Assembly (NCBI RefSeq): GCF_000518865.1
Contig: NZ_KI912515.1
Coordinates: 250,573 to 314,572 of the forward strand
Length of the DNA: 64,000 nt
Reading direction: 5' to 3'
Source: Bacillus sp. J37
GTDB lineage: Bacteria; Bacillota; Bacilli; Bacillales; Bacillaceae
The notes under the pieces are model-generated. The model was not told the DNA's origin and ran no database searches. It worked only from the letters and a program-made list of their open reading frames with translations. Positions 1 through 64,000 of this stretch are shown one piece after another. A program made the position numbers and the translations under genes. Within the stretch, counting starts at the first letter, position 1; each line of letters begins with the position of its first letter.

Positions 1-448
1 AGCGATTAACGCAGGTTTATCTGTATCTCGTGTTGGTGGATCAGCGCAAATTAAAGCGATGAAGAAGGTTGCAGGTACATTACGTCTTGACCTTGCTTCA
101 TACCGTGAACTTGAAGCATTTGCTCAATTCGGTTCTGACCTTGATAAAGCAACACAAGCGAAATTAAACCGTGGTGCCCGTACTGTTGAAGTACTAAAAC
201 AAGGTCTAAACAAACCATTAAAAGTTGAAAAGCAAGTTATGATTCTGTATGCATTAACTCGTGGATTCTTAGATGATATCCCTGTAGAAGATATCAATCG
301 TTTTGAAGATGAGTTCCATGCATATTCAGAACAAAATCATAAAGATGTTTTAGAAGAAATCCGTACAACTGGCGGACTTCCAAAAGATGAAGCATTAAAA
401 GCAGCGATCGAAGGATTCAAAAAGACATTTGCTCCTTCTGAACAATAA
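1..448 (+). CDS. atpA: ATP synthase F1 subunit alpha, C-terminal part
   Basis: The 3' end of atpA; the 5' end lies before the window. The frame starts at base 2 ([20 protein letters not shown]) and gives about 148 residues of the C-terminal helical region of the alpha subunit, including the GGSAQ segment typical of the family. Alpha forms the F1 hexamer with beta and carries the non-catalytic nucleotide sites. It is followed by atpG, atpD and atpC in the standard Bacillus order. The stop is at 446-448. The 168-base gap to atpG is wide for this operon and holds a palindromic repeat. Confidence 0.97.
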
Positions 449-490
449 TTTATATGAGTGAAGGCTCTCTGAGCTTTCACTCAGCATGTT

Positions 491-567
491 ATAGATGATT
501 TTTTAGAAAAACTTGGCTTGTCGCCAAGCTAATGGCGAAAGCCTTAGTTTTTCTTATACTATCATCC
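491..567. repeat. Palindromic intergenic repeat, family A
   Basis: Between atpA and atpG. The outer arms AGAAAAACTTGGC and GCCTTAGTTTTTCT pair almost fully, and an inner arm pair around TCGCCAAGC/GGCGAAAGCC gives a cruciform-like fold. A related but diverged sequence (AAAACTTGCC...GGCGAAG...TTATACTT) lies near 58470. It codes for nothing obvious and looks like a small dispersed repeat rather than a terminator, since the atp operon continues. Confidence 0.6.
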
Positions 568-610
568 ATGAAAATTTTATTCCTTGCGATAGTATAAATA
601 AAGGTGGTGA

Positions 611-1474
<864 letters not shown>

Positions 1475-1508
1475 TAGTTTACAAATAGCTTTCAACATAG
1501 TGTTGATG

Positions 1509-3064
<1,556 letters not shown>

Positions 3065-3077
3065 TCTTGGGACCTAG

Positions 3078-3485
<408 letters not shown>

Positions 3486-3490
3486 CAAAA

Positions 3491-3522
3491 AAGGATGGTG
3501 CCCTTAGCACCATCCTTTTTAT
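3491..3522 (+). terminator. Terminator of the atp operon
   Basis: Perfect 11-base-pair stem AAGGATGGTGC / GCACCATCCTT with a five-base loop and a T run. A-rich upstream flanks may let it also act for the converging minus-strand gene that ends at 3523. Confidence 0.93.
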
Positions 3523-4020
3523 CTATATACAGCGTTTTTCCATCCGCTCATAACGTCTTAATAACTCCTGCTTCTCTGCTTCTTTATTCATTAAATAAAA
3601 TTGATGAAATAAGTTCTGAAAATATTGATTATATCGGCCGTAACGGATTCCCATAACATATTTATCATCACCATAAGCATAAGCCTCTACAAGCCATTCT
3701 GCTTTGTTAGGGTGCTGTTTAACTAATACATCACACACATAAATACCCATGCTTGTCTCAAACTCTTCAATTGTCACCTGTAAATCAAAGAAACTATTAT
3801 TCTTAAATAATGAAAAATACAAATTTTCCAATGCAATAAGACTATTCTTTGAATCATCAAGGGCGACTTGGTATTCATTTGCAATTTCCATTAATAGGTG
3901 AAGATGTTCTTTTCGGAATTCGTAATAAAATGCTTGCGCTGCGTAAATATTATCAAAAGAAGGTAATTGTTTTGCATATTCCAATGTTGCATCATATTGA
4001 TGATCAAAATTAAGTTGCAT
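3523..4020 (-). CDS. Hypothetical protein, 165 residues
   Basis: I do not recognise this family. A clear ribosome binding site (GGGGGAG) lies just ahead of the ATG at 4020. The product is soluble, acidic in the middle and basic at the end (LLRRYERMEKRCI), rich in Tyr, Phe and Glu, with no signal peptide or membrane segment, and looks mainly helical. It converges on the atp operon and shares its terminator. It is an insertion relative to the usual atpC-DUF1146 order. Confidence 0.8.
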   Translation of the reverse strand: MQLNFDHQYDATLEYAKQLPSFDNIYAAQAFYYEFRKEHLHLLMEIANEYQVALDDSKNSLIALENLYFSLFKNNSFFDLQVTIEEFETSMGIYVCDVLVKQHPNKAEWLVEAYAYGDDKYVMGIRYGRYNQYFQNLFHQFYLMNKEAEKQELLRRYERMEKRCI

Positions 4021-4493
4021 CTAACTCCCCCTTTTTCATAGGTTGTTCTCGTGAAAATTGTTGCTCATGAATCCTATTAGTGTTGCGCAATGAAACGAAC
4101 ATATTTTAACAACAAGACTTCTTAAATGATTCCATGAAAGTATACCACACAATTCACAAATGAAAATCTGTAACAATTATTTCATAAATGAGGAATATAG
4201 TGGGTATCTTCCCGTAGTAAAATAAATATTGTGTGTACTTTGTAAAATCATAGACACCATTCATTAAATTTTTGTTAAAAACAAAAATCAATCATGTTAC
4301 AGGATTTTCCCTATATAATAGTCAAGGGTATATACCGAAGAAACTAAGTCTAAAAACACGGAAATATTTACATTTTTAAATAGGAAAATATGAGGTTGTT
4401 TTTTGGCTTAAATCAGGTAAGATTGAGATTGCTGTGTGTCTTTAAAATAAGCGTTATTCTCAAGGGTTATGAGGATAAGTGGAGGGGTGAAGT
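4021..4493. other. Gene-free spacer between divergent genes
   Basis: 473 AT-rich bases between the divergent hypothetical gene and the DUF1146 gene. A 9-bp palindrome (ATTTTTGTT AAA AACAAAAAT) lies at 4268-4288, and a TATAAT hexamer at about 4314, in CCCTATATAATAG, may be a -10 element for the rightward genes. No ORF of note and no RNA structure I recognise. Confidence 0.4.
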
Positions 4494-4724
4494 ATGCCCG
4501 ATTATGGACAACTGGCCTTAATCAGTATGATTGTGCACCTAGCCTTCATCATTGTAACGTGGTGGGCCTTACAAGCACTAAATATTGATAAATGGTTAAA
4601 AGCGGGCAAAGTGATGCAAGCAAGAGTACTTCTCATATTGTTAACTATCGCTATTGGATCTATTGTAAGTAATTTTTTCCTGGATTATTTATTATGGTCT
4701 CAACAACTTCCAACACTATTCTAA
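4494..4724 (+). CDS. ywzB: DUF1146 family membrane protein (YwzB)
   Basis: 76 residues with two predicted membrane spans (about residues 7-27 and 45-66) around a short basic loop (DKWLKAGKVMQAR). Size, layout and its place between the atp operon and ywmB-murA match the DUF1146/YwzB family of Bacillus. Function unknown. A GGAGGGG site precedes the ATG. Confidence 0.85.
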   Translation: MPDYGQLALISMIVHLAFIIVTWWALQALNIDKWLKAGKVMQARVLLILLTIAIGSIVSNFFLDYLLWSQQLPTLF

Positions 4725-4899
4725 CAAGGGGTTTACCACTTTTTGAAATAGGGAATGTATGGTTACATATGCGTGAATGTACATGTATGTTTGGGATAAC
4801 AAAGAATGATTTCCATCTTGTCTAATATTGACGAGTTTTTCCACGTATGGACACTGATAATCCGGTAACAATGTTACTAAGGAGAGGAAGTGACCGTAT

Positions 4900-5628
4900 A
4901 TGAGAAATAAAGGAATAGGAATTATGGTTTTAACGTTATCAATTATCTTCAGTTTGGTAGCCAATCATATAGTAGCGCTTGAGAATCAATCAAAATTATC
5001 ATCCATTGCAGAACGGATGGAAAACGAAAATGTAGAGATTTCGAAATGGTCTCTATATTCAAAAAAGTTTGTCGAAAATAAATCTATACAAGAATTGAAA
5101 CAAATGACGAAGCAATATCGTCAATATACTTGGACGTATAAACATGAAGACGACGTGTTTAAAGCGATCGGTGTTTATGAAAATAAAGAAAAAAATATAA
5201 CGGAAAAACTCCAGTTTCTCGCCACCCTCACAAATGATCACAAACAATCGTATATCCTTTATGAGGTCATAGGTGTAGGTACTAATCGCAATTGGAATGA
5301 TATGGATACATTCTTTACTCAAAGATCATTCGACATTTTCCATGAAAATCCTACAATATATGCTTGTATCGAAGGCATAGTAGGTGATAAGATGGAAGAA
5401 GTTTTGAATGAGACAATGGTTGAATTACTAACAGAGTTCAACGCAAAACCGATTGAAGAGCTCACGGAACAAGATTTTCTTTCGGTATCAGCTAAGACCT
5501 CACTTTGGGAAGATTATATTCCAACAAAAGAAGATAAGATGAACATTCAAATTGCATTAAGATCTGACGGAATGGGCGATAAAACTACGGTCGTTATAGG
5601 AACACCAATCATTACGTCTGAATATTAA
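4900..5628 (+). CDS. ywmB: YwmB family TATA-box-binding-fold protein
   Basis: 242 residues beginning with an N-terminal signal or anchor segment (about residues 6-26, IGIMVLTLSIIFSLVANHIV) and a mixed alpha/beta extracellular part. The family is named for a structural likeness to TATA-box-binding proteins and its role is unknown. Assigned from its position directly before murA, its length and the signal anchor. GGAGAGGAAGTGA lies upstream of the ATG. Only 32 bases separate it from murA, so the two are probably cotranscribed. Confidence 0.78.
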   Translation: MRNKGIGIMVLTLSIIFSLVANHIVALENQSKLSSIAERMENENVEISKWSLYSKKFVENKSIQELKQMTKQYRQYTWTYKHEDDVFKAIGVYENKEKNITEKLQFLATLTNDHKQSYILYEVIGVGTNRNWNDMDTFFTQRSFDIFHENPTIYACIEGIVGDKMEEVLNETMVELLTEFNAKPIEELTEQDFLSVSAKTSLWEDYIPTKEDKMNIQIALRSDGMGDKTTVVIGTPIITSEY

Positions 5629-5660
5629 TATAGAGAAATTGGGACGCGGAGGGGAATAAT

Positions 5661-6968
5661 TTGGAAAAAATCATCGTCCGCGGCGGTCGTAGGTTAAACG
5701 GCACTGTAAAAGTTGAAGGAGCAAAAAATGCCGTTCTACCAGTTATCGCTGCATCTTTATTAGCAAGTGAAGAAAAAAGTATAATCAGTGATGTACCTAC
5801 GCTCTCCGATGTGTATACAATTAATGAAGTTCTTCGCCATTTAGGCGCGGATGTACATTTTGAAAATAATCAAGTGATTGTAGATGCATCAAAAGAGCTA
5901 AAAACAGAAGCACCATTTGAATATGTAAGAAAAATGCGCGCATCTGTTTTAGTTATGGGAGCATTATTAGCTCGTAATGGTCATGCACGTGTCGCATTAC
6001 CAGGTGGCTGTGCAATTGGATCACGTCCAATTGACCAACATTTAAAAGGTTTTGAAGCAATGGGAGCTTCCATTAAAGTTGGTAACGGCTTTATTGAAGC
6101 AGAGGTAAATGGAAGACTTAAGGGAGCTAAAGTATATTTAGACTTCCCAAGTGTTGGCGCAACAGAAAACATTATTATGGCAGCAGCTCTTGCTGAAGGA
6201 ACAACTGTCCTTGAAAATGTAGCAAAAGAGCCGGAAATCGTTGACTTAGCTAATTACATCAATGCCATGGGTGGAAAAATCCGTGGAGCAGGTACAGGAA
6301 CAATCCGTATTGAAGGTGTGGAAAAACTAACAGGTGCACACCACACAATCATTCCGGACCGCATTGAAGCAGGTACATTTATGGTAGCTGCAGCGATAAC
6401 TGGTGGAAATGTTCTTGTTAGAGGAGCAGTTCCTGAGCACTTAACATCATTAGTTGCAAAAATGGAAGAAATGGGCGTACAAATCATTGAAGAAAAAGAT
6501 GGTTTACGTGTCATCGGACCAGAAAAATTAAAATCTGTCGACATCAAAACAATGCCACATCCAGGATTCCCAACAGATATGCAATCACAAATGATGGCAC
6601 TGCTATTATGTGCAAACGGAACAAGCATGATTACAGAAACAGTATTTGAAAATCGCTTTATGCATGTAGAAGAATTCCGTCGCATGAATGGAGATATTAA
6701 AATTGAAGGACGTTCTGTTATCATCAACGGACCTGTCAAGCTGCAAGGTGCTGAAGTAGCAGCAACAGACCTACGTGCAGGCGCAGCACTTATCCTGGCA
6801 GGACTATGTGCAGAAGGCCACACTCGTGTTACTGAACTTAAGCATTTAGATCGTGGTTATGTAGCATTCCACGAAAAACTTGCAGGCATCGGCGCAGACA
6901 TCGAACGTGTGAAAGAAGAAATTACAACATTTACGTCTGATCAGCAGCAAGCTGCCGTATCAGATTAA
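5661..6968 (+). CDS. murA: UDP-N-acetylglucosamine 1-carboxyvinyltransferase
   Basis: 435 residues. MurA transfers enolpyruvate from PEP to UDP-GlcNAc, the first committed step of peptidoglycan synthesis in the cytosol, and is the target of fosfomycin. The catalytic cysteine is Cys117 in [13 protein letters not shown]. The N-terminal [19 protein letters not shown] substrate segment is intact. The start is TTG 5661 after a CGGAGGGG site. The position next to spoIID marks it as the MurAA-type paralogue. A perfect terminator follows. Confidence 0.98.
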
Positions 6969-6977
6969 TATGCCTTT

Positions 6978-7026
6978 ATAAAAGAAGCAGAAGTCTAAAA
7001 CGGCGTTCTGCTTCTTTTATTTTTTA
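6978..7026 (+). terminator. Terminator after murA
   Basis: A 15-base-pair perfect stem (ATAAAAGAAGCAGAA at 6978-6992 with its complement at 7006-7020), followed by a T run. Confidence 0.93.
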
Positions 7027-7356
7027 ACGACTTTACTAGAGTGCCTATTTTTGATGGAGTTTATACATAGATTAGGGGATTTTTTCAAATACAGCAATGG
7101 AATTGGGACGAGCTTAAGAATCATCCAATGATTCGACCAGTTTTTTGAATGATTGCGCTGACAATTTAAGTTTTTGAACCCACAATACAAAGGAATTCGA
7201 TTAACTTTCTAAATGATTGCGCATATATTAAAAATAATTGTCCATTCCCACTAAAATAGTACATTGTCCACATTTTTTTCAGTCATAATTGCTTGTCCAC
7301 GGCCATAAGATGAACTATAGACATACTACTCATCCTAAACCAATTGGAGGCCGAAC
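7027..7356 (+). promoter_or_regulatory. Spacer with possible sigma-E promoter for spoIID
   Basis: 330 bases upstream of spoIID. GCCATAA near 7302 and CATACTAC near 7322 resemble the -35 and -10 of sigma-E promoters, with 13 to 14 bases between them. spoIID is a known sigma-E gene in B. subtilis. The motif GAATGATTGCGC and a close variant (AAATGATTGCGC) occur about 65 bases apart (near 7147 and 7212); meaning unknown. No other gene seen. Confidence 0.35.
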
Positions 7357-8376
7357 ATGAAACCAGTTAAACCAATTCTCTTCGCATTTGGGGGATTATT
7401 TATCATTATACTCCTCATTCCGACACTACTCGTTACACCATTTATGGAGCAATCAAAGGGAAAATTGGGGGAAGAATTAACCGTCGCAAAATCGGAGGTA
7501 CCAGTGCTTGCTGAGTCGCCATTAGATGTACCTGTATACCGCAGCCAAACAAAACAAATCGAATCCATTCCTCTGGAAGAGTACGTGATTGGTGTTGTTG
7601 CATCTGAAATGCCTGCGGAGTTTGAAACAGAAGCATTAAAGGCACAGGCACTAGCAGCGAGAACATATATTACAAAACAGCTTATGAATGGACCAATAAG
7701 TACACCTGATGGTGCAGCTGTAACAGACACTCAAATGCATCAAGTATATAAAAATCCGGAAGAGTTAAAAGCCATTTGGGGAGACAAATATGAATCAAAG
7801 CTGCAAAAAATCACAGCAGCCGTTGCAGCGACTCAAGGAAAAATTCTTACATATCAAGACCAGCCAATTGATGCATCATTTTTCTCAACAAGCAATGGAT
7901 ATACAGAAAACTCTGAAGCTTATTGGACAGAAGCCATTCCTTATTTGAAAAGTGTAAAAAGCTCATGGGACAAAAATTCTCCTAAATTTTATGATAAAAA
8001 AGTGATTACGATTAAAGACTTTGAAAGCAAGTTAGGAGTAAAGCTCGATACATCAAGCGGGACAGTTGGTAAAATAACCGAACTAACACCAGGAAAACGC
8101 GTCGCTAAGGTTGAAATAGATGGAAAGCAGTTTACTGGAAGGCAAATAAGAGAAGAATTAGGTCTAAAATCAAGTGATTTCACATGGGAAATCAAAGGTG
8201 ACTCCGTTGTGATTGAAACAAAAGGGTTTGGCCATGGAGTCGGAATGAGCCAATACGGGGCAAACTTTATGGCGGAAGATGGCAAAACATATGAAGAAAT
8301 CATTGCTCATTATTATAATGGAACAAAGGTATCTGAAGCAGAACCATTCTTATCTAAATATACAGCCAAAAATTAA
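7357..8376 (+). CDS. spoIID: Stage II sporulation protein D
   Basis: 339 residues. An N-terminal membrane anchor (about residues 7-28) is followed by the SpoIID domain. SpoIID is a lytic transglycosylase of the DMP complex that remodels peptidoglycan during engulfment of the forespore. The core motif VIGVVASEMPAEF, with the catalytic glutamate, is present, as is GHGVGMSQYGANFMA near the C-terminus. Gene order murA-spoIID is as in B. subtilis. A terminator overlaps the end of the gene. Confidence 0.97.
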   Translation: MKPVKPILFAFGGLFIIILLIPTLLVTPFMEQSKGKLGEELTVAKSEVPVLAESPLDVPVYRSQTKQIESIPLEEYVIGVVASEMPAEFETEALKAQALAARTYITKQLMNGPISTPDGAAVTDTQMHQVYKNPEELKAIWGDKYESKLQKITAAVAATQGKILTYQDQPIDASFFSTSNGYTENSEAYWTEAIPYLKSVKSSWDKNSPKFYDKKVITIKDFESKLGVKLDTSSGTVGKITELTPGKRVAKVEIDGKQFTGRQIREELGLKSSDFTWEIKGDSVVIETKGFGHGVGMSQYGANFMAEDGKTYEEIIAHYYNGTKVSEAEPFLSKYTAKN

Positions 8377-8400
8377 AGGAGCCCTCGGGCTCCTTTTCGG
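8371..8400 (+). terminator. Terminator after spoIID
   Basis: Stem AAAGGAGCCC / GGGCTCCTTT with a two- to four-base loop, followed by TTTC. Confidence 0.85.
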
Positions 8401-8503
8401 TTTTGCTGATATATTCTTGAGTTCGCTGATATATCGTCGAATTCGCCGATAAATTCTGCTTTTCGCTGATAACCCCCCAAAACCCGCCGATAAATCAATT
8501 CGA
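8400..8503. repeat. Degenerate tandem repeat, about 20-21 bp unit, five copies
   Basis: Five diverged units of the form TTCGC(T/C)GATA(T/A)AT... follow one another: the phrases GCTGATATATTC, GCTGATATATCG, GCCGATAAATTC, GCTGATAACCCC and GCCGATAAATCA are spaced about 20 to 21 bases apart. The array lies between converging spoIID and the VanZ-like gene and just touches the 3' end of the latter. Confidence 0.7.
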
Positions 8504-8863
8504 AAAAAACTTCCGTTTCGCAATCCAATAAGAAACAGCCACACCGATCGTATCTTTAACAAAATCAATCACAGTCGCAGAGCGTGCCGGAACAAAGGAT
8601 TGATGAATTTCATCTGTTAGCCCGTAAGCAATCGAAATAACAGCCGCAATGATACTTGCTTTTTCTGACCATTTGCCATGTGCCATAAAAGCAAAGGCTA
8701 TGAACCAATAAAGAATCGCAAATTCAATAAGATGCAGAGATTCCTTTAATAATGCATCAAACGAAAGCTGTGTGTCCACAATCGCATCTGCCGGAAAGCT
8801 TGATAATGTCCAAATAAAGGCCATATATAGAATAGGCAACAGCGTAAAGACAATCTTTTTCAT
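8495..8863 (-). CDS. VanZ family membrane protein
   Basis: 122 residues with three or four membrane spans. It holds the VanZ-family motif set: Glu in the second span (HLIEFAIL), then DEIHQSFVPARSATVIDFVKD, and a last span. VanZ proteins can lower sensitivity to glycopeptides such as teicoplanin by an unknown route. The last codons run into the tandem repeat. A second VanZ-like gene lies at 10030-10461, on the other side of spoIIQ. Confidence 0.85.
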   Translation of the reverse strand: MKKIVFTLLPILYMAFIWTLSSFPADAIVDTQLSFDALLKESLHLIEFAILYWFIAFAFMAHGKWSEKASIIAAVISIAYGLTDEIHQSFVPARSATVIDFVKDTIGVAVSYWIAKRKFFSN

Positions 8864-9018
8864 CTATCAATACTCCTATCTCATCGTTCTAAAAATTTTT
8901 TTTAAAAGGCATACATATTATTATAAACATTGCGCAAACTAATTTTAAAAAATTTTTTTACAGGATGTGTATATAATTCAGATAATCTGTTCAGACTGAT
9001 TTCTGAGGTGATGATAGA

Positions 9019-9918
9019 ATGAGAGAGGAAGAAAAGAAACGTACTTCTCAAACTAAAGTTCAACAATTTTTCAGAAAACGTTGGGTATTTCCGGCAATTT
9101 ACCTAATGAGTGCAGCAGTTATCCTTACAGCAGTATTATGGTACCAAAACATCAGCAACAATGTTGCAGAAGATTTGCAAAATAATCAAGACGAAATCGC
9201 ATTAGATGAGCAGGAAGCAGTTGAAGTAAACGCAACAAAAGAAAACTTCACAATGCCAGCAGTAGATGCTGAAGCAGTAAACGTTGTGAAGAAGTTTTAT
9301 GACCCGAATGCAACAACAGAAGAGCAAGAAGCAGCACTTGTATTCTATAACAATACGTATAGAATGAACAAAGGAATCGACATCGCAAGAGAAGATCAAA
9401 AGCAATTCGATGTTGTAGCATCACTAAGTGGTACGGTAACAAAAGCTGAAAAAGATCCAATCTTAGGATTTGTTGTAGAAATTGAGCATGAAAACGATGT
9501 CGTAACAGTATACCAATCATTAGCAGAAGCTAGTGTACAAGCTGGTGACAAAGTTGAGCAAAACGAAGTAATCGGTAAATCTGGTGAAAATCTTTACAAT
9601 GAAGAAGATGGCAACCATGTTCACTTTGAAATCCGCCAAGCAGGTACAGCTGTAAATCCAGAAAGCTTCATGGGTAAGCCGGTAACATCCATTGAAGAAG
9701 CTGCTGAAGAAGAAGCAACAGAAGAAGAAGTAAGTGAAGAAACACCAGCTCCAGCAGGTGAAACGGAAGAAGCTCCAGCTGAAGAAGAAAAACCAGCTGA
9801 AGAAGAAAAACCAGCTGAAGAAGCTCCAGCAAAAGACACTGAAACACCAAAAGAAGACACTGACAAATCAGAAAAAGCCCCTGAATCAGACAAAGACGCT
9901 GACAAAGGCGCAGAATAA
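9019..9918 (+). CDS. spoIIQ: Stage II sporulation protein Q, M23-like
   Basis: 299 residues: cytosolic basic start, one membrane span (about residues 24-42), a LytM/M23-like domain (about 95-215) and a long acidic Ala/Glu/Pro/Lys-rich tail (about 220-299) with short repeats such as PAEEEK. SpoIIQ is made in the forespore under sigma-F and zips to SpoIIIAH across the septum. The metal-binding set is incomplete: the first motif reads NKGID where active enzymes have HxGxD, while HVHFE is kept, so hydrolytic activity is unlikely. The disordered acidic tail is notable. A repeat begins directly behind the stop. Confidence 0.95.
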   Translation: MREEEKKRTSQTKVQQFFRKRWVFPAIYLMSAAVILTAVLWYQNISNNVAEDLQNNQDEIALDEQEAVEVNATKENFTMPAVDAEAVNVVKKFYDPNATTEEQEAALVFYNNTYRMNKGIDIAREDQKQFDVVASLSGTVTKAEKDPILGFVVEIEHENDVVTVYQSLAEASVQAGDKVEQNEVIGKSGENLYNEEDGNHVHFEIRQAGTAVNPESFMGKPVTSIEEAAEEEATEEEVSEETPAPAGETEEAPAEEEKPAEEEKPAEEAPAKDTETPKEDTDKSEKAPESDKDADKGAE

Positions 9919-9920
9919 GC

Positions 9921-9951
9921 CGGGACACAGGGACAGGTTCCTTGTCCCTCC
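9921..9951. repeat. GGGACA-family palindromic repeat, copy 1
   Basis: Core GGGACAGGTTCCTTGTCCC at two bases after the spoIIQ stop. First of at least a dozen copies in this window of a family with this palindromic core, usually immediately downstream of stop codons. Confidence 0.85.
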
Positions 9952-9954
9952 AAC

Positions 9955-10001
9955 GATACGAGGTTGAACTCAAACTACTCAGAGATCAACCTCGATTTTT
10001 T
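9955..10001 (+). terminator. Terminator after spoIIQ
   Basis: Stem CGAGGTTGA / TCAACCTCG followed by ATTTTTTAT. Confidence 0.85.
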
Positions 10002-10029
10002 ATGTAATCAGTAGGTACGACCTACACCA

Positions 10030-10461
10030 TTAGGACTTGACGGTAAGCCACGTTTTTCTAACGAACCAAAACAAGCCGAACCCCAATCCCCCACCACATG
10101 TATTTAACAGCAGATCATCCACATCAAAAGCTCCTACCCGAAATAGAAATTGAGATCCTTCAACAGACAACGACAAGACAAAAGTCCAAAGCACTGCCTT
10201 GTAAATTGAGTCGACCATCTTCCATAAAGTCGGCAGAAAAAAACCAAACGGAAGAAAAGCCAATATATTTCCGATAAACGGGTCAGTCAGAGAAAAGCCG
10301 TCAAAACTGTGAAAATAGGCGCCAACTGTCTTAAAGGGAACAAGGTTATAAGCAATATCACCCTCAACAGACTGCCGGTACGCAGAGAAAAACAATAAAT
10401 ACAATAGCAATGAGAAATAACTTAGAAAACAAATATAGAGAAGTAATGTTTTTATCTTCAT
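10030..10461 (-). CDS. VanZ family membrane protein, second copy
   Basis: 143 residues from the ATG at 10461 (MKIKTLLLYICF); the frame is open further upstream but without a better ribosome binding site, so the start is uncertain. Four predicted spans. VanZ features include PFKTVGAYF, NILAFLPFGFFLPTLW, a Glu in LSLSVEGSQFLF and DVDDLLLNTCGGGLGF, the usual N-x-x-G signature. Probably a cell-envelope protein of unknown role. It reads towards spoIIQ. Confidence 0.82.
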   Translation of the reverse strand: MKIKTLLLYICFLSYFSLLLYLLFFSAYRQSVEGDIAYNLVPFKTVGAYFHSFDGFSLTDPFIGNILAFLPFGFFLPTLWKMVDSIYKAVLWTFVLSLSVEGSQFLFRVGAFDVDDLLLNTCGGGLGFGLFWFVRKTWLTVKS

Positions 10462-10553
10462 AATAGGGTAAATATACCAAATAATACGGCAGATGGCGAT
10501 AGACCGCAAAAAAAGTTGTCGAAGAAAAAATATCCTTAATTTTCAACTTTTTA

Positions 10554-10643
10554 TTGACCAGCTATATCTTTTCCATACATAATAAGACATGTTAAAGCTG
10601 TCAGGAGGTGTATTCAGTATATCATAATATGATAACGCTTACA
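10554..10643 (+). promoter_or_regulatory. Sigma-A promoter and cre site for the symporter genes
   Basis: TTGACC at 10554-10559 and CATAAT at 10578-10583 (18-base spacer) make a plausible sigma-A promoter. Downstream, 10629-10643 reads ATGATAACGCTTACA, which fits the CcpA cre consensus WTGNAANCGNWNNCW at all but one position. A cre placed there would act as a roadblock, so glucose repression of this operon is likely. Confidence 0.6.
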
Positions 10644-10668
10644 ATTATATGAAGGAGGAGAGTCCAAT

Positions 10669-10851
10669 ATGATGACATTATTCTTGATGCTTGCTTTAAC
10701 TCTTTTTAGTCTTATCTTTTGTTTAAGAAAGAAAAAACCTCAGTTTTTACTCATCCCGGTAGTAACACTGCTTATTTACTTCGTTGTCCAGATTGCATTA
10801 GTACCTGCACCATTTTTAGAAACAATAAAATTCATCTTCAGTCTGTCTTAA
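10669..10851 (+). CDS. Small membrane protein, 60 residues
   Basis: A two-span hydrophobic peptide (about residues 2-18 and 25-45) with a short basic middle (RKKKPQ). A GAAGGAGGAG site precedes the ATG. It leads the operon of the DUF4212 and symporter genes, which suggests a part in their expression or assembly, but I know no function for it. Confidence 0.7.
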   Translation: MMTLFLMLALTLFSLIFCLRKKKPQFLLIPVVTLLIYFVVQIALVPAPFLETIKFIFSLS

Positions 10852-10887
10852 GGTTCCGAGTGATCATTCATTTTCAGGAGGTTCTTT

Positions 10888-11190
10888 ATGAGAAAAATTG
10901 ATAAAAAAGTAGCGGATGCCTATTTTAGAGAACGAACAAGAAACATTGTTATTTACTTAATCATTGGGGCATTATCATCATTCGGTATTGTCTTATTTGC
11001 GGAGTTTTTCAGCGGCTTTACGATTAACGGCTTTCCTTTTCACTATTTCATGGGGGCACAGGGGGCTGTTGTGGTCTTTATACTTTTATTATTTATTAAC
11101 GCAAAAGTCAGTGATTCAATTGATAAAAAGTATGGCATTGATGAATCAAAAAATGAACAGCTTAGCGCCGGGAAAACGCTGGATCATTAA
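10888..11190 (+). CDS. DUF4212 protein, small symporter subunit
   Basis: 100 residues with two membrane spans (about 20-42 and 53-73), preceded by an N-terminal cytosolic stretch with AYFRERTRNI and followed by DSIDKKYGIDE near the end. These features match DUF4212 proteins, which are encoded directly before acetate-type sodium/solute symporters and form a complex with them. A CAGGAGGT site lies ahead of the ATG. Likely cotranscribed with the symporter 110 bases downstream. Confidence 0.88.
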   Translation: MRKIDKKVADAYFRERTRNIVIYLIIGALSSFGIVLFAEFFSGFTINGFPFHYFMGAQGAVVVFILLLFINAKVSDSIDKKYGIDESKNEQLSAGKTLDH

Positions 11191-11301
11191 AAAAACGGAA
11201 AATATAAAATTGATATTATATTGATTAAAAGGGGATCAGATAAACTTTCACTAGCTAATGAGTACATAGGGGAGTGCTCAAGTTAATAAGGGGGATTTTT
11301 A

Positions 11302-12954
11302 TTGGACGCTCAATTTATTGTTTCACTTGCTATTATTTTGCTTACTTTTGCCTTATATATCGGGATTGCGATCTACAATACAGCGAAGCAAACATCTGAC
11401 TTTTATGTAGCAGGCCGCGGTGTTCCACCGATTTTTAATGGAATGGCCATCGGAGCGGATTGGATGAGTGCAGCTTCATTCATTGGGATGGCTGGTACGA
11501 TTATGCTGCTTGGATATGATGGACTTGCTTATATTATGGGATGGACAGGTGGATATCTTCTATTAACCTTCCTGCTCGCACCCCAGCTACGTAAGTATGG
11601 TCGTTACACTGTACCGGAATTCATTGGAGATCGCTATAACAGTCACACGGCCCGCGTCATTGCGGCTGTATGTACGATCATTATCAGCTTTACCTACTCA
11701 ATAGGGCAATTATCCGGGTCGGGAGTTGTGATCGGCCGCCTTTTTGAGATTGATGCAAAGCTTGGAACAATGATTGGCGTGGTGCTCATTGCCTTTTACG
11801 CAGCCTTTGGTGGAATGAAGGGGATAACGTGGACACAGGTTGCGCAATACATTATCCTCATCATCGCTTATTTAATTCCGGTTATTTTCATGTCATTGCA
11901 AATTACAGGAAACCCTGCTCCATGGCTTTCGTATGGAAAAATCGTCGAGGAAATGGGGGAACTTGATCGACAGCTTGGGATTTCTGAATATTTTGCTCCA
12001 TTTACGAACGGAACAAAATGGCAATTCCTTGCACTCATGTTTACGTTAATGGCAGGAACAGCAGGTCTTCCACACGTAATTGTTCGTTTTTACACGGTGT
12101 CAACAATGAAAGCGGCAAGATGGTCTGGGGCTTGGGCGATTCTGTTTATCGGACTTTTATATTTATCTGCACCAGCATATGCTGCGTTTTCGCGTTTTAT
12201 TTTAATGACACAGGTTGCAGGACAAAAGCTATCTGAACTGCCTGCATGGACTGAATCATGGGTAAACACAGGAAAACTGCAAATTGCTGATGGAAATGGT
12301 GATGGCATTTTACAATGGAGCGAATTGATGATTTCAAATGATATCGTCGTTATGGCAACACCGGAGATCGCCAATCTTGGGATGTTCGTCATCGGCCTTG
12401 TAGCAGCAGGGGCAATGGCAGCAGCTCTATCAACAGCCGGCGGCTTAATGATCGCCATATCATCATCCTTTGCACATGATATTTACTATCGGGTGATGAA
12501 ACCAAATGCATCGGAAAAGAACCGTTTAGCCGTTGCTCGCTGGTCAATTGTCATTGCGACTGTATTAGCGGGATTAATCGCGCTAAATCCACCGGGAGCA
12601 ATCACACAAATCGTCGCATGGGCCTTTGCGCTGGCATCAGGGACATTCTTTCCGGCACTGCTCATCGGAGTATGGTGGAAGCGTTCAAACACTCAAGGCG
12701 TCATCTCTGGAATGCTAGTCGGTTTAACGGTAACACTCATCTACATCTTTGCCTCTAAATACGGCGGTTTCACCATCGCCGGCATTATCGACACAGGCGC
12801 AGGTGTATTCGGAGCAGCCGCAGCCATCTTAACCAATATAATCGTCTCACTCTCAACAAAAGCACCATCCATCCAAACACAAGAAGAAGTCCTAAACCTA
12901 CGCTACCCCGAACAAATGACATACAAAGACGGAGAAGTGTGGATGGACAAATAA
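11302..12954 (+). CDS. Sodium/solute symporter (acetate/pyruvate type)
   Basis: 550 residues, about 13 membrane spans. Conserved SSS-family segments are seen: DFYVAGRGVPPIFNGMAIGADWMSA at the N-terminus (positions about 34-60), FYAAFGGMKGITWTQ, GTAGLPHVIVRFYTV, and AAGAMAAALSTAGG with the sodium-site Ser/Thr residues. It resembles ActP and B. subtilis YwcA and probably imports a short carboxylate such as acetate or pyruvate with sodium. Start TTG 11302 after AAGGGGG. It follows its DUF4212 partner. Substrate is inferred. Confidence 0.9.
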   Translation: MDAQFIVSLAIILLTFALYIGIAIYNTAKQTSDFYVAGRGVPPIFNGMAIGADWMSAASFIGMAGTIMLLGYDGLAYIMGWTGGYLLLTFLLAPQLRKYGRYTVPEFIGDRYNSHTARVIAAVCTIIISFTYSIGQLSGSGVVIGRLFEIDAKLGTMIGVVLIAFYAAFGGMKGITWTQVAQYIILIIAYLIPVIFMSLQITGNPAPWLSYGKIVEEMGELDRQLGISEYFAPFTNGTKWQFLALMFTLMAGTAGLPHVIVRFYTVSTMKAARWSGAWAILFIGLLYLSAPAYAAFSRFILMTQVAGQKLSELPAWTESWVNTGKLQIADGNGDGILQWSELMISNDIVVMATPEIANLGMFVIGLVAAGAMAAALSTAGGLMIAISSSFAHDIYYRVMKPNASEKNRLAVARWSIVIATVLAGLIALNPPGAITQIVAWAFALASGTFFPALLIGVWWKRSNTQGVISGMLVGLTVTLIYIFASKYGGFTIAGIIDTGAGVFGAAAAILTNIIVSLSTKAPSIQTQEEVLNLRYPEQMTYKDGEVWMDK

Positions 12955-12956
12955 TG

Positions 12957-13186
12957 GGTCAAGGGGACAGGTCCCTTGTCCCTTTTTTGTGTGGAGTAAG
13001 AAAGTATAAAATTTTTGTACTTAACGTTCGTGTCTAGCTCGAGCGGCTAGCCCCTCGAGGTCATAAGCCAATTTGGAATAGAAGGCAAAGAACGCCTTCT
13101 ATTCCAAATCGTCTTAATTGCCCGAGGCTAACCAAGGCGCTTGCGGTCTTCTTATGTGGGTCAAGGAACCTGTCCCTCCGTCCCAC
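12957..13186. repeat. Inverted pair of GGGACA-family repeats enclosing a family B element
   Basis: One copy (GGGTCAAGGGGACAGGTCCC...) begins two bases after the symporter stop; an inverted copy (GGTCAAGGAACCTGTCCC..., 13157-13186) closes the unit. Family B repeat copy 2 lies between them at 13032-13146. The nested order looks like one mobile repeat inside another. The inverted copy forms the 3' end of the AraC-family gene. Confidence 0.75.
13032..13146. repeat. MITE-like repeat, family B, copy 2
   Basis: Runs from TCTAGCTCGAGCGGCTAGCC to GGCTAACCAAGGCGCTTGCGG, with the inner palindrome TTTGGAATAGAAGGC ... GCCTTCTATTCCAAA around AAAGAAC. The ends and core match the copy at 1509-1622. Confidence 0.8.
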
Positions 13187-14051
13187 CCCGCCTGTACTGC
13201 TTGCGGTAGTTGGCCGGTGATACGCCGTATTTGTTTTTGAAGCATTGGGAGAAGTAGCTTAGACGTGTGAAGCCGATTTCTTCTGAGATGATGTGTAGAG
13301 GGAGGTCGGTTTTCAATAGATGAAGGCGGGCTTGTTCAATTCGATAGTTGGACAAGTATTCAAGTGGTGTACAGTTAAACGTTACCTTCATGCATCGCGC
13401 TAAATAGTTTTCGTGAACATGGAATTTTGCAGCCAAGCTTTTATTTGTAATCGGTCCTTTATAGTTTTGTTTTATGTAGATCTCAATTTGCTCCGCAAGC
13501 TTCACATTGCTGCTTTGATTATGTTGATCATTTTCAAGGCTTTGCAGAACCTGCATGAAAATCTGCTGTGTTTCCCAAAAAGCCAATGAACGAATTTTGA
13601 CGGTTGATTTTAAAAGTAACTCTAATCGATTGAATAGCTCATTCGGGTTTCCTAATTTTTGATGTTTTGGCAAATGAACCGTGTTGTTTTCAGAGTGAAA
13701 GTGTAAAGTCGGAACAGGTTGGTCAGGCTCCAATGGTTTTTGCTCCTTTTGGACACACCATTTATCTTTTGTTTGAAAGTGAAACCAATAAAACACAGTG
13801 TCCTCCGTACAGGGCTCCACTGGAAAATGATGTTTATTAGGTTCAAGAATAAGAACGTCATGTGGAAACAGCTTCCACTGTTCATTTTCCTCTCCAATAT
13901 AAAGGCTTCCTTCCTTCATAATAATCACATCAAAAAACCCTAGGTTATAGCGGTCAGGGTGTCTTTGCCCTTTTTTATAGGTGGTAAGGTTTCCTTCAAT
14001 AAAATAAGGAAATGGGGGTGCAAGAAACGATAGAAAGGTAGTTTCTGTCAA
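13161..14051 (-). CDS. AraC family transcriptional regulator
   Basis: 296 residues: an N-terminal cupin-like sensor (about 1-150) and a C-terminal pair of helix-turn-helix motifs (about 190-290; FHVHENYLARCMKVTFNCTP and ISEEIGFTRLSYFSQCFKNK). Start TTG 14051 after GAGGAGGGAG. It is transcribed away from the GH127 gene and likely activates it in response to a sugar. Oddity: the last residues, GGTEGQVP and the stop, are encoded by a GGGACA-family repeat, so the native C-terminus has been replaced. Confidence 0.9.
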   Translation of the reverse strand: MTETTFLSFLAPPFPYFIEGNLTTYKKGQRHPDRYNLGFFDVIIMKEGSLYIGEENEQWKLFPHDVLILEPNKHHFPVEPCTEDTVFYWFHFQTKDKWCVQKEQKPLEPDQPVPTLHFHSENNTVHLPKHQKLGNPNELFNRLELLLKSTVKIRSLAFWETQQIFMQVLQSLENDQHNQSSNVKLAEQIEIYIKQNYKGPITNKSLAAKFHVHENYLARCMKVTFNCTPLEYLSNYRIEQARLHLLKTDLPLHIISEEIGFTRLSYFSQCFKNKYGVSPANYRKQYRRGGTEGQVP

Positions 14052-14139
14052 ATTTGTCTCCCTCCTCTAGTGTGAAATATTGTAAATTTACGTTCGAAAT
14101 CGATATTTTCCTGCCTATATAACGGTGCTAAAATAATCA

Positions 14140-14154
14140 TTGTAAGCGTTTTAA
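14140..14154 (+). promoter_or_regulatory. Probable CcpA cre site before the GH127 gene
   Basis: TTGTAAGCGTTTTAA matches the cre consensus WTGNAANCGNWNNCW except for the late C. It lies in the divergent promoter region between the AraC regulator and the GH127 gene, a usual place for catabolite control. Confidence 0.5.
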
Positions 14155-14254
14155 AAGTAGGTTTAACTATATGATAATGCTTTTCTTATTAGGATAAAAG
14201 GTAATTTCCTAAATAAATAGAATGGGTGCAATTTAGAAAGGATTGAGGTGCTTC

Positions 14255-16216
14255 ATGACAATGAAATCACTGGTAAATATCACAGATCCAGTTAAAAGAG
14301 TAGTAGTTGAAGATCAATTTTGGAAAACATATAAACAGATTGTGGCAAAAGAAGTTATTCCTTATCAGTGGAAAGCATTAAATGATGAACTGCCTGATAC
14401 TGAGCCAAGTCATGCGATCGAAAATTTCCGGATTGCAGCCGGCGAATCAAGCGGTGAATATTATGGAACCGTTTTTCAGGACAGTGATGTGGCTAAATGG
14501 CTGGAAACCGTAGCATACAGCTTACGTGACTTCCCGAATAAAGAATTAGAAGAAAAAGCAGATGAAGTCATTGCGTTATTAGGAAGAGCTCAAAGGAATG
14601 ATGGCTATTTAAATACCTACTATATATTAAAAGAACCGAATAACCGTTGGACCAATTTGAGAGACAATCATGAATTATATTGTGCCGGCCATTTCATCGA
14701 AGCTGCTGTAGCTTACTATGAATCAACGGGGAAAAAAGAATTCCTGCACATTATGGAAAAGTATGTTGATTTAATTGATTCCGTATTTGGGCTTGAGGAA
14801 GGAAAAATCAAGGGCTATCCCGGTCACGAGGAAATTGAATTGGCTTTAGTAAGACTATTCGATGTAACAACGAATCAAAAACACCTAAAACTTGCCCAAT
14901 ATTTTATTGAACAACGCGGCCAGCAGCCGAATTATTTTTCAGAGGAAATGGAAAAAAGAAAAACAATTGAAACAGCCCAGACATGGAATGATGATACCTA
15001 TATAAACTTCGGCTTAGGATATGAATATCAGCAGGCACATAAGCCGGTAAGAGAACAAAAAGAGGCCGTAGGTCATGCGGTAAGAGCTATGTATCTATAT
15101 ATCGCCATGGCGGATTTAGCGGCGAAAACAGATGATCATTCATTAAAGGAAACATGTGACATTCTTTGGGATGATGTAATCAAACATAAAATGTATATTA
15201 CAGCAGGAATTGGATCTGCAGTAAATGGAGAAGCCTTTACATGCAAACATGATCTGCCGAACGATTCGATGTATTGTGAAACATGTGCTTCAGTCGGGCT
15301 TGCTTTTTGGGCAAACAGGATGCTGCGTCTTGAGCCGAACCGAAAATATGCGGATGTACTTGAGCAGGCGCTTTACAACGGAACATTAAGTGGAATGGAC
15401 TTAGACGGTAAGCGATTTTTCTATGTGAATCCACTTGAAGTAAATTCATTTCAAAAAAACAGGAAGGATCAAGAGCATGTAAAGACTGAACGTCAAAAAT
15501 GGTTTTTCTGTGCATGCTGTCCACCTAATTTAGCGCGAATGATTGCTTCTGTTGAAGACAATGCTTATACGCAAACAGAGGATACCTTGTATACACATTT
15601 ATATATTGCCGGAAACGTTCAAACTGTTTTGTCGGAGCAAAAAGTAGAGCTGACACAAACTCATCATTACCCTTGGGAAGGCAATATTGCCCTAACAGTA
15701 AATGTAGAGAATTCGGCAAAATTCAAACTAGCCTTACGAATTCCAGGGTGGTGTAAAGCAGCATCAGCGAAAGTGAATGGAGAAACAGTGGCAGTTAACG
15801 AATTAGAAAAAGGCTACTTTATCATAGACCGGGTCTGGCAAAAAGGTGATACAGTCACACTCGAGCTCGACATGGCGGTGTTGAGAATGCGGAGCAATCC
15901 ACTTGTATCAATGAATCAAGGTCAAACAGCCTTACAGCGCGGTCCGATTGTTTATTGTATTGAAGAAGTTGACAACGGAGCAAACTTGGCCGGAATACGC
16001 CTTTCAAAACAAAGTGAGATTACTAGCCAATATGAACCAAATCTATTAAACGGGGTTGTCACACTGAAAGCGGAAGGATATCGAATTGAACCTACTAGTG
16101 AGCTTTATCAGTCAGAACCGTTGGAAATGCATCCACAAACAATAACAGCGATCCCTTATTACGCATGGTGTAATCGTAAAAAAGGTGAAATGAGAGTCTG
16201 GATTTATGAAATGTAA
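14255..16216 (+). CDS. GH127 family beta-L-arabinofuranosidase-like enzyme
   Basis: 653 residues, the usual size for GH127 (DUF1680). The zinc-cysteine active site is complete: Glu342 and Cys344 in CETCASVG and Cys421-Cys422 in CACCPPNLAR align with Glu338, Cys340, Cys417 and Cys418 of Bifidobacterium HypBA1, where Cys417 is the nucleophile. The N-terminal part is an alpha/alpha barrel, the C-terminal part beta sandwich. No signal peptide, so it acts in the cytosol on imported oligosaccharides. Start ATG 14255 is preferred over TTG 14243 by ribosome site spacing. GH127 also contains other furanosidase activities, so the substrate is inferred. Confidence 0.9.
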   Translation: MTMKSLVNITDPVKRVVVEDQFWKTYKQIVAKEVIPYQWKALNDELPDTEPSHAIENFRIAAGESSGEYYGTVFQDSDVAKWLETVAYSLRDFPNKELEEKADEVIALLGRAQRNDGYLNTYYILKEPNNRWTNLRDNHELYCAGHFIEAAVAYYESTGKKEFLHIMEKYVDLIDSVFGLEEGKIKGYPGHEEIELALVRLFDVTTNQKHLKLAQYFIEQRGQQPNYFSEEMEKRKTIETAQTWNDDTYINFGLGYEYQQAHKPVREQKEAVGHAVRAMYLYIAMADLAAKTDDHSLKETCDILWDDVIKHKMYITAGIGSAVNGEAFTCKHDLPNDSMYCETCASVGLAFWANRMLRLEPNRKYADVLEQALYNGTLSGMDLDGKRFFYVNPLEVNSFQKNRKDQEHVKTERQKWFFCACCPPNLARMIASVEDNAYTQTEDTLYTHLYIAGNVQTVLSEQKVELTQTHHYPWEGNIALTVNVENSAKFKLALRIPGWCKAASAKVNGETVAVNELEKGYFIIDRVWQKGDTVTLELDMAVLRMRSNPLVSMNQGQTALQRGPIVYCIEEVDNGANLAGIRLSKQSEITSQYEPNLLNGVVTLKAEGYRIEPTSELYQSEPLEMHPQTITAIPYYAWCNRKKGEMRVWIYEM

Positions 16217-16229
16217 ACATCTTGGCGTT

Positions 16230-16346
16230 TGATTAATCGTTTTATCAAATGCTTTAAGCAAAATGTGAGGGAGAGGTGAGATCCAACAAGGAAGCTCACC
16301 ACCCGCTTCACTAAAAAAACATCCATACTGATTAATCGTTTAACCT
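16230..16346 (+). promoter_or_regulatory. Two LacI-type operators before the LacI regulator
   Basis: TGATTAATCGTTTTATCA at 16230-16247 and TGATTAATCGTTTAACCT at 16329-16346 share an identical left half around a central CG, as usual for LacI-family operators. They are about 99 bases apart, compatible with looping, and flank the promoter region of the regulator and downstream transport genes. Autoregulation is the simplest reading. Confidence 0.6.
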
Positions 16347-16356
16347 AAAACGAAAG

Positions 16357-17424
16357 GTGAGATCAAAGATAAATATAAAGGACATAGCAGAAAAAGCGGA
16401 TGTTTCAATCGCTACCGTATCAAATGTCATCAATAATAGAGGCCGTGTCGGGGAAGAGACGCGTAAAAAGATTATGAATATCATCGAGGAATATAATTAT
16501 CTGCCAAATGAGCTGGCTAAAAATCTTAAATTAAATAAAACAGATTCCATCGGGGTTATTGTAGAGGATATTTCCGTTTTCAATGCACCTGAAATCATAA
16601 AAGGCATTCATGCAGCAGCAGAAGAAAAGCAGTTATCGATTTTATTGACAAACATGGGGCTGTTTTCAAAGTGTGGGAATGAATTTCCCAGTGTAGATCA
16701 ATGTAAGGAACTGGCGCTGCCTTTGTACAGACAATTAGTAAAGAGCCAAGTAGAAGGAATCATTTATATTGGTGTACATCCAAGGGATATCACCGGTATT
16801 ATATCTGATTCGAAAATCTCGATTGTATATACCTACTGTTATACGAGAAACGAACATGATTATACAGTGAATTATGATGATGAAGGTGGTTCTTATCAAA
16901 TAACAAAATATTTAATCAACAAGGGACACAGTCAAATTGGATTGATTAGCGGATTAATAAATTCGAAGTCATCCCATGCACGCTTTCGAGGCTACCAAAA
17001 AGCATTAAGCGAGCATCTGCTCATGTTTCATCCTCAATTTGTCAAAACAGGGGATTGGGAATATGAATCAGGCTATCGGATGGCATTAGATTTGTTACAT
17101 CAGGAGACAAAGCCAACTGCCATTATTGCGATGAATGATTTAATGGCTGCAGGGGCCATTCAAGCGATAAAAGAACAAAAGCTTCAAGTACCTGATGATG
17201 TATCTGTTATAGGATTTGATAATCGGGAATTAAGCGGCTATCATTCACCGAAATTAACCACGATGTCTTTACCCCTTGAAGAAATGGGGAAGGTAGCCAT
17301 GAACATTTTACATCAGCTGAAAAATAATCAAAACGTCGTTCAAAAAAAATATCTGTTGGATTGTCATCTTGTTGAGAGAGAGTCCGTGGGACAGAGGGGA
17401 CAGGTTCCTTGTCCCAAATGTTAA
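16357..17424 (+). CDS. LacI family transcriptional regulator
   Basis: Up to 355 residues: LacI helix-turn-helix (NIKDIAEKADVSIATVSNVI) followed by a periplasmic-binding-like sensor domain with AIIAMNDLMAAGAIQA and VSVIGFDN. The only standard start in frame is GTG 16357, which itself lies inside the best ribosome site (AAAGGTGAG). In relatives the protein begins at the residue before NIKDIA, here the ATA codon at 16369, seven bases after that site, so a non-standard start or a recent start-codon change is possible. The C-terminal residues GQRGQVPCPKC come from a GGGACA-family repeat. Confidence 0.9.
   Translation: MRSKINIKDIAEKADVSIATVSNVINNRGRVGEETRKKIMNIIEEYNYLPNELAKNLKLNKTDSIGVIVEDISVFNAPEIIKGIHAAAEEKQLSILLTNMGLFSKCGNEFPSVDQCKELALPLYRQLVKSQVEGIIYIGVHPRDITGIISDSKISIVYTYCYTRNEHDYTVNYDDEGGSYQITKYLINKGHSQIGLISGLINSKSSHARFRGYQKALSEHLLMFHPQFVKTGDWEYESGYRMALDLLHQETKPTAIIAMNDLMAAGAIQAIKEQKLQVPDDVSVIGFDNRELSGYHSPKLTTMSLPLEEMGKVAMNILHQLKNNQNVVQKKYLLDCHLVERESVGQRGQVPCPKC
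17389..17417. repeat. GGGACA-family repeat inside the LacI gene end
   Basis: GGGACAGAGG followed by the core GGACAGGTTCCTTGTCCC lies in frame with the LacI gene and encodes its last residues before TAA at 17422-17424. Confidence 0.85.
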
Positions 17425-17440
17425 AAGGAGGGTAACAAAA

Positions 17441-18391
17441 GTGAGTGTGCCTAATGTATCAAGGAGATCCGGCTTAACAAATGCAAAAGCAAAAAGGATC
17501 AAAGGAAGGTCTTCATTAAAAAATAAATATTTGCCATATTTATTATTAACACCCGTCTTTACGATGATCATTGTTGTTGTGTTTATCCCCTTGTTAACGA
17601 CAATTATCTATAGCTTCCAATCCTACCGGTTAACCAATCAAGAAGAAAAAGCAACGTTTATCGGGTTCGATAACTATCTCACTTTATTTCAAGATGAACG
17701 ATTTATCTCATCTCTTATGACAAGTCTGATCTATATTGCCGGAAGTGTACTCGGAATGTTAATTTTAGCTTTGATTACGGCTCAAATAGCGAATCAGGCT
17801 TTTAAAGGGAGATCTATTTTTCGCTCGACCATTCTTTTGCCTTGGGCTGTTGCACCGGTAGTAGCTGCACAAGCATGGAAATTTATGTTTGAAACAGACT
17901 TTGGAATCATCAATCACATTTTAACGTCAATAGGTGCGATTGAACGTAATATTCCGTGGCTTGTCACAGGTGATTATGCGATGGGAAGTGTCATTATAAC
18001 AAATGTTTGGAAAACAACGCCATTACTAACATTAATTATTATCTCTGGATTACAGACGATTTCCAAAGACCTCTATGAAAGTGCTGATATGGATGGAGCA
18101 AGTCCATTTAAAAAATATTATTATATCACTCTGCCTTTAATAAAACCTTTTATATTAATGGGACTCATTTTTACAACTCTTCAGACAATAAATGTGATCG
18201 ATATTATCTATGTCATGACAGGCGGTGGACCTGGTGAAGCGACAGAAATTTTCACATTATACAATTATAAAGTATTTTTCCAATATCTTGACTTTGGTTT
18301 AGGTGGAGCAATGGCTGTTATCGGGGTAACTATCATCGGTATTTTAATCTTTATCTACGGTCGAAACATGAATAAACAGGTAAATCATTAA
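17441..18391 (+). CDS. ABC sugar permease, MalF/UgpA type
   Basis: 316 residues, six membrane spans. The EAA loop that contacts the ATPase is seen as YESADMDGASPFKKYYYITLP. Start GTG 17441 is chosen because AAAGGAGGGT lies at 17424-17433; an upstream ATG in the same frame would place the repeat in the protein. A typical CUT1 importer inner subunit, paired with the next gene. No ABC ATPase is encoded in the locus, so a shared MsmX-type ATPase is likely used. Confidence 0.93.
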   Translation: MSVPNVSRRSGLTNAKAKRIKGRSSLKNKYLPYLLLTPVFTMIIVVVFIPLLTTIIYSFQSYRLTNQEEKATFIGFDNYLTLFQDERFISSLMTSLIYIAGSVLGMLILALITAQIANQAFKGRSIFRSTILLPWAVAPVVAAQAWKFMFETDFGIINHILTSIGAIERNIPWLVTGDYAMGSVIITNVWKTTPLLTLIIISGLQTISKDLYESADMDGASPFKKYYYITLPLIKPFILMGLIFTTLQTINVIDIIYVMTGGGPGEATEIFTLYNYKVFFQYLDFGLGGAMAVIGVTIIGILIFIYGRNMNKQVNH

Positions 18392-18413
18392 AAAATGGTC
18401 AGGAGGAAAGGGA

Positions 18414-19232
18414 ATGAAAAAAAGGCAAGATCTTTTATTCTGGATAGCCTTAATCGTTATTGTGCTCATCAATGTCATACCGTATTTTTGGACCATTTTA
18501 ACGTCATTGAAGCAGCAGAATGAAATATATAATGTCAAAATATTTCCTGAGAAACTGTATTTGGATAACTATATCCAGGTTATAACCGAAAGCGGATTTT
18601 TAGGAAACATTTTTAATAGCTTAGTTGTTTCCGGTTCTACTGCGTTAATTTGTATCCTGATAGGTGTTCCGGCTGCATACGCATTCGCCCGGTTAAAATT
18701 TAAGTTTCAGAATCTATTATTTATGTTGGTTCTTTTCATTACAATTTTCCCGGGGATTTTTATTATCAGTCCATTATTTAGTTTTTTAAAGGAAATAGGT
18801 GCAATAGATACGTATTTTGCCCTTATCTTACCGTATGTCGCTTACTTCACTCCTTTAGTCGTTTGGATCTTAACAGGGTTTTTCAGAACCATTCCGGATG
18901 CCTTGGAAGAGGTAGCAATTATGGATGGGTGCGGGGTATTTAAGGTCATTACGAAAATTATCCTGCCTCTTTCTTTACCGGGAATTTTAACAGTAGGCAT
19001 TATCGCCTTCACGTTATCTTGGAATGAATTCTTGTTTGCCTTAATTTTCACCTCTTCTGATAGTGCGAGAACTGTTCCTGTAGCGATCTCACAATTTCAG
19101 GGAGTTCACTCCTTAAACTGGGGCCAAATGACTGCAGCTGCAATAACAGCAACTATTCCGATCGTGCTAATCTCCATAGCATTACAAAAGTATATTATCA
19201 GCGGTCTAACAGCAGGTGCTGTAAAAGGATAA
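18414..19232 (+). CDS. ABC sugar permease, MalG/UgpE type
   Basis: 272 residues with six spans and the EAA loop DALEEVAIMDGCGVFKVITKI. Partner of the preceding permease, 22 bases downstream, with a CAGGAGG site. Together with the binding protein at 24066 it forms a CUT1-type oligosaccharide importer. The large glycosidase gene lies between permeases and binding protein. Confidence 0.94.
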   Translation: MKKRQDLLFWIALIVIVLINVIPYFWTILTSLKQQNEIYNVKIFPEKLYLDNYIQVITESGFLGNIFNSLVVSGSTALICILIGVPAAYAFARLKFKFQNLLFMLVLFITIFPGIFIISPLFSFLKEIGAIDTYFALILPYVAYFTPLVVWILTGFFRTIPDALEEVAIMDGCGVFKVITKIILPLSLPGILTVGIIAFTLSWNEFLFALIFTSSDSARTVPVAISQFQGVHSLNWGQMTAAAITATIPIVLISIALQKYIISGLTAGAVKG

Positions 19233-19271
19233 TGCGTATCACTGTCATGTAGGGGGGTGATGAATGGAACG

Positions 19272-19294
19272 CAGGGACAGGTACCTTGTCCCAG
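19272..19294. repeat. GGGACA-family palindromic repeat
   Basis: Core GGGACAGGTACCTTGTCCC, 40 bases behind the permease stop and ahead of the secreted glycosidase gene. Its perfect palindrome could fold in the operon mRNA. Confidence 0.85.
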
Positions 19295-19372
19295 TTAAAA
19301 CAAGCAATATAGTAAATTAAGTGTAAATTGGTTCTAACGATAAAAACGGCAATAAAGGGGAGGACAGCAAGC

Positions 19373-22300
19373 TTGAAGAGTCCAAAAAAGAAAGCGTTAG
19401 CGACAGTTATGAGTCTTGGTGTTTTATTTGGTTCAATTCCAACGGCATTTGCAGACTATCAACCGGGAATCCCGGAAGCAGTGGATCCCGGAACTCCTGA
19501 ATACAAGGGGCTTGAACAACCGGTTCCTGCAGAGCCGGTGAAATATGATCCCTCAAAAAGCATGCTTGAAGAAATCTACAAAGCGGATAAAGCAGCAGGC
19601 GGAGAGTCGTATTGGATGGATCAAATTCTTGAAAGACCGGGTTCACAAGGGGGAAATGATTTATTTACACGTGGAAGAGCATTATACATGTTTACACACC
19701 AGCCAAATTTACTTGGCTTCGGTGGTGGCTATGCCTATAGAGAAATGCCGACAGGAAGCGCTCAAAATATGTATACCATCACATTATCTGATACTTCATT
19801 ATCAGAGGATGCTTCGAAACGAAAACAATATCCAAGTCATTGGCTAAGTGTACACAAGGCGGACGGACTGAACATCCAGCAGAAAAAATTCATTACGTAT
19901 AACAATGTCGCTGTGACCATTTTGGATATTGAAAATACTGGTGAATCAGACATAACCAAAACCGTGAACGTATCATCTCCGATCGTAAGCAAACCTTCAA
20001 AGGATGGGAAGGAATTAACGGGAGTCCAAAAGGCAAGATATGATTTAACAACGATGTATCCGAGGCTAAGTGGAGAAGGCATGACCGTTGATGGAACAAA
20101 GCTGACAAAGTTGATCACACTAAAACCCGGTGAATCAGCTACGGTAAAAGTACAAATGGGGGTAACAACAAAAGAAATACCAGCATCATCAACTGATTAT
20201 GAAAGATTCGCTGAGTATGATGCAGACAAATCTTTTACAACTCAACTTGATGAATACAACAAATGGTGGTCTGAGAATGTGCCTTATATTGATATTCCAG
20301 ATCAAAATATTAAGAAGATGTCATACTATCGTACATTTTTAAACAGATTTAATTACGTAGATGCCAATATTCCCGGTAATGATTTTCAATTCCCGGTATC
20401 GATTGAAGGTGTGTTAGGGTACAACAATGCCATTCAACTAACGCAGCCAATGCATATGCAGGACTTAAAATATTTCCGTAATCCTATTTATTCATATGGT
20501 AACTGGGTATCATCAGGCGAAAGTTCAAAATACTCGGCATTTCAGGATAACCCGGGAGATCCTGCTCATTGGAATAATACATATGAGCAATGGATCGCAG
20601 ACGAAGCGTGGGAATCGTATAAAGTTCATGGAGGAGATAAAAAAATCCTTAACAACCTTGCCCGTTACGCAGAAGGTGATGTGAAAGGTCAATTAGATAA
20701 ATATGATACAAATAATAACTATCTTGTCCAATATGATTGGGGTTCCCTGACAGGAAATGATGCAGATGCTGTCGCTCTGAATTGGAAGGACAGAGATCAA
20801 GATCGAACAGATCAAAGCGCATTCAACTATTCAGGCGCTTTAGCAGCAGCAGAAATTTATACAATTCTCGGAAATGATCAGAAAGCTGAAGAAATGAAGC
20901 GGTTAGCGGAAAATATGAAAGAATCCATTTTAACGATCCTTTGGGACGATTCAGAAGGGGAAAATGGAAAAGTCTTTAAACAGAAGGACATCGAATCAGG
21001 TGAATTAGTGCCTTGGAAGGATCAACAAAACTTCTCACCATTTACTCATGAAGTTGTCCCAAATACAGATGAGTATAAACAGGCATTACGTTTCTATGCG
21101 GATAAGGGGCAATTCCCGATTATGCCGTTTTTTACAGCTAACCAATTCGATAAAAAGCTGGCGGAAGAGGCTGGAGTTGGCGGAAGTAATAACTTTTCAA
21201 ATATCAACTCAACCCTCCAAGCGAGACTTTATGCGACAGCGATCCGGAAGTATCCATCAGAATACATTACCCCGGACATGTACCGTAAATTAATCGAATG
21301 GCTGACATGGACACAATATGTTGATGGTGACAACAGATTTCCGGATAACAATGAATTCTGGAATAGCTATGATGAAGAAACACAGAAACTGAACTATAGA
21401 TCATGGATTCATCATAATATCCTTGGTGCCTACAACTTCTCAATTATTGAGGATATCGCAGGAATGCAGCCGCGCGAGGACGAAATCCTGGAATTGTGGC
21501 CAATCGATATGGGGTACGAATATTTTACGGTCAATAATTTACGATACCATGACAGTGATTTAACCATTGTTTGGGATAAGCCGGATGGAACAAAACACTA
21601 CGGAGAAACACCGGAAGGATATTCTGTCTACCTTGACGGACAACGTGTCTTAACGGTTGACGATCTTGTTCATCTAACGTACGACTCCAAATCCGGAACC
21701 GTCACAATTGAAGATGACAAAAGCAATGCAAAAGTTACCTACAATCAAGCAAAGGGATTGAAGAAAGCAACTGATGTCACTCTTTCAGAGAATGCTAGAG
21801 CAGTAGATATGTTCCAAAAAGCAGGTGTTGATTTAACAACAGAAACTGGTGACGCCAAAAACCTAGCAAAAGGGAAATCAGTGTCAGCTTCCTATACATC
21901 AAAAGGGACGAAGCCTGAAGATCTGACAAAAATGGAAAACGCTGTTGACGGATTCACTGTAAGCGGGCTGCCAACAACTCGTGGTAACCATTATGCAGTA
22001 CCAAATCCAATCTGGGGCACAAAAGACTCTCCAAATGAAAAGGATTGGTTCGAAGTAGATTTTGGTGAACCAACATCATTCGATAATGTGAAATTGTATT
22101 TCTATAGTGACAAAGAACGGGAAAATTATAAAGAACCTCTTCATTATACAATTCAATACCTAGATGGAACCGAGTGGAAGAGCATTCCGATGCAAAAGAA
22201 AAGTCCACTTCAAGCAAACTTAAATGAAGTCAGATTTAACAAGGTCACAGCCCAAAAAATGAGGGTTCTTATGACTCCATATCCGGAATTCGATATGGGA

Positions 22301-23998
22301 TTGAAGGAAATTCAAGTATTTGAAACAGGAATTCAGGTTCCTGTAGAACCAAACAAGGCACCAAATGTGGAGATTCAGCTTGATGACAGCTATAACCAAG
22401 TGATGAAGGAGCGATTGGTAGCTACAGTTTCCGATGATAGTCAACCACTTGATTTTCCGGAATTAACTTGGAGTAAAAAGTCTGGCCCTGGATCTGTTGT
22501 ATTTTCTGATCTCCACTCTGTCAGCACGGTAGCAAGCTTTTCAGAGGAAGGAACATATGTCATCACACTAACAGCGGATGATGGAGAATTGTCTACAACG
22601 GCTGACTATGAAGTAATTGTTGAGAAACAGGATGTGAACTTAGCCTTAGATGCAACACCATCCACATCATATGTCTCTTCATGGGAAGATATCAATGCCA
22701 TTAATAATGGGGTCGATCCAAAAAACTCAAGAGATAAAACCGGTGGTGCATATGGAAACTGGAATAACTCTTCGAAAACACAATGGGTTCAATACACATG
22801 GGATTATCCGGTCGTCATCAATCAGTCATCTGTTTATTGGTGGACTGATGGCGGAGGAATTCAAATGCCTGAAGGGTATACTCTTCAATATTTGGATAAA
22901 GATGGGGCAACATGGAAGGATGTAGACGTGATCTCAGGATTGAAAGTTGAACCTGATAAATACAACACAACAGCATTCAAACCGATTGAAACCAAAGCAC
23001 TGAGGATGACAATTACGCGGGGAACTCAATGGACAGGAATTTTGGAATGGAAGGTACTAGAGCCTCCTGTCACAGCGATTCATCCTAACGATGTGAAGGT
23101 GCGTGTACTTAAAGGGGAACGTCCGGAGCTACCTGCAACTGTTCAGAAAGTCTTTGACGGATATACACAGGAAGTGAAGGTCACATGGGATGCAATTAGT
23201 GATGAACAATTGCAACAAGGTGATACAGAAATAAACATTTGGGGCGCATTGGAATCCTCATATCACATGATTCCGGCAACTGTGTATGTAAGAACAGAAG
23301 ATAGTGTGACGATTAACACAATCACTGAAGAATCTGTCACAACCTACGCGGGAGTCGAACCAATATTACCAAAGGTAGTCGAAGTCCAATACAATGATGG
23401 CTCATGGGACAATACGAATGTTAGCGTCAAATGGGATCCAATTGATTCAGAACATTACTCAAAAATAGGTACGTTTACTGTGTATGGCACTGTCGAAGGT
23501 ACAGACAAAAAAGCAGTTGTGAGGGTCACTGTAAAGCCAACAAATGACTATTTTCATAAATTAATTGAACAGGCCAAATCGATTTCAAATGAAAATGGCG
23601 AATATACCGAAGAATCGTACCAAGCTTTGCAGGAGGCGATTAAGGCTGCTGAAGCTCTAGGCACAATCGAGACAGAAAAAGAACTAACTGCTGCCATTAC
23701 AGCCCTCCAAAAAGCAATTGGCGACTTAGTTAAAATCACCATGACATATGAAAAGCTGGCAGAACTCACCAAAACATATGTATCTGAATATGGAGCACCA
23801 GGATCACATGGAATCACAAATTCCTTAGTGAAAAAACTGGAAAATTCCAAAAAAGCAAGTGACCGTGGAAAAGTTGAGGAAGCGAATGAATTGCTGCAAG
23901 ACTATATTGATGCAGTTTCCTCTCATAGCGGGAAAAAGGTATCAAAAAAACATGCCGAGGAATTAATCAAGTGGGCCGAAAAGTTGTTAACTGAATAA
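19373..23998 (+). CDS. Large secreted multidomain glycoside hydrolase, GH121-like or MGH1-type
   Basis: 1541 residues from TTG 19373 (GGGGAGG upstream). A signal peptide ends at about residue 27 (PTAFA). The catalytic region (about 60-720) has the look of an alpha/alpha-toroid glycosidase, with motifs such as DWGSLTGNDADAVALNWKDR and FPDNNEFWNSYDEE. Then come an F5/8C (discoidin-like) domain (about 830-980), a PKD/Ig-like domain (990-1085), a second F5/8C-like domain (1089-1230), two bacterial Ig-like domains (1235-1385), a FIVAR helical domain (1394-1455) and another helical tail. No LPXTG or S-layer anchor. Next to GH127 this resembles the GH127-GH121 system for hydroxyproline-linked beta-L-arabino-oligosaccharides; the family is not proven. 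Confidence 0.85.
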   Translation: MKSPKKKALATVMSLGVLFGSIPTAFADYQPGIPEAVDPGTPEYKGLEQPVPAEPVKYDPSKSMLEEIYKADKAAGGESYWMDQILERPGSQGGNDLFTRGRALYMFTHQPNLLGFGGGYAYREMPTGSAQNMYTITLSDTSLSEDASKRKQYPSHWLSVHKADGLNIQQKKFITYNNVAVTILDIENTGESDITKTVNVSSPIVSKPSKDGKELTGVQKARYDLTTMYPRLSGEGMTVDGTKLTKLITLKPGESATVKVQMGVTTKEIPASSTDYERFAEYDADKSFTTQLDEYNKWWSENVPYIDIPDQNIKKMSYYRTFLNRFNYVDANIPGNDFQFPVSIEGVLGYNNAIQLTQPMHMQDLKYFRNPIYSYGNWVSSGESSKYSAFQDNPGDPAHWNNTYEQWIADEAWESYKVHGGDKKILNNLARYAEGDVKGQLDKYDTNNNYLVQYDWGSLTGNDADAVALNWKDRDQDRTDQSAFNYSGALAAAEIYTILGNDQKAEEMKRLAENMKESILTILWDDSEGENGKVFKQKDIESGELVPWKDQQNFSPFTHEVVPNTDEYKQALRFYADKGQFPIMPFFTANQFDKKLAEEAGVGGSNNFSNINSTLQARLYATAIRKYPSEYITPDMYRKLIEWLTWTQYVDGDNRFPDNNEFWNSYDEETQKLNYRSWIHHNILGAYNFSIIEDIAGMQPREDEILELWPIDMGYEYFTVNNLRYHDSDLTIVWDKPDGTKHYGETPEGYSVYLDGQRVLTVDDLVHLTYDSKSGTVTIEDDKSNAKVTYNQAKGLKKATDVTLSENARAVDMFQKAGVDLTTETGDAKNLAKGKSVSASYTSKGTKPEDLTKMENAVDGFTVSGLPTTRGNHYAVPNPIWGTKDSPNEKDWFEVDFGEPTSFDNVKLYFYSDKERENYKEPLHYTIQYLDGTEWKSIPMQKKSPLQANLNEVRFNKVTAQKMRVLMTPYPEFDMGLKEIQVFETGIQVPVEPNKAPNVEIQLDDSYNQVMKERLVATVSDDSQPLDFPELTWSKKSGPGSVVFSDLHSVSTVASFSEEGTYVITLTADDGELSTTADYEVIVEKQDVNLALDATPSTSYVSSWEDINAINNGVDPKNSRDKTGGAYGNWNNSSKTQWVQYTWDYPVVINQSSVYWWTDGGGIQMPEGYTLQYLDKDGATWKDVDVISGLKVEPDKYNTTAFKPIETKALRMTITRGTQWTGILEWKVLEPPVTAIHPNDVKVRVLKGERPELPATVQKVFDGYTQEVKVTWDAISDEQLQQGDTEINIWGALESSYHMIPATVYVRTEDSVTINTITEESVTTYAGVEPILPKVVEVQYNDGSWDNTNVSVKWDPIDSEHYSKIGTFTVYGTVEGTDKKAVVRVTVKPTNDYFHKLIEQAKSISNENGEYTEESYQALQEAIKAAEALGTIETEKELTAAITALQKAIGDLVKITMTYEKLAELTKTYVSEYGAPGSHGITNSLVKKLENSKKASDRGKVEEANELLQDYIDAVSSHSGKKVSKKHAEELIKWAEKLLTE

Positions 23999-24065
23999 TG
24001 ATTCTCTTCCGTGCAGAAGAAATTCTGCCCGGAAGCTTTGTTTAAAACATTAAGGGGGAGTTCAA

Positions 24066-25361
24066 ATGGCTAAGACATTAAAGAGACTATCCATATTTAT
24101 GTTATTATTTTCACTTCTACTTGTATCTGCTTGTAGCAATGGGGGAGAAAAATCGAGCGGTGATGGCAATGCAGCTAAGGACGAAAACTCTGTCACCATT
24201 CGTATGGCTGTCTTTGAAAACGATCCAAATGGAATGATGGAAAAAGCCAGACAAAAGTTTAATGAAGAAAACGACGATATCACACTTGAATTTACGCCAA
24301 TGTCCAATGATGCCTCACAAATGCATGATCAAACCGTTACACAACTTTCAGCAGGTTCGGAAAACTTGGATATCGTAAACATGGACGTTGTATGGACGGC
24401 GGAATTCGCTGAGTCTGGGTGGTTATTACCTCTTGATGACCGATTCACTAAAGACCTTCAATCCAATTATATTGCCCGCCAAGTTGATTCTGTCAAATAC
24501 AATGACAAAACATGGGCAGTACCTTGGTTCAATGATTTACATCCATTATGGTACCGTACAGACTTACTGGAAAAATATAAGAAAGAAGTACCTGAAACGT
24601 ATGAAGAGGCAGTGGAAGTTGCTCAAGAAATTTCAGAAAAAGAAGGAATACAGGGGTTCACTATGCATTGGGGACGTTCAGAGCAATTAATTGTAAGCTT
24701 TACAGAATTCCTGCACGCGAAAGGCGGAGACTTCTTTGACAAAGATGGCAATGTTACCATTAATAGTCCGGAAGCTGTTGAAGCTCTCCAATTCATGGTT
24801 GATATGATTGACAAATATGAAGTTGTTTCATCCTCGGCAATCGGACATTCAACTCCGGAGGACTCCAGAATTCCGTTTACACAAGGCCAGGCATTATTTA
24901 ACCCGAACTGGGGATATGTCTATTCCATTAACCAAGCTGACGACTCAGCTGTTAAAGATAAAACATGGGTAGCAAGCAACTTCATGTTTGAAGGCGGACA
25001 AAAAGCAAACTCAGTCGGAGGCTGGAACTTTGCGATCTCAAGCAGCTCAAAACACCCTGACGAAGCATGGAAAGTCATCGAGTGGTTTACATCATTCGAT
25101 AACCAAAAAGAAATGCTTGTAGGTGGAGGATACGCCGGAACACAACTGGCTCTCTACGAAGACGCAGACGTAATCGAAGCAGCACCATACTTAGAAGAAT
25201 ATACAAAAGCATTCGAAGACGCATCCGTCAGACCAAGTCATCCGCAATACTCCAAAATGTCAGACATAGCACAATCATCCATCCACCAAGCACTATCAGG
25301 AGAACTAACACCAAAAGAAGCACTAGACGAACTAGCCAAAAAACTCGAAAAAATCGAGTAG
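24066..25361 (+). CDS. Sugar ABC transporter binding lipoprotein
   Basis: 431 residues. Signal peptide with lipobox LVSAC (Cys23), then a Ser/Gly/Asp-rich linker and a type 1 extracellular solute-binding domain (TIRMAVFENDPNGMMEKARQKF..., QALFNPNWGYVYSI). It delivers sugar to the permeases encoded at 17441-19232. GGGGGAG precedes the ATG. The stop is overlapped at its last bases by a GGGACA-family repeat pair that ends the locus. Confidence 0.94.
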   Translation: MAKTLKRLSIFMLLFSLLLVSACSNGGEKSSGDGNAAKDENSVTIRMAVFENDPNGMMEKARQKFNEENDDITLEFTPMSNDASQMHDQTVTQLSAGSENLDIVNMDVVWTAEFAESGWLLPLDDRFTKDLQSNYIARQVDSVKYNDKTWAVPWFNDLHPLWYRTDLLEKYKKEVPETYEEAVEVAQEISEKEGIQGFTMHWGRSEQLIVSFTEFLHAKGGDFFDKDGNVTINSPEAVEALQFMVDMIDKYEVVSSSAIGHSTPEDSRIPFTQGQALFNPNWGYVYSINQADDSAVKDKTWVASNFMFEGGQKANSVGGWNFAISSSSKHPDEAWKVIEWFTSFDNQKEMLVGGGYAGTQLALYEDADVIEAAPYLEEYTKAFEDASVRPSHPQYSKMSDIAQSSIHQALSGELTPKEALDELAKKLEKIE

Positions 25362-25430
25362 GGACAGGGGGACAGGTACCTTGTCCCTCTTCTTATGTTG
25401 GGTCAAGGAACCTGTCCCTCCGTCCCACCG
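25362..25430. repeat. Inverted pair of GGGACA-family repeats
   Basis: A direct copy (GGGACAGGGGGACAGGTACC...) starts at the binding-protein stop; an inverted copy ending in CCCTCCGTCCCAC follows after about 12 bases. The pair can form one long hairpin and may end transcription of the sugar locus. Confidence 0.8.
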
Positions 25431-25615
25431 CTAAGACTATTGTCATACTTTAGAAGCGAAAAAAGGTATGTCAAAAATCATATAGAAAAACAGATACCTA
25501 ATTCAATAGATTCGTTTTTCTTTACAAATGGATATATTCATTTGTTTATCTGGGGGAATATGGTATTTGTAGTATGTATGAAAAATAACTACATAATCCA
25601 TAAGGAGTGAATAGC

Positions 25616-25909
25616 ATGTCAGGTATTATCCGTGTAACCCCGGCTGAACTGATTAGTATGGCCAATCGTTATTCAAGTGAAAGCAGTCAAGTTGGAGAAC
25701 AAGTCTCCCGCTTAGATACGATGATTCGTGAGCTTGAAGGTATGTGGGAAGGTGAATCAAGCAGAGCATTCAGCGAACAATACCAATCATTAAGACCATC
25801 ATTCATCCAAATGCAACAACTACTTGAAGACATTTCAACTCAACTTAACAGCACATCAAAAGCACTCGAAGACGCCGACCAACAAATCGCCGGCCAAATC
25901 AGAGGGTAA
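25616..25909 (+). CDS. WXG100 family type VII secretion protein
   Basis: 97 residues, two helices joined by a turn with the W-x-G motif (GMWEGESSRAF, about residues 42-52). Such EsxA/YukE-like proteins are substrates and co-factors of the type VII secretion system. ATG 25616 is chosen over the GTG at 25607, which is part of the AAGGAGTG ribosome site. First gene of the type VII effector module. No EssC/YukB ATPase is in the window. Confidence 0.93.
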   Translation: MSGIIRVTPAELISMANRYSSESSQVGEQVSRLDTMIRELEGMWEGESSRAFSEQYQSLRPSFIQMQQLLEDISTQLNSTSKALEDADQQIAGQIRG

Positions 25910-25910
25910 G

Positions 25911-25980
25911 TGGGACAAGGGGACAGGTACCTTGTCCCTTTCTTTTTGGCGGGACAAGGTACCTGTCCCCCCGACCCACA
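25911..25980. repeat. Near-perfect inverted repeat of the GGGACA family
   Basis: GTGGGACAAGGGGACAGGT... at 25911-25940 is mirrored after a 12-base loop (TTTCTTTTTGGC) by GGGACAAGGTACC... to CGACCCAC at about 25980. The arms of nearly 28 bases pair almost throughout. It begins one base after the WXG100 stop. Confidence 0.88.
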
Positions 25981-26208
25981 CCCCCGACCCACCCCACACC
26001 TAGGAAAAACCACCTACACCACCATCCCCGAAAAATCCATCATTCTCACCATTCTTACATTATTTAACTATGTTATAGTTGAAAAGATTGGGAAATTTTG
26101 AATGTAATAGGGTTTGATTGATCCTGATTTAGGGTATATAAAAGTGTTTTAACGATTTGTAATGAACAATACATAGATAGGTCAGTAAAAGTAAAGAGGG
26201 AGATTACG

Positions 26209-26556
26209 TTGTCTTTATTTTATTATTATGGGCTTTTAAGGAAGAAACAAGAACAGCTGCAACGACTGCAAGATTGCCATAGTCAGCTGCAAGGCATTAA
26301 GCAGGAGTATTTGAATTATAACCAATCGGTTACCACCCCTGAGCTAACATCTACTACGTGGCAAGGCTCGCTTGCCGACAAATTTGAGGATATTCGAACG
26401 GAAGGAATTCTTGTTTCCTACCAGGATCTTGAATCTACTCAACTCTCCAATGCATTTTCAACCATTAACAGCAAAATGAGTAGTTTAAAAAGCGAAATCC
26501 TGTCACTAAAGCAAACCATTCATTCTCTTGAGTTAGAGATGCTGGAAGATGAATAA
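26209..26556 (+). CDS. YwqH-like DUF5082 protein
   Basis: 115 residues, mostly helical coiled coil, with a W-x-G near the middle (TTWQGSLADKF), as in YwqH/DUF5082 proteins encoded before LXG effectors. Start TTG 26209 after AGAGGGAG. Such proteins probably bind the LXG helices and help target them to the type VII machine. Function inferred from the family and order. Confidence 0.82.
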   Translation: MSLFYYYGLLRKKQEQLQRLQDCHSQLQGIKQEYLNYNQSVTTPELTSTTWQGSLADKFEDIRTEGILVSYQDLESTQLSNAFSTINSKMSSLKSEILSLKQTIHSLELEMLEDE

Positions 26557-26588
26557 CAACCAAAATAAAAAGTAAGGTAGCGATCATA

Positions 26589-26885
26589 ATGGGAGAAATC
26601 AAATTTCAATATCATGTTATAGAGCGTGTAGTAAAGGGAATGACGGGAGCTTCAACCTCTCTGGATCCCTCATTACCAAAGGATGTTGTGAAAAATAATC
26701 AACTGGATGTCACAAAAAAAATAGAAGAGATTAATAAATCACTAGAACAGATCATGACCAATTATCAACAGTTATTAGCTCAAAATGAAGCAATGGTCAC
26801 ATCCTCTGTTGAGGCGATGAAAGCAACGGACGAATCGTTAAAAACATCCATGCTGCTACAAGGTGTTGCGGAGGTAGAGAAATGA
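26589..26885 (+). CDS. YwqI-like DUF5344 protein
   Basis: 98 residues, helical, with Asn/Gln-rich middle and conserved EINKSLEQIMTNYQQLL. It matches YwqI/DUF5344, the second small partner of LXG proteins. It overlaps the LXG start by four bases (ATGA), which points to translational coupling. Confidence 0.8.
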   Translation: MGEIKFQYHVIERVVKGMTGASTSLDPSLPKDVVKNNQLDVTKKIEEINKSLEQIMTNYQQLLAQNEAMVTSSVEAMKATDESLKTSMLLQGVAEVEK

Positions 26886-28306
26886 AAGTATTAGATGTAT
26901 CTGACTTACATGCATCACTTGATGACACAATCCAGGCAGTTACTGAAAAAATAGAAGGATTGGAAGCTATCGAGAAATCGATTGCTGAGTTGATTGATTT
27001 GGAGGGTTCGTTTACAGGAAAAGGGGCAACAGCCATTAAAAGCTACTACCAATCTTGTCATCAGCCCTTTTTATTCAAGCTGAAACAAATGCTTACTTCC
27101 TATAAAACAAAGCTAACAAGCTGTAAAAGTCAAATGAACGGCTTTGAATCTGATCAAACGGGATATATCAACCAGGAATTTTTACAAGGTGAGCTAACGA
27201 ATAAGCTGACAGCTGTTCAAAACTATACAAATGATGTAACAGCGGATGCGAATCAATACATCTCAAATGTATCAGATATTGTATCGGTCGATCTGTTGGA
27301 TGATGGTGAAGTCAATCAGCAAGTGGAACAAGCAAAAAAATCAATCAATGATACAATAACTGATTTAGAAGACTTTGATGGAGAAAGCACATCTTCATTA
27401 GAGGAATTATCTGCTGATTTAGCAATATTAACAGCATACATAGAAGAAATGGGCACAAAGGCAGCTGTGAACCCTCGAAGTCTCGAAAACTTCCATCCAT
27501 TACAGGCACTTTTAAATCCGACTCATGCCCTGTTAATGGGAAGCATTCGTTCAACACCAATGCATCTCATGACAAACGGTTCACTCGCAGCAAATCGTTC
27601 AACACAATCTATTTATGCCTATAACTCTTATTCAATGACACCATATCAATGGTTAGGGTTAAATTTCACCTCGACTACAAGCAAAACATCTGAGAAAGAA
27701 GTGGAAAAAACATCTCCATACCTAGTAGGAGACTCAGTTGAAAAAGGTGATTTTACCTTTGAAGCAGGTGCAGGAAAAGTAGAGAATGATTGGTCAGGAT
27801 ATGGTGACGGAGATGGTCAGCTAGGCGGAAGCAGTAAGTTAAGCGGCATTCACACGGGTGTAAAGCATGATACAGGTGTGATGGATTCTAGCTTCGACCT
27901 GCAAATTGGGGCAGCAGAAGCACAAGCAAGTGTCGGGGGAGAAAGTGTTCTTCCTTTAGTCAAAGCTGGTGGGACTGTCTATGCAGCGGAAATCAAGACA
28001 CAGCTTGATGAAGAAATAGACTATGTCGGTCGTACAGGCTTACAAGCCAAAGGAGAGGTCCTAAAGGCGAATGCCTACGCCGGAGTTGACAATGCTTCAG
28101 TCGGTATCGCCGCTAAAGCATCAGTAGCAGAGGGAGAGGTTTCGGGGATATTGCCGATTCCATTTATTGATTACAACATCAAGGGTACAATTGGCGGTTC
28201 AGCATTTGGTGTCGGAGGCGAAGCAAAAATCGGAAAAGAAACAATGCTTGATCTCCGGTTTATACTCGGGATTAAACTAGGATTTAGTGTCGAAAAAGCA
28301 GAATAA
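26882..28306 (+). CDS. LXG domain type VII secretion effector
   Basis: 474 residues. The N-terminal LXG domain (about 1-215; MKVLDVSDLHASLDDTIQ, GSFTGKGATAIKSYYQ, FLFKLKQML) marks a type VII export substrate. The middle (about 220-285) is a linker. The C-terminal part (about 290-474) is rich in Gly, Ala, Val with alternating small and charged residues and resembles the glycine-rich C-terminal regions of some LXG toxins; no nuclease or deaminase motif is visible. I infer an antibacterial effector whose activity I cannot name. The genes behind it are immunity candidates. Confidence 0.87.
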   Translation: MKVLDVSDLHASLDDTIQAVTEKIEGLEAIEKSIAELIDLEGSFTGKGATAIKSYYQSCHQPFLFKLKQMLTSYKTKLTSCKSQMNGFESDQTGYINQEFLQGELTNKLTAVQNYTNDVTADANQYISNVSDIVSVDLLDDGEVNQQVEQAKKSINDTITDLEDFDGESTSSLEELSADLAILTAYIEEMGTKAAVNPRSLENFHPLQALLNPTHALLMGSIRSTPMHLMTNGSLAANRSTQSIYAYNSYSMTPYQWLGLNFTSTTSKTSEKEVEKTSPYLVGDSVEKGDFTFEAGAGKVENDWSGYGDGDGQLGGSSKLSGIHTGVKHDTGVMDSSFDLQIGAAEAQASVGGESVLPLVKAGGTVYAAEIKTQLDEEIDYVGRTGLQAKGEVLKANAYAGVDNASVGIAAKASVAEGEVSGILPIPFIDYNIKGTIGGSAFGVGGEAKIGKETMLDLRFILGIKLGFSVEKAE

Positions 28307-28335
28307 TCCTTCTTAACGAAAGGAGCAACGTGAAA

Positions 28336-28659
28336 ATGAGAAATGAAATAAATTCGATTAACATCGACAAAGGCACAGAGTTACTACCAATTGGTACGGT
28401 TGTGTTGATAGAAGCAATTGTTCAACCAGTTATGATATATGGAAGAATGCAGCAGCAGGCGGATCAAGAGGAAAAAGTGTGGGAGTATGTTGCATGTCCT
28501 TACCCGCAAGGACATATTTCAGACGAAACAAATGTGTTTTTTCATCATGAACAAATTAAACAAGTTATTTTCAAAGGATTTGAATCTGAAGGTGAAAAAC
28601 TCATGAAGGAAAAACTACTTTCATTAAAACAAGGTACACATCATGAAGGCGATCATTAA
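28336..28659 (+). CDS. DUF4176 protein
   Basis: 107 residues from ATG 28336 (GTG 28330 is also possible). It carries the DUF4176 pattern: LLPIGTVVLIE, MIYGR, YVACPYPQGH and FFHHEQIKQVIFKGF. DUF4176 proteins are common beside LXG effectors and may act as partners or targeting factors. It overlaps the next gene by 17 bases. Confidence 0.85.
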   Translation: MRNEINSINIDKGTELLPIGTVVLIEAIVQPVMIYGRMQQQADQEEKVWEYVACPYPQGHISDETNVFFHHEQIKQVIFKGFESEGEKLMKEKLLSLKQGTHHEGDH

Positions 28660-28984
28660 TTGGTTTATTGCCCCATATAAAACAGTACGGTCAGAATTAC
28701 AGGTGTTTTCAAACTTAAAAAGTCAAGACACAACATCAAAAGAAGAAAAGATGAGAATTTTTCAGCTGCAACTGTTTAACATTCTCTTACTAGCTGTTTA
28801 CACATTGTTTTTCGGTGCCTTTTTTGTGTATATCGGACTTCTTTTTGTAGTGGGTTGGTATGCTCTCTCAGGCATCATCGTTGGTCTGATTATGATGGGC
28901 TTAATCAAAGTAACACAAGAGAAAAGATATTTGAAACGTCGTGATGCATTTATTAAAAATGACCCGACAATGATCAAATCTTAA
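28643..28984 (+). CDS. Small two-span membrane protein, candidate immunity factor
   Basis: 113 residues with two adjacent membrane spans (about 46-68 and 70-92) between charged cytosolic ends. I do not recognise the family. Position directly behind an LXG effector and DUF4176 gene, in an overlapping frame, makes it the best candidate for self-protection, above all if the effector acts on membranes. This is inference. Confidence 0.7.
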   Translation: MKAIINWFIAPYKTVRSELQVFSNLKSQDTTSKEEKMRIFQLQLFNILLLAVYTLFFGAFFVYIGLLFVVGWYALSGIIVGLIMMGLIKVTQEKRYLKRRDAFIKNDPTMIKS

Positions 28985-29006
28985 GCAGTAGAAAGGATAG
29001 GTTCAG

Positions 29007-29549
29007 GTGAAAAAACTCAGTTTCATCATCGCGATGATGTTCATGCTCGTAGCTTGTAGTAATGACACTTCTTCAGAAAAACAACCTGATGCAGAAAAGT
29101 CTACAGAAAATGAGCTTTCATATGAAGAAAAACAAAAAGAAATTGTTGATTTTATCAACGAAGACATGAACGAAATAGCCAGCTATGAAACAAAAGCGAA
29201 TGAAGCATTGGCAACCGTATCAGGTGAAAATTTCAAAAACGATGAAGAGCTACATAGTGTTTTAACAAGTGAGGTTATTCCTGAATTCGAAAAAGCCATT
29301 GAAACAGCAGAATCACTGGAAGTAAATGTCGATGAGCTTGAGCCGATAAAAGACAAATTGGAAGAAGCATTAGGCATTTATTATGACGCTCTTTTGCTCG
29401 AAAAAGAAGCATTAGAGAAAACAGATCAGGAATTAATTGAGCAGTCAAATGCAAAAGGTGAAGAATATATGAATGCTCTCAACGAATATCATGAAGAAAT
29501 GGAAAAGCTGGCGAAAGAATACGAAATTGACTATGAGAGAACACAATAA
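29007..29549 (+). CDS. Lipoprotein of the type VII effector module
   Basis: 180 residues. Signal peptide with lipobox LVAC (Cys17), followed by an acidic helical domain with heptad patterns (ESLEVNVDELEPIKDKLEEA). Start GTG 29007 after GAAAGGATAG. Last gene of the module, closed by a terminator. A surface-held lipoprotein could act as extracellular immunity or adaptor; family not recognised. Confidence 0.82.
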   Translation: MKKLSFIIAMMFMLVACSNDTSSEKQPDAEKSTENELSYEEKQKEIVDFINEDMNEIASYETKANEALATVSGENFKNDEELHSVLTSEVIPEFEKAIETAESLEVNVDELEPIKDKLEEALGIYYDALLLEKEALEKTDQELIEQSNAKGEEYMNALNEYHEEMEKLAKEYEIDYERTQ

Positions 29550-29555
29550 AACATG

Positions 29556-29592
29556 TTAAAAGCTCAGATCTTTTGATTTTGAGCTTTTTTAC
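29556..29592 (+). terminator. Terminator of the type VII module
   Basis: Stem AAAAGCTCA / TGAGCTTTT with T run. Confidence 0.85.
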
Positions 29593-29635
29593 GTTGATAT
29601 GGTAAAATTCACATTAAAAAAGCGGGGGGATAAAC

Positions 29636-30259
29636 GTGGACTTTCTATCAATACTTTCTTTTTTAGGTGCAGCAATCGTTCTGACTCTTATGCCGGGACC
29701 AGATAACTTGTTCACTTTGGCACAAGCAATTGCAAAAGGAAAAAATGCAGGGATCTTCACGACACTTGGACTTTGCACAGGATTATTAGTTCATATTGCG
29801 GCTGCGACCATTGGGATTTCCGCGGTTATTTATCAGTCAGCTCTGGCTTTCACTGTCGTAAAGTATGCAGGAGCAGCATATCTGTTGTTCTTGGCATATA
29901 AGTCCTTTAAGGAAAAGAGCTCAAGCTTTAATCTAAACAATGAGGACTCTTTAGACTACAAAGCTTTATACAAAAAAGGTGTCATCATGAATCTTTTAAA
30001 TCCAAAGGTCTCTTTATTTTTTCTGGCATTTTTTCCGCAATTTATTCAATATGAAAATGGAAATGTATCCATGCAAATGCTGATCTATGGCATTCTATTT
30101 TTAATCCAAGCATTAGTTATTTTCACGTTAATAAGTTTGTTTGCTGGAAAAGTCGGTTATTTTCTACGTAAAGATGCCTCATTATCAAAAAAGATTAACT
30201 TAATACAAGGTTCCCTGTTCACACTTATAGGGTTAAAAATCGCTTTTAGCCAAAAATGA
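29636..30259 (+). CDS. LysE family amino acid exporter
   Basis: 207 residues, five or six spans. The family signature GAAIVLTLMPGPDNLFTLAQAI lies at residues 11-32, and MNLLNPKVSLFFLAFFPQFI at about 116-135. LysE/RhtB proteins export amino acids and related compounds; the substrate here is unknown. Start GTG 29636 after a G-rich site. Stands alone with its own terminator. Confidence 0.92.
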   Translation: MDFLSILSFLGAAIVLTLMPGPDNLFTLAQAIAKGKNAGIFTTLGLCTGLLVHIAAATIGISAVIYQSALAFTVVKYAGAAYLLFLAYKSFKEKSSSFNLNNEDSLDYKALYKKGVIMNLLNPKVSLFFLAFFPQFIQYENGNVSMQMLIYGILFLIQALVIFTLISLFAGKVGYFLRKDASLSKKINLIQGSLFTLIGLKIAFSQK

Positions 30260-30290
30260 AAAAGGAGTGGTCTGACTACTCTTTTTTTAT
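30258..30290 (+). terminator. Terminator after the LysE gene
   Basis: Stem AAGGAGTGGT / ACTACTCTTT with G-U pairs, followed by a T run. Confidence 0.7.
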
Positions 30291-30295
30291 TTTAC

Positions 30296-30586
30296 AAAAA
30301 TATATTGAAACTTAGTCATATCGTCCAGCTTCCAAAATATAATAAAAGGTATGCCTCCAACTCATCATTACACCGGTCGACAAATTTCTCGGGAAATAAA
30401 TTTTCACAATGAACTGAAAATAAGTGTTGAAAAAATAAAAAAGCCTCGATTTCCTTGCTCAAATCACATCAAAATGAAAAAAAATAAAGAAAACCCTTGT
30501 CCCTTCTGACTTTTCTAGCATATATCTTAATCCAAGCTAATAAAATGTTACAAACCTATCAAAGAGAGTGTTTGAGGTGAGGGATC
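30296..30586 (+). promoter_or_regulatory. Spacer with the likely usd-spoIIID promoter
   Basis: About 290 AT-rich bases. GTCATATC near 30317 resembles a sigma-E -35 element, with AATATAATA about 14 bases on. spoIIID is sigma-E dependent in B. subtilis. The -10 match is weak, and other ATAT-rich stretches such as AGCATATATC near 30518 compete. No gene seen. Confidence 0.3.
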
Positions 30587-30700
30587 GTGAGTGTAATTTT
30601 TAATCGCTGTAAAAGAGGCAACATACGATCATCTAAGAGAAATTCAGCCAAAGTGTCTTGGTATGCGAGTCTCATTTCACACTTCTCACATCCATATTAG
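30587..30700 (+). CDS. usd: Usd, leader peptide for spoIIID translation
   Basis: 37 residues (MSVIFNRCKRGNIRSSKRNS..., ending SHFSHPY), start GTG 30587 after GAGGTGAGGG. In B. subtilis a small ORF of this size, usd, stands directly upstream of spoIIID and its translation is needed for that of spoIIID. Here the stop TAG (30698-30700) abuts the GGAGGT ribosome site of spoIIID, the geometry expected for coupling. The product is basic. Identification rests on position, length and arrangement. Confidence 0.75.
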   Translation: MSVIFNRCKRGNIRSSKRNSAKVSWYASLISHFSHPY

Positions 30701-30714
30701 GGAGGTCGAGTGGT

Positions 30715-30990
30715 GTGCACGATTACATCAAAGAACGCACAATCAAGATTGGGAAGTATATCGTGGAGACAAAGAAAACAGTTCGCGTTATTGCGAAGGA
30801 GTTTGGTGTTTCCAAAAGTACCGTTCATAAGGATTTAACGGAAAGGCTACCCGAAATTAACCCTGATCTTGCGAATGAAGTAAAGGAAATACTTGATTAC
30901 CATAAATCAATCAGACATTTGCGTGGTGGAGAAGCAACAAAGCTTAAGTACAAGAAGGACGAGATTTTAGAAGAAGAACCAGTGAAATAA
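30715..30990 (+). CDS. spoIIID: Stage III sporulation protein D
   Basis: 91 residues, near-identical to the known family: VHDYIKERTIKIGKYIVETK, the helix-turn-helix VRVIAKEFGVSKSTVHKDL, and the basic C-terminal helix. SpoIIID is the mother-cell DNA-binding switch that tunes sigma-E genes and helps bring on sigma-K. Start GTG 30715 gives the conserved N-terminus; a longer frame to 30658 overlaps usd and is rejected. Confidence 0.98.
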   Translation: MHDYIKERTIKIGKYIVETKKTVRVIAKEFGVSKSTVHKDLTERLPEINPDLANEVKEILDYHKSIRHLRGGEATKLKYKKDEILEEEPVK

Positions 30991-31144
30991 AGTAATTTCT
31001 ATCTACTTTAAGTAAATCGACAATTCCCTACATACTTACCTGAAATTTTTTTACAAAATCATACTATTTTTGCGAATTTGTGATAAAATAGGTAATTAGG
31101 TCAGTATTTCGGATATGAAGATTTGCAAGGAGGATATAGATAGA

Positions 31145-32146
31145 ATGTTTGCGAGGGATATTGGTATAGATCTTGGTACGGCTAACGTACTTATTCATGT
31201 GAAAGGGAAGGGAATTGTTTTAAACGAACCTTCCGTTGTTGCCCTGGACAAAAATACTGGTAAGGTACTTGCCGTTGGTGAAGAAGCAAGACGTATGGTA
31301 GGACGTACTCCTGGGAATATTGTTGCGATTCGCCCATTAAAAGACGGTGTTATTGCAGACTTTGAAGTAACAGAGGCAATGTTAAAACACTTTATAAATA
31401 AGTTGAATGTAAAAGGATTGCTTTCAAAACCGCGTATGCTGATTTGCTGCCCAACGAATATTACATCAGTTGAGCAAAAAGCAATTAAAGAAGCTGCTGA
31501 AAAAAGCGGCGGAAAAAACGTATTCCTTGAGGAAGAGCCAAAGGTAGCAGCGATTGGTGCCGGCATGGACATCTTCCAACCTTACGGAAACATGGTTGTT
31601 GATATTGGCGGTGGAACTACAGATGTCGCTGTGCTATCAATGGGCGATATTGTCACCGCCTCTTCCATTAAAATGGCTGGGGACAAGTTTGACGCGGAAA
31701 TTTTAAATTACATCAAAAAAGAGTACAAGCTCTTAATTGGTGAGCGTACTGCAGAAGACATTAAAGTCAATGTAGCAACGGTATTCCCAGGCGCACGTAA
31801 TGAAGAAATTAGTATTCGTGGTCGTGACATGGTAACAGGATTACCTCGCACAATTACAGTCAACTCAACAGAAGTTGAATTAGCACTTCGCGAACCAATT
31901 GCTTCCATAGTACAAGCTGCTAAAAGTGTCCTAGAAAGAACTCCTCCAGAACTTTCAGCAGACATCATAGACCGTGGCGTTATCTTAACAGGCGGCGGAG
32001 CTCTACTCAACGGCTTAGACCAACTATTAGCAGAAGAACTAAAAGTACCAGTACTAGTAGCCGAAGCACCAATGGATTGTGTCGCAATCGGAACAGGAAT
32101 CATGCTGGACAACATGGACAAACTACCACGCAAAAAATTTGGTTAA
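31145..32146 (+). CDS. mbl: Rod-shape determining protein Mbl (MreB family)
   Basis: 333 residues. An actin-like ATPase that guides lateral wall synthesis. Phosphate 1 loop DIGIDLGTANVLI at the N-terminus, VVDIGGGTTDVAV phosphate 2 loop, and GGGALLNGL adenosine motif are present. ATG 31145 gives the conserved MFARDIGIDLG start; the AAGGAGG site lies ahead. The neighbour order spoIIID-mbl-flhO-flhP is that of B. subtilis and separates Mbl from MreB/MreBH. Confidence 0.97.
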   Translation: MFARDIGIDLGTANVLIHVKGKGIVLNEPSVVALDKNTGKVLAVGEEARRMVGRTPGNIVAIRPLKDGVIADFEVTEAMLKHFINKLNVKGLLSKPRMLICCPTNITSVEQKAIKEAAEKSGGKNVFLEEEPKVAAIGAGMDIFQPYGNMVVDIGGGTTDVAVLSMGDIVTASSIKMAGDKFDAEILNYIKKEYKLLIGERTAEDIKVNVATVFPGARNEEISIRGRDMVTGLPRTITVNSTEVELALREPIASIVQAAKSVLERTPPELSADIIDRGVILTGGGALLNGLDQLLAEELKVPVLVAEAPMDCVAIGTGIMLDNMDKLPRKKFG

Positions 32147-32153
32147 TACTTGG

Positions 32154-32184
32154 TAAGAACCTGCCTGGGGCAGGTTCTTTTTTT
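32154..32184 (+). terminator. Terminator after mbl
   Basis: Perfect stem AGAACCTGCC / GGCAGGTTCT with a three-base loop and seven T. Confidence 0.95.
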
Positions 32185-32187
32185 GGT

Positions 32188-32408
32188 GGTCCGGGGGGAC
32201 AGGTTCCTTGTCCCAAGTTTTGCAGGGGGATATATGGTGAGGGTACACGTGGTTAGCGTCGTATTATGGCGAAATTTGTCTAATAGTAAATAAAATCGAA
32301 TAATCGAAAATAAACTTGTGAAAAACGTAAATAAATATTCAAAAAACATAAATATAATCCCGAAATCGAAAATAAAGTGGGTCAAGGGACCTGTCCCCCC
32401 GACCCACT
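32188..32408. repeat. Inverted pair of GGGACA-family repeats with a 160-base spacer
   Basis: GGTCCGGGGGGACAGGTTCC... (32188-32217) and GTGGGTCAAGGGACC... to CCGACCCAC (32377-32408) are inverted copies. The AT-rich spacer between them contains the phrases AAATCGAATAATCGAAAATAAA and CGAAATCGAAAATAAA, a second small repeat. The unit has the size and layout of a MITE with long terminal inverted repeats. Confidence 0.75.
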
Positions 32409-32417
32409 CACTCTTCT

Positions 32418-33293
32418 TTACTCCAACTCCATCCAACTTCCCATATGATGTACGGCAATTCCTTTAAAACTTGAATATTCCTTATAGGCTTCAGAAACAA
32501 GCGCAAGTTCTTGGTCCATCACAGTTTGACCTTCCTCATAAAATGTCAAAAACCCATCACTGCTACCTAAGTTCATCGTTTCAACTGCAATCGTAACATC
32601 TTTATTAAGTGATGCTGCGAGATTCATCTCATATTTAGTTAATTCAATTATGCCGTTAGGACCAACAGCTTTATCCCGATATGCCATAATTGTGACTTCA
32701 CTTGTATTGTTGATCACCCATTCAGCGAGGTTGCCTTTTCCGTATTTGTTTTTCACATTCATTTCATCAAACCAGAAGGGAATATCAGCAGCAAATGGAA
32801 TGCCAAGTGATTCTGCAGTATTTGCAGCAGCTAAAATGGTACCTTGGTATTTAAGCACAGCTCCATTGTAATTTGTTGTCCACTGTGAAGTGAGGTAGGG
32901 CTCAACATCAAGGTGTATGCCGGAAAACTTTTCATCCTCTGCACCCGCTTGATATGCCGTCACCCAGTTCAAAAAATGAAGAAAAGGTTTTGAAGAAGGC
33001 CCCCACTCGGGTGCACCGTCCAGCGCATAAATCTTTATTCCACGGGCTGTAGCTTCTTTAATAAATAGCTTATATTGGTCAATTTTAATCGATCGGTTAA
33101 TTTGTACATACACATGGGCAACTTGTTTTTCCTCTAAAAATTGTAAAGTTGCAGCACGATTTGTCACAATTTGATTCGTATCCCAGAGCCAAGTCGAGTA
33201 CTCTGTATTCACGCTGGCATTTGCCTTGTTGTTCACACCAGCAACTCCTGCCACAAACAAAATAAAAACAAACATCAAAATAAGCTTTTTCAT
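32418..33293 (-). CDS. Secreted GH18-like TIM-barrel protein under c-di-GMP riboswitch control
   Basis: 291 residues from ATG 33293 (AAGGAGAA upstream; an in-frame ATG at 33320 lies in the riboswitch expression region). Signal peptide about 1-27 (VAGVAGVNNKANA). The rest looks like one beta/alpha barrel; GIHLDVEPYLTSQW resembles the GH18-type strand 4 motif with a D-x-E acid, and TIMAYRDKA the later barrel strand. Probably acts on a wall or matrix glycan; the substrate is unknown. Control by the GEMM-I element links it to the motile/sessile switch. Confidence 0.83.
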   Translation of the reverse strand: MKKLILMFVFILFVAGVAGVNNKANASVNTEYSTWLWDTNQIVTNRAATLQFLEEKQVAHVYVQINRSIKIDQYKLFIKEATARGIKIYALDGAPEWGPSSKPFLHFLNWVTAYQAGAEDEKFSGIHLDVEPYLTSQWTTNYNGAVLKYQGTILAAANTAESLGIPFAADIPFWFDEMNVKNKYGKGNLAEWVINNTSEVTIMAYRDKAVGPNGIIELTKYEMNLAASLNKDVTIAVETMNLGSSDGFLTFYEEGQTVMDQELALVSEAYKEYSSFKGIAVHHMGSWMELE

Positions 33294-33298
33294 CTCAT

Positions 33299-33335
33299 TC
33301 TTCTCCTTTTTTAAGCCCATGGCTCAAAAAGGAGC
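33299..33335 (-). promoter_or_regulatory. Expression platform: Shine-Dalgarno-hiding hairpin
   Basis: Read on the minus strand, CTCCTTTTTGAGCC (about 33321-33334) can pair with GGCTTAAAAAAGGAG (about 33303-33317), which covers the AAGGAG of the gene at 33293. A competing short hairpin GGCTC-CTTTTT-GAGCC frees that site. The choice between the two would let the upstream aptamer control translation. Confidence 0.65.
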
Positions 33336-33416
33336 CTGGCAACTTGGCGACCGTGCAATGTAAACATTGGATAGGCCCATAGCTTTGCGTCCTTGCCTTT
33401 CGACAAGTTTGCCCTT
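33336..33416 (-). ncRNA. Cyclic di-GMP-I (GEMM-I) riboswitch aptamer
   Basis: On the minus strand the aptamer has every landmark of GEMM-I: AGGGCAAAC at the 5' end, a GAAA tetraloop (TTGTCGAAAGGCAAG), the core GGACGCAAAGC, GGGCCTA, a second hairpin, GGTCGCC and the closing AAGTTGCC. It matches the Vibrio Vc2 layout in order and spacing. It precedes a secreted-protein gene by about 45 bases. Confidence 0.92.
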
Positions 33417-33606
33417 ATCAGATTTTCTTTATTATATAGACAAGCATGTTAAAAGGAAATGAAAATATTTTTTTCCTAAAAACTAACAAAGGAAATATGA
33501 AAAAATGTGATGAGAAAACAGTCGTTCTCCTTTATAATGGAAAATAGGGAATTCTGTCGAAAAGAATTCAATTGATCGGAAAAACACATTTAAGGTGGGG
33601 GAACTC

Positions 33607-34443
33607 TTGTTAAGAGGTTTATATACAGCAACTGCCGGTATGCTAACACAGCAGCGCCGAACAGAAATGTTATCAAATAATATGGCAAATGCCAATACAG
33701 CAGGATATAAAGCAGATCAATCAACAATCCGTGCTTTTCCGGAAATGCTATTGCAACGAATGGAAAATAAAACACTTCCAACTGGTAATGGAATGAATGT
33801 ACCAGGAATGCAAACAATTGGCTCTCTTAACTCAGGAGTTTATTTACAAGAAATAAAAAGCAGAGATATTCAAGGCGAGCTAAAAGAAACAGGATTGGTA
33901 ACAGATGTTGCGTTAATAGAAGAAAATGTTCCGCTTAATCCTGAAACCAATGTAAAAGGTTCATTATTCTTTGCTGTTCAAAATCAAGCTGGTGAAGAAC
34001 GTTACACTCGTAACGGACACTTTACACTTGATGAAAATGGTCTTTTACTTTCTGATGGAAACCAGGTTTTATCAAGAGATGGACAACCAATCTCCATTCA
34101 ATCCGGAGAATTCAGCGTAACAGAAGCTGGTGACGTACTAGTAAACGGACAACCTGTCGCTCAAATCGACGTACGCTTTGCAGCAGACGTACGTAATCTT
34201 GTCAAAGAAGGAAACGGCATTTACCGTACATCAGACGGACAAGCACTTCCAACAGCAATTGACAATGGTGACATTCAATACAATTTAAAACAAAAATATT
34301 TAGAAAACTCAACCGTTGATATCGGACGAACATATACAGATATGATGACAGCTTATCGCTCATTTGAAGCAAATCAAAAAGTGTTGCAAGCATATGATAA
34401 AAGTATGGAAAAGGCTGCAAATGAAATTGGCCGTTTATCATAA
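33607..34443 (+). CDS. flhO: Flagellar rod/hook-basal body protein FlhO
   Basis: 278 residues. It has the N-terminal rod signature MLRGLYTATAGMLTQQRRTE with NNMANANTAGYKADQ, the middle FlgE/F/G domain (SLFFAVQNQAGEERYTRNGH), and the C-terminal motif TDMMTAYRSFEANQKVLQAYD. FlhO forms part of the distal rod. Start TTG 33607 is chosen over GTG 33595 to fit the family start and the AAGGTGGGGG site. Operon with flhP. Confidence 0.95.
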   Translation: MLRGLYTATAGMLTQQRRTEMLSNNMANANTAGYKADQSTIRAFPEMLLQRMENKTLPTGNGMNVPGMQTIGSLNSGVYLQEIKSRDIQGELKETGLVTDVALIEENVPLNPETNVKGSLFFAVQNQAGEERYTRNGHFTLDENGLLLSDGNQVLSRDGQPISIQSGEFSVTEAGDVLVNGQPVAQIDVRFAADVRNLVKEGNGIYRTSDGQALPTAIDNGDIQYNLKQKYLENSTVDIGRTYTDMMTAYRSFEANQKVLQAYDKSMEKAANEIGRLS

Positions 34444-34459
34444 CAGGGGGAAATAACAG

Positions 34460-35290
34460 ATGTTACGCTCAATGATTACATCAACTAATACAATGGGCCA
34501 GCTCCAGAAGCAGCTTGATCAAATTGGCCACAACTTAGCAAATGTGGATACACAAAGCTATAAAAGAACGGAAACTTCCTTTTCAGAATTAGTCCGTCAG
34601 CAATTTAACAATCAGGGAAATGCGCTTGAAGAAAGAGAAGAAGAACGTTTTAGCACAGAGCTTGGGATTAGACAGGGAACAGGTGCAAGGCTGAACAAAA
34701 GCGTTGTGTTCACACAAGGCAGCATCAAACAAACAGGGAGATCACTTGATATTGCTTTTAACAGACCAGATCAGTTTTTACAAATTGATGTAAATGGGCA
34801 AATTAATTATACACGAGATGGTGCTCTCTATTTATCACCAGCAACGGACGGCAGCAATCAGCTCTTACTATCAACAGCATCGGGTAATCTTGTTTTGGAT
34901 GAAAATCAAAATCCAATCAGGTTAAATGATTCTTTTAAAGAGCTTGTGATTTCAAAAGATGGTACGATCACAGCTGTACCGACAAATGAAAATGAGCAAC
35001 CACAGGAATTTCAGTTGGGTGTTGTTCAAGTAGATCGTCCGCAAATGCTGAGTCAGTTAGGAAATAACCTCTACGGATTAAAAGATCTCGGTAACATGCA
35101 AATCGATGACGTATTAACCTACTTAGATGGTGCAGGTGTCTCTTTACAGCAAGGTGCACTGGAAATGTCCAATGTTGATTTAACAAAGGAAATGACCGAT
35201 TTAATGATCTCACAGCGCTCATACCAAATGAACGCAAAGTCCATCACACTTGGCGACCAAATGCTGGGATTAATTAACGGCGTAAGATAG
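34460..35290 (+). CDS. flhP: Flagellar distal rod protein FlhP (FlgG-like)
   Basis: 276 residues with the rod-family N-terminus (MLRSMITSTNTMGQLQKQLD, NLANVDTQSYKRTE), the central domain and the C-terminal helix DLTKEMTDLMISQRSYQMNA. Follows flhO by 16 bases with a GGGGG-containing ribosome site. FlhO and FlhP together build the distal rod outside the main fla/che operon in Bacillus. Confidence 0.95.
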   Translation: MLRSMITSTNTMGQLQKQLDQIGHNLANVDTQSYKRTETSFSELVRQQFNNQGNALEEREEERFSTELGIRQGTGARLNKSVVFTQGSIKQTGRSLDIAFNRPDQFLQIDVNGQINYTRDGALYLSPATDGSNQLLLSTASGNLVLDENQNPIRLNDSFKELVISKDGTITAVPTNENEQPQEFQLGVVQVDRPQMLSQLGNNLYGLKDLGNMQIDDVLTYLDGAGVSLQQGALEMSNVDLTKEMTDLMISQRSYQMNAKSITLGDQMLGLINGVR

Positions 35291-35302
35291 GAGTTTAGTC
35301 TA

Positions 35303-35584
35303 TTGGTAGCAAAAGAAACAACGAAAGCGGTCAGTCGAGAAGAAATTAAAAAAGCTAAGAAAAAACAAGAAGAAAAAAGCAGCAAAACAGAAGTACAAAA
35401 ACTAAAATTAAGGATTCGCCTTATCCCCATTTGGCTGCGAGTCATCCTCGTGATCCTATTTATGGCCGTCAGCTTGATTGTTGGGCTCATCATCGGATAC
35501 GGTGTAATCGGCAACGGAAATCCACAGGATGCCCTTAATAAATCGACCTGGCAGCATATCATTGACTTAGTTGAAAAAGAGTAA
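35303..35584 (+). CDS. EpuA family single-span protein
   Basis: 93 residues: a very basic, Lys/Glu-rich cytosolic start (about 1-45), one membrane span (about 52-75, WLRVILVILFMAVSLIVGLI) and a short outer tail (YGVIGNGNPQDALNKSTWQHI). This is PF11772 (EpuA), often misnamed RNA polymerase subunit beta. Start TTG 35303. Between flhP and fabZ as in relatives; role unknown. Confidence 0.85.
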   Translation: MVAKETTKAVSREEIKKAKKKQEEKSSKTEVQKLKLRIRLIPIWLRVILVILFMAVSLIVGLIIGYGVIGNGNPQDALNKSTWQHIIDLVEKE

Positions 35585-35681
35585 TATTCCATATATACTT
35601 TGCTAAAGGAAGGTGAAAACCTTCCTTTTGTCGTACATAATAAAGAAGCCGTGAAAATAAGTTTAAAGGAGATTCCTACAT

Positions 35682-36119
35682 ATGTTAGATATTAATGAAA
35701 TCAAAGACATTATCCCACACCGTTATCCATTTTTATTAGTAGATCGTATTTTAGAAGTAGAAGAAGGATTAAAAGCGATCGGCATCAAAAACGTTTCGGC
35801 CAACGAAGAATTTTTCAACGGACACTTCCCGGACTACCCGGTTATGCCAGGTGTACTAATCGTTGAGGCTTTAGCGCAAGTTGGAGCAGTTGCTATCTTG
35901 AAAAAAGAAGAAAACCGCGGAAGATTAGCGTTCTTCGCAGGCATCGATAACTGCCGTTTCAAAAGACAAGTAAAACCAGGTGACCAACTACGCCTTGAAG
36001 TTGAAATCATCCGCCTAAGAGGCTCACTCGGAAAAGGAAAAGCCGTCGCAACCGTTGACGGCGAAGTCGCATGTGAAGCAGAAATCATGTTTGCATTAGG
36101 TGAGAAAAAAGAAGCTTAA
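35682..36119 (+). CDS. fabZ: 3-hydroxyacyl-ACP dehydratase FabZ
   Basis: 145 residues, single hotdog fold. Catalytic His48 and Glu62 lie in [20 protein letters not shown]. FabZ removes water from 3-hydroxyacyl-ACP in type II fatty acid synthesis. AAAGGAGAT precedes ATG 35682. Matches YwpB of B. subtilis in sequence and place. A strong terminator follows. Confidence 0.98.
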
Positions 36120-36129
36120 GATCTTTAAG

Positions 36130-36164
36130 ATTGTCCTTCATGGGTTTCCATGAAGGACTTTTTA
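36130..36164 (+). terminator. Terminator after fabZ
   Basis: Perfect 11-base-pair stem GTCCTTCATGG / CCATGAAGGAC, four-base loop, five T. Confidence 0.95.
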
Positions 36165-36457
36165 GTATTTAAGGTACGAGGGACAAATTAAGCTGTGAAG
36201 AGGGGAGAAAAGTCTTTCATAGTACTAATGAAAGACAAAACCAAACAGCAAAGGAGAAGAAAGGTCCTTCATCCAGCCACAACCCTCCTAGGTCATTCGA
36301 CTCTTTTTCCATCAAAAAGGTTTCATGCTAAGAAAACCTGTCTAAATAATACATATCGACCGAAAATATCGAAAAAATAAGAATGAAAACAAAGGTGTCG
36401 GGAAAAATAATCAAAGACCGGGTTTAAAATAAGGTCAAGATGAAAGGGGCATTTATC
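36165..36457 (+). other. Spacer, promoter region of the lipoprotein gene
   Basis: About 290 bases. A 61-codon Lys-rich frame (36195-36380) is open but has no family likeness and a weak ribosome site; I do not call it. The rest is AT-rich and shows no fold I recognise. Confidence 0.35.
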
Positions 36458-36802
36458 ATGAAAAAAAATTGGCTATTAACTTTATCAGGTTCTCTTCTTG
36501 CAGCAATGCTTGTAACAGGTTGTACAGCTGATGATCAAGATCCAGCACCGCCAGAGGAAACAAATGAAAACGATACAGTAGAAGAAAATGTAGAAGAAGG
36601 CGTGAATGAAGGCGGAGATGCAGTAGAAGAGGGAGTTAATGAAGGACAAGATGCAGTAGAAGAAGGAGTTAATAAAGGGCAAGATGCAGTAGAGGAAGGC
36701 GCTGAAGAAGGCAAAAACATGATGGAAGAAGGCGCTGAAGAAGGAGAAAATATGTTGGAAGAAGGAAATGTTGACGATAACAACAAGGATAAAAACAAAT
36801 AA
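36458..36802 (+). CDS. Lipoprotein with acidic 11-residue repeats
   Basis: 114 residues. Signal peptide with lipobox VTGC (Cys22), then an acidic body built from 11-residue units of the pattern (V/A)EEG(V/A)NEGQDA: GVNEGGDAVEE, GVNEGQDAVEE, GVNKGQDAVEE, GAEEGKNMMEE, GAEEGENMLEE. At DNA level these are 33-base tandem repeats. The period of 11 suits an amphipathic, loosely wound helix as in apolipoprotein- or LEA-like proteins. ATG 36458 fits AAAGGGGC; an ATG at 36440 is in frame. Stands alone between terminators. Confidence 0.85.
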   Translation: MKKNWLLTLSGSLLAAMLVTGCTADDQDPAPPEETNENDTVEENVEEGVNEGGDAVEEGVNEGQDAVEEGVNKGQDAVEEGAEEGKNMMEEGAEEGENMLEEGNVDDNNKDKNK

Positions 36803-36824
36803 TCGTTATTCATGATCTTTCTAC

Positions 36825-36864
36825 AAAAGGCTAACCCAATAAGTTGCGTGGGTTAGCCTTTTTG
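36825..36864 (+). terminator. Terminator after the repeat lipoprotein
   Basis: Stem AAGGCTAACCCA / TGGGTTAGCCTT with T run. Confidence 0.92.
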
Positions 36865-36914
36865 TTCGTCCTCTTTTTGTCCATAAAAAATAGGCTCCAC
36901 CAAGTGTGCAGCCC

Positions 36915-37346
36915 TTATAACTTTGTTGAATATCCACGTTGTTGAACGGTTTCCTTAAAAGCATCCATTAAAGCATTGCCGGACAATCCCTGATCTATTA
37001 ATGATTCCAAAAGCTCCTCAGGTCGATACTGCGGTCTTGTTGTTAATAACCGGCCATCAAAAAGTACGGAGATAGATTCATCGAGCACCGTGATTGTATT
37101 AACGCTAGCTGAAATCTTTGCTGGTGCATTACTGACTTTTGAGATTGTCACAAACATCCTTAATGTATGGTTCTCGTCTTTGTGTTTCTCAAAAAAAGAT
37201 AAATATTCCTTTGAAATCAACGCCTCAATTAACCATGAATTTTCGCCATCTTCTTTGTTAATGACAAGACCGTCAAGTAAAGGAATGTTTTTTGCTTCAG
37301 CTGATTGTTCATCAATTTTTAAGCCGACAAGCTTGAACGTTTTCAT
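36915..37346 (-). CDS. ywpF: YwpF-like protein
   Basis: 143 residues beginning MKTFKLVGLKID and containing PLLDGLVINKEDGENSWLIEA, as in the YwpF family (PF14183) of Bacillus, which lies near fabZ/ssbB in B. subtilis. Soluble alpha/beta protein of unknown role. ATG ATG at 37349/37346 both possible. Confidence 0.75.
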   Translation of the reverse strand: MKTFKLVGLKIDEQSAEAKNIPLLDGLVINKEDGENSWLIEALISKEYLSFFEKHKDENHTLRMFVTISKVSNAPAKISASVNTITVLDESISVLFDGRLLTTRPQYRPEELLESLIDQGLSGNALMDAFKETVQQRGYSTKL

Positions 37347-37421
37347 CATGATCATCCCCGCTACCTTATTTTACTCTAGTATACCACAAGGCCACTGTGA
37401 AACCGGAATAGGGGGATGGAA

Positions 37422-37832
37422 TTATTCGGAAATCCTTGATGAATTCTCAACTACACGAATAATTGTATCTTCAATAAGCTTGCGGTGCTTTGTTTTTACC
37501 TGTAAAAGCTGTTGTAAGCTTTGTGTCATTTTTGGATTTTTAATTAAATAGTCAACAACTTGAGAGACAGAGCCATCAGCTTGATACTTCCCGTAAACTT
37601 CATATAAATAATCATTTGTTTGTTCATCTCTGCCAATTAAATGATCAATGCTTACATGAAATGCATCGCTTAATGCTAATAAATAGGACAAATCCGGTTC
37701 CTGTTCACCTGTTTCAAGTCTTGTGATGACAGGTCTGGAAACATTGATTTTCTCCGCTAATTGCTCCTGTGACCATCCGTTTTGCTCTCGATAAAATTTA
37801 AGATTCATTTGGAATTTTTCTAACTCTCTCAT
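37422..37832 (-). CDS. XRE family helix-turn-helix regulator
   Basis: 136 residues: an N-terminal HTH_3 domain (NLKFYREQNGWSQEQLAEKI, VSRPVITRLETGEQEPDLSY) and a C-terminal helical part. The start is uncertain: ATG 37832 and ATG 37811 lack a strong site, and a TTG at 37856 is also open. Likely a local or phase regulator; target unknown. Confidence 0.85.
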   Translation of the reverse strand: MRELEKFQMNLKFYREQNGWSQEQLAEKINVSRPVITRLETGEQEPDLSYLLALSDAFHVSIDHLIGRDEQTNDYLYEVYGKYQADGSVSQVVDYLIKNPKMTQSLQQLLQVKTKHRKLIEDTIIRVVENSSRISE

Positions 37833-38127
37833 TGAACCAACAATTCCCTTCTCCAAGCTTACTGTTATCGTAAAGGAGAAAAGATAGAGGAGATGTTCAA
37901 ATCTAAGACAATATAAGAAATGTTCGTATTACGGACAAACTTAGATATTTAGACCTATTTTAAGAAAATCTCAAAAATATGAAGAAAGATGGAGACAAGC
38001 CACACTTTTTCCACGGATATCGTCATTTTTCGCAATATATCAACACAAATTAACTCTAGCGACCAACTAATATGGAATATACTTACAGTGGGACTTATAG
38101 ATAAAATAAGAGAAATGAGGGTAAACG

Positions 38128-38544
38128 ATGAAAAACTATAAGCTGAAGTCAATCTATTTAAAACAAAATGCAAACAATCCACTACAAGTAAAAGAAAGTA
38201 ATACCCAGGACCTGGTCGTTCTCCGGGTAGGAGATCATGAAGTAGGGACAAATAACTACCATCATTTCCGGGTACCCGTTCATGCGACAGTCGATATTCG
38301 GTATGAAGACACTGACCAAAAAAGCATCCTTAGATTCATCTTTCAGCAAGATCAACGTAGCCTGTCCATTCAGTATTTTACACGGGATAAAGATGAACAA
38401 CACTACATAGACACACCTCTTAATGATGAACTCATTCAATCAAAGGCCTTTCAACGTATTCTTCAGAGTATAAACTTCTCAGGCAAAAACCATTTTTCAT
38501 ACCTTGTTAACCCTATACAGCGATTAAAGGATCAACCTTATTAA
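38128..38544 (+). CDS. Hypothetical protein, 138 residues
   Basis: I do not recognise the family. Soluble, rich in His, Gln and Tyr, with predicted beta strands (VVLRVGDHEV, VPVHATVDIRYED, SILRFIFQQD). A GAGGG site precedes the ATG. Monocistronic, closed by a terminator, located in the interval that holds ywpF-ywpG-ssbB in B. subtilis. Confidence 0.75.
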   Translation: MKNYKLKSIYLKQNANNPLQVKESNTQDLVVLRVGDHEVGTNNYHHFRVPVHATVDIRYEDTDQKSILRFIFQQDQRSLSIQYFTRDKDEQHYIDTPLNDELIQSKAFQRILQSINFSGKNHFSYLVNPIQRLKDQPY

Positions 38545-38566
38545 ACATTCCTAAATAACCTAAAGT

Positions 38567-38600
38567 GAAAAGAGAAGTGTTGAGTGCACTTCTCTTTTTT
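38567..38600 (+). terminator. Terminator after the 138-residue gene
   Basis: Stem AGAGAAGTG / CACTTCTCT with a seven-base loop and T run. Confidence 0.9.
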
Positions 38601-38698
38601 AGTCTTTATTAAACGCTGTAACCCAATTGCATCAACGTATTAACCCTACTATAGCAAGGCAATCTCATTCAAAGAATAAATAAATAATAAAAAAACAC

Positions 38699-38764
38699 TT
38701 GAAATTCAGAATGCGTTTTCATATGATAATAACAAAGGTAACTACTTTTTATTAAAGGTCACTA
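38699..38764 (+). promoter_or_regulatory. Promoter, cre and GntR operator of the first sulfoquinovose operon
   Basis: TTGAAA (38699-38704), 17-base spacer, TATGAT (38722-38727). The reverse strand of 38708-38722 reads ATGAAAACGCATTCT, a full match to the cre consensus, placed between -35 and -10. Two direct repeats, AAAGGTAACTA (38734) and AAAGGTCACTA (38754), 20 bases apart, lie over the start region and are the likely GntR operator. The same set is found at 45601-45667. Confidence 0.82.
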
Positions 38765-38797
38765 TGAATATAACTAACGATGACGGAGGGAAATAAA

Positions 38798-39478
38798 ATG
38801 AAATATTTTTTAGACAGTGCCAAAATTGAGGAAATTAAATACGCATACGAAAATTGGGGGATTGATGGGGTTACAACAAACCCGCGTCATATTATGACAA
38901 GCGGAAAGTCATTCTTAACTGTTTTAGATGAAGTAGGAAGTGAATTTAAAGGTGTAGAAAATTTTCCAATTTCAGCAGAGATCAATCCACATTTGGATGA
39001 TGCAAAAGAAATGGTCCAGGAAGGGAAAAAAATTGCTGCTCTTTCATCAAACTTTATTATAAAAATCCCTTGTACAGAGCCAGGGCTAATCGCTGCTAGA
39101 GAACTAGAAAAAGAGGGAGTTCGGACGAATATAACACTTGTATTTTCTCCTTCACAGGCTTTACAGCCAGCAAGAATTGGAGCGAAATTCGTTTCACCAT
39201 TTGTAGGTTGGAAGGAAAATAGCGGGGAAGATACAAATCAATATATTAAAGATATTGTTGATATCTATAAAGGATATAACTATGATACAGAAATCATTGT
39301 TGCGGCACTTCGTAATGGAAAACAAATTGTTGATGCGGCAAAAGCGGGAGCACACATTGTAACATGCGGATTTGATGTTTATAAAAACAGCTTTTATCAT
39401 GCGTTTACGGACTACGGTCTGGATGTATTCCGTAAGGCTTGGGACAATACGGTACAGGAAGAAATTGTTTTAAAATAA
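38798..39478 (+). CDS. sftT: 6-deoxy-6-sulfofructose transaldolase
   Basis: 226 residues, the short transaldolase/FSA-type barrel. Lys89 in FIIKIPCTEPG is the Schiff-base lysine; MKYFLDSAKIEEIKYA and GVTTNPRH are the strand 1 and loop signatures. In the sulfo-TAL pathway the enzyme moves the dihydroxyacetone part of sulfofructose to glyceraldehyde 3-phosphate or erythrose 4-phosphate, releasing sulfolactaldehyde. The specific role is taken from the neighbours: sulfoquinovosidase, isomerase and sulfolactaldehyde dehydrogenase. Start ATG 38798 after GGAGGG. Confidence 0.88.
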   Translation: MKYFLDSAKIEEIKYAYENWGIDGVTTNPRHIMTSGKSFLTVLDEVGSEFKGVENFPISAEINPHLDDAKEMVQEGKKIAALSSNFIIKIPCTEPGLIAARELEKEGVRTNITLVFSPSQALQPARIGAKFVSPFVGWKENSGEDTNQYIKDIVDIYKGYNYDTEIIVAALRNGKQIVDAAKAGAHIVTCGFDVYKNSFYHAFTDYGLDVFRKAWDNTVQEEIVLK

Positions 39479-39523
39479 GGATGTTTTCGTAAACATTGTT
39501 GCTTTGTAATAAGTGTAGAGGTT

Positions 39524-39651
39524 GTTGATTTGAGCTCCAGGCTGCTCGCTTTCCGTGGGGTGGGCGGTGAGCCTCCTCAACGCTTTGCGTCTGCGGGGTC
39601 TCAACTGTCCCACAGCTCCCACAGGAGTCTCGCATATCCGTTCAAATCAAC
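39524..39651. repeat. MITE-like repeat, family C, inside the sulfoquinovose operon
   Basis: 128 bases with terminal inverted repeats GTTGATTTGA (39524) and TTCAAATCAAC (39641). The inside is GC-rich for this genome (CTCCAGGCTGCTCGC, GGGTGGGCGGTGAGCCTCC) and self-complementary. I recall similar dispersed repeats from other Bacillus genomes. It separates the transaldolase and DUF4867 genes, and may lower or process the operon mRNA. Confidence 0.75.
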
Positions 39652-39728
39652 CATATTTAGTTTTATAAGTACTTATTTAAAACAACAATCTTTTAGAAAA
39701 GAGCCTAAAATAAAAAGGCTATTAAGAT

Positions 39729-39761
39729 CCCTCAAAGATACCTATCTTTAGTCTTTGAGGG
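39729..39761 (+). other. Hairpin upstream of the DUF4867 gene
   Basis: CCCTCAAAGA (39729-39738) and TCTTTGAGGG (39752-39761) form a perfect stem, inside weaker AAGGCT/GGCCTT arms. There is no T run of note, so this may be an mRNA-stabilising or partial terminator hairpin in the operon. Confidence 0.5.
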
Positions 39762-39797
39762 GCCTTTAACCCACAAGTTGTATGGAGGTAAATTCCT

Positions 39798-40469
39798 TTG
39801 GATAAATTTGAAAACCTAAAAACACTAAATAACCATATCCCTTTTTATCATGTGAATGACCCTGCTTTTGCTTCATATGGAAACATAATAGATAATTACA
39901 ATTTCAATGAATTAGATCTATACATGGACCATACAGAAATTCCAAATGAAGGAAATATTTATGTCCCATCTGTTGCAGAAATGGAAGAGACACCAGTTAA
40001 AGAACAAATTCAGAGTCATTTCTATGGTCAACTACCGATCCAAATTGGTTATTGTAATGGTGTTAATTCAACGCTAAATGGTCTAGAATATCATAAGGGC
40101 AGTGAGATTAATTACGCTCTGACAGATATTGTCCTTTTACTAGGAAAATTACAATCTATTAAACATAATCACTATGATTCAAGCGAAATTGAAGCCTTTT
40201 TTATTCCAAAAGGAACAGCGGTAGAATTGTACGGGACAACTCTTCATTTTGCACCATGTAAAATAAGTGATAAAGGTTTTAAAGTTGTTGTGATTTTACC
40301 CGATGGAACGAATCAGCCATTAAATAAAGAGATTGAAAAAAGAACTGAGGAAGATTCGTTATTATTTATGAAGAATAAATGGTTGTTGGCACATCTGGAT
40401 CGAGAAATATTGATTAATCGTGGTGCCTATCCAGGAATAAAGGGAGAAAACATTCAAATTTATTACTAA
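39798..40469 (+). CDS. DUF4867 cupin-like protein
   Basis: 223 residues. The segments LNGLEYHKGSEINYALTDIVL, FFIPKGTAVELYGTTLHFAPC and FKVVVILPDGTN are typical of DUF4867 (PF16161), with a cupin-type metal site made from His/Glu. Genes of this family recur in sulfo-TAL gene clusters of Firmicutes without a firm role; sugar isomerase or mutarotase activity on sulfoquinovose would fit. Start TTG 39798 after TGGAGGT. Confidence 0.85.
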   Translation: MDKFENLKTLNNHIPFYHVNDPAFASYGNIIDNYNFNELDLYMDHTEIPNEGNIYVPSVAEMEETPVKEQIQSHFYGQLPIQIGYCNGVNSTLNGLEYHKGSEINYALTDIVLLLGKLQSIKHNHYDSSEIEAFFIPKGTAVELYGTTLHFAPCKISDKGFKVVVILPDGTNQPLNKEIEKRTEEDSLLFMKNKWLLAHLDREILINRGAYPGIKGENIQIYY

Positions 40470-40507
40470 GACAAATGATGATAAAAAAATAAGGGAGTAT
40501 ATAAATT

Positions 40508-42286
40508 ATGGAGATGTCAAATATCTGGTTCACGCTTTTATCGTGCATTTTCTTTATGGGCTTAGTAGGTTGGATCTCATATTTAAAAACAAAGGGTGAT
40601 GTAAGCGATTCCACAGGTTACTTTTTGGCTGGCCGCGGCTTAACAGGTACCTTTATTGCCGGATCTTTATTGTTAACGAATTTATCGGCAGAACAGTTAA
40701 TTGGTCTTAATGGGCAGGCGTATCGAGCGAACTTATCGAATATGGCATGGGAAGTAACAGCAGGATTTGCTGTTGTCATTATGGCACTCTATTTACTTCC
40801 AAAGTACTTAGGTGGTGCTTTTACAACGTTGCCTGGTTTTTTGAGTTCACGTTATGATGAAGGGGTTCGTCGTCTTTCTGTGTTATTGTTTATGCTTGGT
40901 TATATATTAGTAACAGTTCCTTCTGTTTTATATTCCGGTGCTTTAGCGATATTACAGCTTTTTGATGTACCAGCTATGTTTAATATTTCATATGAGGAAT
41001 CCATTTGGTTAATCGTTTGGGTCGTTGGAATTATCGGAGCTGTTTATGCCATTTTCGGCGGGCTGAAAGCGGTTGCTGTGTCCGATACGATTAATGGGAT
41101 TGGATTATTAATTATCGGTGTTCTTGTTCCGGTTTTAGGGTTTATGACTCTTGGAGACGGAAGCTTTGCAGAAGGTGTGAAAACAGTTGTAAAGGCTAAC
41201 CCGGAGAAACTAAATGCCATTGGTTCCAGTACGGATTCGGTACCATTTGGAACGATTTTTACTGGAATGATTTTAGCGAATCTATTCTATTGGGGTACAA
41301 ACCAATATGTTATTCAGCGGACACTAGGTGCAGCTAGTTTAGCAGAGGGGCAAAAAGGTGTTCTTTACTCAGGGTTTTTTAAGTTGGCCATTCCATTTTT
41401 TATGATGGTTCCAGGTTTAATTGCTTACCAACTTTATGGTGAAGGAATGAACCCGGTTGATTTAGCTTACCCGGCACTAGTAGCAGATGTATTACCATTG
41501 TATATGTCAGGATTCTTTTTAGCTGTCTTACTTGGAGCGGTTTTAAGCTCGTTCAACTCATTATTAAATTCAGCTGCTACCATGTTTGCATTAGATATTT
41601 ACAAACCATTAAAAGAACATGCAACAGATCAAGAATTAATTCGTGTTAGTAAGATTTTTGGAACAATTATTGCGTTAGTATCTTTTTTCATCTCTCCATT
41701 GCTTATGAATGCACCAGACGGATTATGGGATTTAATTCGCCGCTTTACAGGGTTTTTCAACATCCCAATTATCACAATTGTTCTAGTAGGCTTGCTGTCT
41801 AAGCGTATTCCGGCACTTGCTGCGAAGGTCGTTATCGTATTTCACGTAATCACGTATTATATGCTTGTTTGGGGATTAGACCAACTCTTTGGCTTCCAGG
41901 TACCAATTAACTTTATCTATGTATATGCGATTTTATTCTGTGTTGAAGTTGCCATTATGATGGTCATTGGAAAAATGAAGCCGATGAAGGTTCCATATAT
42001 CTTTAAGTCAAATGCACAAGTTAGTCTTGTTCCTTGGAAATATTCATTACTTGTTACCGTTGTGTTATTAACGCTAATCGTCATGACATATGTCGTGTTC
42101 TCACCTATAGGTCTGGCTTATGGTGAAGAAATTGTTTCTCCAATGTTTTGGCCGGTCATGATATTGGTAACAGCTGTTGCCGTTGTTTTAGGTATTTTTT
42201 CAGTGAAGAGTTGGATGAAAAAATACTCCAGCTATCTAACGAATCAACAACCGGAAAGTGAAAATAAAGATAAAAAACTTGCTTAA
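40508..42286 (+). CDS. SSS family transporter, likely sulfoquinovose importer
   Basis: 592 residues, about 14 spans. SSS signatures: YFLAGRGLTGTFIAGSLLLTN near the N-terminus, AIFGGLKAVAVSDTING, YWGTNQYVIQRTLGA and LGAVLSSFNSLLNSAATMFA with sodium-site Ser residues. It resembles the SGLT branch (sugar, inositol) more than the acetate branch at 11302. In this operon it most likely brings in sulfoquinovose or its glyceride with sodium. Confidence 0.88.
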   Translation: MEMSNIWFTLLSCIFFMGLVGWISYLKTKGDVSDSTGYFLAGRGLTGTFIAGSLLLTNLSAEQLIGLNGQAYRANLSNMAWEVTAGFAVVIMALYLLPKYLGGAFTTLPGFLSSRYDEGVRRLSVLLFMLGYILVTVPSVLYSGALAILQLFDVPAMFNISYEESIWLIVWVVGIIGAVYAIFGGLKAVAVSDTINGIGLLIIGVLVPVLGFMTLGDGSFAEGVKTVVKANPEKLNAIGSSTDSVPFGTIFTGMILANLFYWGTNQYVIQRTLGAASLAEGQKGVLYSGFFKLAIPFFMMVPGLIAYQLYGEGMNPVDLAYPALVADVLPLYMSGFFLAVLLGAVLSSFNSLLNSAATMFALDIYKPLKEHATDQELIRVSKIFGTIIALVSFFISPLLMNAPDGLWDLIRRFTGFFNIPIITIVLVGLLSKRIPALAAKVVIVFHVITYYMLVWGLDQLFGFQVPINFIYVYAILFCVEVAIMMVIGKMKPMKVPYIFKSNAQVSLVPWKYSLLVTVVLLTLIVMTYVVFSPIGLAYGEEIVSPMFWPVMILVTAVAVVLGIFSVKSWMKKYSSYLTNQQPESENKDKKLA

Positions 42287-42361
42287 TTAGAGATTGAGTC
42301 TGTCCAGGTTGTCAGACTCTCTTCTATGAGACCAGGTTGAAAGAAGGCGAGAGGATTGAAC

Positions 42362-44401
42362 ATGATCGACATTCATTCAAAAACAGGGATGGAATTAGAA
42401 GTACGTGAGGACGGTTTTGAACTAGTGTGGAATGGAGAAACATTAGTAAAGCATTCAGCCACGAAACCTTTTGTTTACGTAGGATATGGGGAAGAAAAAA
42501 TGGACATGTATCGCGGGAATTTTGATATCCATGATTATGTCATTGAGAGGACAGCTCTTCGATATGCCAAAACACGTGTAAATGAGGATGAAACAGTTTT
42601 CCTATCTCTTAGTAGATTTAAAGGAGAAGATCCGGCAGTAACATTCTCGTTAAAAGTGGAAGATAGTCAAGCGGTATTAAGAGTTGTCGAAACTCAAGAA
42701 AGTGTTAATCGTTTTTGGATTCGTGTTGAAGCGGATCAACATGAAAAAGTGTATGGGTGTGGTGAACAGCTGTCTCATTTTAATATGAGAGGAAAAAACT
42801 TTCCACTTTGGACATCAGAACCAGGTGTTGGCAGAAACAAGAATACCTATGTTACATGGCAGGCGGATGTGAAGGATAAAGCTGGCGGAGATTATTACAA
42901 CACAAATTTCCCGCAGCCAACTTATGTTTCAAGCAATAAATATTATTGTCATGTGGAAACAACAGCATATGCTGATTTCGATTTTCGCCAAGCTGATTTT
43001 CATGAATTACAAGTATGGGAAGTACCAAAGGAAATTATTTTTGAAGGAGCATCCACTTTTCTGAATTTAGTAGAAAAGATCACAGCACGCTTTGGACGTC
43101 AGCCGGAATTACCAGAATGGACGTATGATGGAATTTGGCTTGGAATTCAAGGTGGGACAGATGTTGTAGAGGCTAAGCTGGAGAAGGCGCTTGCTAAGGG
43201 AGTGAAGGTTGGAGGAGTTTGGTGTCAGGATTGGCAAGGAAAGCGGATCACCTCCTTCGGAAAACGATTAATGTGGAACTGGAAATGGAATCCGGAGGAA
43301 TATCCAAATCTTGATAAGAAAATTCATGAGTGGAAAGAAAAAGGTATCCGATTCTTAGGCTATATTAATCCATATGTAGCAGTTGAGGGTGATCTTTATC
43401 AATATGCAAATGAAAAGGGATATTTGGCATTAAATCAACAAGGTGAAACATACCTTGTAGACTTTGGTGAGTTTTATTGCGGAGTTGTGGACTTTACACA
43501 TCCTGAAGCCTTTGAGTGGTATAAAAGTGTCATTAAAGAGAATATGCTAGATTTTGGAATTGACGGCTGGATGGCCGATTTTGGCGAGTATTTACCAACA
43601 GATGTTGTGCTTCATAATGGTGTGGATGCCAAAATCATGCATAATGCGTGGCCTGCGCTATGGGCAAAAGTTAACTATGAGGCAGTTCAAGAAGCAAACA
43701 AATTAGGTGAAGCTGTGTACTTTATGCGCGCAGGCTATACAGGAGTGCAAAAATATTGCACACTTCTTTGGGGCGGCGATCAAAGTGTAGATTTCTCAAT
43801 AGACGATGGCTTAGCTTCAGTCATACCAGCTGCATTATCTTCCGGGATGATCGGCTGTGGCTTACATCATAGTGATATCGGTGGATACACTAGCTTACAC
43901 GGCAATAAGCGTTCAAAGCAATTACTGATGCGATGGGCTGAGATGGGCGCCTTCACACCAGTCATGAGAACACATGAAGGAAATCGTCCGGATGATTGCT
44001 TCCAATATGATGATGATGACGAGTCATTAGATCACTTAGCAAGAATGACACAAATTTATGTGGCCTTATCACCCTATACAAGATCACTTGTAAAGGAAAA
44101 CGCAGAACGCGGGATTCCTGTACAACGCCCGTTATTTATGCACTATGAACAAGATGAAAAAGCTTACCATATTCAATATCAATATTTATATGGCCGGGAT
44201 TTACTTGTTGCTCCAGTCCATCAGGAAAATCAAAAAGAGTGGAATGTCTATTTACCGGAAGATGAATGGGTTCACCTCTGGACCGGTCAGGAATATAAAG
44301 GCGGAGATGTAACAGTAGCTGCGCCAATCGGAAAACCACCTGTATTTTATCGTAAACATTCCGAGTGGAAAGAAACATTTCTGAAGATCGCTAATATGTA
44401 A
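42362..44401 (+). CDS. sftG: Sulfoquinovosidase, GH31 (YihQ-like)
   Basis: 679 residues. It frees sulfoquinovose from sulfoquinovosyl glycerides in the cytosol. The nucleophile is Asp406 (GWMADFGEYLPTD) and the acid/base Asp473 (WGGDQSVDFS), one place beyond Asp405 and Asp472 of E. coli YihQ. All five YihQ residues that read the sulfonate are kept with the same one-residue shift: Gln263, Gln289, Arg302, Trp305 and Tyr509 (the QQRWY set). No signal peptide. ATG 42362 is preferred over TTG 42356. Confidence 0.96.
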   Translation: MIDIHSKTGMELEVREDGFELVWNGETLVKHSATKPFVYVGYGEEKMDMYRGNFDIHDYVIERTALRYAKTRVNEDETVFLSLSRFKGEDPAVTFSLKVEDSQAVLRVVETQESVNRFWIRVEADQHEKVYGCGEQLSHFNMRGKNFPLWTSEPGVGRNKNTYVTWQADVKDKAGGDYYNTNFPQPTYVSSNKYYCHVETTAYADFDFRQADFHELQVWEVPKEIIFEGASTFLNLVEKITARFGRQPELPEWTYDGIWLGIQGGTDVVEAKLEKALAKGVKVGGVWCQDWQGKRITSFGKRLMWNWKWNPEEYPNLDKKIHEWKEKGIRFLGYINPYVAVEGDLYQYANEKGYLALNQQGETYLVDFGEFYCGVVDFTHPEAFEWYKSVIKENMLDFGIDGWMADFGEYLPTDVVLHNGVDAKIMHNAWPALWAKVNYEAVQEANKLGEAVYFMRAGYTGVQKYCTLLWGGDQSVDFSIDDGLASVIPAALSSGMIGCGLHHSDIGGYTSLHGNKRSKQLLMRWAEMGAFTPVMRTHEGNRPDDCFQYDDDDESLDHLARMTQIYVALSPYTRSLVKENAERGIPVQRPLFMHYEQDEKAYHIQYQYLYGRDLLVAPVHQENQKEWNVYLPEDEWVHLWTGQEYKGGDVTVAAPIGKPPVFYRKHSEWKETFLKIANM

Positions 44402-44407
44402 GAGAAG

Positions 44408-44440
44408 AGAAGGTTGTTGAAGCATTCAACAGCCTTTTTG
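44408..44440 (+). terminator. Terminator of the first sulfoquinovose operon
   Basis: Stem AAGGTTGTTGAA / TTCAACAGCCTT (one G-U pair), three-base loop, five T. Confidence 0.9.
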
Positions 44441-44491
44441 GTTCTTGCTTAGGAAACTATTAAATTTTTTGAAATGTGGATAAGTACGGGA

Positions 44492-44655
44492 CATCCAGCT
44501 CCGAAGCACAGGACGTGCAAGTGCAGTTATTGCGACAGGACGTCGCGTTTTTGACTGCCTCTAGGGTCTAGCCACAAATGAATTGAAGACAAAGAACGTC
44601 TTCTATTCATTTGCGTCTTATTTGCCTGTGACTGATCAAGGCGTTTGCGCTTTTG
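44492..44655. repeat. MITE-like repeat, family B, copy 3 (longer variant)
   Basis: Starts ATCCAGCTCCGAAGC, holds two extra hairpins (GCACAGGACGTGC and GCGACAGGACGTCGC), then the core AATGAATTGAAGACAAAG and ACGTCTTCTATTCATT around AAAGAACGTCTTC, and ends AAGGCGTTTGCGC. The core and right end agree with copies 1 and 2; the left part differs, so this is a compound form. Confidence 0.75.
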
Positions 44656-44700
44656 TTAAGCATTCCTTCAAATTTTTGTAACACACACTGTTAAAATTAA

Positions 44701-44748
44701 GGTAGGTATGTATGATATAATAGTCATGATGATTAGTGAATACCTATT
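44701..44748 (+). promoter_or_regulatory. Promoter and possible operator of GntR regulator 1
   Basis: GGTAGGTAT (44701) and ATACCTATT (44740) form an imperfect inverted pair around TATAAT (44716-44721). The GGTA half site recalls the AAAGGTA(A/C)CTA repeats in the two operon promoters, so autoregulation is plausible. Confidence 0.5.
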
Positions 44749-44801
44749 CTAAGTGAAAATAGATGAAGTCTGAAAAGTAGCAGCGGAAAGGAATGGTAGT
44801 A

Positions 44802-45530
44802 TTGGAAACCAAAGTTGATCCCAATAAAAATATCGCTCTATACCTTCAAGTAAAGGATATTTTAATTAAGCGCATACAAGAAAAAATATGGGCACCAAAT
44901 TCATTGATTCCCACCGAACAAGAGTTAATGGAAGAATTTAATGTGAGCCGAACAACATTACGTCAGGCGATTACCATACTTGTACAGGAAGGTTTATTAG
45001 AAAAAAAGCAGGGGAAAGGAACGATTGTAAAATCACAGCAACTAACCGGAAATGGACGATTAAAGGGTTTTGCTGAAGAAGCAATTGAGAAAGGCTTAAC
45101 GCCAAAATCAAAATTACTCCGAATCGAAATGAAAAAGGATTTGTATCATGAAAAATCAATGTTAGATATCCCTGAAAATGAGGAGGTTTTAGTCATTGAA
45201 CGAATACGTTTTGCTGATTCCGAACCAATTGCTATAGAGCGGACATGCTGGCCTTCACATATTGGGAAGCTATTTGAAAATCAAGATTTAGATCGTGCGA
45301 AATTCTATGAAATCTTAGAGGAAAATGGAATTATTTTAAAACGAGCCAAGGAAAAGATCTCAGCAATTAATGCCACATTATATGAAGCGGATTTATTAGG
45401 GATTCGGGGCGGTGAAGCACTGTTAGAAACAGAGAAAATCAGCTATGGTCTCGATGATCGGGCCATTGAATTTTCTAAAGTAAAATTTCGCAGTGATAAA
45501 TACCATTATAATATTGAACTTACTAGATAA
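44802..45530 (+). CDS. GntR/HutC family regulator 1 of sulfoquinovose use
   Basis: 242 residues: winged helix GntR domain (about 12-80; LIPTEQELMEEFNVSRTTLR, QEGLLEKKQGKGTIV) and UTRA ligand domain (about 95-240; EEVLVIERIRFADSEPIAIE). Closely paralogous to the regulator at 47173. Start TTG 44802 fits GGAAAGGA better than ATG 44793, which touches that site. Own promoter and terminator. It probably represses both operons until a sulfosugar intermediate binds. Confidence 0.9.
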   Translation: METKVDPNKNIALYLQVKDILIKRIQEKIWAPNSLIPTEQELMEEFNVSRTTLRQAITILVQEGLLEKKQGKGTIVKSQQLTGNGRLKGFAEEAIEKGLTPKSKLLRIEMKKDLYHEKSMLDIPENEEVLVIERIRFADSEPIAIERTCWPSHIGKLFENQDLDRAKFYEILEENGIILKRAKEKISAINATLYEADLLGIRGGEALLETEKISYGLDDRAIEFSKVKFRSDKYHYNIELTR

Positions 45531-45566
45531 AAAGGCAGACAGTGAGCAAATCATTGTCTGCTTTTT
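45529..45566 (+). terminator. Terminator after GntR regulator 1
   Basis: Stem GCAGACAGTG / CATTGTCTGC (one G-U pair) flanked by A and T runs. Confidence 0.88.
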
Positions 45567-45600
45567 AACGTAGAAAAATGAAATAAAAAAGAAAAAACAC

Positions 45601-45667
45601 TTGAAATATTGTAGACGTTTACATATCATAGAATTAAAGGTACCTACTTTTTGTTGAAAGGTAACTA
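45601..45667 (+). promoter_or_regulatory. Promoter, cre and GntR operator of the second sulfoquinovose operon
   Basis: TTGAAA (45601-45606), 17-base spacer, TATCAT (45624-45629). The reverse strand of 45610-45624 reads ATGTAAACGTCTACA, a cre with one mismatch. Direct repeats AAAGGTACCTA (45636) and AAAGGTAACTA (45657) lie at the same distance behind the -10 as in the first operon, here 21 bases apart. Confidence 0.82.
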
Positions 45668-45790
45668 CGAATAACGTATTGAAAGATCTTATGAAAAATA
45701 AAGAATTGTAGTTTTAAAGATAGTGATCTATTTGTATTTGTAATGATAAATTAATGTTGTGAAGCTTGAAAAAGAAAAGGAGAATAGTTG

Positions 45791-47131
45791 ATGTCATATG
45801 CAGTTGTTTTATACCTTCCGATAGGGAGAAAGACATTCGATTTAGAAGCGGGAGAAACGTATCGCAAGCAAAGTATGAACTGGTTGGAGGAAAGCGGCCA
45901 CACAATTGTGGCGCCAAATGAAATTCTAACCTCAGTAGAAGAGCTTGAACAATTTTTACAAACAAACGCTTCCTCTGAAATTGATACGATCCTTTATCAA
46001 AGTGTTACATTTGCAGACGGAGAATTCATGGTAAAAACGCTTGAGTACTTTAGGGAGCCTGTGATTGTCTGGTCTGTTCGTGAACCAAGTGTAGGTGGAC
46101 GGTTACGATTAAATTCGTTAACAGGCGGCAATAGCACAAGCAATGTTCTACGCAACCACCGCCATCCATTTACGTTTACTTTTGGAAATCCGGATGAGGA
46201 AAAATTACAAACAGAATTGAATCAAAAATTTGATGTGATGCGTGTGTTGAAATCGTTGAATCAATTAAGAATGGGTGTTGTTGGCGATTACCCACCAGGA
46301 TTCTTTTTCTCAGATGCAAACGAAGATGAGTTAAAAAACGTCCTGGGTGTAACGCTTCATAAAATGGATTTACATGAAGCCTTTCATAAATGTGTGGAGC
46401 TGCCTGAGGAAGAATGGATTGGAGAAATCGACCGTGCAGAACAACAGGTTATCGGCTTAAACCGTGAGGATGAGACTGTTAAAAAGTTCGCTCAGTTCTC
46501 AACTTACGTAAAAAAACAAATCGTGGAAGAAAACATTAAGTCAATTGCGATGAGATGTTGGCCTGACTTCTTTAATGAATTAGGTGCAGCACCGTGTTCT
46601 GTTTTATCACAGTTTACGGAAGATGGAATGGTCTCTTCATGTGAGTCTGATATTCATGGATCGATCTCTATGTATATTTTACAAGAATTAACGAGAGGAG
46701 GAGCACCATATTTAGGTGACTTAGTCCATGTAAACGAGGAGAAAAATTCTGTTGTGTTTTGGCATTGCGGGGCTGGTGCTTATTCACTTGCACACCCATC
46801 TACTGGTGCAACAGCCGGCGTACATCCAAATCGAAAAATAGGATTGGCGATGGACTTTGGATTAAAAGCCGGAGAAGTGACGATTTTCCGCGTCAGCCAT
46901 ACACCTGATGGATACAGGCTGCTTGTCATGAAAGGGGAGGCACTCGATGTTGAACAACCTTTTACTGGAACGTCTGTTGAAGTAGCTTTAGCAACAGATG
47001 TTACGAATACTCTTTATGATCTCATGAACTCAGGGTATGAACCGCATTTTGCGTTAGTATATGGCGATGTAACAAAACAACTAATTGAGCTTGGTCGTTT
47101 GCTTCAATTAAACACAGATGTATTTATCTAA
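45791..47131 (+). CDS. sftI: Sulfoquinovose-sulfofructose isomerase, fucose-isomerase-like
   Basis: 446 residues, L-fucose/L-arabinose isomerase fold. Motifs: IAMRCWPDFFNELGAAPCS and CESDIHGSISMYILQELTRG, with the Glu/Asp/His set that binds a divalent metal, then VFWHCGAGAYSLAHPSTGA. In the sulfo-TAL pathway this enzyme turns sulfoquinovose into sulfofructose. Assignment to that substrate rests on the cluster. ATG 45791 fits AAGGAG; TTG 45788 is the alternative. Confidence 0.87.
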   Translation: MSYAVVLYLPIGRKTFDLEAGETYRKQSMNWLEESGHTIVAPNEILTSVEELEQFLQTNASSEIDTILYQSVTFADGEFMVKTLEYFREPVIVWSVREPSVGGRLRLNSLTGGNSTSNVLRNHRHPFTFTFGNPDEEKLQTELNQKFDVMRVLKSLNQLRMGVVGDYPPGFFFSDANEDELKNVLGVTLHKMDLHEAFHKCVELPEEEWIGEIDRAEQQVIGLNREDETVKKFAQFSTYVKKQIVEENIKSIAMRCWPDFFNELGAAPCSVLSQFTEDGMVSSCESDIHGSISMYILQELTRGGAPYLGDLVHVNEEKNSVVFWHCGAGAYSLAHPSTGATAGVHPNRKIGLAMDFGLKAGEVTIFRVSHTPDGYRLLVMKGEALDVEQPFTGTSVEVALATDVTNTLYDLMNSGYEPHFALVYGDVTKQLIELGRLLQLNTDVFI

Positions 47132-47172
47132 AACTTCCCTTATATCTTTACTACATGAAGGGAGTTTTTCCG

Positions 47173-47904
47173 GTGGGAAGTAGAAGCAAACCTGTAAAAA
47201 GTATTTCACTGTATATCCGGGTGAAAGACACGATTATTAAACAGATTCAAGAAAAGAAATGGAAACCAAATGCCATGATCCCCACGGAAAATGAGCTGAT
47301 GAAAGAGTTTGATGTCAGCCGAACAACGATACGGCAGGCAATTTCCATTCTCGTACAAGAGGGCATCTTAGAAAGACAGCAGGGAAAAGGAACCATTGTA
47401 AAACCGCAATTATTTGTCGGAAGCTTATCAAAGCTAAAAGGTTTTGCAGAGGAAGCAAGAGAAAAGGGAATGATACCAAGTTCAAAATTACTGGTAGTAA
47501 CAATGAGTAGAGATTTCCCTTATGAAAAATCGGTCCTTCAGGTACCGATGGATGAGGAGATCTTAGTCATTGAACGCCTGCGTTTTGCCAACCAGGCACC
47601 GATAGCGATTGAGCGCTCTTTTTGGCCCAAGAAAATCGGAGAATTATTAATATGCCAGGATTTAAACGACTCAACCTTTTATGAAATATTAGAGGAAAAC
47701 AATATTTTCTTAAAACATGCAAAGGAAAAAATTACAGCAGTAAATGCAACATTATTTGAGGCTGACTTACTTGGGATACGAGGCGGTCAGGCCATGCTGA
47801 AAATGGAAAGACTCAGCTTCGGCAATGAAGATCAACCAATCGAATTTACCACAACAAAGTTCAGCAGTGAAATATACACATATCATATTGATCTTATGAG
47901 ATAG
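47173..47904 (+). CDS. GntR/HutC family regulator 2 of sulfoquinovose use
   Basis: 243 residues from GTG 47173 (AAGGGAG upstream). Winged helix (MIPTENELMKEFDVSRTTIR) plus UTRA domain. It aligns along its whole length with regulator 1, pointing to a duplication. Unlike regulator 1 it sits inside the operon between isomerase and dehydrogenase, so it would be induced with the pathway and could tune it. Confidence 0.9.
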   Translation: MGSRSKPVKSISLYIRVKDTIIKQIQEKKWKPNAMIPTENELMKEFDVSRTTIRQAISILVQEGILERQQGKGTIVKPQLFVGSLSKLKGFAEEAREKGMIPSSKLLVVTMSRDFPYEKSVLQVPMDEEILVIERLRFANQAPIAIERSFWPKKIGELLICQDLNDSTFYEILEENNIFLKHAKEKITAVNATLFEADLLGIRGGQAMLKMERLSFGNEDQPIEFTTTKFSSEIYTYHIDLMR

Positions 47905-47921
47905 AAGAAGGAGTGGGAATC

Positions 47922-49352
47922 GTGACAACAATCGCAACAGAACAATACGGATTATATATTAATGGACAATGGGAAAAAACAATGGACGTTATGGATGTGT
48001 TAAATAAATATAATCAAGAGGTAACAGCAACTATTTCTATAGCTGAAAAAGAACATGTCGATGCAGCTGTACAAGGTGCAAAGGAAGCACTAAAGACACC
48101 ATTTTCCCCATACGAACGCTATGAAGTGCTAATGAAAGCCGCGGAACTATTAGTCGAACGTCGTGACCAATTTGCAGAAGTGCTTGCATTAGAAGTAGGG
48201 AAACCAATTCGTGAATCTCGGGGGGAAATCGAGCGTGCCGCCCAAACGTTAGTGATTTCGGCTGAAGAAGCGAAACGAATCCATGGGGAAGGTGTCCCGG
48301 TAGAGGCTGCACCTGGCTCTGAAAATAGAATGGCTTTTACAGTACGAGTTCCAGTAGGTGTCATTGCAGCGATTACCCCATTTAATGTACCGGTCAATTT
48401 AGTTTGTCATAAAATCGGTCCAGCCATTGCTGCCGGAAATAGTGTTGTCTTAAAGCCGGCTGAGGTAACACCAATTTGTGCACTGATGTTAGCAGAATTA
48501 ATGGAAGAAGCGGGCTTGCCAAAAGGTCGTTTTCAGCTGTTAACAGGAGACGGTGCGAAAATCGGTGACTGGTTACTGGAAAATAAAGATGTTAATATGT
48601 TTACCTTTACAGGAAGTCCGCGTGTTGGTGAATATATTCGCTCAAAAGCTGGGCTGCGTAAAGTCGCATTAGAATTAGGAAACAATTCAGCAACAGTTGT
48701 TCACCATGATGCAAATGTAGAGCAAGCAGCATCACTCATTGCGCAAAAAAGCTTTAACAATGCCGGGCAGGTTTGTATCTCTGTTCAACGGGTTTATGTT
48801 CATGAAGACGCTTTTGAAAACTTTTTACAAGTTCTAAAGGAAAAAACAGAAACACTAGTTGTTGGCGATCCATCGGATGAAGGAACAGATATAGGACCGA
48901 TGATCCGACTTCGTGAAGCTGAACGTGTAGAAAGCTGGGTAAACGAAGCAGTTGATCAGGGAGCTGTGATTGCATTAGGTGGTAAACGAGATGGAGCGCT
49001 TTATGAGCCTACTATTCTAACAAATGTAAATGATGACATGAAAGTATGTCGACAGGAAGTATTCGGTCCAGTGGTTTCTATAGCAACATATAAAGACATA
49101 GATGAAGTGATTGCGAAAGTAAATGATTCAGATTATGGCCTACAAGCAGGTCTTTTCACAAATGATTTACAGTTTGCAATGAAGGCTGCACGGGAAATTG
49201 AGGTTGGCGGTCTTATCATTAATGATGCTTCGGCTTATCGTGTAGACCATATGCCTTATGGTGGAGTGAAAAACAGTGGTAATGGTAAGGAAGGTCCAAA
49301 ATATGCCATTGAAGAAATGACAGAGGAACGAATTATCGTATTAAACTTATAA
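47922..49352 (+). CDS. sftD: Sulfolactaldehyde dehydrogenase, ALDH family
   Basis: 476 residues. Catalytic Cys285 (NNAGQVCISVQR) and general base Glu251 (VALELGNNSA), NAD-binding FTGSPRVGEYI and ITPFNVPVNLVCHK. In this pathway it oxidises sulfolactaldehyde to 3-sulfolactate. The family also includes lactaldehyde dehydrogenases; the substrate is inferred from the cluster. GTG 47922 fits the GAAGGAG site; GTG 47913 overlaps it. Confidence 0.88.
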   Translation: MTTIATEQYGLYINGQWEKTMDVMDVLNKYNQEVTATISIAEKEHVDAAVQGAKEALKTPFSPYERYEVLMKAAELLVERRDQFAEVLALEVGKPIRESRGEIERAAQTLVISAEEAKRIHGEGVPVEAAPGSENRMAFTVRVPVGVIAAITPFNVPVNLVCHKIGPAIAAGNSVVLKPAEVTPICALMLAELMEEAGLPKGRFQLLTGDGAKIGDWLLENKDVNMFTFTGSPRVGEYIRSKAGLRKVALELGNNSATVVHHDANVEQAASLIAQKSFNNAGQVCISVQRVYVHEDAFENFLQVLKEKTETLVVGDPSDEGTDIGPMIRLREAERVESWVNEAVDQGAVIALGGKRDGALYEPTILTNVNDDMKVCRQEVFGPVVSIATYKDIDEVIAKVNDSDYGLQAGLFTNDLQFAMKAAREIEVGGLIINDASAYRVDHMPYGGVKNSGNGKEGPKYAIEEMTEERIIVLNL

Positions 49353-49391
49353 GTTACCAGAAATAACGAAATTAGGAATGAAGGTGAATGA

Positions 49392-50294
49392 GTGGATTTC
49401 TTCCTTATCCTTATTCCGATCTTTAGTATTTTTGCGCTCGGTTATATAGGACAGAAAAAAATTGGATTTGAAACGAAGACGATATCGACGATGGCTCTTT
49501 ATTTAATGTCACCGGTTTTAGTTTTTCGAACCTTTTATACAACAACTTTTACGATCACCTATGTATATATGGCTTTGTATACATTTGCTCTTTGTTTTTC
49601 ATTAATTGCCGTCGTGTATTTGATTGCTTATATTCGTAAGTATTCGGTTAAAGAAACATGTGGAATGATCTTAGCCTCATCATTTATGAATAATGGAAAT
49701 TACGGGACACCTGTTGTTCTGCTACTATTTGGGGCGGCCGGTCTCGATTATGCGATTATTTTGATGGTCATTCAACAGCTTGTGATGTGTACGGTTGGTG
49801 TATATTACGCCGCAAAAGGAAGTGAAGAAGGAGACGGAGTTCGTGCAGCTATTCGTGCTGTGAAACGAATGCCAATTGTTTATGGGGCAATCTTAGGCTT
49901 TCTCCTTCAAACCTTTCATATTGATCTAGGAAAATCTATGACACAGGCGATTGACATGGTGGCAGATGCTGCCATTCCGACGGTTATGATTGTATTAGGT
50001 ATGCAACTTGCCAAAATTTCTCTTAAAAACTTTGAAAAAGGCAAAGTGTCTCTTTCCCTTGTAACCAAACTAGCTGTCTCACCATGTCTGGCCTACTTAA
50101 TTACGCTGTTCTTGCCAGTTGATGAAATGATCAAGCAAATTATGATCATCATGGCAGCAATGCCAACAGCAGCAAACACGACCATGTATGCTCTGCAATT
50201 CAACACAGAACCAGAATTCGTATCAAGCGCAACACTTGTAAGTACAACACTAAGCTTGGCAACATTACCAGTGACATTTTTCATTGTTTTATGA
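49392..50294 (+). CDS. AEC family transporter, candidate sulfolactate exporter
   Basis: 300 residues, ten spans, of the auxin efflux carrier (PF03547) family. Features include SSFMNNGNYGTPVVLLLFGAAGL at about 95-117 and a repeated half in the C-terminus (MPTAANTTMYALQFN). Start GTG 49392. The pathway must release sulfolactate, and no other exporter is encoded here, so this is the likely route. A GGGACA repeat begins directly after the stop. Confidence 0.85.
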   Translation: MDFFLILIPIFSIFALGYIGQKKIGFETKTISTMALYLMSPVLVFRTFYTTTFTITYVYMALYTFALCFSLIAVVYLIAYIRKYSVKETCGMILASSFMNNGNYGTPVVLLLFGAAGLDYAIILMVIQQLVMCTVGVYYAAKGSEEGDGVRAAIRAVKRMPIVYGAILGFLLQTFHIDLGKSMTQAIDMVADAAIPTVMIVLGMQLAKISLKNFEKGKVSLSLVTKLAVSPCLAYLITLFLPVDEMIKQIMIIMAAMPTAANTTMYALQFNTEPEFVSSATLVSTTLSLATLPVTFFIVL

Positions 50295-50325
50295 ATGGGT
50301 CAGGGGGACAGGTTCCTTGTCCCAG
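50295..50325. repeat. GGGACA-family palindromic repeat
   Basis: GGGTCAGGGGGACAGGTTCC... core directly behind the AEC gene stop, ahead of its terminator. Confidence 0.85.
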
Positions 50326-50352
50326 TTTTCAGGTAATATGTCAGATACGAGT

Positions 50353-50395
50353 AAAAAGGAGCGGAAACTCTCATACCATTTCCGTTCCTTTTTTG
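50353..50395 (+). terminator. Terminator of the second sulfoquinovose operon
   Basis: AAAAAGGAGCGGAAA pairs with TTTCCGTTCCTTTTTT (one G-U pair). Confidence 0.9.
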
Positions 50396-50761
50396 TTTGA
50401 AAAAATCACTTACTCCCAGGCCTTTCAATGGTTAATTGTCAAAGGAAAGCTACTAAGTTGGAGCGGATTTAAGTGTGGATCGCTACTGCCCGTTAAGAGT
50501 GGGATAAAATTCTTACTGAAGTGATTTAATTTCATGATAAATAGATGTTTTCAACAAGCAGGCAAGTTGATCTAGTGGCACATCTTTTTGTATGTGGCTA
50601 TATATTGAAATAAGGAAGGAATTTAGATTAGGTATCTTGAAGTTTTAAGTATGCTGTAGCATGTAGAATAGGAGACTGAAAATTTACCTTTATTCCAAAT
50701 CATTGTCAATGAACGATCCTGGCAGTTTAATCATTAACTTTTATAGTGAGGTGGTGGCAAT
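50396..50761 (+). other. Spacer before the patatin gene
   Basis: 366 bases without a gene I can support. The last part holds GTGAGGTGGTGGC, the ribosome site of the patatin gene. No clear promoter pair or RNA fold seen. Confidence 0.4.
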
Positions 50762-51679
50762 TTGAAGGCAGATGCCGTTTTTGAAGGTGGCGGGGCTAGG
50801 GGAATGGCTTTTATTGGAGCGATTCAAGCAATGGAAGAGGAAAAAGTAGAATGGGAACGATTGGCTGGAACATCAGCGGGAGCATTAATTGCTTCTCTTT
50901 TGGCGAGCGGTTACACAAGCTATGAAATTAGAGATCGTCTAAGTGTACTCGATTTTTCAAAGCTCCGCGGTAAGACAATTTTGCATCGAATTCCCGTTTT
51001 CGGCATTCTTTTAGAATTTATGATTCATCTTGGACTTTATAAAAACGATTATTTAGAATCGTGGGTGGATTCACTTCTTCTAGAAAAAGGCATTAAGACA
51101 TTCGCGGACCTGCCAGATGGGAAGTTGAAGATTATTGCATCTGATATTTCGAATGGGCATATGCTTATTTTGCCAGATGATTTGGATCGCTACAGGATGA
51201 CTCCTGCTGATTTAAATATTTCAACTGCGGTTATGATGAGTGCATCTTTGCCATTTTTCTACCGTCCGGTTATATGGAAAACAAAAGACCGTAAAAAATC
51301 GTACATTTTAGATGGCGGTTTACTAAGTAACTTTCCAATATGGTTATTTGATACTAAAAACCCTCGGTTTCCAACATTCGGCTTCCGTTTTGTAAAAGAT
51401 GAAGTGAACATAGATCCAGTTATACCTACGCCAATCCACCTTATTAAAAATATTTATAAAACGATGCTTCAAGCCCATGATTTGCGACATTTAAACGAAG
51501 AAACGCTTGAACGCACAATTCAAATTCCGACTAGAGACATCAACACAACTGATTATGAACTGACTGAGGATGAAATCGATTTTCTCTATAAATCAGGTTA
51601 TACTTCAACAAAAGAATTTTTATCTAAGTGGGATTTTGAACAATATAAGGTCAAAAGAATGCAAAGAAAAAATAGATAA
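50762..51679 (+). CDS. Patatin-like phospholipase
   Basis: 305 residues. The Ser-Asp dyad is complete: Ser38 in GTSAG and Asp184 in DGGLLSNFP, with the oxyanion loop FEGGGARGMAF at the start. Probably a cytosolic or membrane-associated lipid acyl hydrolase. Start TTG 50762 gives the family start KADAVFEGGG. It converges on the SleB-like gene. Confidence 0.92.
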   Translation: MKADAVFEGGGARGMAFIGAIQAMEEEKVEWERLAGTSAGALIASLLASGYTSYEIRDRLSVLDFSKLRGKTILHRIPVFGILLEFMIHLGLYKNDYLESWVDSLLLEKGIKTFADLPDGKLKIIASDISNGHMLILPDDLDRYRMTPADLNISTAVMMSASLPFFYRPVIWKTKDRKKSYILDGGLLSNFPIWLFDTKNPRFPTFGFRFVKDEVNIDPVIPTPIHLIKNIYKTMLQAHDLRHLNEETLERTIQIPTRDINTTDYELTEDEIDFLYKSGYTSTKEFLSKWDFEQYKVKRMQRKNR

Positions 51680-51681
51680 AG

Positions 51682-51717
51682 AAAAAACGCGATTCTATAG
51701 AAGAATGCGTTTTTTTG
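51682..51717. terminator. Bidirectional terminator between patatin and SleB-like genes
   Basis: AAAAAACGCGATTCT and AGAATGCGTTTTTT pair around a short loop (one unpaired base); A run on one side and T run on the other. Confidence 0.85.
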
Positions 51718-51752
51718 AATGCAGCTATGCCAAAAACGTATAACAAATGATT

Positions 51753-52484
51753 CTATTTACAAAAAATATGTTTCCCAATTTTTTTTATTTGTGGTCTGCC
51801 CCATATCCAGCTGCTTGTTGCTGTATCAGGATTAAAATAATAATTCGCATTTTCAGTCGGATCCCAGCCATTAATAGCATCAAGAACAGCTTTTTTTGAC
51901 GTTTCATTAGGAGTCAGCCAAATTTGTCCATCAGCTACCGCAGTAAAAGCCAATGGCTCAAAGATAACACCTGATACTGTATTGGGGAATGTTGGGCTCT
52001 TCACTCGGTTTAAAATAACAGCTGCGACTGCAACTTGTCCAATATAAGGTTCACCACGTGCTTCTCCATGCACAGCATTAGCCATGAGTTGAATATCATT
52101 TTGAGAAAAACCAGCTGGAACATTAATAGCTGTTTGTTTTTGAGCTTGATCAGCGCCCTTCTTGTACTCATATTTTGTTACACTAACAAGCTTTTGCCTC
52201 GTTTTTAAACCTGCTAACCCATCGACAGGGAGTCCGAATTCAGATTGAAAATTCCGAAGCGCCCAATATGTTCCCCAGCCAAAAACACCATCAATTTCCC
52301 CTTTGTAAAAGCCAATATACTTTAGACGAGATTGCAACTCAATGACATCATCCCCAGCTGATCCTCGTTGAATAACTTGATTTGAAAAGGCTTCAGTGTT
52401 GTTTTCCTGGAGTGTTAACATCGTTCCACTTAAAAGAATGACTAAAAGAATAAATATATATTTCTTCTTTTTTATATTTCTCAT
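51753..52484 (-). CDS. Cell wall hydrolase, SleB/CwlJ type
   Basis: 243 residues from ATG 52484 (AGGAGG six bases ahead). Signal peptide about 1-30, a peptidoglycan-binding domain (about 40-100; VIELQSRLKYIGFYKGEIDG) and a hydrolase_2 domain (about 130-243; MANAVHGEARGEPYIGQVAVAAVILNR) with the catalytic Glu in HGEARGE. This layout is that of SleB, which opens cortex peptidoglycan at spore germination. ypeB, the usual partner, is absent, so it may be a paralogue. Confidence 0.92.
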   Translation of the reverse strand: MRNIKKKKYIFILLVILLSGTMLTLQENNTEAFSNQVIQRGSAGDDVIELQSRLKYIGFYKGEIDGVFGWGTYWALRNFQSEFGLPVDGLAGLKTRQKLVSVTKYEYKKGADQAQKQTAINVPAGFSQNDIQLMANAVHGEARGEPYIGQVAVAAVILNRVKSPTFPNTVSGVIFEPLAFTAVADGQIWLTPNETSKKAVLDAINGWDPTENANYYFNPDTATSSWIWGRPQIKKIGKHIFCK

Positions 52485-52687
52485 CATTTTCCTCCTGATC
52501 ATTAACATACTGTTATTTTTTGTTGCGAGTAAACTTTTATTCAATCAATGGATTAAGTAGCTGCAATAAAATGAAAAGTGAGTACTCTCATATCTTGAAA
52601 ATTCCCTGCAATGAATATCTACAACTGTTTTAAAAAAATGTCCAAACATCTGAAGTTTTAAAAGGAAACGCTATTTTCTCTTCAAAG

Positions 52688-52766
52688 AAAAACAAGTTTC
52701 ATGAGCTATCAGTTAAACAAAACTGTGTTTTACTCATTTTTCCAATTGTGATTCATCATTTACAAT
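52688..52766 (+). promoter_or_regulatory. ComK box (K-box) and promoter of ssbB
   Basis: Two AT boxes: AAAA-ACAAG-TTTC (52688-52700) and AAAA-CTGTG-TTTT (52719-52731), 18 bases apart, one of the spacings (8, 18, 31) known for ComK sites. TACAAT at 52761-52766 is the -10; the -35 is poor, as usual for ComK-activated genes. Confidence 0.75.
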
Positions 52767-52798
52767 ACGAATGTACATGAAAGGAAAGGAGGTTTGAG

Positions 52799-53146
52799 GT
52801 GATTAATCAAATAATCTTAGTCGGTCGTCTGACAAAGGATCCGGAAATTCGGTATACCGCGGATGGTGCCCCGGTCGCCAATATTACTCTCGCGGTAAGC
52901 CGGAACTTTAAAAATGCAGCTGGAGAAATTGAAACAGATTTCGTCAATTGCACAGTGTGGCGACGAACAGCTGAGAACACGGCAAATTATTGCCGAAAAG
53001 GCTCAGTCGTAGGTGTGACAGGCCGCATCCAAACGCGCAGCTATGAAAATGCTGAACGCAACCGCGTGTACGTAACAGAAGTAGTGGCAGATTCAGTCCG
53101 CTTTATGAGCGGTAAGCCGCGTGAATTAGTTGAGCAAGAAAGTTAA
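52799..53146 (+). CDS. ssbB: Competence single-stranded DNA-binding protein
   Basis: 115 residues, one OB fold ([41 protein letters not shown]). It ends soon after the OB domain and lacks the long linker and acidic DDDIPF-type tip of SsbA, as in B. subtilis SsbB (YwpH). SsbB protects incoming DNA in competent cells. Start GTG 52799 after AAAGGAGG. The upstream K-box supports competence control. Confidence 0.95.
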
Positions 53147-53208
53147 TATGTCTCCGACTTCTCTTCATGAGAGAAAATCAATGGTATCCCCTTATGTCCT
53201 CAAAATGG

Positions 53209-53250
53209 AAGGCTGATCACGAGTGGAAATTTGTGATCAGCCGATTTTTT
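53209..53250 (+). terminator. Terminator after ssbB
   Basis: GGCTGATCAC / GTGATCAGCC stem, then TTTTTT. Confidence 0.92.
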
Positions 53251-53292
53251 CTGACTAAGGTGGTATAATAGGTAATAAAGGAGGTGAATAAA

Positions 53293-53631
53293 GTGGATAA
53301 ATTATTGCAATTTATGGTCAGTATCGAAAAAAAATTAGACCATATATCTAAAGATGTTCATGATGTAAAGGATAGAGTTGTTCGTTTAGAAGGTAGAATG
53401 GAACATCTAGAAACACGAATGGATAACCTAGAAACAAAAGTAGACAACATGACCACAGAATTCAGAAGTCACTTTGTGAAAATTGAAACTGAGCTTGAAC
53501 AACATCGTGGTGCCTTTAAAGTGTACGAAATGAATGTCAATGATTTAAAATCAGGTATCAACCATTTGAGCTCACAAATGGGAATCCATGATACAAGAAT
53601 CAAGGTTATGGAAGAGAGACTCAAGATTTAA
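53293..53631 (+). CDS. Coiled-coil protein of unknown role
   Basis: 112 residues, almost all heptad coiled coil (VVRLEGRMEHLETRMDNLET, KVDNMTTEF). The pattern LEGRMEHLETRMDNLETKVD is the 7-residue repeat seen in many small Bacillus proteins of unknown role. GTG 53293 is chosen since GTG 53284 is part of the AAAGGAGGTG site. Confidence 0.8.
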   Translation: MDKLLQFMVSIEKKLDHISKDVHDVKDRVVRLEGRMEHLETRMDNLETKVDNMTTEFRSHFVKIETELEQHRGAFKVYEMNVNDLKSGINHLSSQMGIHDTRIKVMEERLKI

Positions 53632-53633
53632 GC

Positions 53634-53664
53634 GACAAAAAAACGACAGCCGAAACTGTCGCTC
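53634..53664 (-). terminator. Terminator of the ywqB-ywqA operon
   Basis: On the minus strand CGACAG-TTTCGG-CTGTCG followed by seven T. Confidence 0.9.
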
Positions 53665-53760
53665 TTACTTAGAAACCTTCTTCTCAATTAACTTCACTAA
53701 CTTCTCCCACTGAGGGGCTTTTTTTTCTGCTGTTTTCTTACTCTTTTGTTTTGTTGCCAC
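53665..53760 (-). CDS. Small basic protein, 31 residues
   Basis: Too short for usual ORF calling. GTG 53760 after AGGGAG gives MATKQKSKKTAEKKAPQW followed by EKLVKLIEKKVSK and TAA. Very Lys-rich with a short amphipathic helix. It stands 16 bases behind ywqA and before the operon terminator, which supports it as a real third cistron. Role unknown. Confidence 0.65.
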   Translation of the reverse strand: MATKQKSKKTAEKKAPQWEKLVKLIEKKVSK

Positions 53761-53776
53761 AACACGAACTCCCTTT

Positions 53777-56542
53777 CTAACTCATTGATAAGGTAAAGAG
53801 CTCTTCAAGCTCGTCTGATGAAAGCTCTGTGATCCAGTTTTCACTTTGGATGATTTCGTCGTTTAATAATTGCTTTTTCTCGAGCATATCATCGATTTTT
53901 TCCTCAATCGTTCCGGTTGTGACGAGCTTATGAACATGGACAAATCGATCCTGACCGATCCGGTAGGCTCTGTCTGTTGCTTGATTTTCTACAGCGGGGT
54001 TCCACCAGCGGTCATAATGGATAACATGGTTTGCCGCTGTTAGATTTAATCCTGTTCCACCAGCTTTTAAAGATAAAATCAAGAATGGAAACTCCTTACG
54101 CTGGAAGGACTCAACCATGCGGTCACGCTCTGCTTTCATCACGCTTCCGTTTAAGAAAAGAACTTTTTCACCAAATTTCTTCTCAAGCAGCTTCTTCATC
54201 ATTTCACCCATGCCGATGTATTGAGTGAAAATCAAACAGCTTTCCTGCTGCTCACGGATGGAAGTTGTTAATTCCAATAATTTCTCTATTTTATGTGAAC
54301 GAGACACCAATTCTTTCGGTTGCTGTTCCTTCAAATAAAGAGCAGGATGATTACAAATTTGCTTTAGCTTTCCAAGCATCTTCAGGATCAATGCCTTACG
54401 CTGCATGCCGGCCAAAGAATTCACCTGTTCAAACGTATCTTTGACAAGTTGCTCATATAATGAAGCCTGTTCAATAGATAACGGAATATACTCTTTTTGC
54501 TCCTGCTTTTCAGGAAGATTAAGGGCAACCTGTTCATCCCGTTTTGTTCTTCTTAATAAAAATGGCTTAATATAGCGTTGGAGCTGTTCGATTTGCTCCA
54601 TATTCCGATCCTTTTCAATCGGCAACACATAACGCTTATGAAAGCTGTGCAAGCTTCCTAAATAGCCATGGTTGAGAAAATCATAAATCGACCAAAGCTC
54701 TGTTAAGCGATTTTCCATCGGTGTACCTGTTAAGGCAATATGATGCTGTCCGCGCAGCTTACGAATTGCTTTCGATTGCTTTGTATGGGCGTTTTTAATA
54801 TTTTGCGCCTCATCAAGACAAATCGTGCTCCACTGAATCGAGGAAATTTCCTCATAGTCAGCATGTGACAAGCCGTAGGAGGTAATGACAACATCATAAT
54901 TCTCAATGGACACCGCAAATTTCTCTTCCTTCGGTCGATTCGGACCATAGTGAAGCTTCACACGAAGATGTGGCGCGAACTTCTCAAATTCCTTCTGCCA
55001 GTTTCCAAGAACAGATGTTGGAGCCACGATCAGTGCAGGCTGCTCAGGCTTTTCTACTTCTTTTACATAAGAAAAATAAGCAATCATTTGAATCGTTTTT
55101 CCTAACCCCATATCATCGGCCAGGCAGGCGCCGAATGATACACTTCGTAAAAACAACAGCCAGTCAACACCGTTCTGCTGATAAGGACGAAGGGTGCCCA
55201 GAAAATCAGCTGGTACCTCGTGGGTCGGCAGCTCATTTGTATCAGTGAGCTTACGAAGCATCCCTTTCATTTGCTGATTCAGCTCAATTTGAATATTTGC
55301 AAACGCACGTGTATCCATGATCTCATCTGTATCTTCATCAAGATCCCTTGCATTCAGTTCCTGATGGAGAATGTCAGATAAATGCAGGCCTTCTTTATCC
55401 GCTCGCTTCAAAATGGCCTGAACTTGCTTAATGAAAGCAGGATCAAGCTTAATCCACTGACCTTTAAAATTCACTAAGCGACGCTGCTCGGAAACAAGCG
55501 TAAGAAATTCTTCTTCACTCATTTCCACTCCGTTTGTCGCAAAACGCCAGTTGAAATCGATCAATGAGTTCATGCCAACAAATGACTGACCACGTGGAGT
55601 GGAAGAAACCTTAGCCTTCAACATAAGCTGTGAATCTTTGACAACCTGCCACCATGATGGAAGCAAAATCTCCACGCCCATATTAATCAATGTTTCACTC
55701 GCATCTGTTAAAAACAACCAAGCTTCATCCTCGGTCACATATGTTGTACCCGTTTCAAAGCTTAACCACGGCACAATTTCGGCAAAGCGCTCCTGCTCAC
55801 GTTCAATCTTTACCAGATGTGGATGCCACTTTTTAGGCAGATCACTTTTCCCTTGATAGTGTACCAGTTCATCAAGATTTGCCTTGCTTCGTAACATAAT
55901 TTCCATCTGCCACTCGTCTGTGTCAGTTTCCGGCTCATTCAGGCGCAGTCCAACGGTGAATGGAGTTTCATCTTTATGCCAACCGATCTTTTCGAGAAAA
56001 TCCGTTTCATCGATAAAATGACCTTGAAATGTCGTGAGTACCGGGTATGACGAAAGAATGTCCTCCCAAGCCTCATGCAAAAGACGATCATGTGCAATCA
56101 TGTCCGTGATCGCATGAGAAAACCAGTCAAGAGCAAATCCCTCCAGCTCATTACCGGTATCCTTAAATCTCAGCACACCATTTTTCCAGCCTTCAAAATC
56201 AGGCAGGTACTCACCGTTTGAAATGAGCTCATAAATGTCATGGGCAATATCGGCTAATCTCTGCGCATCATCTGAAAGCTCAATGTTCGCAAGCGAATTA
56301 TATGTTTCTTTTCCAAGGAGTTCGACCATCATCCAAGGAGACAGCTGAACAGCAGGAATGCCGATGTAACTAATATCCTCGAGCTTTGTGCCAAAGAAGG
56401 ACGACTCATGCCAGGTGAAAAGATAGCGGGCAAATTCTTCTATATCCAAATGATGATCACCGTGTGCAGATGTGCAATACACATAAAAATCATTGTTTTC
56501 AATTTGCTCTGCATGCAACACAATTTCAATGGTATTAATCAT
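53777..56542 (-). CDS. ywqA: SNF2 family helicase-like ATPase YwqA
   Basis: 921 residues. The long N-terminal part (about 1-450) is specific to bacterial SNF2 proteins of this kind. The motor has Walker A Lys482 in DDMGLGKT, DEAQ box at 577-580, TGTPMENRL (motif III), and C-terminal motifs LSLKAGGTGLNLTAA and DRAYRIGQ. Such ATPases move along duplex DNA; the exact role in Bacillus is unknown. It overlaps ywqB by eight bases. Confidence 0.96.
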   Translation of the reverse strand: MINTIEIVLHAEQIENNDFYVYCTSAHGDHHLDIEEFARYLFTWHESSFFGTKLEDISYIGIPAVQLSPWMMVELLGKETYNSLANIELSDDAQRLADIAHDIYELISNGEYLPDFEGWKNGVLRFKDTGNELEGFALDWFSHAITDMIAHDRLLHEAWEDILSSYPVLTTFQGHFIDETDFLEKIGWHKDETPFTVGLRLNEPETDTDEWQMEIMLRSKANLDELVHYQGKSDLPKKWHPHLVKIEREQERFAEIVPWLSFETGTTYVTEDEAWLFLTDASETLINMGVEILLPSWWQVVKDSQLMLKAKVSSTPRGQSFVGMNSLIDFNWRFATNGVEMSEEEFLTLVSEQRRLVNFKGQWIKLDPAFIKQVQAILKRADKEGLHLSDILHQELNARDLDEDTDEIMDTRAFANIQIELNQQMKGMLRKLTDTNELPTHEVPADFLGTLRPYQQNGVDWLLFLRSVSFGACLADDMGLGKTIQMIAYFSYVKEVEKPEQPALIVAPTSVLGNWQKEFEKFAPHLRVKLHYGPNRPKEEKFAVSIENYDVVITSYGLSHADYEEISSIQWSTICLDEAQNIKNAHTKQSKAIRKLRGQHHIALTGTPMENRLTELWSIYDFLNHGYLGSLHSFHKRYVLPIEKDRNMEQIEQLQRYIKPFLLRRTKRDEQVALNLPEKQEQKEYIPLSIEQASLYEQLVKDTFEQVNSLAGMQRKALILKMLGKLKQICNHPALYLKEQQPKELVSRSHKIEKLLELTTSIREQQESCLIFTQYIGMGEMMKKLLEKKFGEKVLFLNGSVMKAERDRMVESFQRKEFPFLILSLKAGGTGLNLTAANHVIHYDRWWNPAVENQATDRAYRIGQDRFVHVHKLVTTGTIEEKIDDMLEKKQLLNDEIIQSENWITELSSDELEELFTLSMS

Positions 56543-58166
56543 GAATGAGCTTTCCTTTCTTTAACTCTTCTTTAAAAGCACGTAATCGTTTATGCTCATC
56601 AGCCAGCTGCAAAATATAATTTTCCCAAACCTCTTCACGCTTCAGCTTCTTGTACTGAGCTTTAATTCTCTTCAAATATCGCACAGCCATTTTGTAATTT
56701 TCGCGTGTTTTCATCCGAATTTCATGTTGAACAGACTGAACATAAAGAGGCAGCAGCACACCTGGTTCGCTTTTTTCAATTTCCCTTAAGACATATGTAT
56801 CCATCTCATCGAGGGAAAAACCTAACAGTGTTTGCAGCTCAATCCAAGTTTTGTACTGCTCTTTATCTAAAAGTAAATCATGATACTCGGCATAACTTAA
56901 CGGCAGCATCATTTTACATGCGCGCTCATACAGCACATCATCATTCGTTGCGCGTGCGTACTGTGAGATAAATTTCAATAAATAGCGGATCGTTTGCCGC
57001 TTTTCATCAAATGGTAAAGGACTATTAATATATTCGTTGGTACCATTTAATAAATAAGAAATCCAACTCGACAGCCGCTTCCAATTTTTCTTTTTAAAAA
57101 TATCCTCAACCCAAGGAAAGATGAATGGGAGGGCAGATGGTGTAAGTTTTGTGCGCATGACCTCAAAAATTTCCTCATCACGTGATTGAAGGAAGTTCAT
57201 ATGCATAAGCGCCATTTCGAACTCAATCGCAAAGGAGGGATCTTGTTTCTGCTCTTCCTCCAGATGCTCCTCCAGCCATTCGCGCTCGATCGAAATGAAC
57301 TTATCACGTCGAAGCAGCTCAATCCATAATAGCTTGTAGAGATTTGTCCGCTCATATTGATACTCCTTACTCGTAAAAAGCAGCTCTCGGAAGCGTTCCA
57401 CACTATCAACTAAATAAGGATCAAGAGCAAATGGCAAAGCATAGCGCTTCATCTCAGAGATGGCCACCTCAACATTATCGATAAGCTGATCAAGATAAGG
57501 ATAAATAATATGCTGTAACATATAGTCGGTTGGCTTCGTCTCATTAATGAGCTGCAAAATTTTCAAAAACACCGTAACAGATGCCTGAACAATAAAAAAT
57601 TGCTTCATCTCAGGAGACTTAGGCGCCTTCTTTTTTAAAGCAGAATAATAATGATGAAAAAGACTTTGGAACAGCTGATTAGGAGAAGTAACCTGATCAT
57701 ACCAGCGCTCAAATTCCCGATCAAAAAAGGCAATCCAGCTGCCAAGAGTATCTTCATAATCTTTTTCAGGCTTTAAAAGCGAACTTGCCTTCTTTACATG
57801 CTTTAACACATCGTCAATCGGCTTTTCTTCCTTCCATAGGTCAACAAACGTGCCGACTCGGTCAACACTTGCATATACATAGAGAAACGCTGCAAGCTGA
57901 TGTCGGCAAATTGAATCTGAAGGACAAGTGCACGTACTCATCGAAAAATCATCTAAATCAAGCTCAACCTGAACACTTGTGACATCCTGTACTTTCGCAG
58001 ACACAGAATGACTTGTTGTGCTCACATTATAAATACTGCCTTGACGATACAAAATGAGTCCCTTTTTCACAACATTCCGATTCTCTTCTTCCTGATGTGA
58101 AAGCAACTGTTTAATCTGTTCAGCGGCACCAAGTACAAGTTCTTTACTAAGTTCCCGACCAAGCAT
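56535..58166 (-). CDS. ywqB: SWIM zinc finger protein YwqB
   Basis: 543 residues from ATG 58166 (AAAGGAG upstream; frame open to 58238). The SWIM motif CxCx4CxH is seen at about residues 79-88 (CTCPSDSICRH). The remainder is helical and rich in Trp, Tyr and Leu. SWIM proteins of this kind pair with SNF2 ATPases, here the overlapping ywqA, and probably act on DNA with it. Confidence 0.92.
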   Translation of the reverse strand: MLGRELSKELVLGAAEQIKQLLSHQEEENRNVVKKGLILYRQGSIYNVSTTSHSVSAKVQDVTSVQVELDLDDFSMSTCTCPSDSICRHQLAAFLYVYASVDRVGTFVDLWKEEKPIDDVLKHVKKASSLLKPEKDYEDTLGSWIAFFDREFERWYDQVTSPNQLFQSLFHHYYSALKKKAPKSPEMKQFFIVQASVTVFLKILQLINETKPTDYMLQHIIYPYLDQLIDNVEVAISEMKRYALPFALDPYLVDSVERFRELLFTSKEYQYERTNLYKLLWIELLRRDKFISIEREWLEEHLEEEQKQDPSFAIEFEMALMHMNFLQSRDEEIFEVMRTKLTPSALPFIFPWVEDIFKKKNWKRLSSWISYLLNGTNEYINSPLPFDEKRQTIRYLLKFISQYARATNDDVLYERACKMMLPLSYAEYHDLLLDKEQYKTWIELQTLLGFSLDEMDTYVLREIEKSEPGVLLPLYVQSVQHEIRMKTRENYKMAVRYLKRIKAQYKKLKREEVWENYILQLADEHKRLRAFKEELKKGKLIHD

Positions 58167-58238
58167 AATGAATGGACTCCTTTCAATGAAAAGCAAAGCG
58201 CTTTTGCTTATATATAAAGTAAGAATAATTTGAATCAT

Positions 58239-58622
58239 GGAAATAAACCCTAATTCATCTATTATACCTCATTTCAAATGCTACAAAAAGGTTTAGGACG
58301 AGATTCAAACCGGGGACATAAAAAGGGAGATGGTTCCGAAGGATGTATTGTGACTAAAAAGTGACTAATTCTGATAAAATGGGATATAAATGTCAATTTT
58401 TCGCACGAAAAAAGCTTGTCTATAGATAAGCTTCCCAAGTATAATAGTCCCATATTGTCTGATATTGTAAAGAAAACTTGCCGACTGGCGAGCCTGAAGG
58501 GCGAAGACAGAGGCGTAGTTGCGCTTATACTTAATTCTTTAAATTAGCCACTACGTCGAACGACCTTCCTCGCTGCTAATTTATACTGCTTAACGTATAA
58601 AATGAAGAAAGGAAACCTTTGA
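58239..58622. repeat. Intergenic region with a family A-like repeat (about 58461-58600)
   Basis: The first 200 bases hold the ywqB promoter region. Then AAAACTTGCCGACTGGCGAGCC, GGGCGAAGACAGAGGCGTAG and TTATACTTAATTC resemble the family A repeat at 491-567, followed by a palindromic stretch with AATTAGCC(A)... and GCTGCTAATT. No ORF. Confidence 0.6.
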
Positions 58623-58769
58623 ATGATGAAAGATAATCAGCTGAAACAAGAAGAGCTGTTACAAATTCTCCTAAGTGCCTATGATAAAGGCGAAGCAAGA
58701 ACAGACATCACGACAAATGAAATGATCGAAGATATAATTTCTCAAATAAAAAAAGTGTATGCGTCATAA
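58623..58769 (+). CDS. Small acidic protein, 48 residues
   Basis: MMKDNQLKQEELLQILLSAY then DKGEARTDITTNEMIEDIIS and a short basic end. AGAAAGG lies ahead of ATG 58623, and a strong terminator follows the stop by four bases. Helical, soluble, no known family. The complete gene signals make it credible though it is shorter than 50 codons. Confidence 0.72.
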   Translation: MMKDNQLKQEELLQILLSAYDKGEARTDITTNEMIEDIISQIKKVYAS

Positions 58770-58772
58770 TAA

Positions 58773-58805
58773 CAGATACGAGCGCCTTTGGTGCTCGTAT
58801 TTTTA
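58773..58805 (+). terminator. Terminator after the 48-residue gene
   Basis: ATACGAGCGCC / GGTGCTCGTAT (one G-U pair), three-base loop, T run. Confidence 0.92.
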
Positions 58806-58969
58806 GTATATCTAAGACTTTTAAAGCTAAGTCTTAACCAAGTGTTAGTTAAGCATATATTGTGATAAAAAATAAATAGTAAAAGCGTCACATTTGAAAC
58901 CCTCAATGGGTACAATTAAAGGCAGTCTCCAAAAAGGGAACTGCCTATCGCCGAGGAATTTTAGAAACC

Positions 58970-59377
58970 TTAATTCAGACTAAACACACCATACACCCAT
59001 ATATTCCCTTTATCCGAGACATAATCTTGCGGGTTTATTGGATTTCCTTCTTTATCATATATATAAATAGAAGCAACTCCATTTGCAGCAGACACTCCTA
59101 CTCGATAGCCACCAGCGATCATCGTTTCATCTGGAGTGACAATAAAGGAATGAATCTTCTCTGTACAGCTTTTATAATAGATGAGAACTCTCGTTTGTTC
59201 CGTGACGACTTTCTCAATATTCAGAGGAGCATGCCGATCATCCTCAACAACCTTCCATCCATCACCATAATTTCTGATTGACGCAGCAACCTCATACCTT
59301 GAGGAATGTCCTCCATATGTAAATCCTACTAGTACTAGGATAACTAGTAACACTAAAATAATTCTTTCAAACTTCAT
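58970..59377 (-). CDS. Secreted or membrane-anchored hypothetical protein
   Basis: 135 residues from ATG 59377 (GGAGGT seven bases ahead). N-terminal hydrophobic segment (about 5-22, IILVLLVILVLVGFTYGG), then a beta-rich domain with IEKVVTEQTRVLIYYKS, GGYRVGVSAANGVASIYIYD. I do not recognise the family. Monocistronic and divergent from the ROK gene. Confidence 0.75.
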   Translation of the reverse strand: MKFERIILVLLVILVLVGFTYGGHSSRYEVAASIRNYGDGWKVVEDDRHAPLNIEKVVTEQTRVLIYYKSCTEKIHSFIVTPDETMIAGGYRVGVSAANGVASIYIYDKEGNPINPQDYVSDKGNIWVYGVFSLN

Positions 59378-59664
59378 CAACAAGACCTCCATGATTCTCT
59401 TACTCTATATCAATAGATTAGACAAAAGGACGAAAAAAGTCTGTCAGTATATGGAAGAGAAAAATAGGTCCTTCTGTCGATTCCGTTCTCAGGGCTTTCA
59501 TCACATAAATTCCATCATATCATCTTTAGTATTTTATTTGCTAGGTATATATAATAGTAGAAACATAAATATATATAATAGAAGGGGAAATAACGCTTTC
59601 ATTTATTTGGAGAGTTGGTAAACTAATAGATAACAAATACTTCACACGAATAGAAAAGGGGATT

Positions 59665-60564
59665 ATGATGTACACAATCGGCATTGACTTAGGCGGGACA
59701 AACCTTCGAATCGGCTTGTTCAACGAAAAAGGAGAAATCATCAACGAACAAAGCCGCCCAACAGAACCGGAAAAAGGCCCGGAATACACCATCAACAACA
59801 TGGCAGAGGCTATCAACGAACTCAAATCAAAATACGACATCAAAGCAGTGGGAATCGGCTCACCCGGCCCACTATCGCCGAGCACAGGTATCATCATTGA
59901 ACCGCCAAACCTCCCAGGCTGGGTAAACGTCCCAATCACGGAAATGTTGGAGGGGAAAATAAGTTTGCCAGTCAAGTTAGAAAACGACGCGAACGCAGCA
60001 GCACTTGCCGAAGCTACACATGGAGCAGGCAAGGGAGCAAGCAGTGTCTTCTTTGTCACCGTCAGCACTGGAATCGGCGGAGGCTATGTTTTAGGCGGCC
60101 AGCTTGTCTCAGGTGCACAAGGGAACTGTGGCGAAATTGGCAACATGATCGTGAATCCAAGTCTTGATGCTTACCATGGTCCGGGACTAAATAAGGGTGC
60201 ACTAGAAGGGCTTGCATCTGGAACGGCAATTGGTCGAATCGGAAAAGAGCGACTAAACATACCAAACGGTGCCCAAGGAGTGTTCCAACTTGCAGAGCAA
60301 GGCAACCAGCAAGCACAGGAAATTGTTGATGAAGCCATCAACTATCTTGCGATTGGCCTTGCAAACATTGTTCATACGGTAAACCCGGAAGTGATTGTCA
60401 TCGGTGGAGGAGTCATGAAATCGAAGGATTTGATCTTAAAGCCATTGATTGAAAAAACAAGAGAGTATGTGTATCCGAGCCTGAAGGAGTCACTAGTCAT
60501 CAAGCCAGCTGTATTAGATCAAAAGGCAGGTCTCGTAGGAGCTGGACTGTTACCGCAGAGATAA
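59665..60564 (+). CDS. ROK family sugar kinase (glucokinase-like)
   Basis: 299 residues. ATP site DLGGTNLRIGLF at the start, GIGSPGPLSPSTG, ENDANAAALAEATHGAG, and TVSTGIGGGYVLGGQ are ROK signatures. The usual zinc motif CxCGxxGCxE is missing: after GNCGEIGNMIVNPS the protein reads HGPGLNKGALEGLASG. Some ROK kinases lack the zinc site, so it may still be active; whether glucose is the substrate is open. GAAAAGGGGATT precedes ATG 59665/59668. Confidence 0.9.
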   Translation: MMYTIGIDLGGTNLRIGLFNEKGEIINEQSRPTEPEKGPEYTINNMAEAINELKSKYDIKAVGIGSPGPLSPSTGIIIEPPNLPGWVNVPITEMLEGKISLPVKLENDANAAALAEATHGAGKGASSVFFVTVSTGIGGGYVLGGQLVSGAQGNCGEIGNMIVNPSLDAYHGPGLNKGALEGLASGTAIGRIGKERLNIPNGAQGVFQLAEQGNQQAQEIVDEAINYLAIGLANIVHTVNPEVIVIGGGVMKSKDLILKPLIEKTREYVYPSLKESLVIKPAVLDQKAGLVGAGLLPQR

Positions 60565-60580
60565 ATTTCTACGACCACGA

Positions 60581-60640
60581 AGAAACTCACCATTATGCTA
60601 GAAGTTGTATCCCAGCATAATGGTGAGTTTCTATTTTTTA
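60581..60640 (+). terminator. Terminator after the ROK gene
   Basis: A 19-base-pair perfect stem (AGAAACTCACCATTATGCT with its complement at 60614-60632), then TATTTTTTA. Confidence 0.95.
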
Positions 60641-60728
60641 TACAACAGACAAATGTCATGAAAAAATAAAAACTGATTAGAATCCACTACTTCTGCCAAA
60701 TATATAAGTAAGCGGAAGGAGGATACAC

Positions 60729-60935
60729 ATGGTCTCAAATTCACCGGGTAGGATTAATGTCACCTTTCAACATGATAAGAAAAAAGTACATCAATTAATC
60801 GATCTCACACAATTAACAGCATTACTTGGCTCCGATCTTATACATATCGATGAAATGTTAGAACCAAAAAGAGTAGACAAAAAAGTATGGGTGCGAAATA
60901 TAAATGGGGTAACTCTTCTTATAAAGCTAAAGTAA
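60729..60935 (+). CDS. Hypothetical protein, 68 residues
   Basis: Starts MVSNSPGRINVTFQHDKKKV and ends WVRNINGVTLLIKLK. Small alpha/beta protein without signal or membrane segment; family unknown. GGAAGGAGG precedes ATG 60729. A terminator-like hairpin follows at 60954. Confidence 0.72.
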   Translation: MVSNSPGRINVTFQHDKKKVHQLIDLTQLTALLGSDLIHIDEMLEPKRVDKKVWVRNINGVTLLIKLK

Positions 60936-60953
60936 CAGCACAAGACAAAAAAA

Positions 60954-61005
60954 GCCTACAACTGTACTTCGGGGATGCAGATCCCTAAGTCCAATTGTAG
61001 ACTTT
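60954..61005 (+). terminator. Terminator-like nested hairpin
   Basis: CTACAACTG (60956) pairs with CAATTGTAG (60992) with one mismatch, and GGGAT/ATCCC form an inner stem. ACTTT follows; the T run is short. Confidence 0.5.
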
Positions 61006-61198
61006 CATATGTATGTTCCAACGCAACTTTTCTCTTTTTATTTCCACTTCGAATACTATTTTAAATACAATTGCTTAAGTGTCCCTAAATTTGTATTGAG
61101 TGATTTCATAATAATAATCTTCCATTGTTAACTTATCATTATACTTCGGATAATTTCCGTATAAACATCAGAAGTTGACTATTCTTGAAGTTGAGAAA

Positions 61199-61285
61199 AT
61201 AAATAAGCCCTCTCCAATAAGGAAAGGGGATGGGCTGGGAACCCATGCATCAACTTAAGTATTATACATAAGTTTCTTTTTTTAT
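61199..61285 (+). ncRNA. Structured, non-coding stretch ending in a terminator-like stem
   Basis: AGCCC...GGGCT arms, ATGGG...CCCAT and a last stem ACTTA/TAAGT followed by TTTCTTTTTTT make a compact chain of hairpins without an ORF. This could be a small RNA; I match it to no known family. Confidence 0.35.
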
Positions 61286-61395
61286 ACAAATGAAATAATA
61301 AATTCTACTTGCGTTCTGAAATATAATATAATGGATCAGGAAATAGGCCATTATTCTGATAACAATCCGGAAACACGGAGAAGGTTAAGATCAAG

Positions 61396-61500
61396 ATGAG
61401 GGTGATTGGTTGTTGGGCTCCTTTCCTTTAAGGAAAGGAGGTGATCATCATTGAAACATTTCTTCAGTTTCTAAGAGAAGTGTGCGCTTTACTTCTCTTT
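61396..61500 (+). promoter_or_regulatory. Attenuator-like element with leader peptide
   Basis: ATG 61396 opens an 11-residue leader (MRVIGCWAPFL, stop 61429-61431). The stop lies in the centre of a 23-base palindrome (61418-61440) that hides the very strong ribosome site AAAGGAGGTGATC (61434-61446). Behind it is TTG 61451 with a seven-residue frame (MKHFFSF) or GTG 61441 with a 28-residue frame, then a hairpin AGAGAAGT/ACTTCTCT (61474-61498). TATAAT near 61323 may be its promoter. Compare the SD-hidden mRNAs of type I toxins and translational attenuators; identity open. Confidence 0.5.
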
Positions 61501-61681
61501 CATTATATTACCATTAGGCATATTTAAAAATATTCGCAAAGAAATGAAAGGACCAATGGTGATTGCCATTGGTTCAAGTTTAGCTACAAAGAGTTGTTTC
61601 CCATGTTTCCTAAATCAACGCATATAGATAAAGAGTAAGGAATGCATCGTGTGAATGAAAAAGGAGCCTTTCTCTGTATTC

Positions 61682-61903
61682 CTAACGATCATAAGCATTA
61701 ACATAAAGCTCCTTAAGTGCCTGACGAGCAGCATCCCTCTCAACTTTGTCTATACCTCTTCCCAAAAACTCCCCGCGATCATTACAAATCGATGCGTACA
61801 CATAATAATGATCAGAAAACTGTATAACTCCCAACTCAACCTCTTCATGAAACATACTATCAAAGTGTATAACCCTACTCGAAAGAATATCTTTCACATC
61901 CAT
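61682..61903 (-). CDS. Hypothetical protein, 73 residues
   Basis: Starts MDVKDILSSRVIHFDSMFHE; AAAGGAGATAGAGAT precedes ATG 61903. The end VERDAARQALKELYV recalls the last helix of double-stranded RNA-binding domains, and IQFSDHYYVYASICND could be the strands, but a full domain is not clear. A longer plus-strand frame here has worse composition and signals. Confidence 0.68.
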   Translation of the reverse strand: MDVKDILSSRVIHFDSMFHEEVELGVIQFSDHYYVYASICNDRGEFLGRGIDKVERDAARQALKELYVNAYDR

Positions 61904-62002
61904 ATCTCTATCTCCTTTACCATGTCTAATTTCCTATACACTTCTATCATACAGGATGAAATTGTAAATTTAGTTAATGATATTTTAAGGTTTTATTAAG
62001 AT

Positions 62003-62025
62003 GGGACGGAGGGACAGGTCCCTTG
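62003..62025. repeat. GGGACA-family repeat, diverged copy
   Basis: GGGACGGAGGGACAGGTCCC followed by TTGG; last base block of the core has changed. Confidence 0.7.
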
Positions 62026-62071
62026 GTTCTCCTATTGTACTAAGTAAATCCGAGAAGCAAGAGATAGTAAA

Positions 62072-62106
62072 AATGTAAAACCCTCGGTAGAAAAAACCAG
62101 GGGCTT
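62072..62106 (-). terminator. Terminator of the 31-residue gene
   Basis: On the minus strand CCCCTGGT-TTTTTCT-ACCGAGGG followed by TTTT (one mismatch in the stem). Confidence 0.65.
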
Positions 62107-62115
62107 TTAGATGAT

Positions 62116-62211
62116 TTATTTTTTCTTTCCACAATTTATACATGTTTCAGTGTAATAATCGTATTTATGGTATCTACGTAAAAAACAAAGGATTGATTTT
62201 AACTTTTTCAT
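62116..62211 (-). CDS. Small CxxC protein, 31 residues
   Basis: ATG 62211 after TAGGAG gives MKKLKSILCFLRRYHKYDYY then TETCINCGKKK and TAA. Basic, with a Cys-x-x-Cys pair near the end that could hold half a zinc site. The ribosome site and a terminator behind it support a real gene; function unknown. Confidence 0.55.
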   Translation of the reverse strand: MKKLKSILCFLRRYHKYDYYTETCINCGKKK

Positions 62212-62857
62212 GTGTGATTGCTCCTAAGATGTTTAAAAGATATATACAATCATACAGTAGGCATGTTATTCACCTTTTACAGACAGATTAAAAAGTATGA
62301 CAAAGCTATTAATTTATAGTAATACTCTTGAGGAAAATTGAGAGAAAAAAACACAAATCCTGAATTTCTTTGATGAGATCAGGAATCTAGTAAATTTGAG
62401 TGGGGACGGTTCCCATGTTACCTTAAATTCCCCATATAGATAAAGATCACTGTAAAGTGGGCTGGTGAATGAAAGTGGAGCAGCTGATGTAGATGTGACA
62501 GTATAGTGTGAACACAGGAACCGCCCCTCTGTTTTTCTCCCTTATTGAATTATTGTTAAAGTAAATAATCATACAATTATTAATAATAATTTACTATAAT
62601 AAGAGTCTAAAGTCTTAGCTTTATTGGATTGGGGTTCAGTCTGGAAAATGAAAGAAAATGGGTAGAAGTGACTAGGCTGAGAACAAGAAGTGCTATTGTC
62701 TAGTTTGTAAGCTGCCATCTAATATACTTTTTATCAAATTGTTTTGATGCAAGCTTCATCCTCCTATTAAAATGACATGCACATTCATGATTACAAGTAG
62801 CATTCATATAACGAATACCAAATAAATATATTGAAGTAGAATGAGGAGGTGTTGATT
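62212..62857. other. Gene-poor spacer with a diverged inverted repeat
   Basis: 646 AT-rich bases. At 62401-62420 GTGGGGACGGTTCCCATGTT and at 62511-62530 AACACAGGAACCGCCCCTC form an inverted pair about 110 bases apart, a diverged relative of the GGGACA family. No ORF that I can support. The GAGGAGGT site for the next gene lies at 62842-62850. Confidence 0.5.
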
Positions 62858-64000
62858 ATGCTGCATAAAGAAGAATGGATTAACATTAAATGTGAGTTAA
62901 TGGAGAAACATGAGAGATTTAGCAAAATGAAAAATCTCTTTTTAGTAAGCTTTGCTTTCCTATTAGTAGTCTTGTATTTCTTAGATATCAGTCAGATTAG
63001 AGAATTAACTTTTAATCCTTCTAATGGTTTCGACATAATAAGGGTTGTCATTACATATGCTCCTTTTGCTTTTGTTTTGATGTTCTTCATATTTTGCTTA
63101 AGTATCTGTTTGAAGAATTTGACCTTCATTAAACAATTTCATGTGAAGAAAGAGTTTTTTTGTTTATTCTTGTTTAACGTTAGTGTCTTTATTATTACTG
63201 CATTATTTTTAAAGTTTTATATTTTATTGGATTTTAGAATTTCGTTTATATTTGGTGTCTTATATCTATTAAATTTTTTATACACGTTTGTTATCCATTT
63301 ATATGCCTTCATTCCTATTTTGAAAGTTTATCATGAGCATCATATTCTTAGAGAAAGAGAAGGTATTTTAAATTTTCGTCTAGTTTTACTATCCATCGTA
63401 AGTCCAGATTATGTAATGGCCACAATTTTTAAGAAACTCTTAAATAATAATAGCTTGAACTTAATTTGTGAAGATAACTGTGCAAAGGATGAAGACCTAG
63501 TTAGTGAATGTACTTGGGAACAAAGGAAACTGAAGGCAAAATATTTTATCGTTTTTTCTAATTGGGCCAACGTTATTTTCATCACTGGTCTTTCAATCCT
63601 AACCATGTACATATATCCTAATGTTGGAGAGGTTACTGAGTATTTGGGTATCTGGCTCATATTACATATATTATCAAGAAGTTTTGAAATTGCTTATGCT
63701 TTTTATAAAGATGTTGTTGAGGTAAAGGCAAAGGTGTTATGGAAAAAAAATCAAGGGAATTTTATTAATTATTGGAGAACCTCTGCGTTAAGAAAGCCGA
63801 GAGAGAAAGAAATAGAACGTGGGGCTACTCTTGCGGGACCTCATCGTGATGATATGCTCTTTTACGTGAATGATCATGATGTGCAAACATATGGGTCGCA
63901 AGGTCAGCAGAGAACAACTGCTCTATCCTTGAAATTGGCTGAGATTGATTTGATTCATAACGAAATAGGAGAATATCCGATTCTTTTGCTGGATGATGTT
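62858..64000 (+). CDS. Membrane protein fused in frame to RecF C-terminal part (runs off window)
   Basis: ATG 62858 with GAGGAGGTG opens a frame with no stop up to the window end (381 codons). Residues about 1-312 are a protein of unknown family with five or six membrane spans in pairs and charged loops. From about residue 314 ([18 protein letters not shown], then [20 protein letters not shown] and YPILLLDDV) it is clearly RecF: GPHRDD, the ABC-type signature SQGQQR and the Walker B LLLDDV. The N-terminal Walker A half of RecF is absent. Either a chimeric gene, a captured recF fragment or an assembly join near 63797. Confidence 0.8.

What the first reader, a model, noticed from the sequence alone, without database searches (positions are those of the whole stretch)
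38699..50395. Complete transaldolase-type sulfoquinovose (sulfosugar) pathway in two coordinated operons
Seen: a GH31 enzyme with the catalytic aspartates and all five sulfonate-reading residues of YihQ (Gln263, Gln289, Arg302, Trp305, Tyr509), an FSA-type transaldolase with Schiff-base Lys89, a fucose-isomerase-like enzyme, an aldehyde dehydrogenase, a DUF4867 protein, an SSS importer, an AEC transporter and two GntR regulators. Known: these enzymes make up the sulfo-TAL route (sulfoquinovose to sulfofructose to sulfolactaldehyde to sulfolactate) of some Firmicutes. Inferred: this strain can use the plant sulfolipid head group and excretes sulfolactate.
Basis: partly seen in the sequence, partly recalled or inferred. 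Interest (0 to 1): 0.85.

Follow-up and report, generated by a model that had tools for sequence, protein, structure and literature searches.

The report
Sulfosugar-eating gene cluster with twin repressors
This Metabacillus genome carries the whole gene set of a known bacterial route that would let it eat sulfoquinovose, the sugar of plant sulfolipids, and likely excrete sulfolactate, together with a duplicated pair of predicted repressors that may sense two different signals.

Summary
Window 38699-50395 carries a complete sulfo-TAL (sulfofructose transaldolase) cluster: sftT, DUF4867, an SSS importer, a GH31 sulfoquinovosidase, GntR R1, sftI, GntR R2, a sulfolactaldehyde dehydrogenase and an AEC carrier. 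The enzymes match the characterised Priestia set by family cut-off, solved relative or active-site residues, so this is a further member of a known pathway.

The regulation is what I found no report of in the papers I could search. (1) Both operon promoters carry tandem GGTWRYWACC-like dyads 20-21 bp apart. These are enriched before sftI (32 of 68 loci, 0.83 expected; 13 of 43 after collapsing close relatives) and sftT (11 of 21, 0.30 expected; 6 of 12), with none before the dehydrogenase (0 of 62) or AEC gene (0 of 44). (2) R1 and R2 look like one duplication kept in the Metabacillus lineage. R1 has changed at three otherwise conserved columns, all at ligand-contacting positions of NagR; R2 keeps those but lost a conserved arginine. 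I infer shared operators and different effectors.

Two high-copy repeats have inserted in the cluster here, one between sftT and sftX. Growth on sulfoquinovose and sulfolactate release are untested.

The parts
38699..38727 (+). promoter-like site of the sftT operon (TTGAAA-17-TATGAT) with a cre-like site (38708-38722) between the hexamers
   Evidence: cre consensus recalled
38737..38766 (+). predicted tandem operator (GGTAACTACT, GGTCACTATG; starts 20 bp apart)
38798..39478 (+). SftT, sulfofructose transaldolase (226 aa; D6, E61, K89, N111, S133, W138)
39479..39713 (.). strain-specific insertion of a high-copy short repeat, flanked by TAAAATAA on both sides (read by eye); absent from L020 and L021
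39798..40469 (+). SftX/SqvB, DUF4867 cupin metalloprotein (E97, H99, E103, H150 metal site kept)
   Evidence: PMC11968277 passage
40508..42286 (+). SSS-family sodium:solute symporter, likely importer of sulfoquinovose or its glycosides
   Evidence: NF007790, 718.8 bits, cut-off 401; substrate inferred
42362..44401 (+). SftG, GH31 sulfoquinovosidase
44407..44439 (+). terminator-like hairpin after the sftT operon
44440..44660 (.). second strain-specific insertion of another high-copy repeat (boundaries approximate)
44793..45530 (+). R1, GntR/HutC (UTRA) regulator with altered effector pocket (T213, S228, V230)
45601..45629 (+). promoter-like site of the sftI operon (TTGAAA-17-TATCAT) with a weaker cre-like site at 45609-45623
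45639..45669 (+). predicted tandem operator (GGTACCTACT, GGTAACTACG; starts 21 bp apart)
45791..47131 (+). SftI/SqvD, sulfoquinovose isomerase
47155..47904 (+). R2, GntR/HutC (UTRA) regulator, paralogue of R1 with the common residues at 213, 228 and 230 but without R110 and R233 (R1 numbering)
47913..49352 (+). SftD/SlaB, sulfolactaldehyde dehydrogenase (F157-N158-V159, H166, N282, C288)
   Evidence: PMC10599462 passage
49392..50294 (+). AEC-family carrier, likely sulfolactate exporter
   Evidence: PF03547; role inferred

Best explanation
The cluster encodes every enzyme of the sulfo-TAL route, which would take up sulfoquinovose (SQ) or its glycosides and likely excrete sulfolactate, under predicted control of two paralogous GntR/HutC repressors at shared tandem operators. 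Predicted flow: the SSS symporter imports SQ or SQ-glycerol; GH31 SftG releases SQ; SftX (function unproven in the papers seen) may open or mutarotate the sugar; SftI makes sulfofructose; SftT moves the glycerone unit to glyceraldehyde-3-phosphate, giving fructose-6-phosphate for growth and sulfolactaldehyde; SftD oxidises the latter to sulfolactate; the AEC carrier exports it. Predicted control: without inducer, regulator dimers sit on two dyads just downstream of each promoter, and CcpA may act on the cre-like site between the promoter hexamers. R2, in the usual position and with the usual residues at the three sugar-contacting columns, likely answers the ancestral inducer (SQ, sulfofructose or a related sulfonate). 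R1, a separate unit with a changed pocket, likely answers a different ligand or the same one at another level. The confidence given is for the pathway; I put about 0.35 on two different signals.
For: Enzymes. Operators: of L020-L099 genes with at least 300 bp upstream, tandem score 16 or more before I in 32 of 68 (0.83 expected from shuffles), T 11 of 21 (0.30), X 7 of 54 (0.60), G 1 of 54, D 0 of 62, E 0 of 44, S 0 of 37; after grouping loci at 90% SftI identity, I 13 of 43 groups, T 6 of 12, D 0 of 37, E 0 of 20. With the consensus already fixed, L137 had exactly two such sites on the cluster's strand of 19.9 kb, before T and before I. HutC sites mostly have 4 nt between GT and AC (PMC4494728 passage), as here. 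Regulators: R1 clade SH-aLRT 98, R2 clade 99. NagR R133/R135/E145/Y167/E222 equivalents are invariant in the 78 sequences compared; columns 213 and 228 are M and T in 61 of 61 others and 8 of 8 R2 but changed in 9 of 9 R1; column 230 is T in all of those and changed in 8 of 9 R1. Of 79 columns conserved in the rest, R1 changed 3, all among 11 pocket columns (P 0.002).
Against: No expression, growth or binding data. The consensus was chosen after looking at the same loci, so only the internal controls and L137 guard against circularity. A whole-genome tandem pattern gives 5 matches against 3 for the reversed control, and the 64-kb window has three further places of equal score (27091, 35090, 37021), so the pattern is not specific by itself. 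The window's own T site scores 16, a level reached in 4.6% of random 316-bp stretches. Its core differs from the general HutC consensus GTMTAKAC quoted in PMC4494728. Most I groups (30 of 43) lack a site at this score. No tandem site was found before R1 (score 13). R1 and R2 recognition helices differ at one residue, which fits shared operators but also plain redundancy. R2 also differs at pocket column 170 (T or N; K in all R1, variable elsewhere), so 'R2 keeps the ancestral pocket' is not strict. Element A could weaken transcription between sftT and sftX. DUF4867 showed no detectable activity on SQ or sulfofructose in PMC11968277.
Confidence: 0.9

Rival explanations
1. The pathway is as described, but R1 and R2 are redundant copies: the pocket changes are drift and both answer the same inducer with similar affinity.
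For: HTH 71% identical with near-matching recognition helices; 63 of 84 loci have a single regulator in the stretch held and 9 have none.
Against: Both copies are kept in all nine Metabacillus-lineage loci of the tree, and R1's changes at conserved columns fall only on ligand-contacting positions (P 0.002).
Confidence: 0.35
2. R1 is no longer an SQ-type sensor: it may regulate other genes or be a constitutive repressor, and R2 alone controls the cluster.
For: R1 looks like its own transcription unit (signals read by eye) and has an altered pocket; no tandem site lies before it (score 13).
Against: R1 keeps the phosphate-clamp arginines R137/R139, lies in the cluster in the nine loci (in L102 with about 5.5 kb between it and sftI), and nearly shares its recognition helix with R2.
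Confidence: 0.2
3. The cluster is complete on paper but poorly functional in this strain because a high-copy repeat of about 235 bp sits between sftT and sftX.
For: The insertion is absent from L020 and L021, its family is spread in the genome, and the spacer 39480-39800, which holds it and a conserved hairpin, folds strongly (z -5.08).
Against: The reading frames are open and a GGAGG stretch before sftX is intact; the downstream genes could be transcribed through it.
Confidence: 0.1
4. The enzymes act on a different sulfosugar (for example sulfofucose or sulforhamnose) rather than SQ.
For: Substrate was not measured.
Against: Identity to the SQ-characterised set, the equivalog-level match to SftI and the full SQase sulfonate pocket.
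Confidence: 0.03

Closest known systems
Sulfo-TAL cluster of Priestia megaterium DSM 1804 (Liu et al. 2020) and P. aryabhattai SOS1 (Frommeyer et al. 2020)
   Same: L137, the P. megaterium-type cluster I read, has SftT, DUF4867, SQase, SftI, GntR, dehydrogenase and AEC in the same order and predicted tandem operators before both T and I
   Different: L137 has one regulator, no SSS gene between DUF4867 and SQase, and a 473-aa ORF upstream that I take by eye for another transporter (not searched). The two original papers were not readable here; I know them from later papers' passages and recall.
Sulfo-TAL of Agathobacter/Eubacterium rectale (PMC11968277)
   Same: SftG, SftI, SftT and DUF4867 (SftX)
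   Different: There sulfolactaldehyde is reduced to DHPS; here an aldehyde dehydrogenase points to sulfolactate.
Sulfo-EMP2 clusters of Bacillota
   Same: Clusters without a transaldolase in the stretch held share relatives of SftI, DUF4867, SQase, SSS, GntR, dehydrogenase and AEC and often the same predicted tandem operator
   Different: No transaldolase; extra space around sftI. I infer kinase and aldolase from spacing and PMC9594981 and did not check them; a few of these loci may only be cut short.
NagR/YvoA of Bacillus subtilis (GntR/HutC)
   Same: Family by sequence (about 100 bits), GT-N4-AC spacing, arginine clamp R133/R135 kept as R137/R139
   Different: Other pocket residues differ; the ligand is expected to be a sulfonate, not GlcNAc-6-phosphate.

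Membership tests
sulfo-TAL pathway (aerobic Bacilli type) | FSA-like sulfofructose transaldolase with D6/E61/K89, N111/S133 and W138 | tested here: met
   residues from passages of PMC11659671
sulfo-TAL pathway (aerobic Bacilli type) | FucI-like sulfoquinovose isomerase SftI/SqvD | tested here: met
   NF048012, 818.9 bits over cut-off 700
sulfo-TAL pathway (aerobic Bacilli type) | GH31 sulfoquinovosidase with sulfonate-reading residues | tested here: met
   YihQ sulfonate residue list recalled, D405 in a PMC11968277 passage
sulfo-TAL pathway (aerobic Bacilli type) | sulfolactaldehyde dehydrogenase with the His/Asn pair of Bm SlaB | tested here: met
   H166, N282, F157-N158-V159 match H164, N280, F155-N156-V157 with a constant offset of 2 (PMC10599462); NAD dependence not testable
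sulfo-TAL pathway (aerobic Bacilli type) | DUF4867 protein with 2His-2Glu metal site | tested here: met
   PMC11968277
sulfo-TAL pathway (aerobic Bacilli type) | growth on SQ with sulfolactate release | not testable with these tools
   needs culture
GntR/HutC repressors | GntR HTH plus UTRA domain | tested here: met
   both domains over cut-off in both regulators
GntR/HutC repressors | operator dyad with 4 nt between GT and AC | tested here: inconclusive
   such dyads are enriched at both operon heads, but the core differs from the general HutC consensus and no binding was measured
sulfo-EMP2 | SF kinase and SF-1-phosphate aldolase next to SftI | tested here: not met
   no further co-directional gene-sized ORF lies between the nine named genes

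The most novel reading that the evidence does not exclude
Metabacillus runs its sulfosugar pathway with two repressors born from one gene: R2 keeps the ancestral sugar-contacting residues, and R1 has been retuned at three ligand-contacting positions to a second signal (for example a downstream sulfonate or a sugar phosphate), so that shared tandem operators compute a two-input decision.
Probability: 0.35. Interest if true: 0.55.

Novelty: new variant of a known kind. Interest (0 to 1): 0.4.

Why it matters
The pathway is established, so one more genome adds distribution (8 of 21 genomes of the genus over the SftI cut-off; 38 of 299 sampled in the order at E 1e-150 or better). What can be used at once is a predicted operator for the Bacillota sulfosugar regulator, found at transaldolase and non-transaldolase clusters alike, and a natural pair of diverged sensors that makes the unknown inducer of sulfoglycolysis in Bacilli testable.

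Tried and rejected
A tandem-pattern search of the whole genome for further regulon members gave three other places. One (C94) lies, by eye, among spore-germination-like reading frames; the other two (C17, C18) were not examined, so I claim no wider regulon. The idea that two operator-bearing operons are special to Metabacillus was dropped: L137 also has a site before sftI. A sulfolactate lyase was looked for through PF04295 only; one 499-aa hit, not pursued. Rfam gave nothing at the gathering threshold for 36000-51000. Transfer by composition: GC shows no break at the cluster. An empty site was sought in G013, which has the nearest patatin gene (94%) of the genomes without an SftI match; its stretch L139 showed no fabZ-side genes in the roughly 13 kb before it, so no clean empty site was obtained. 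Enzyme trees were not built. The genome scan kept 80 of 240 relatives, so counts over L020-L099 are of the best-matching third. Rows dropped before the regulator comparison: six duplicates (L100, L101, L103), then thirteen distant, long or differently placed rows (L080, L082 twice, L086-L089, L093, L097, L098, L105 R2, L030 and L032 second copies), leaving 78 of 97; L106 and L138 remained and are identical to L061 and L025. The dropped L105 R2 was checked later: M213, T228, T230, T170, C233 as in R2, but R110 kept.

On 'no report found': searches were made, in an open-licence library without most subscription journals. Of the listed papers I opened passages of five (PMC12890257, PMC9594981, PMC11968277, PMC11659671, PMC10599462); the rest, among them papers on E. 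coli CsqR, were seen as listings only. PMC11659671 mentions a repressor candidate in related gut clusters, so that such clusters have regulators is in print.
Full report
What is there. The window lies in a 5.3-Mb genome whose nearest named relatives at this place are Metabacillus halosaccharovorans (L020) and M. niabensis (L021), which carry the same cluster between the same neighbours. Nine co-directional genes run from 38798 to 50294. Family searches name them TAL_FSA, DUF4867, sodium:solute symporter, GH31, GntR-UTRA, Fucose_iso_C, GntR-UTRA, aldehyde dehydrogenase and Mem_trans/AEC. NCBIfam gives the sulfoquinovose isomerase equivalog (818.9 bits, cut-off 700) and, for the GH31, NF007746 (1055.6 bits, cut-off 553), listed as alpha-glucosidase PRK10426, which I recall as the YihQ model. 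The transaldolase and the dehydrogenase pass no shown NCBIfam cut-off.

Are they the sulfo-TAL enzymes? The transaldolase aligns without gaps to BmSF-TAL (8bc3, 433 bits) and keeps D6, E61, K89, N111, S133 and W138 (residue roles from passages of PMC11659671). DUF4867 keeps the 2His-2Glu metal site seen in B. megaterium SqvB, 9gyy. The dehydrogenase carries the His/Asn pair and the Phe-Asn-Val tripeptide that PMC10599462 describes for B. megaterium SlaB; other matches in this genome are at most 38% identical. SftI has no solved relative by sequence. I conclude that the enzymes are those of the known pathway. That the strain grows on SQ and excretes sulfolactate is inferred.

Transcription units and operators. 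Promoter-like sites 38699-38727 and 45601-45629 are among five that match 10 of 12 positions, but the region as a whole has no more such sites than shuffles (37 against 36.7), so they rest on position and on conservation. Each has a cre-like site between the hexamers: 10 of 10 consensus positions at T, 9 of 10 at I (consensus recalled). Over relatives, perfect sites occur before T in 7 of 21 and before X in 21 of 54, against 1.3% of background stretches and 0 of 70 before D. The I site is weaker evidence: none of 76 is perfect, and 22 of 76 reach 9 of 10 where background gives 16.5%. Directly downstream of both promoters are two dyads resembling GGTWRYWACC, 20 or 21 bp apart. Counted over L020-L099 with dinucleotide shuffles as control, tandem score 16 or more occurs before I in 32 of 68 (0.83 expected), T 11 of 21 (0.30), X 7 of 54 (0.60), G 1 of 54 (0.43), R1-type genes 2 of 71 (0.72), and D, E and S 0 of 62, 44 and 37. 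Many of these loci are close relatives; grouped at 90% SftI identity the counts are I 13 of 43, T 6 of 12, D 0 of 37, E 0 of 20. The consensus was set on these loci, so the counts are not blind; the genes without sites and L137 (exactly two sites on the cluster's strand of 19.9 kb, before T and before I) are the checks. PMC4494728 states that most HutC sites have 4 nt between GT and AC, which fits, although the core here differs from the general consensus it quotes. Specificity is limited: 5 whole-genome matches of a tandem pattern against 3 for the reversed control, and three other places of equal score in the window.

The twin regulators. In the 84 non-duplicate loci (from the best 80 of 240 found plus unnamed genus genomes and L137), 25 hold a transaldolase in the stretch and 59 do not. 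Two regulators occur in 11 of 25 and 1 of 59; overall 63 loci show one, 12 two and 9 none. Eight of the eleven are Metabacillus-lineage loci with R1 before sftI and R2 after it (in L102 about 5.5 kb lies between R1 and sftI); L037 (Neobacillus mesonae) has two regulators in a related layout; L030 and L032 have a second, differently placed one about 7 kb downstream. In the tree (quick method, SH-aLRT only) R1 and R2 of the Metabacillus lineage form clades of nine each with support 98 and 99 and join with the two Neobacillus copies at 89, which I read as one duplication. In the 78 regulators compared the residues matching NagR R133, R135, E145, Y167 and E222 are invariant; R133 and R135 bind the effector's phosphate in NagR (passage of PMC4333415). 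R1 differs from all others at 213 and 228 and, in 8 of 9, at 230, matching NagR I209, A224 and S226, all named there as ligand contacts. R2 keeps the common residues at these three but has lost R233 in 9 of 9 and R110 in 8 of 9 (L105, left out of the main comparison, keeps R110), and is T or N at pocket column 170 in 8 of 8 (T also in L105), a column that is K in R1 and variable elsewhere. The second Neobacillus copy has S110 and C233. Of 79 columns conserved in the remaining sequences, R1 changed three, all within the 11 pocket columns (hypergeometric P 0.002); R2 changed four of 81, none in the pocket. The DNA-recognition helices differ at one position in the window pair. The reading that they share operators but not effectors is inference.

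Strain-specific insertions. Against L020 and L021 the window has about 235 extra bases between sftT and sftX, flanked by TAAAATAA on both sides (read by eye), and about 200 between the sftG terminator and the R1 promoter region. Both are members of high-copy families: 40 and 44 matches in this genome, each from 40 scored candidates of 60 and 114, so lower bounds. The spacer 39480-39800, which holds the first repeat and a conserved hairpin, folds strongly (z -5.08). The effect on expression of sftX, the importer and the SQase is unknown.

Placement. In five of the eight genus genomes with SftI over the cut-off the cluster lies in the fabZ/orf381/ssb/snf neighbourhood, but on different sides of ssb (G000, G005, G011 against G012, G020); in G006, G014 and G015 none of these neighbours was found in the stretches read. 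This suggests movement within the genus.

Verdict. Papers: passages only of PMC12890257, PMC9594981, PMC11968277, PMC11659671, PMC10599462, PMC4333415 and PMC4494728; Frommeyer 2020, Liu 2020 and Snow 2023 were not seen.

Noticed in passing
window 39479-39713: High-copy repeat (151-base query, 40 matches in the genome) inserted between sftT and sftX with an apparent 8-bp target duplication.
   Followed up: partly
window 44440-44660: A second, different high-copy repeat family (44 matches) inserted between the sftG terminator and the R1 promoter region; holds a 21-nt inverted repeat with arms at 44570-44590 and 44598-44618.
   Followed up: partly
window 39724-39766: Hairpin (CCCTCAAAGA ... TCTTTGAGGGG) between sftT and sftX, nearly the same in L020 and L021; could be a partial terminator or processing site that sets sftT apart from downstream genes.
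   Followed up: no
L034-L036, L045-L047, L049, L051-L053, L055-L060 and others: Bacillota clusters without a transaldolase keep the same importer, SQase, isomerase, regulator, dehydrogenase and carrier around what looks like a different cleavage module, many with the same predicted operator: the pathway core seems to be swapped inside a constant frame.
   Followed up: partly
G018:C16:165-842: A genus genome with an 80% identical sftT at a contig edge but no SftI match over the cut-off, possibly an assembly gap.
   Followed up: no
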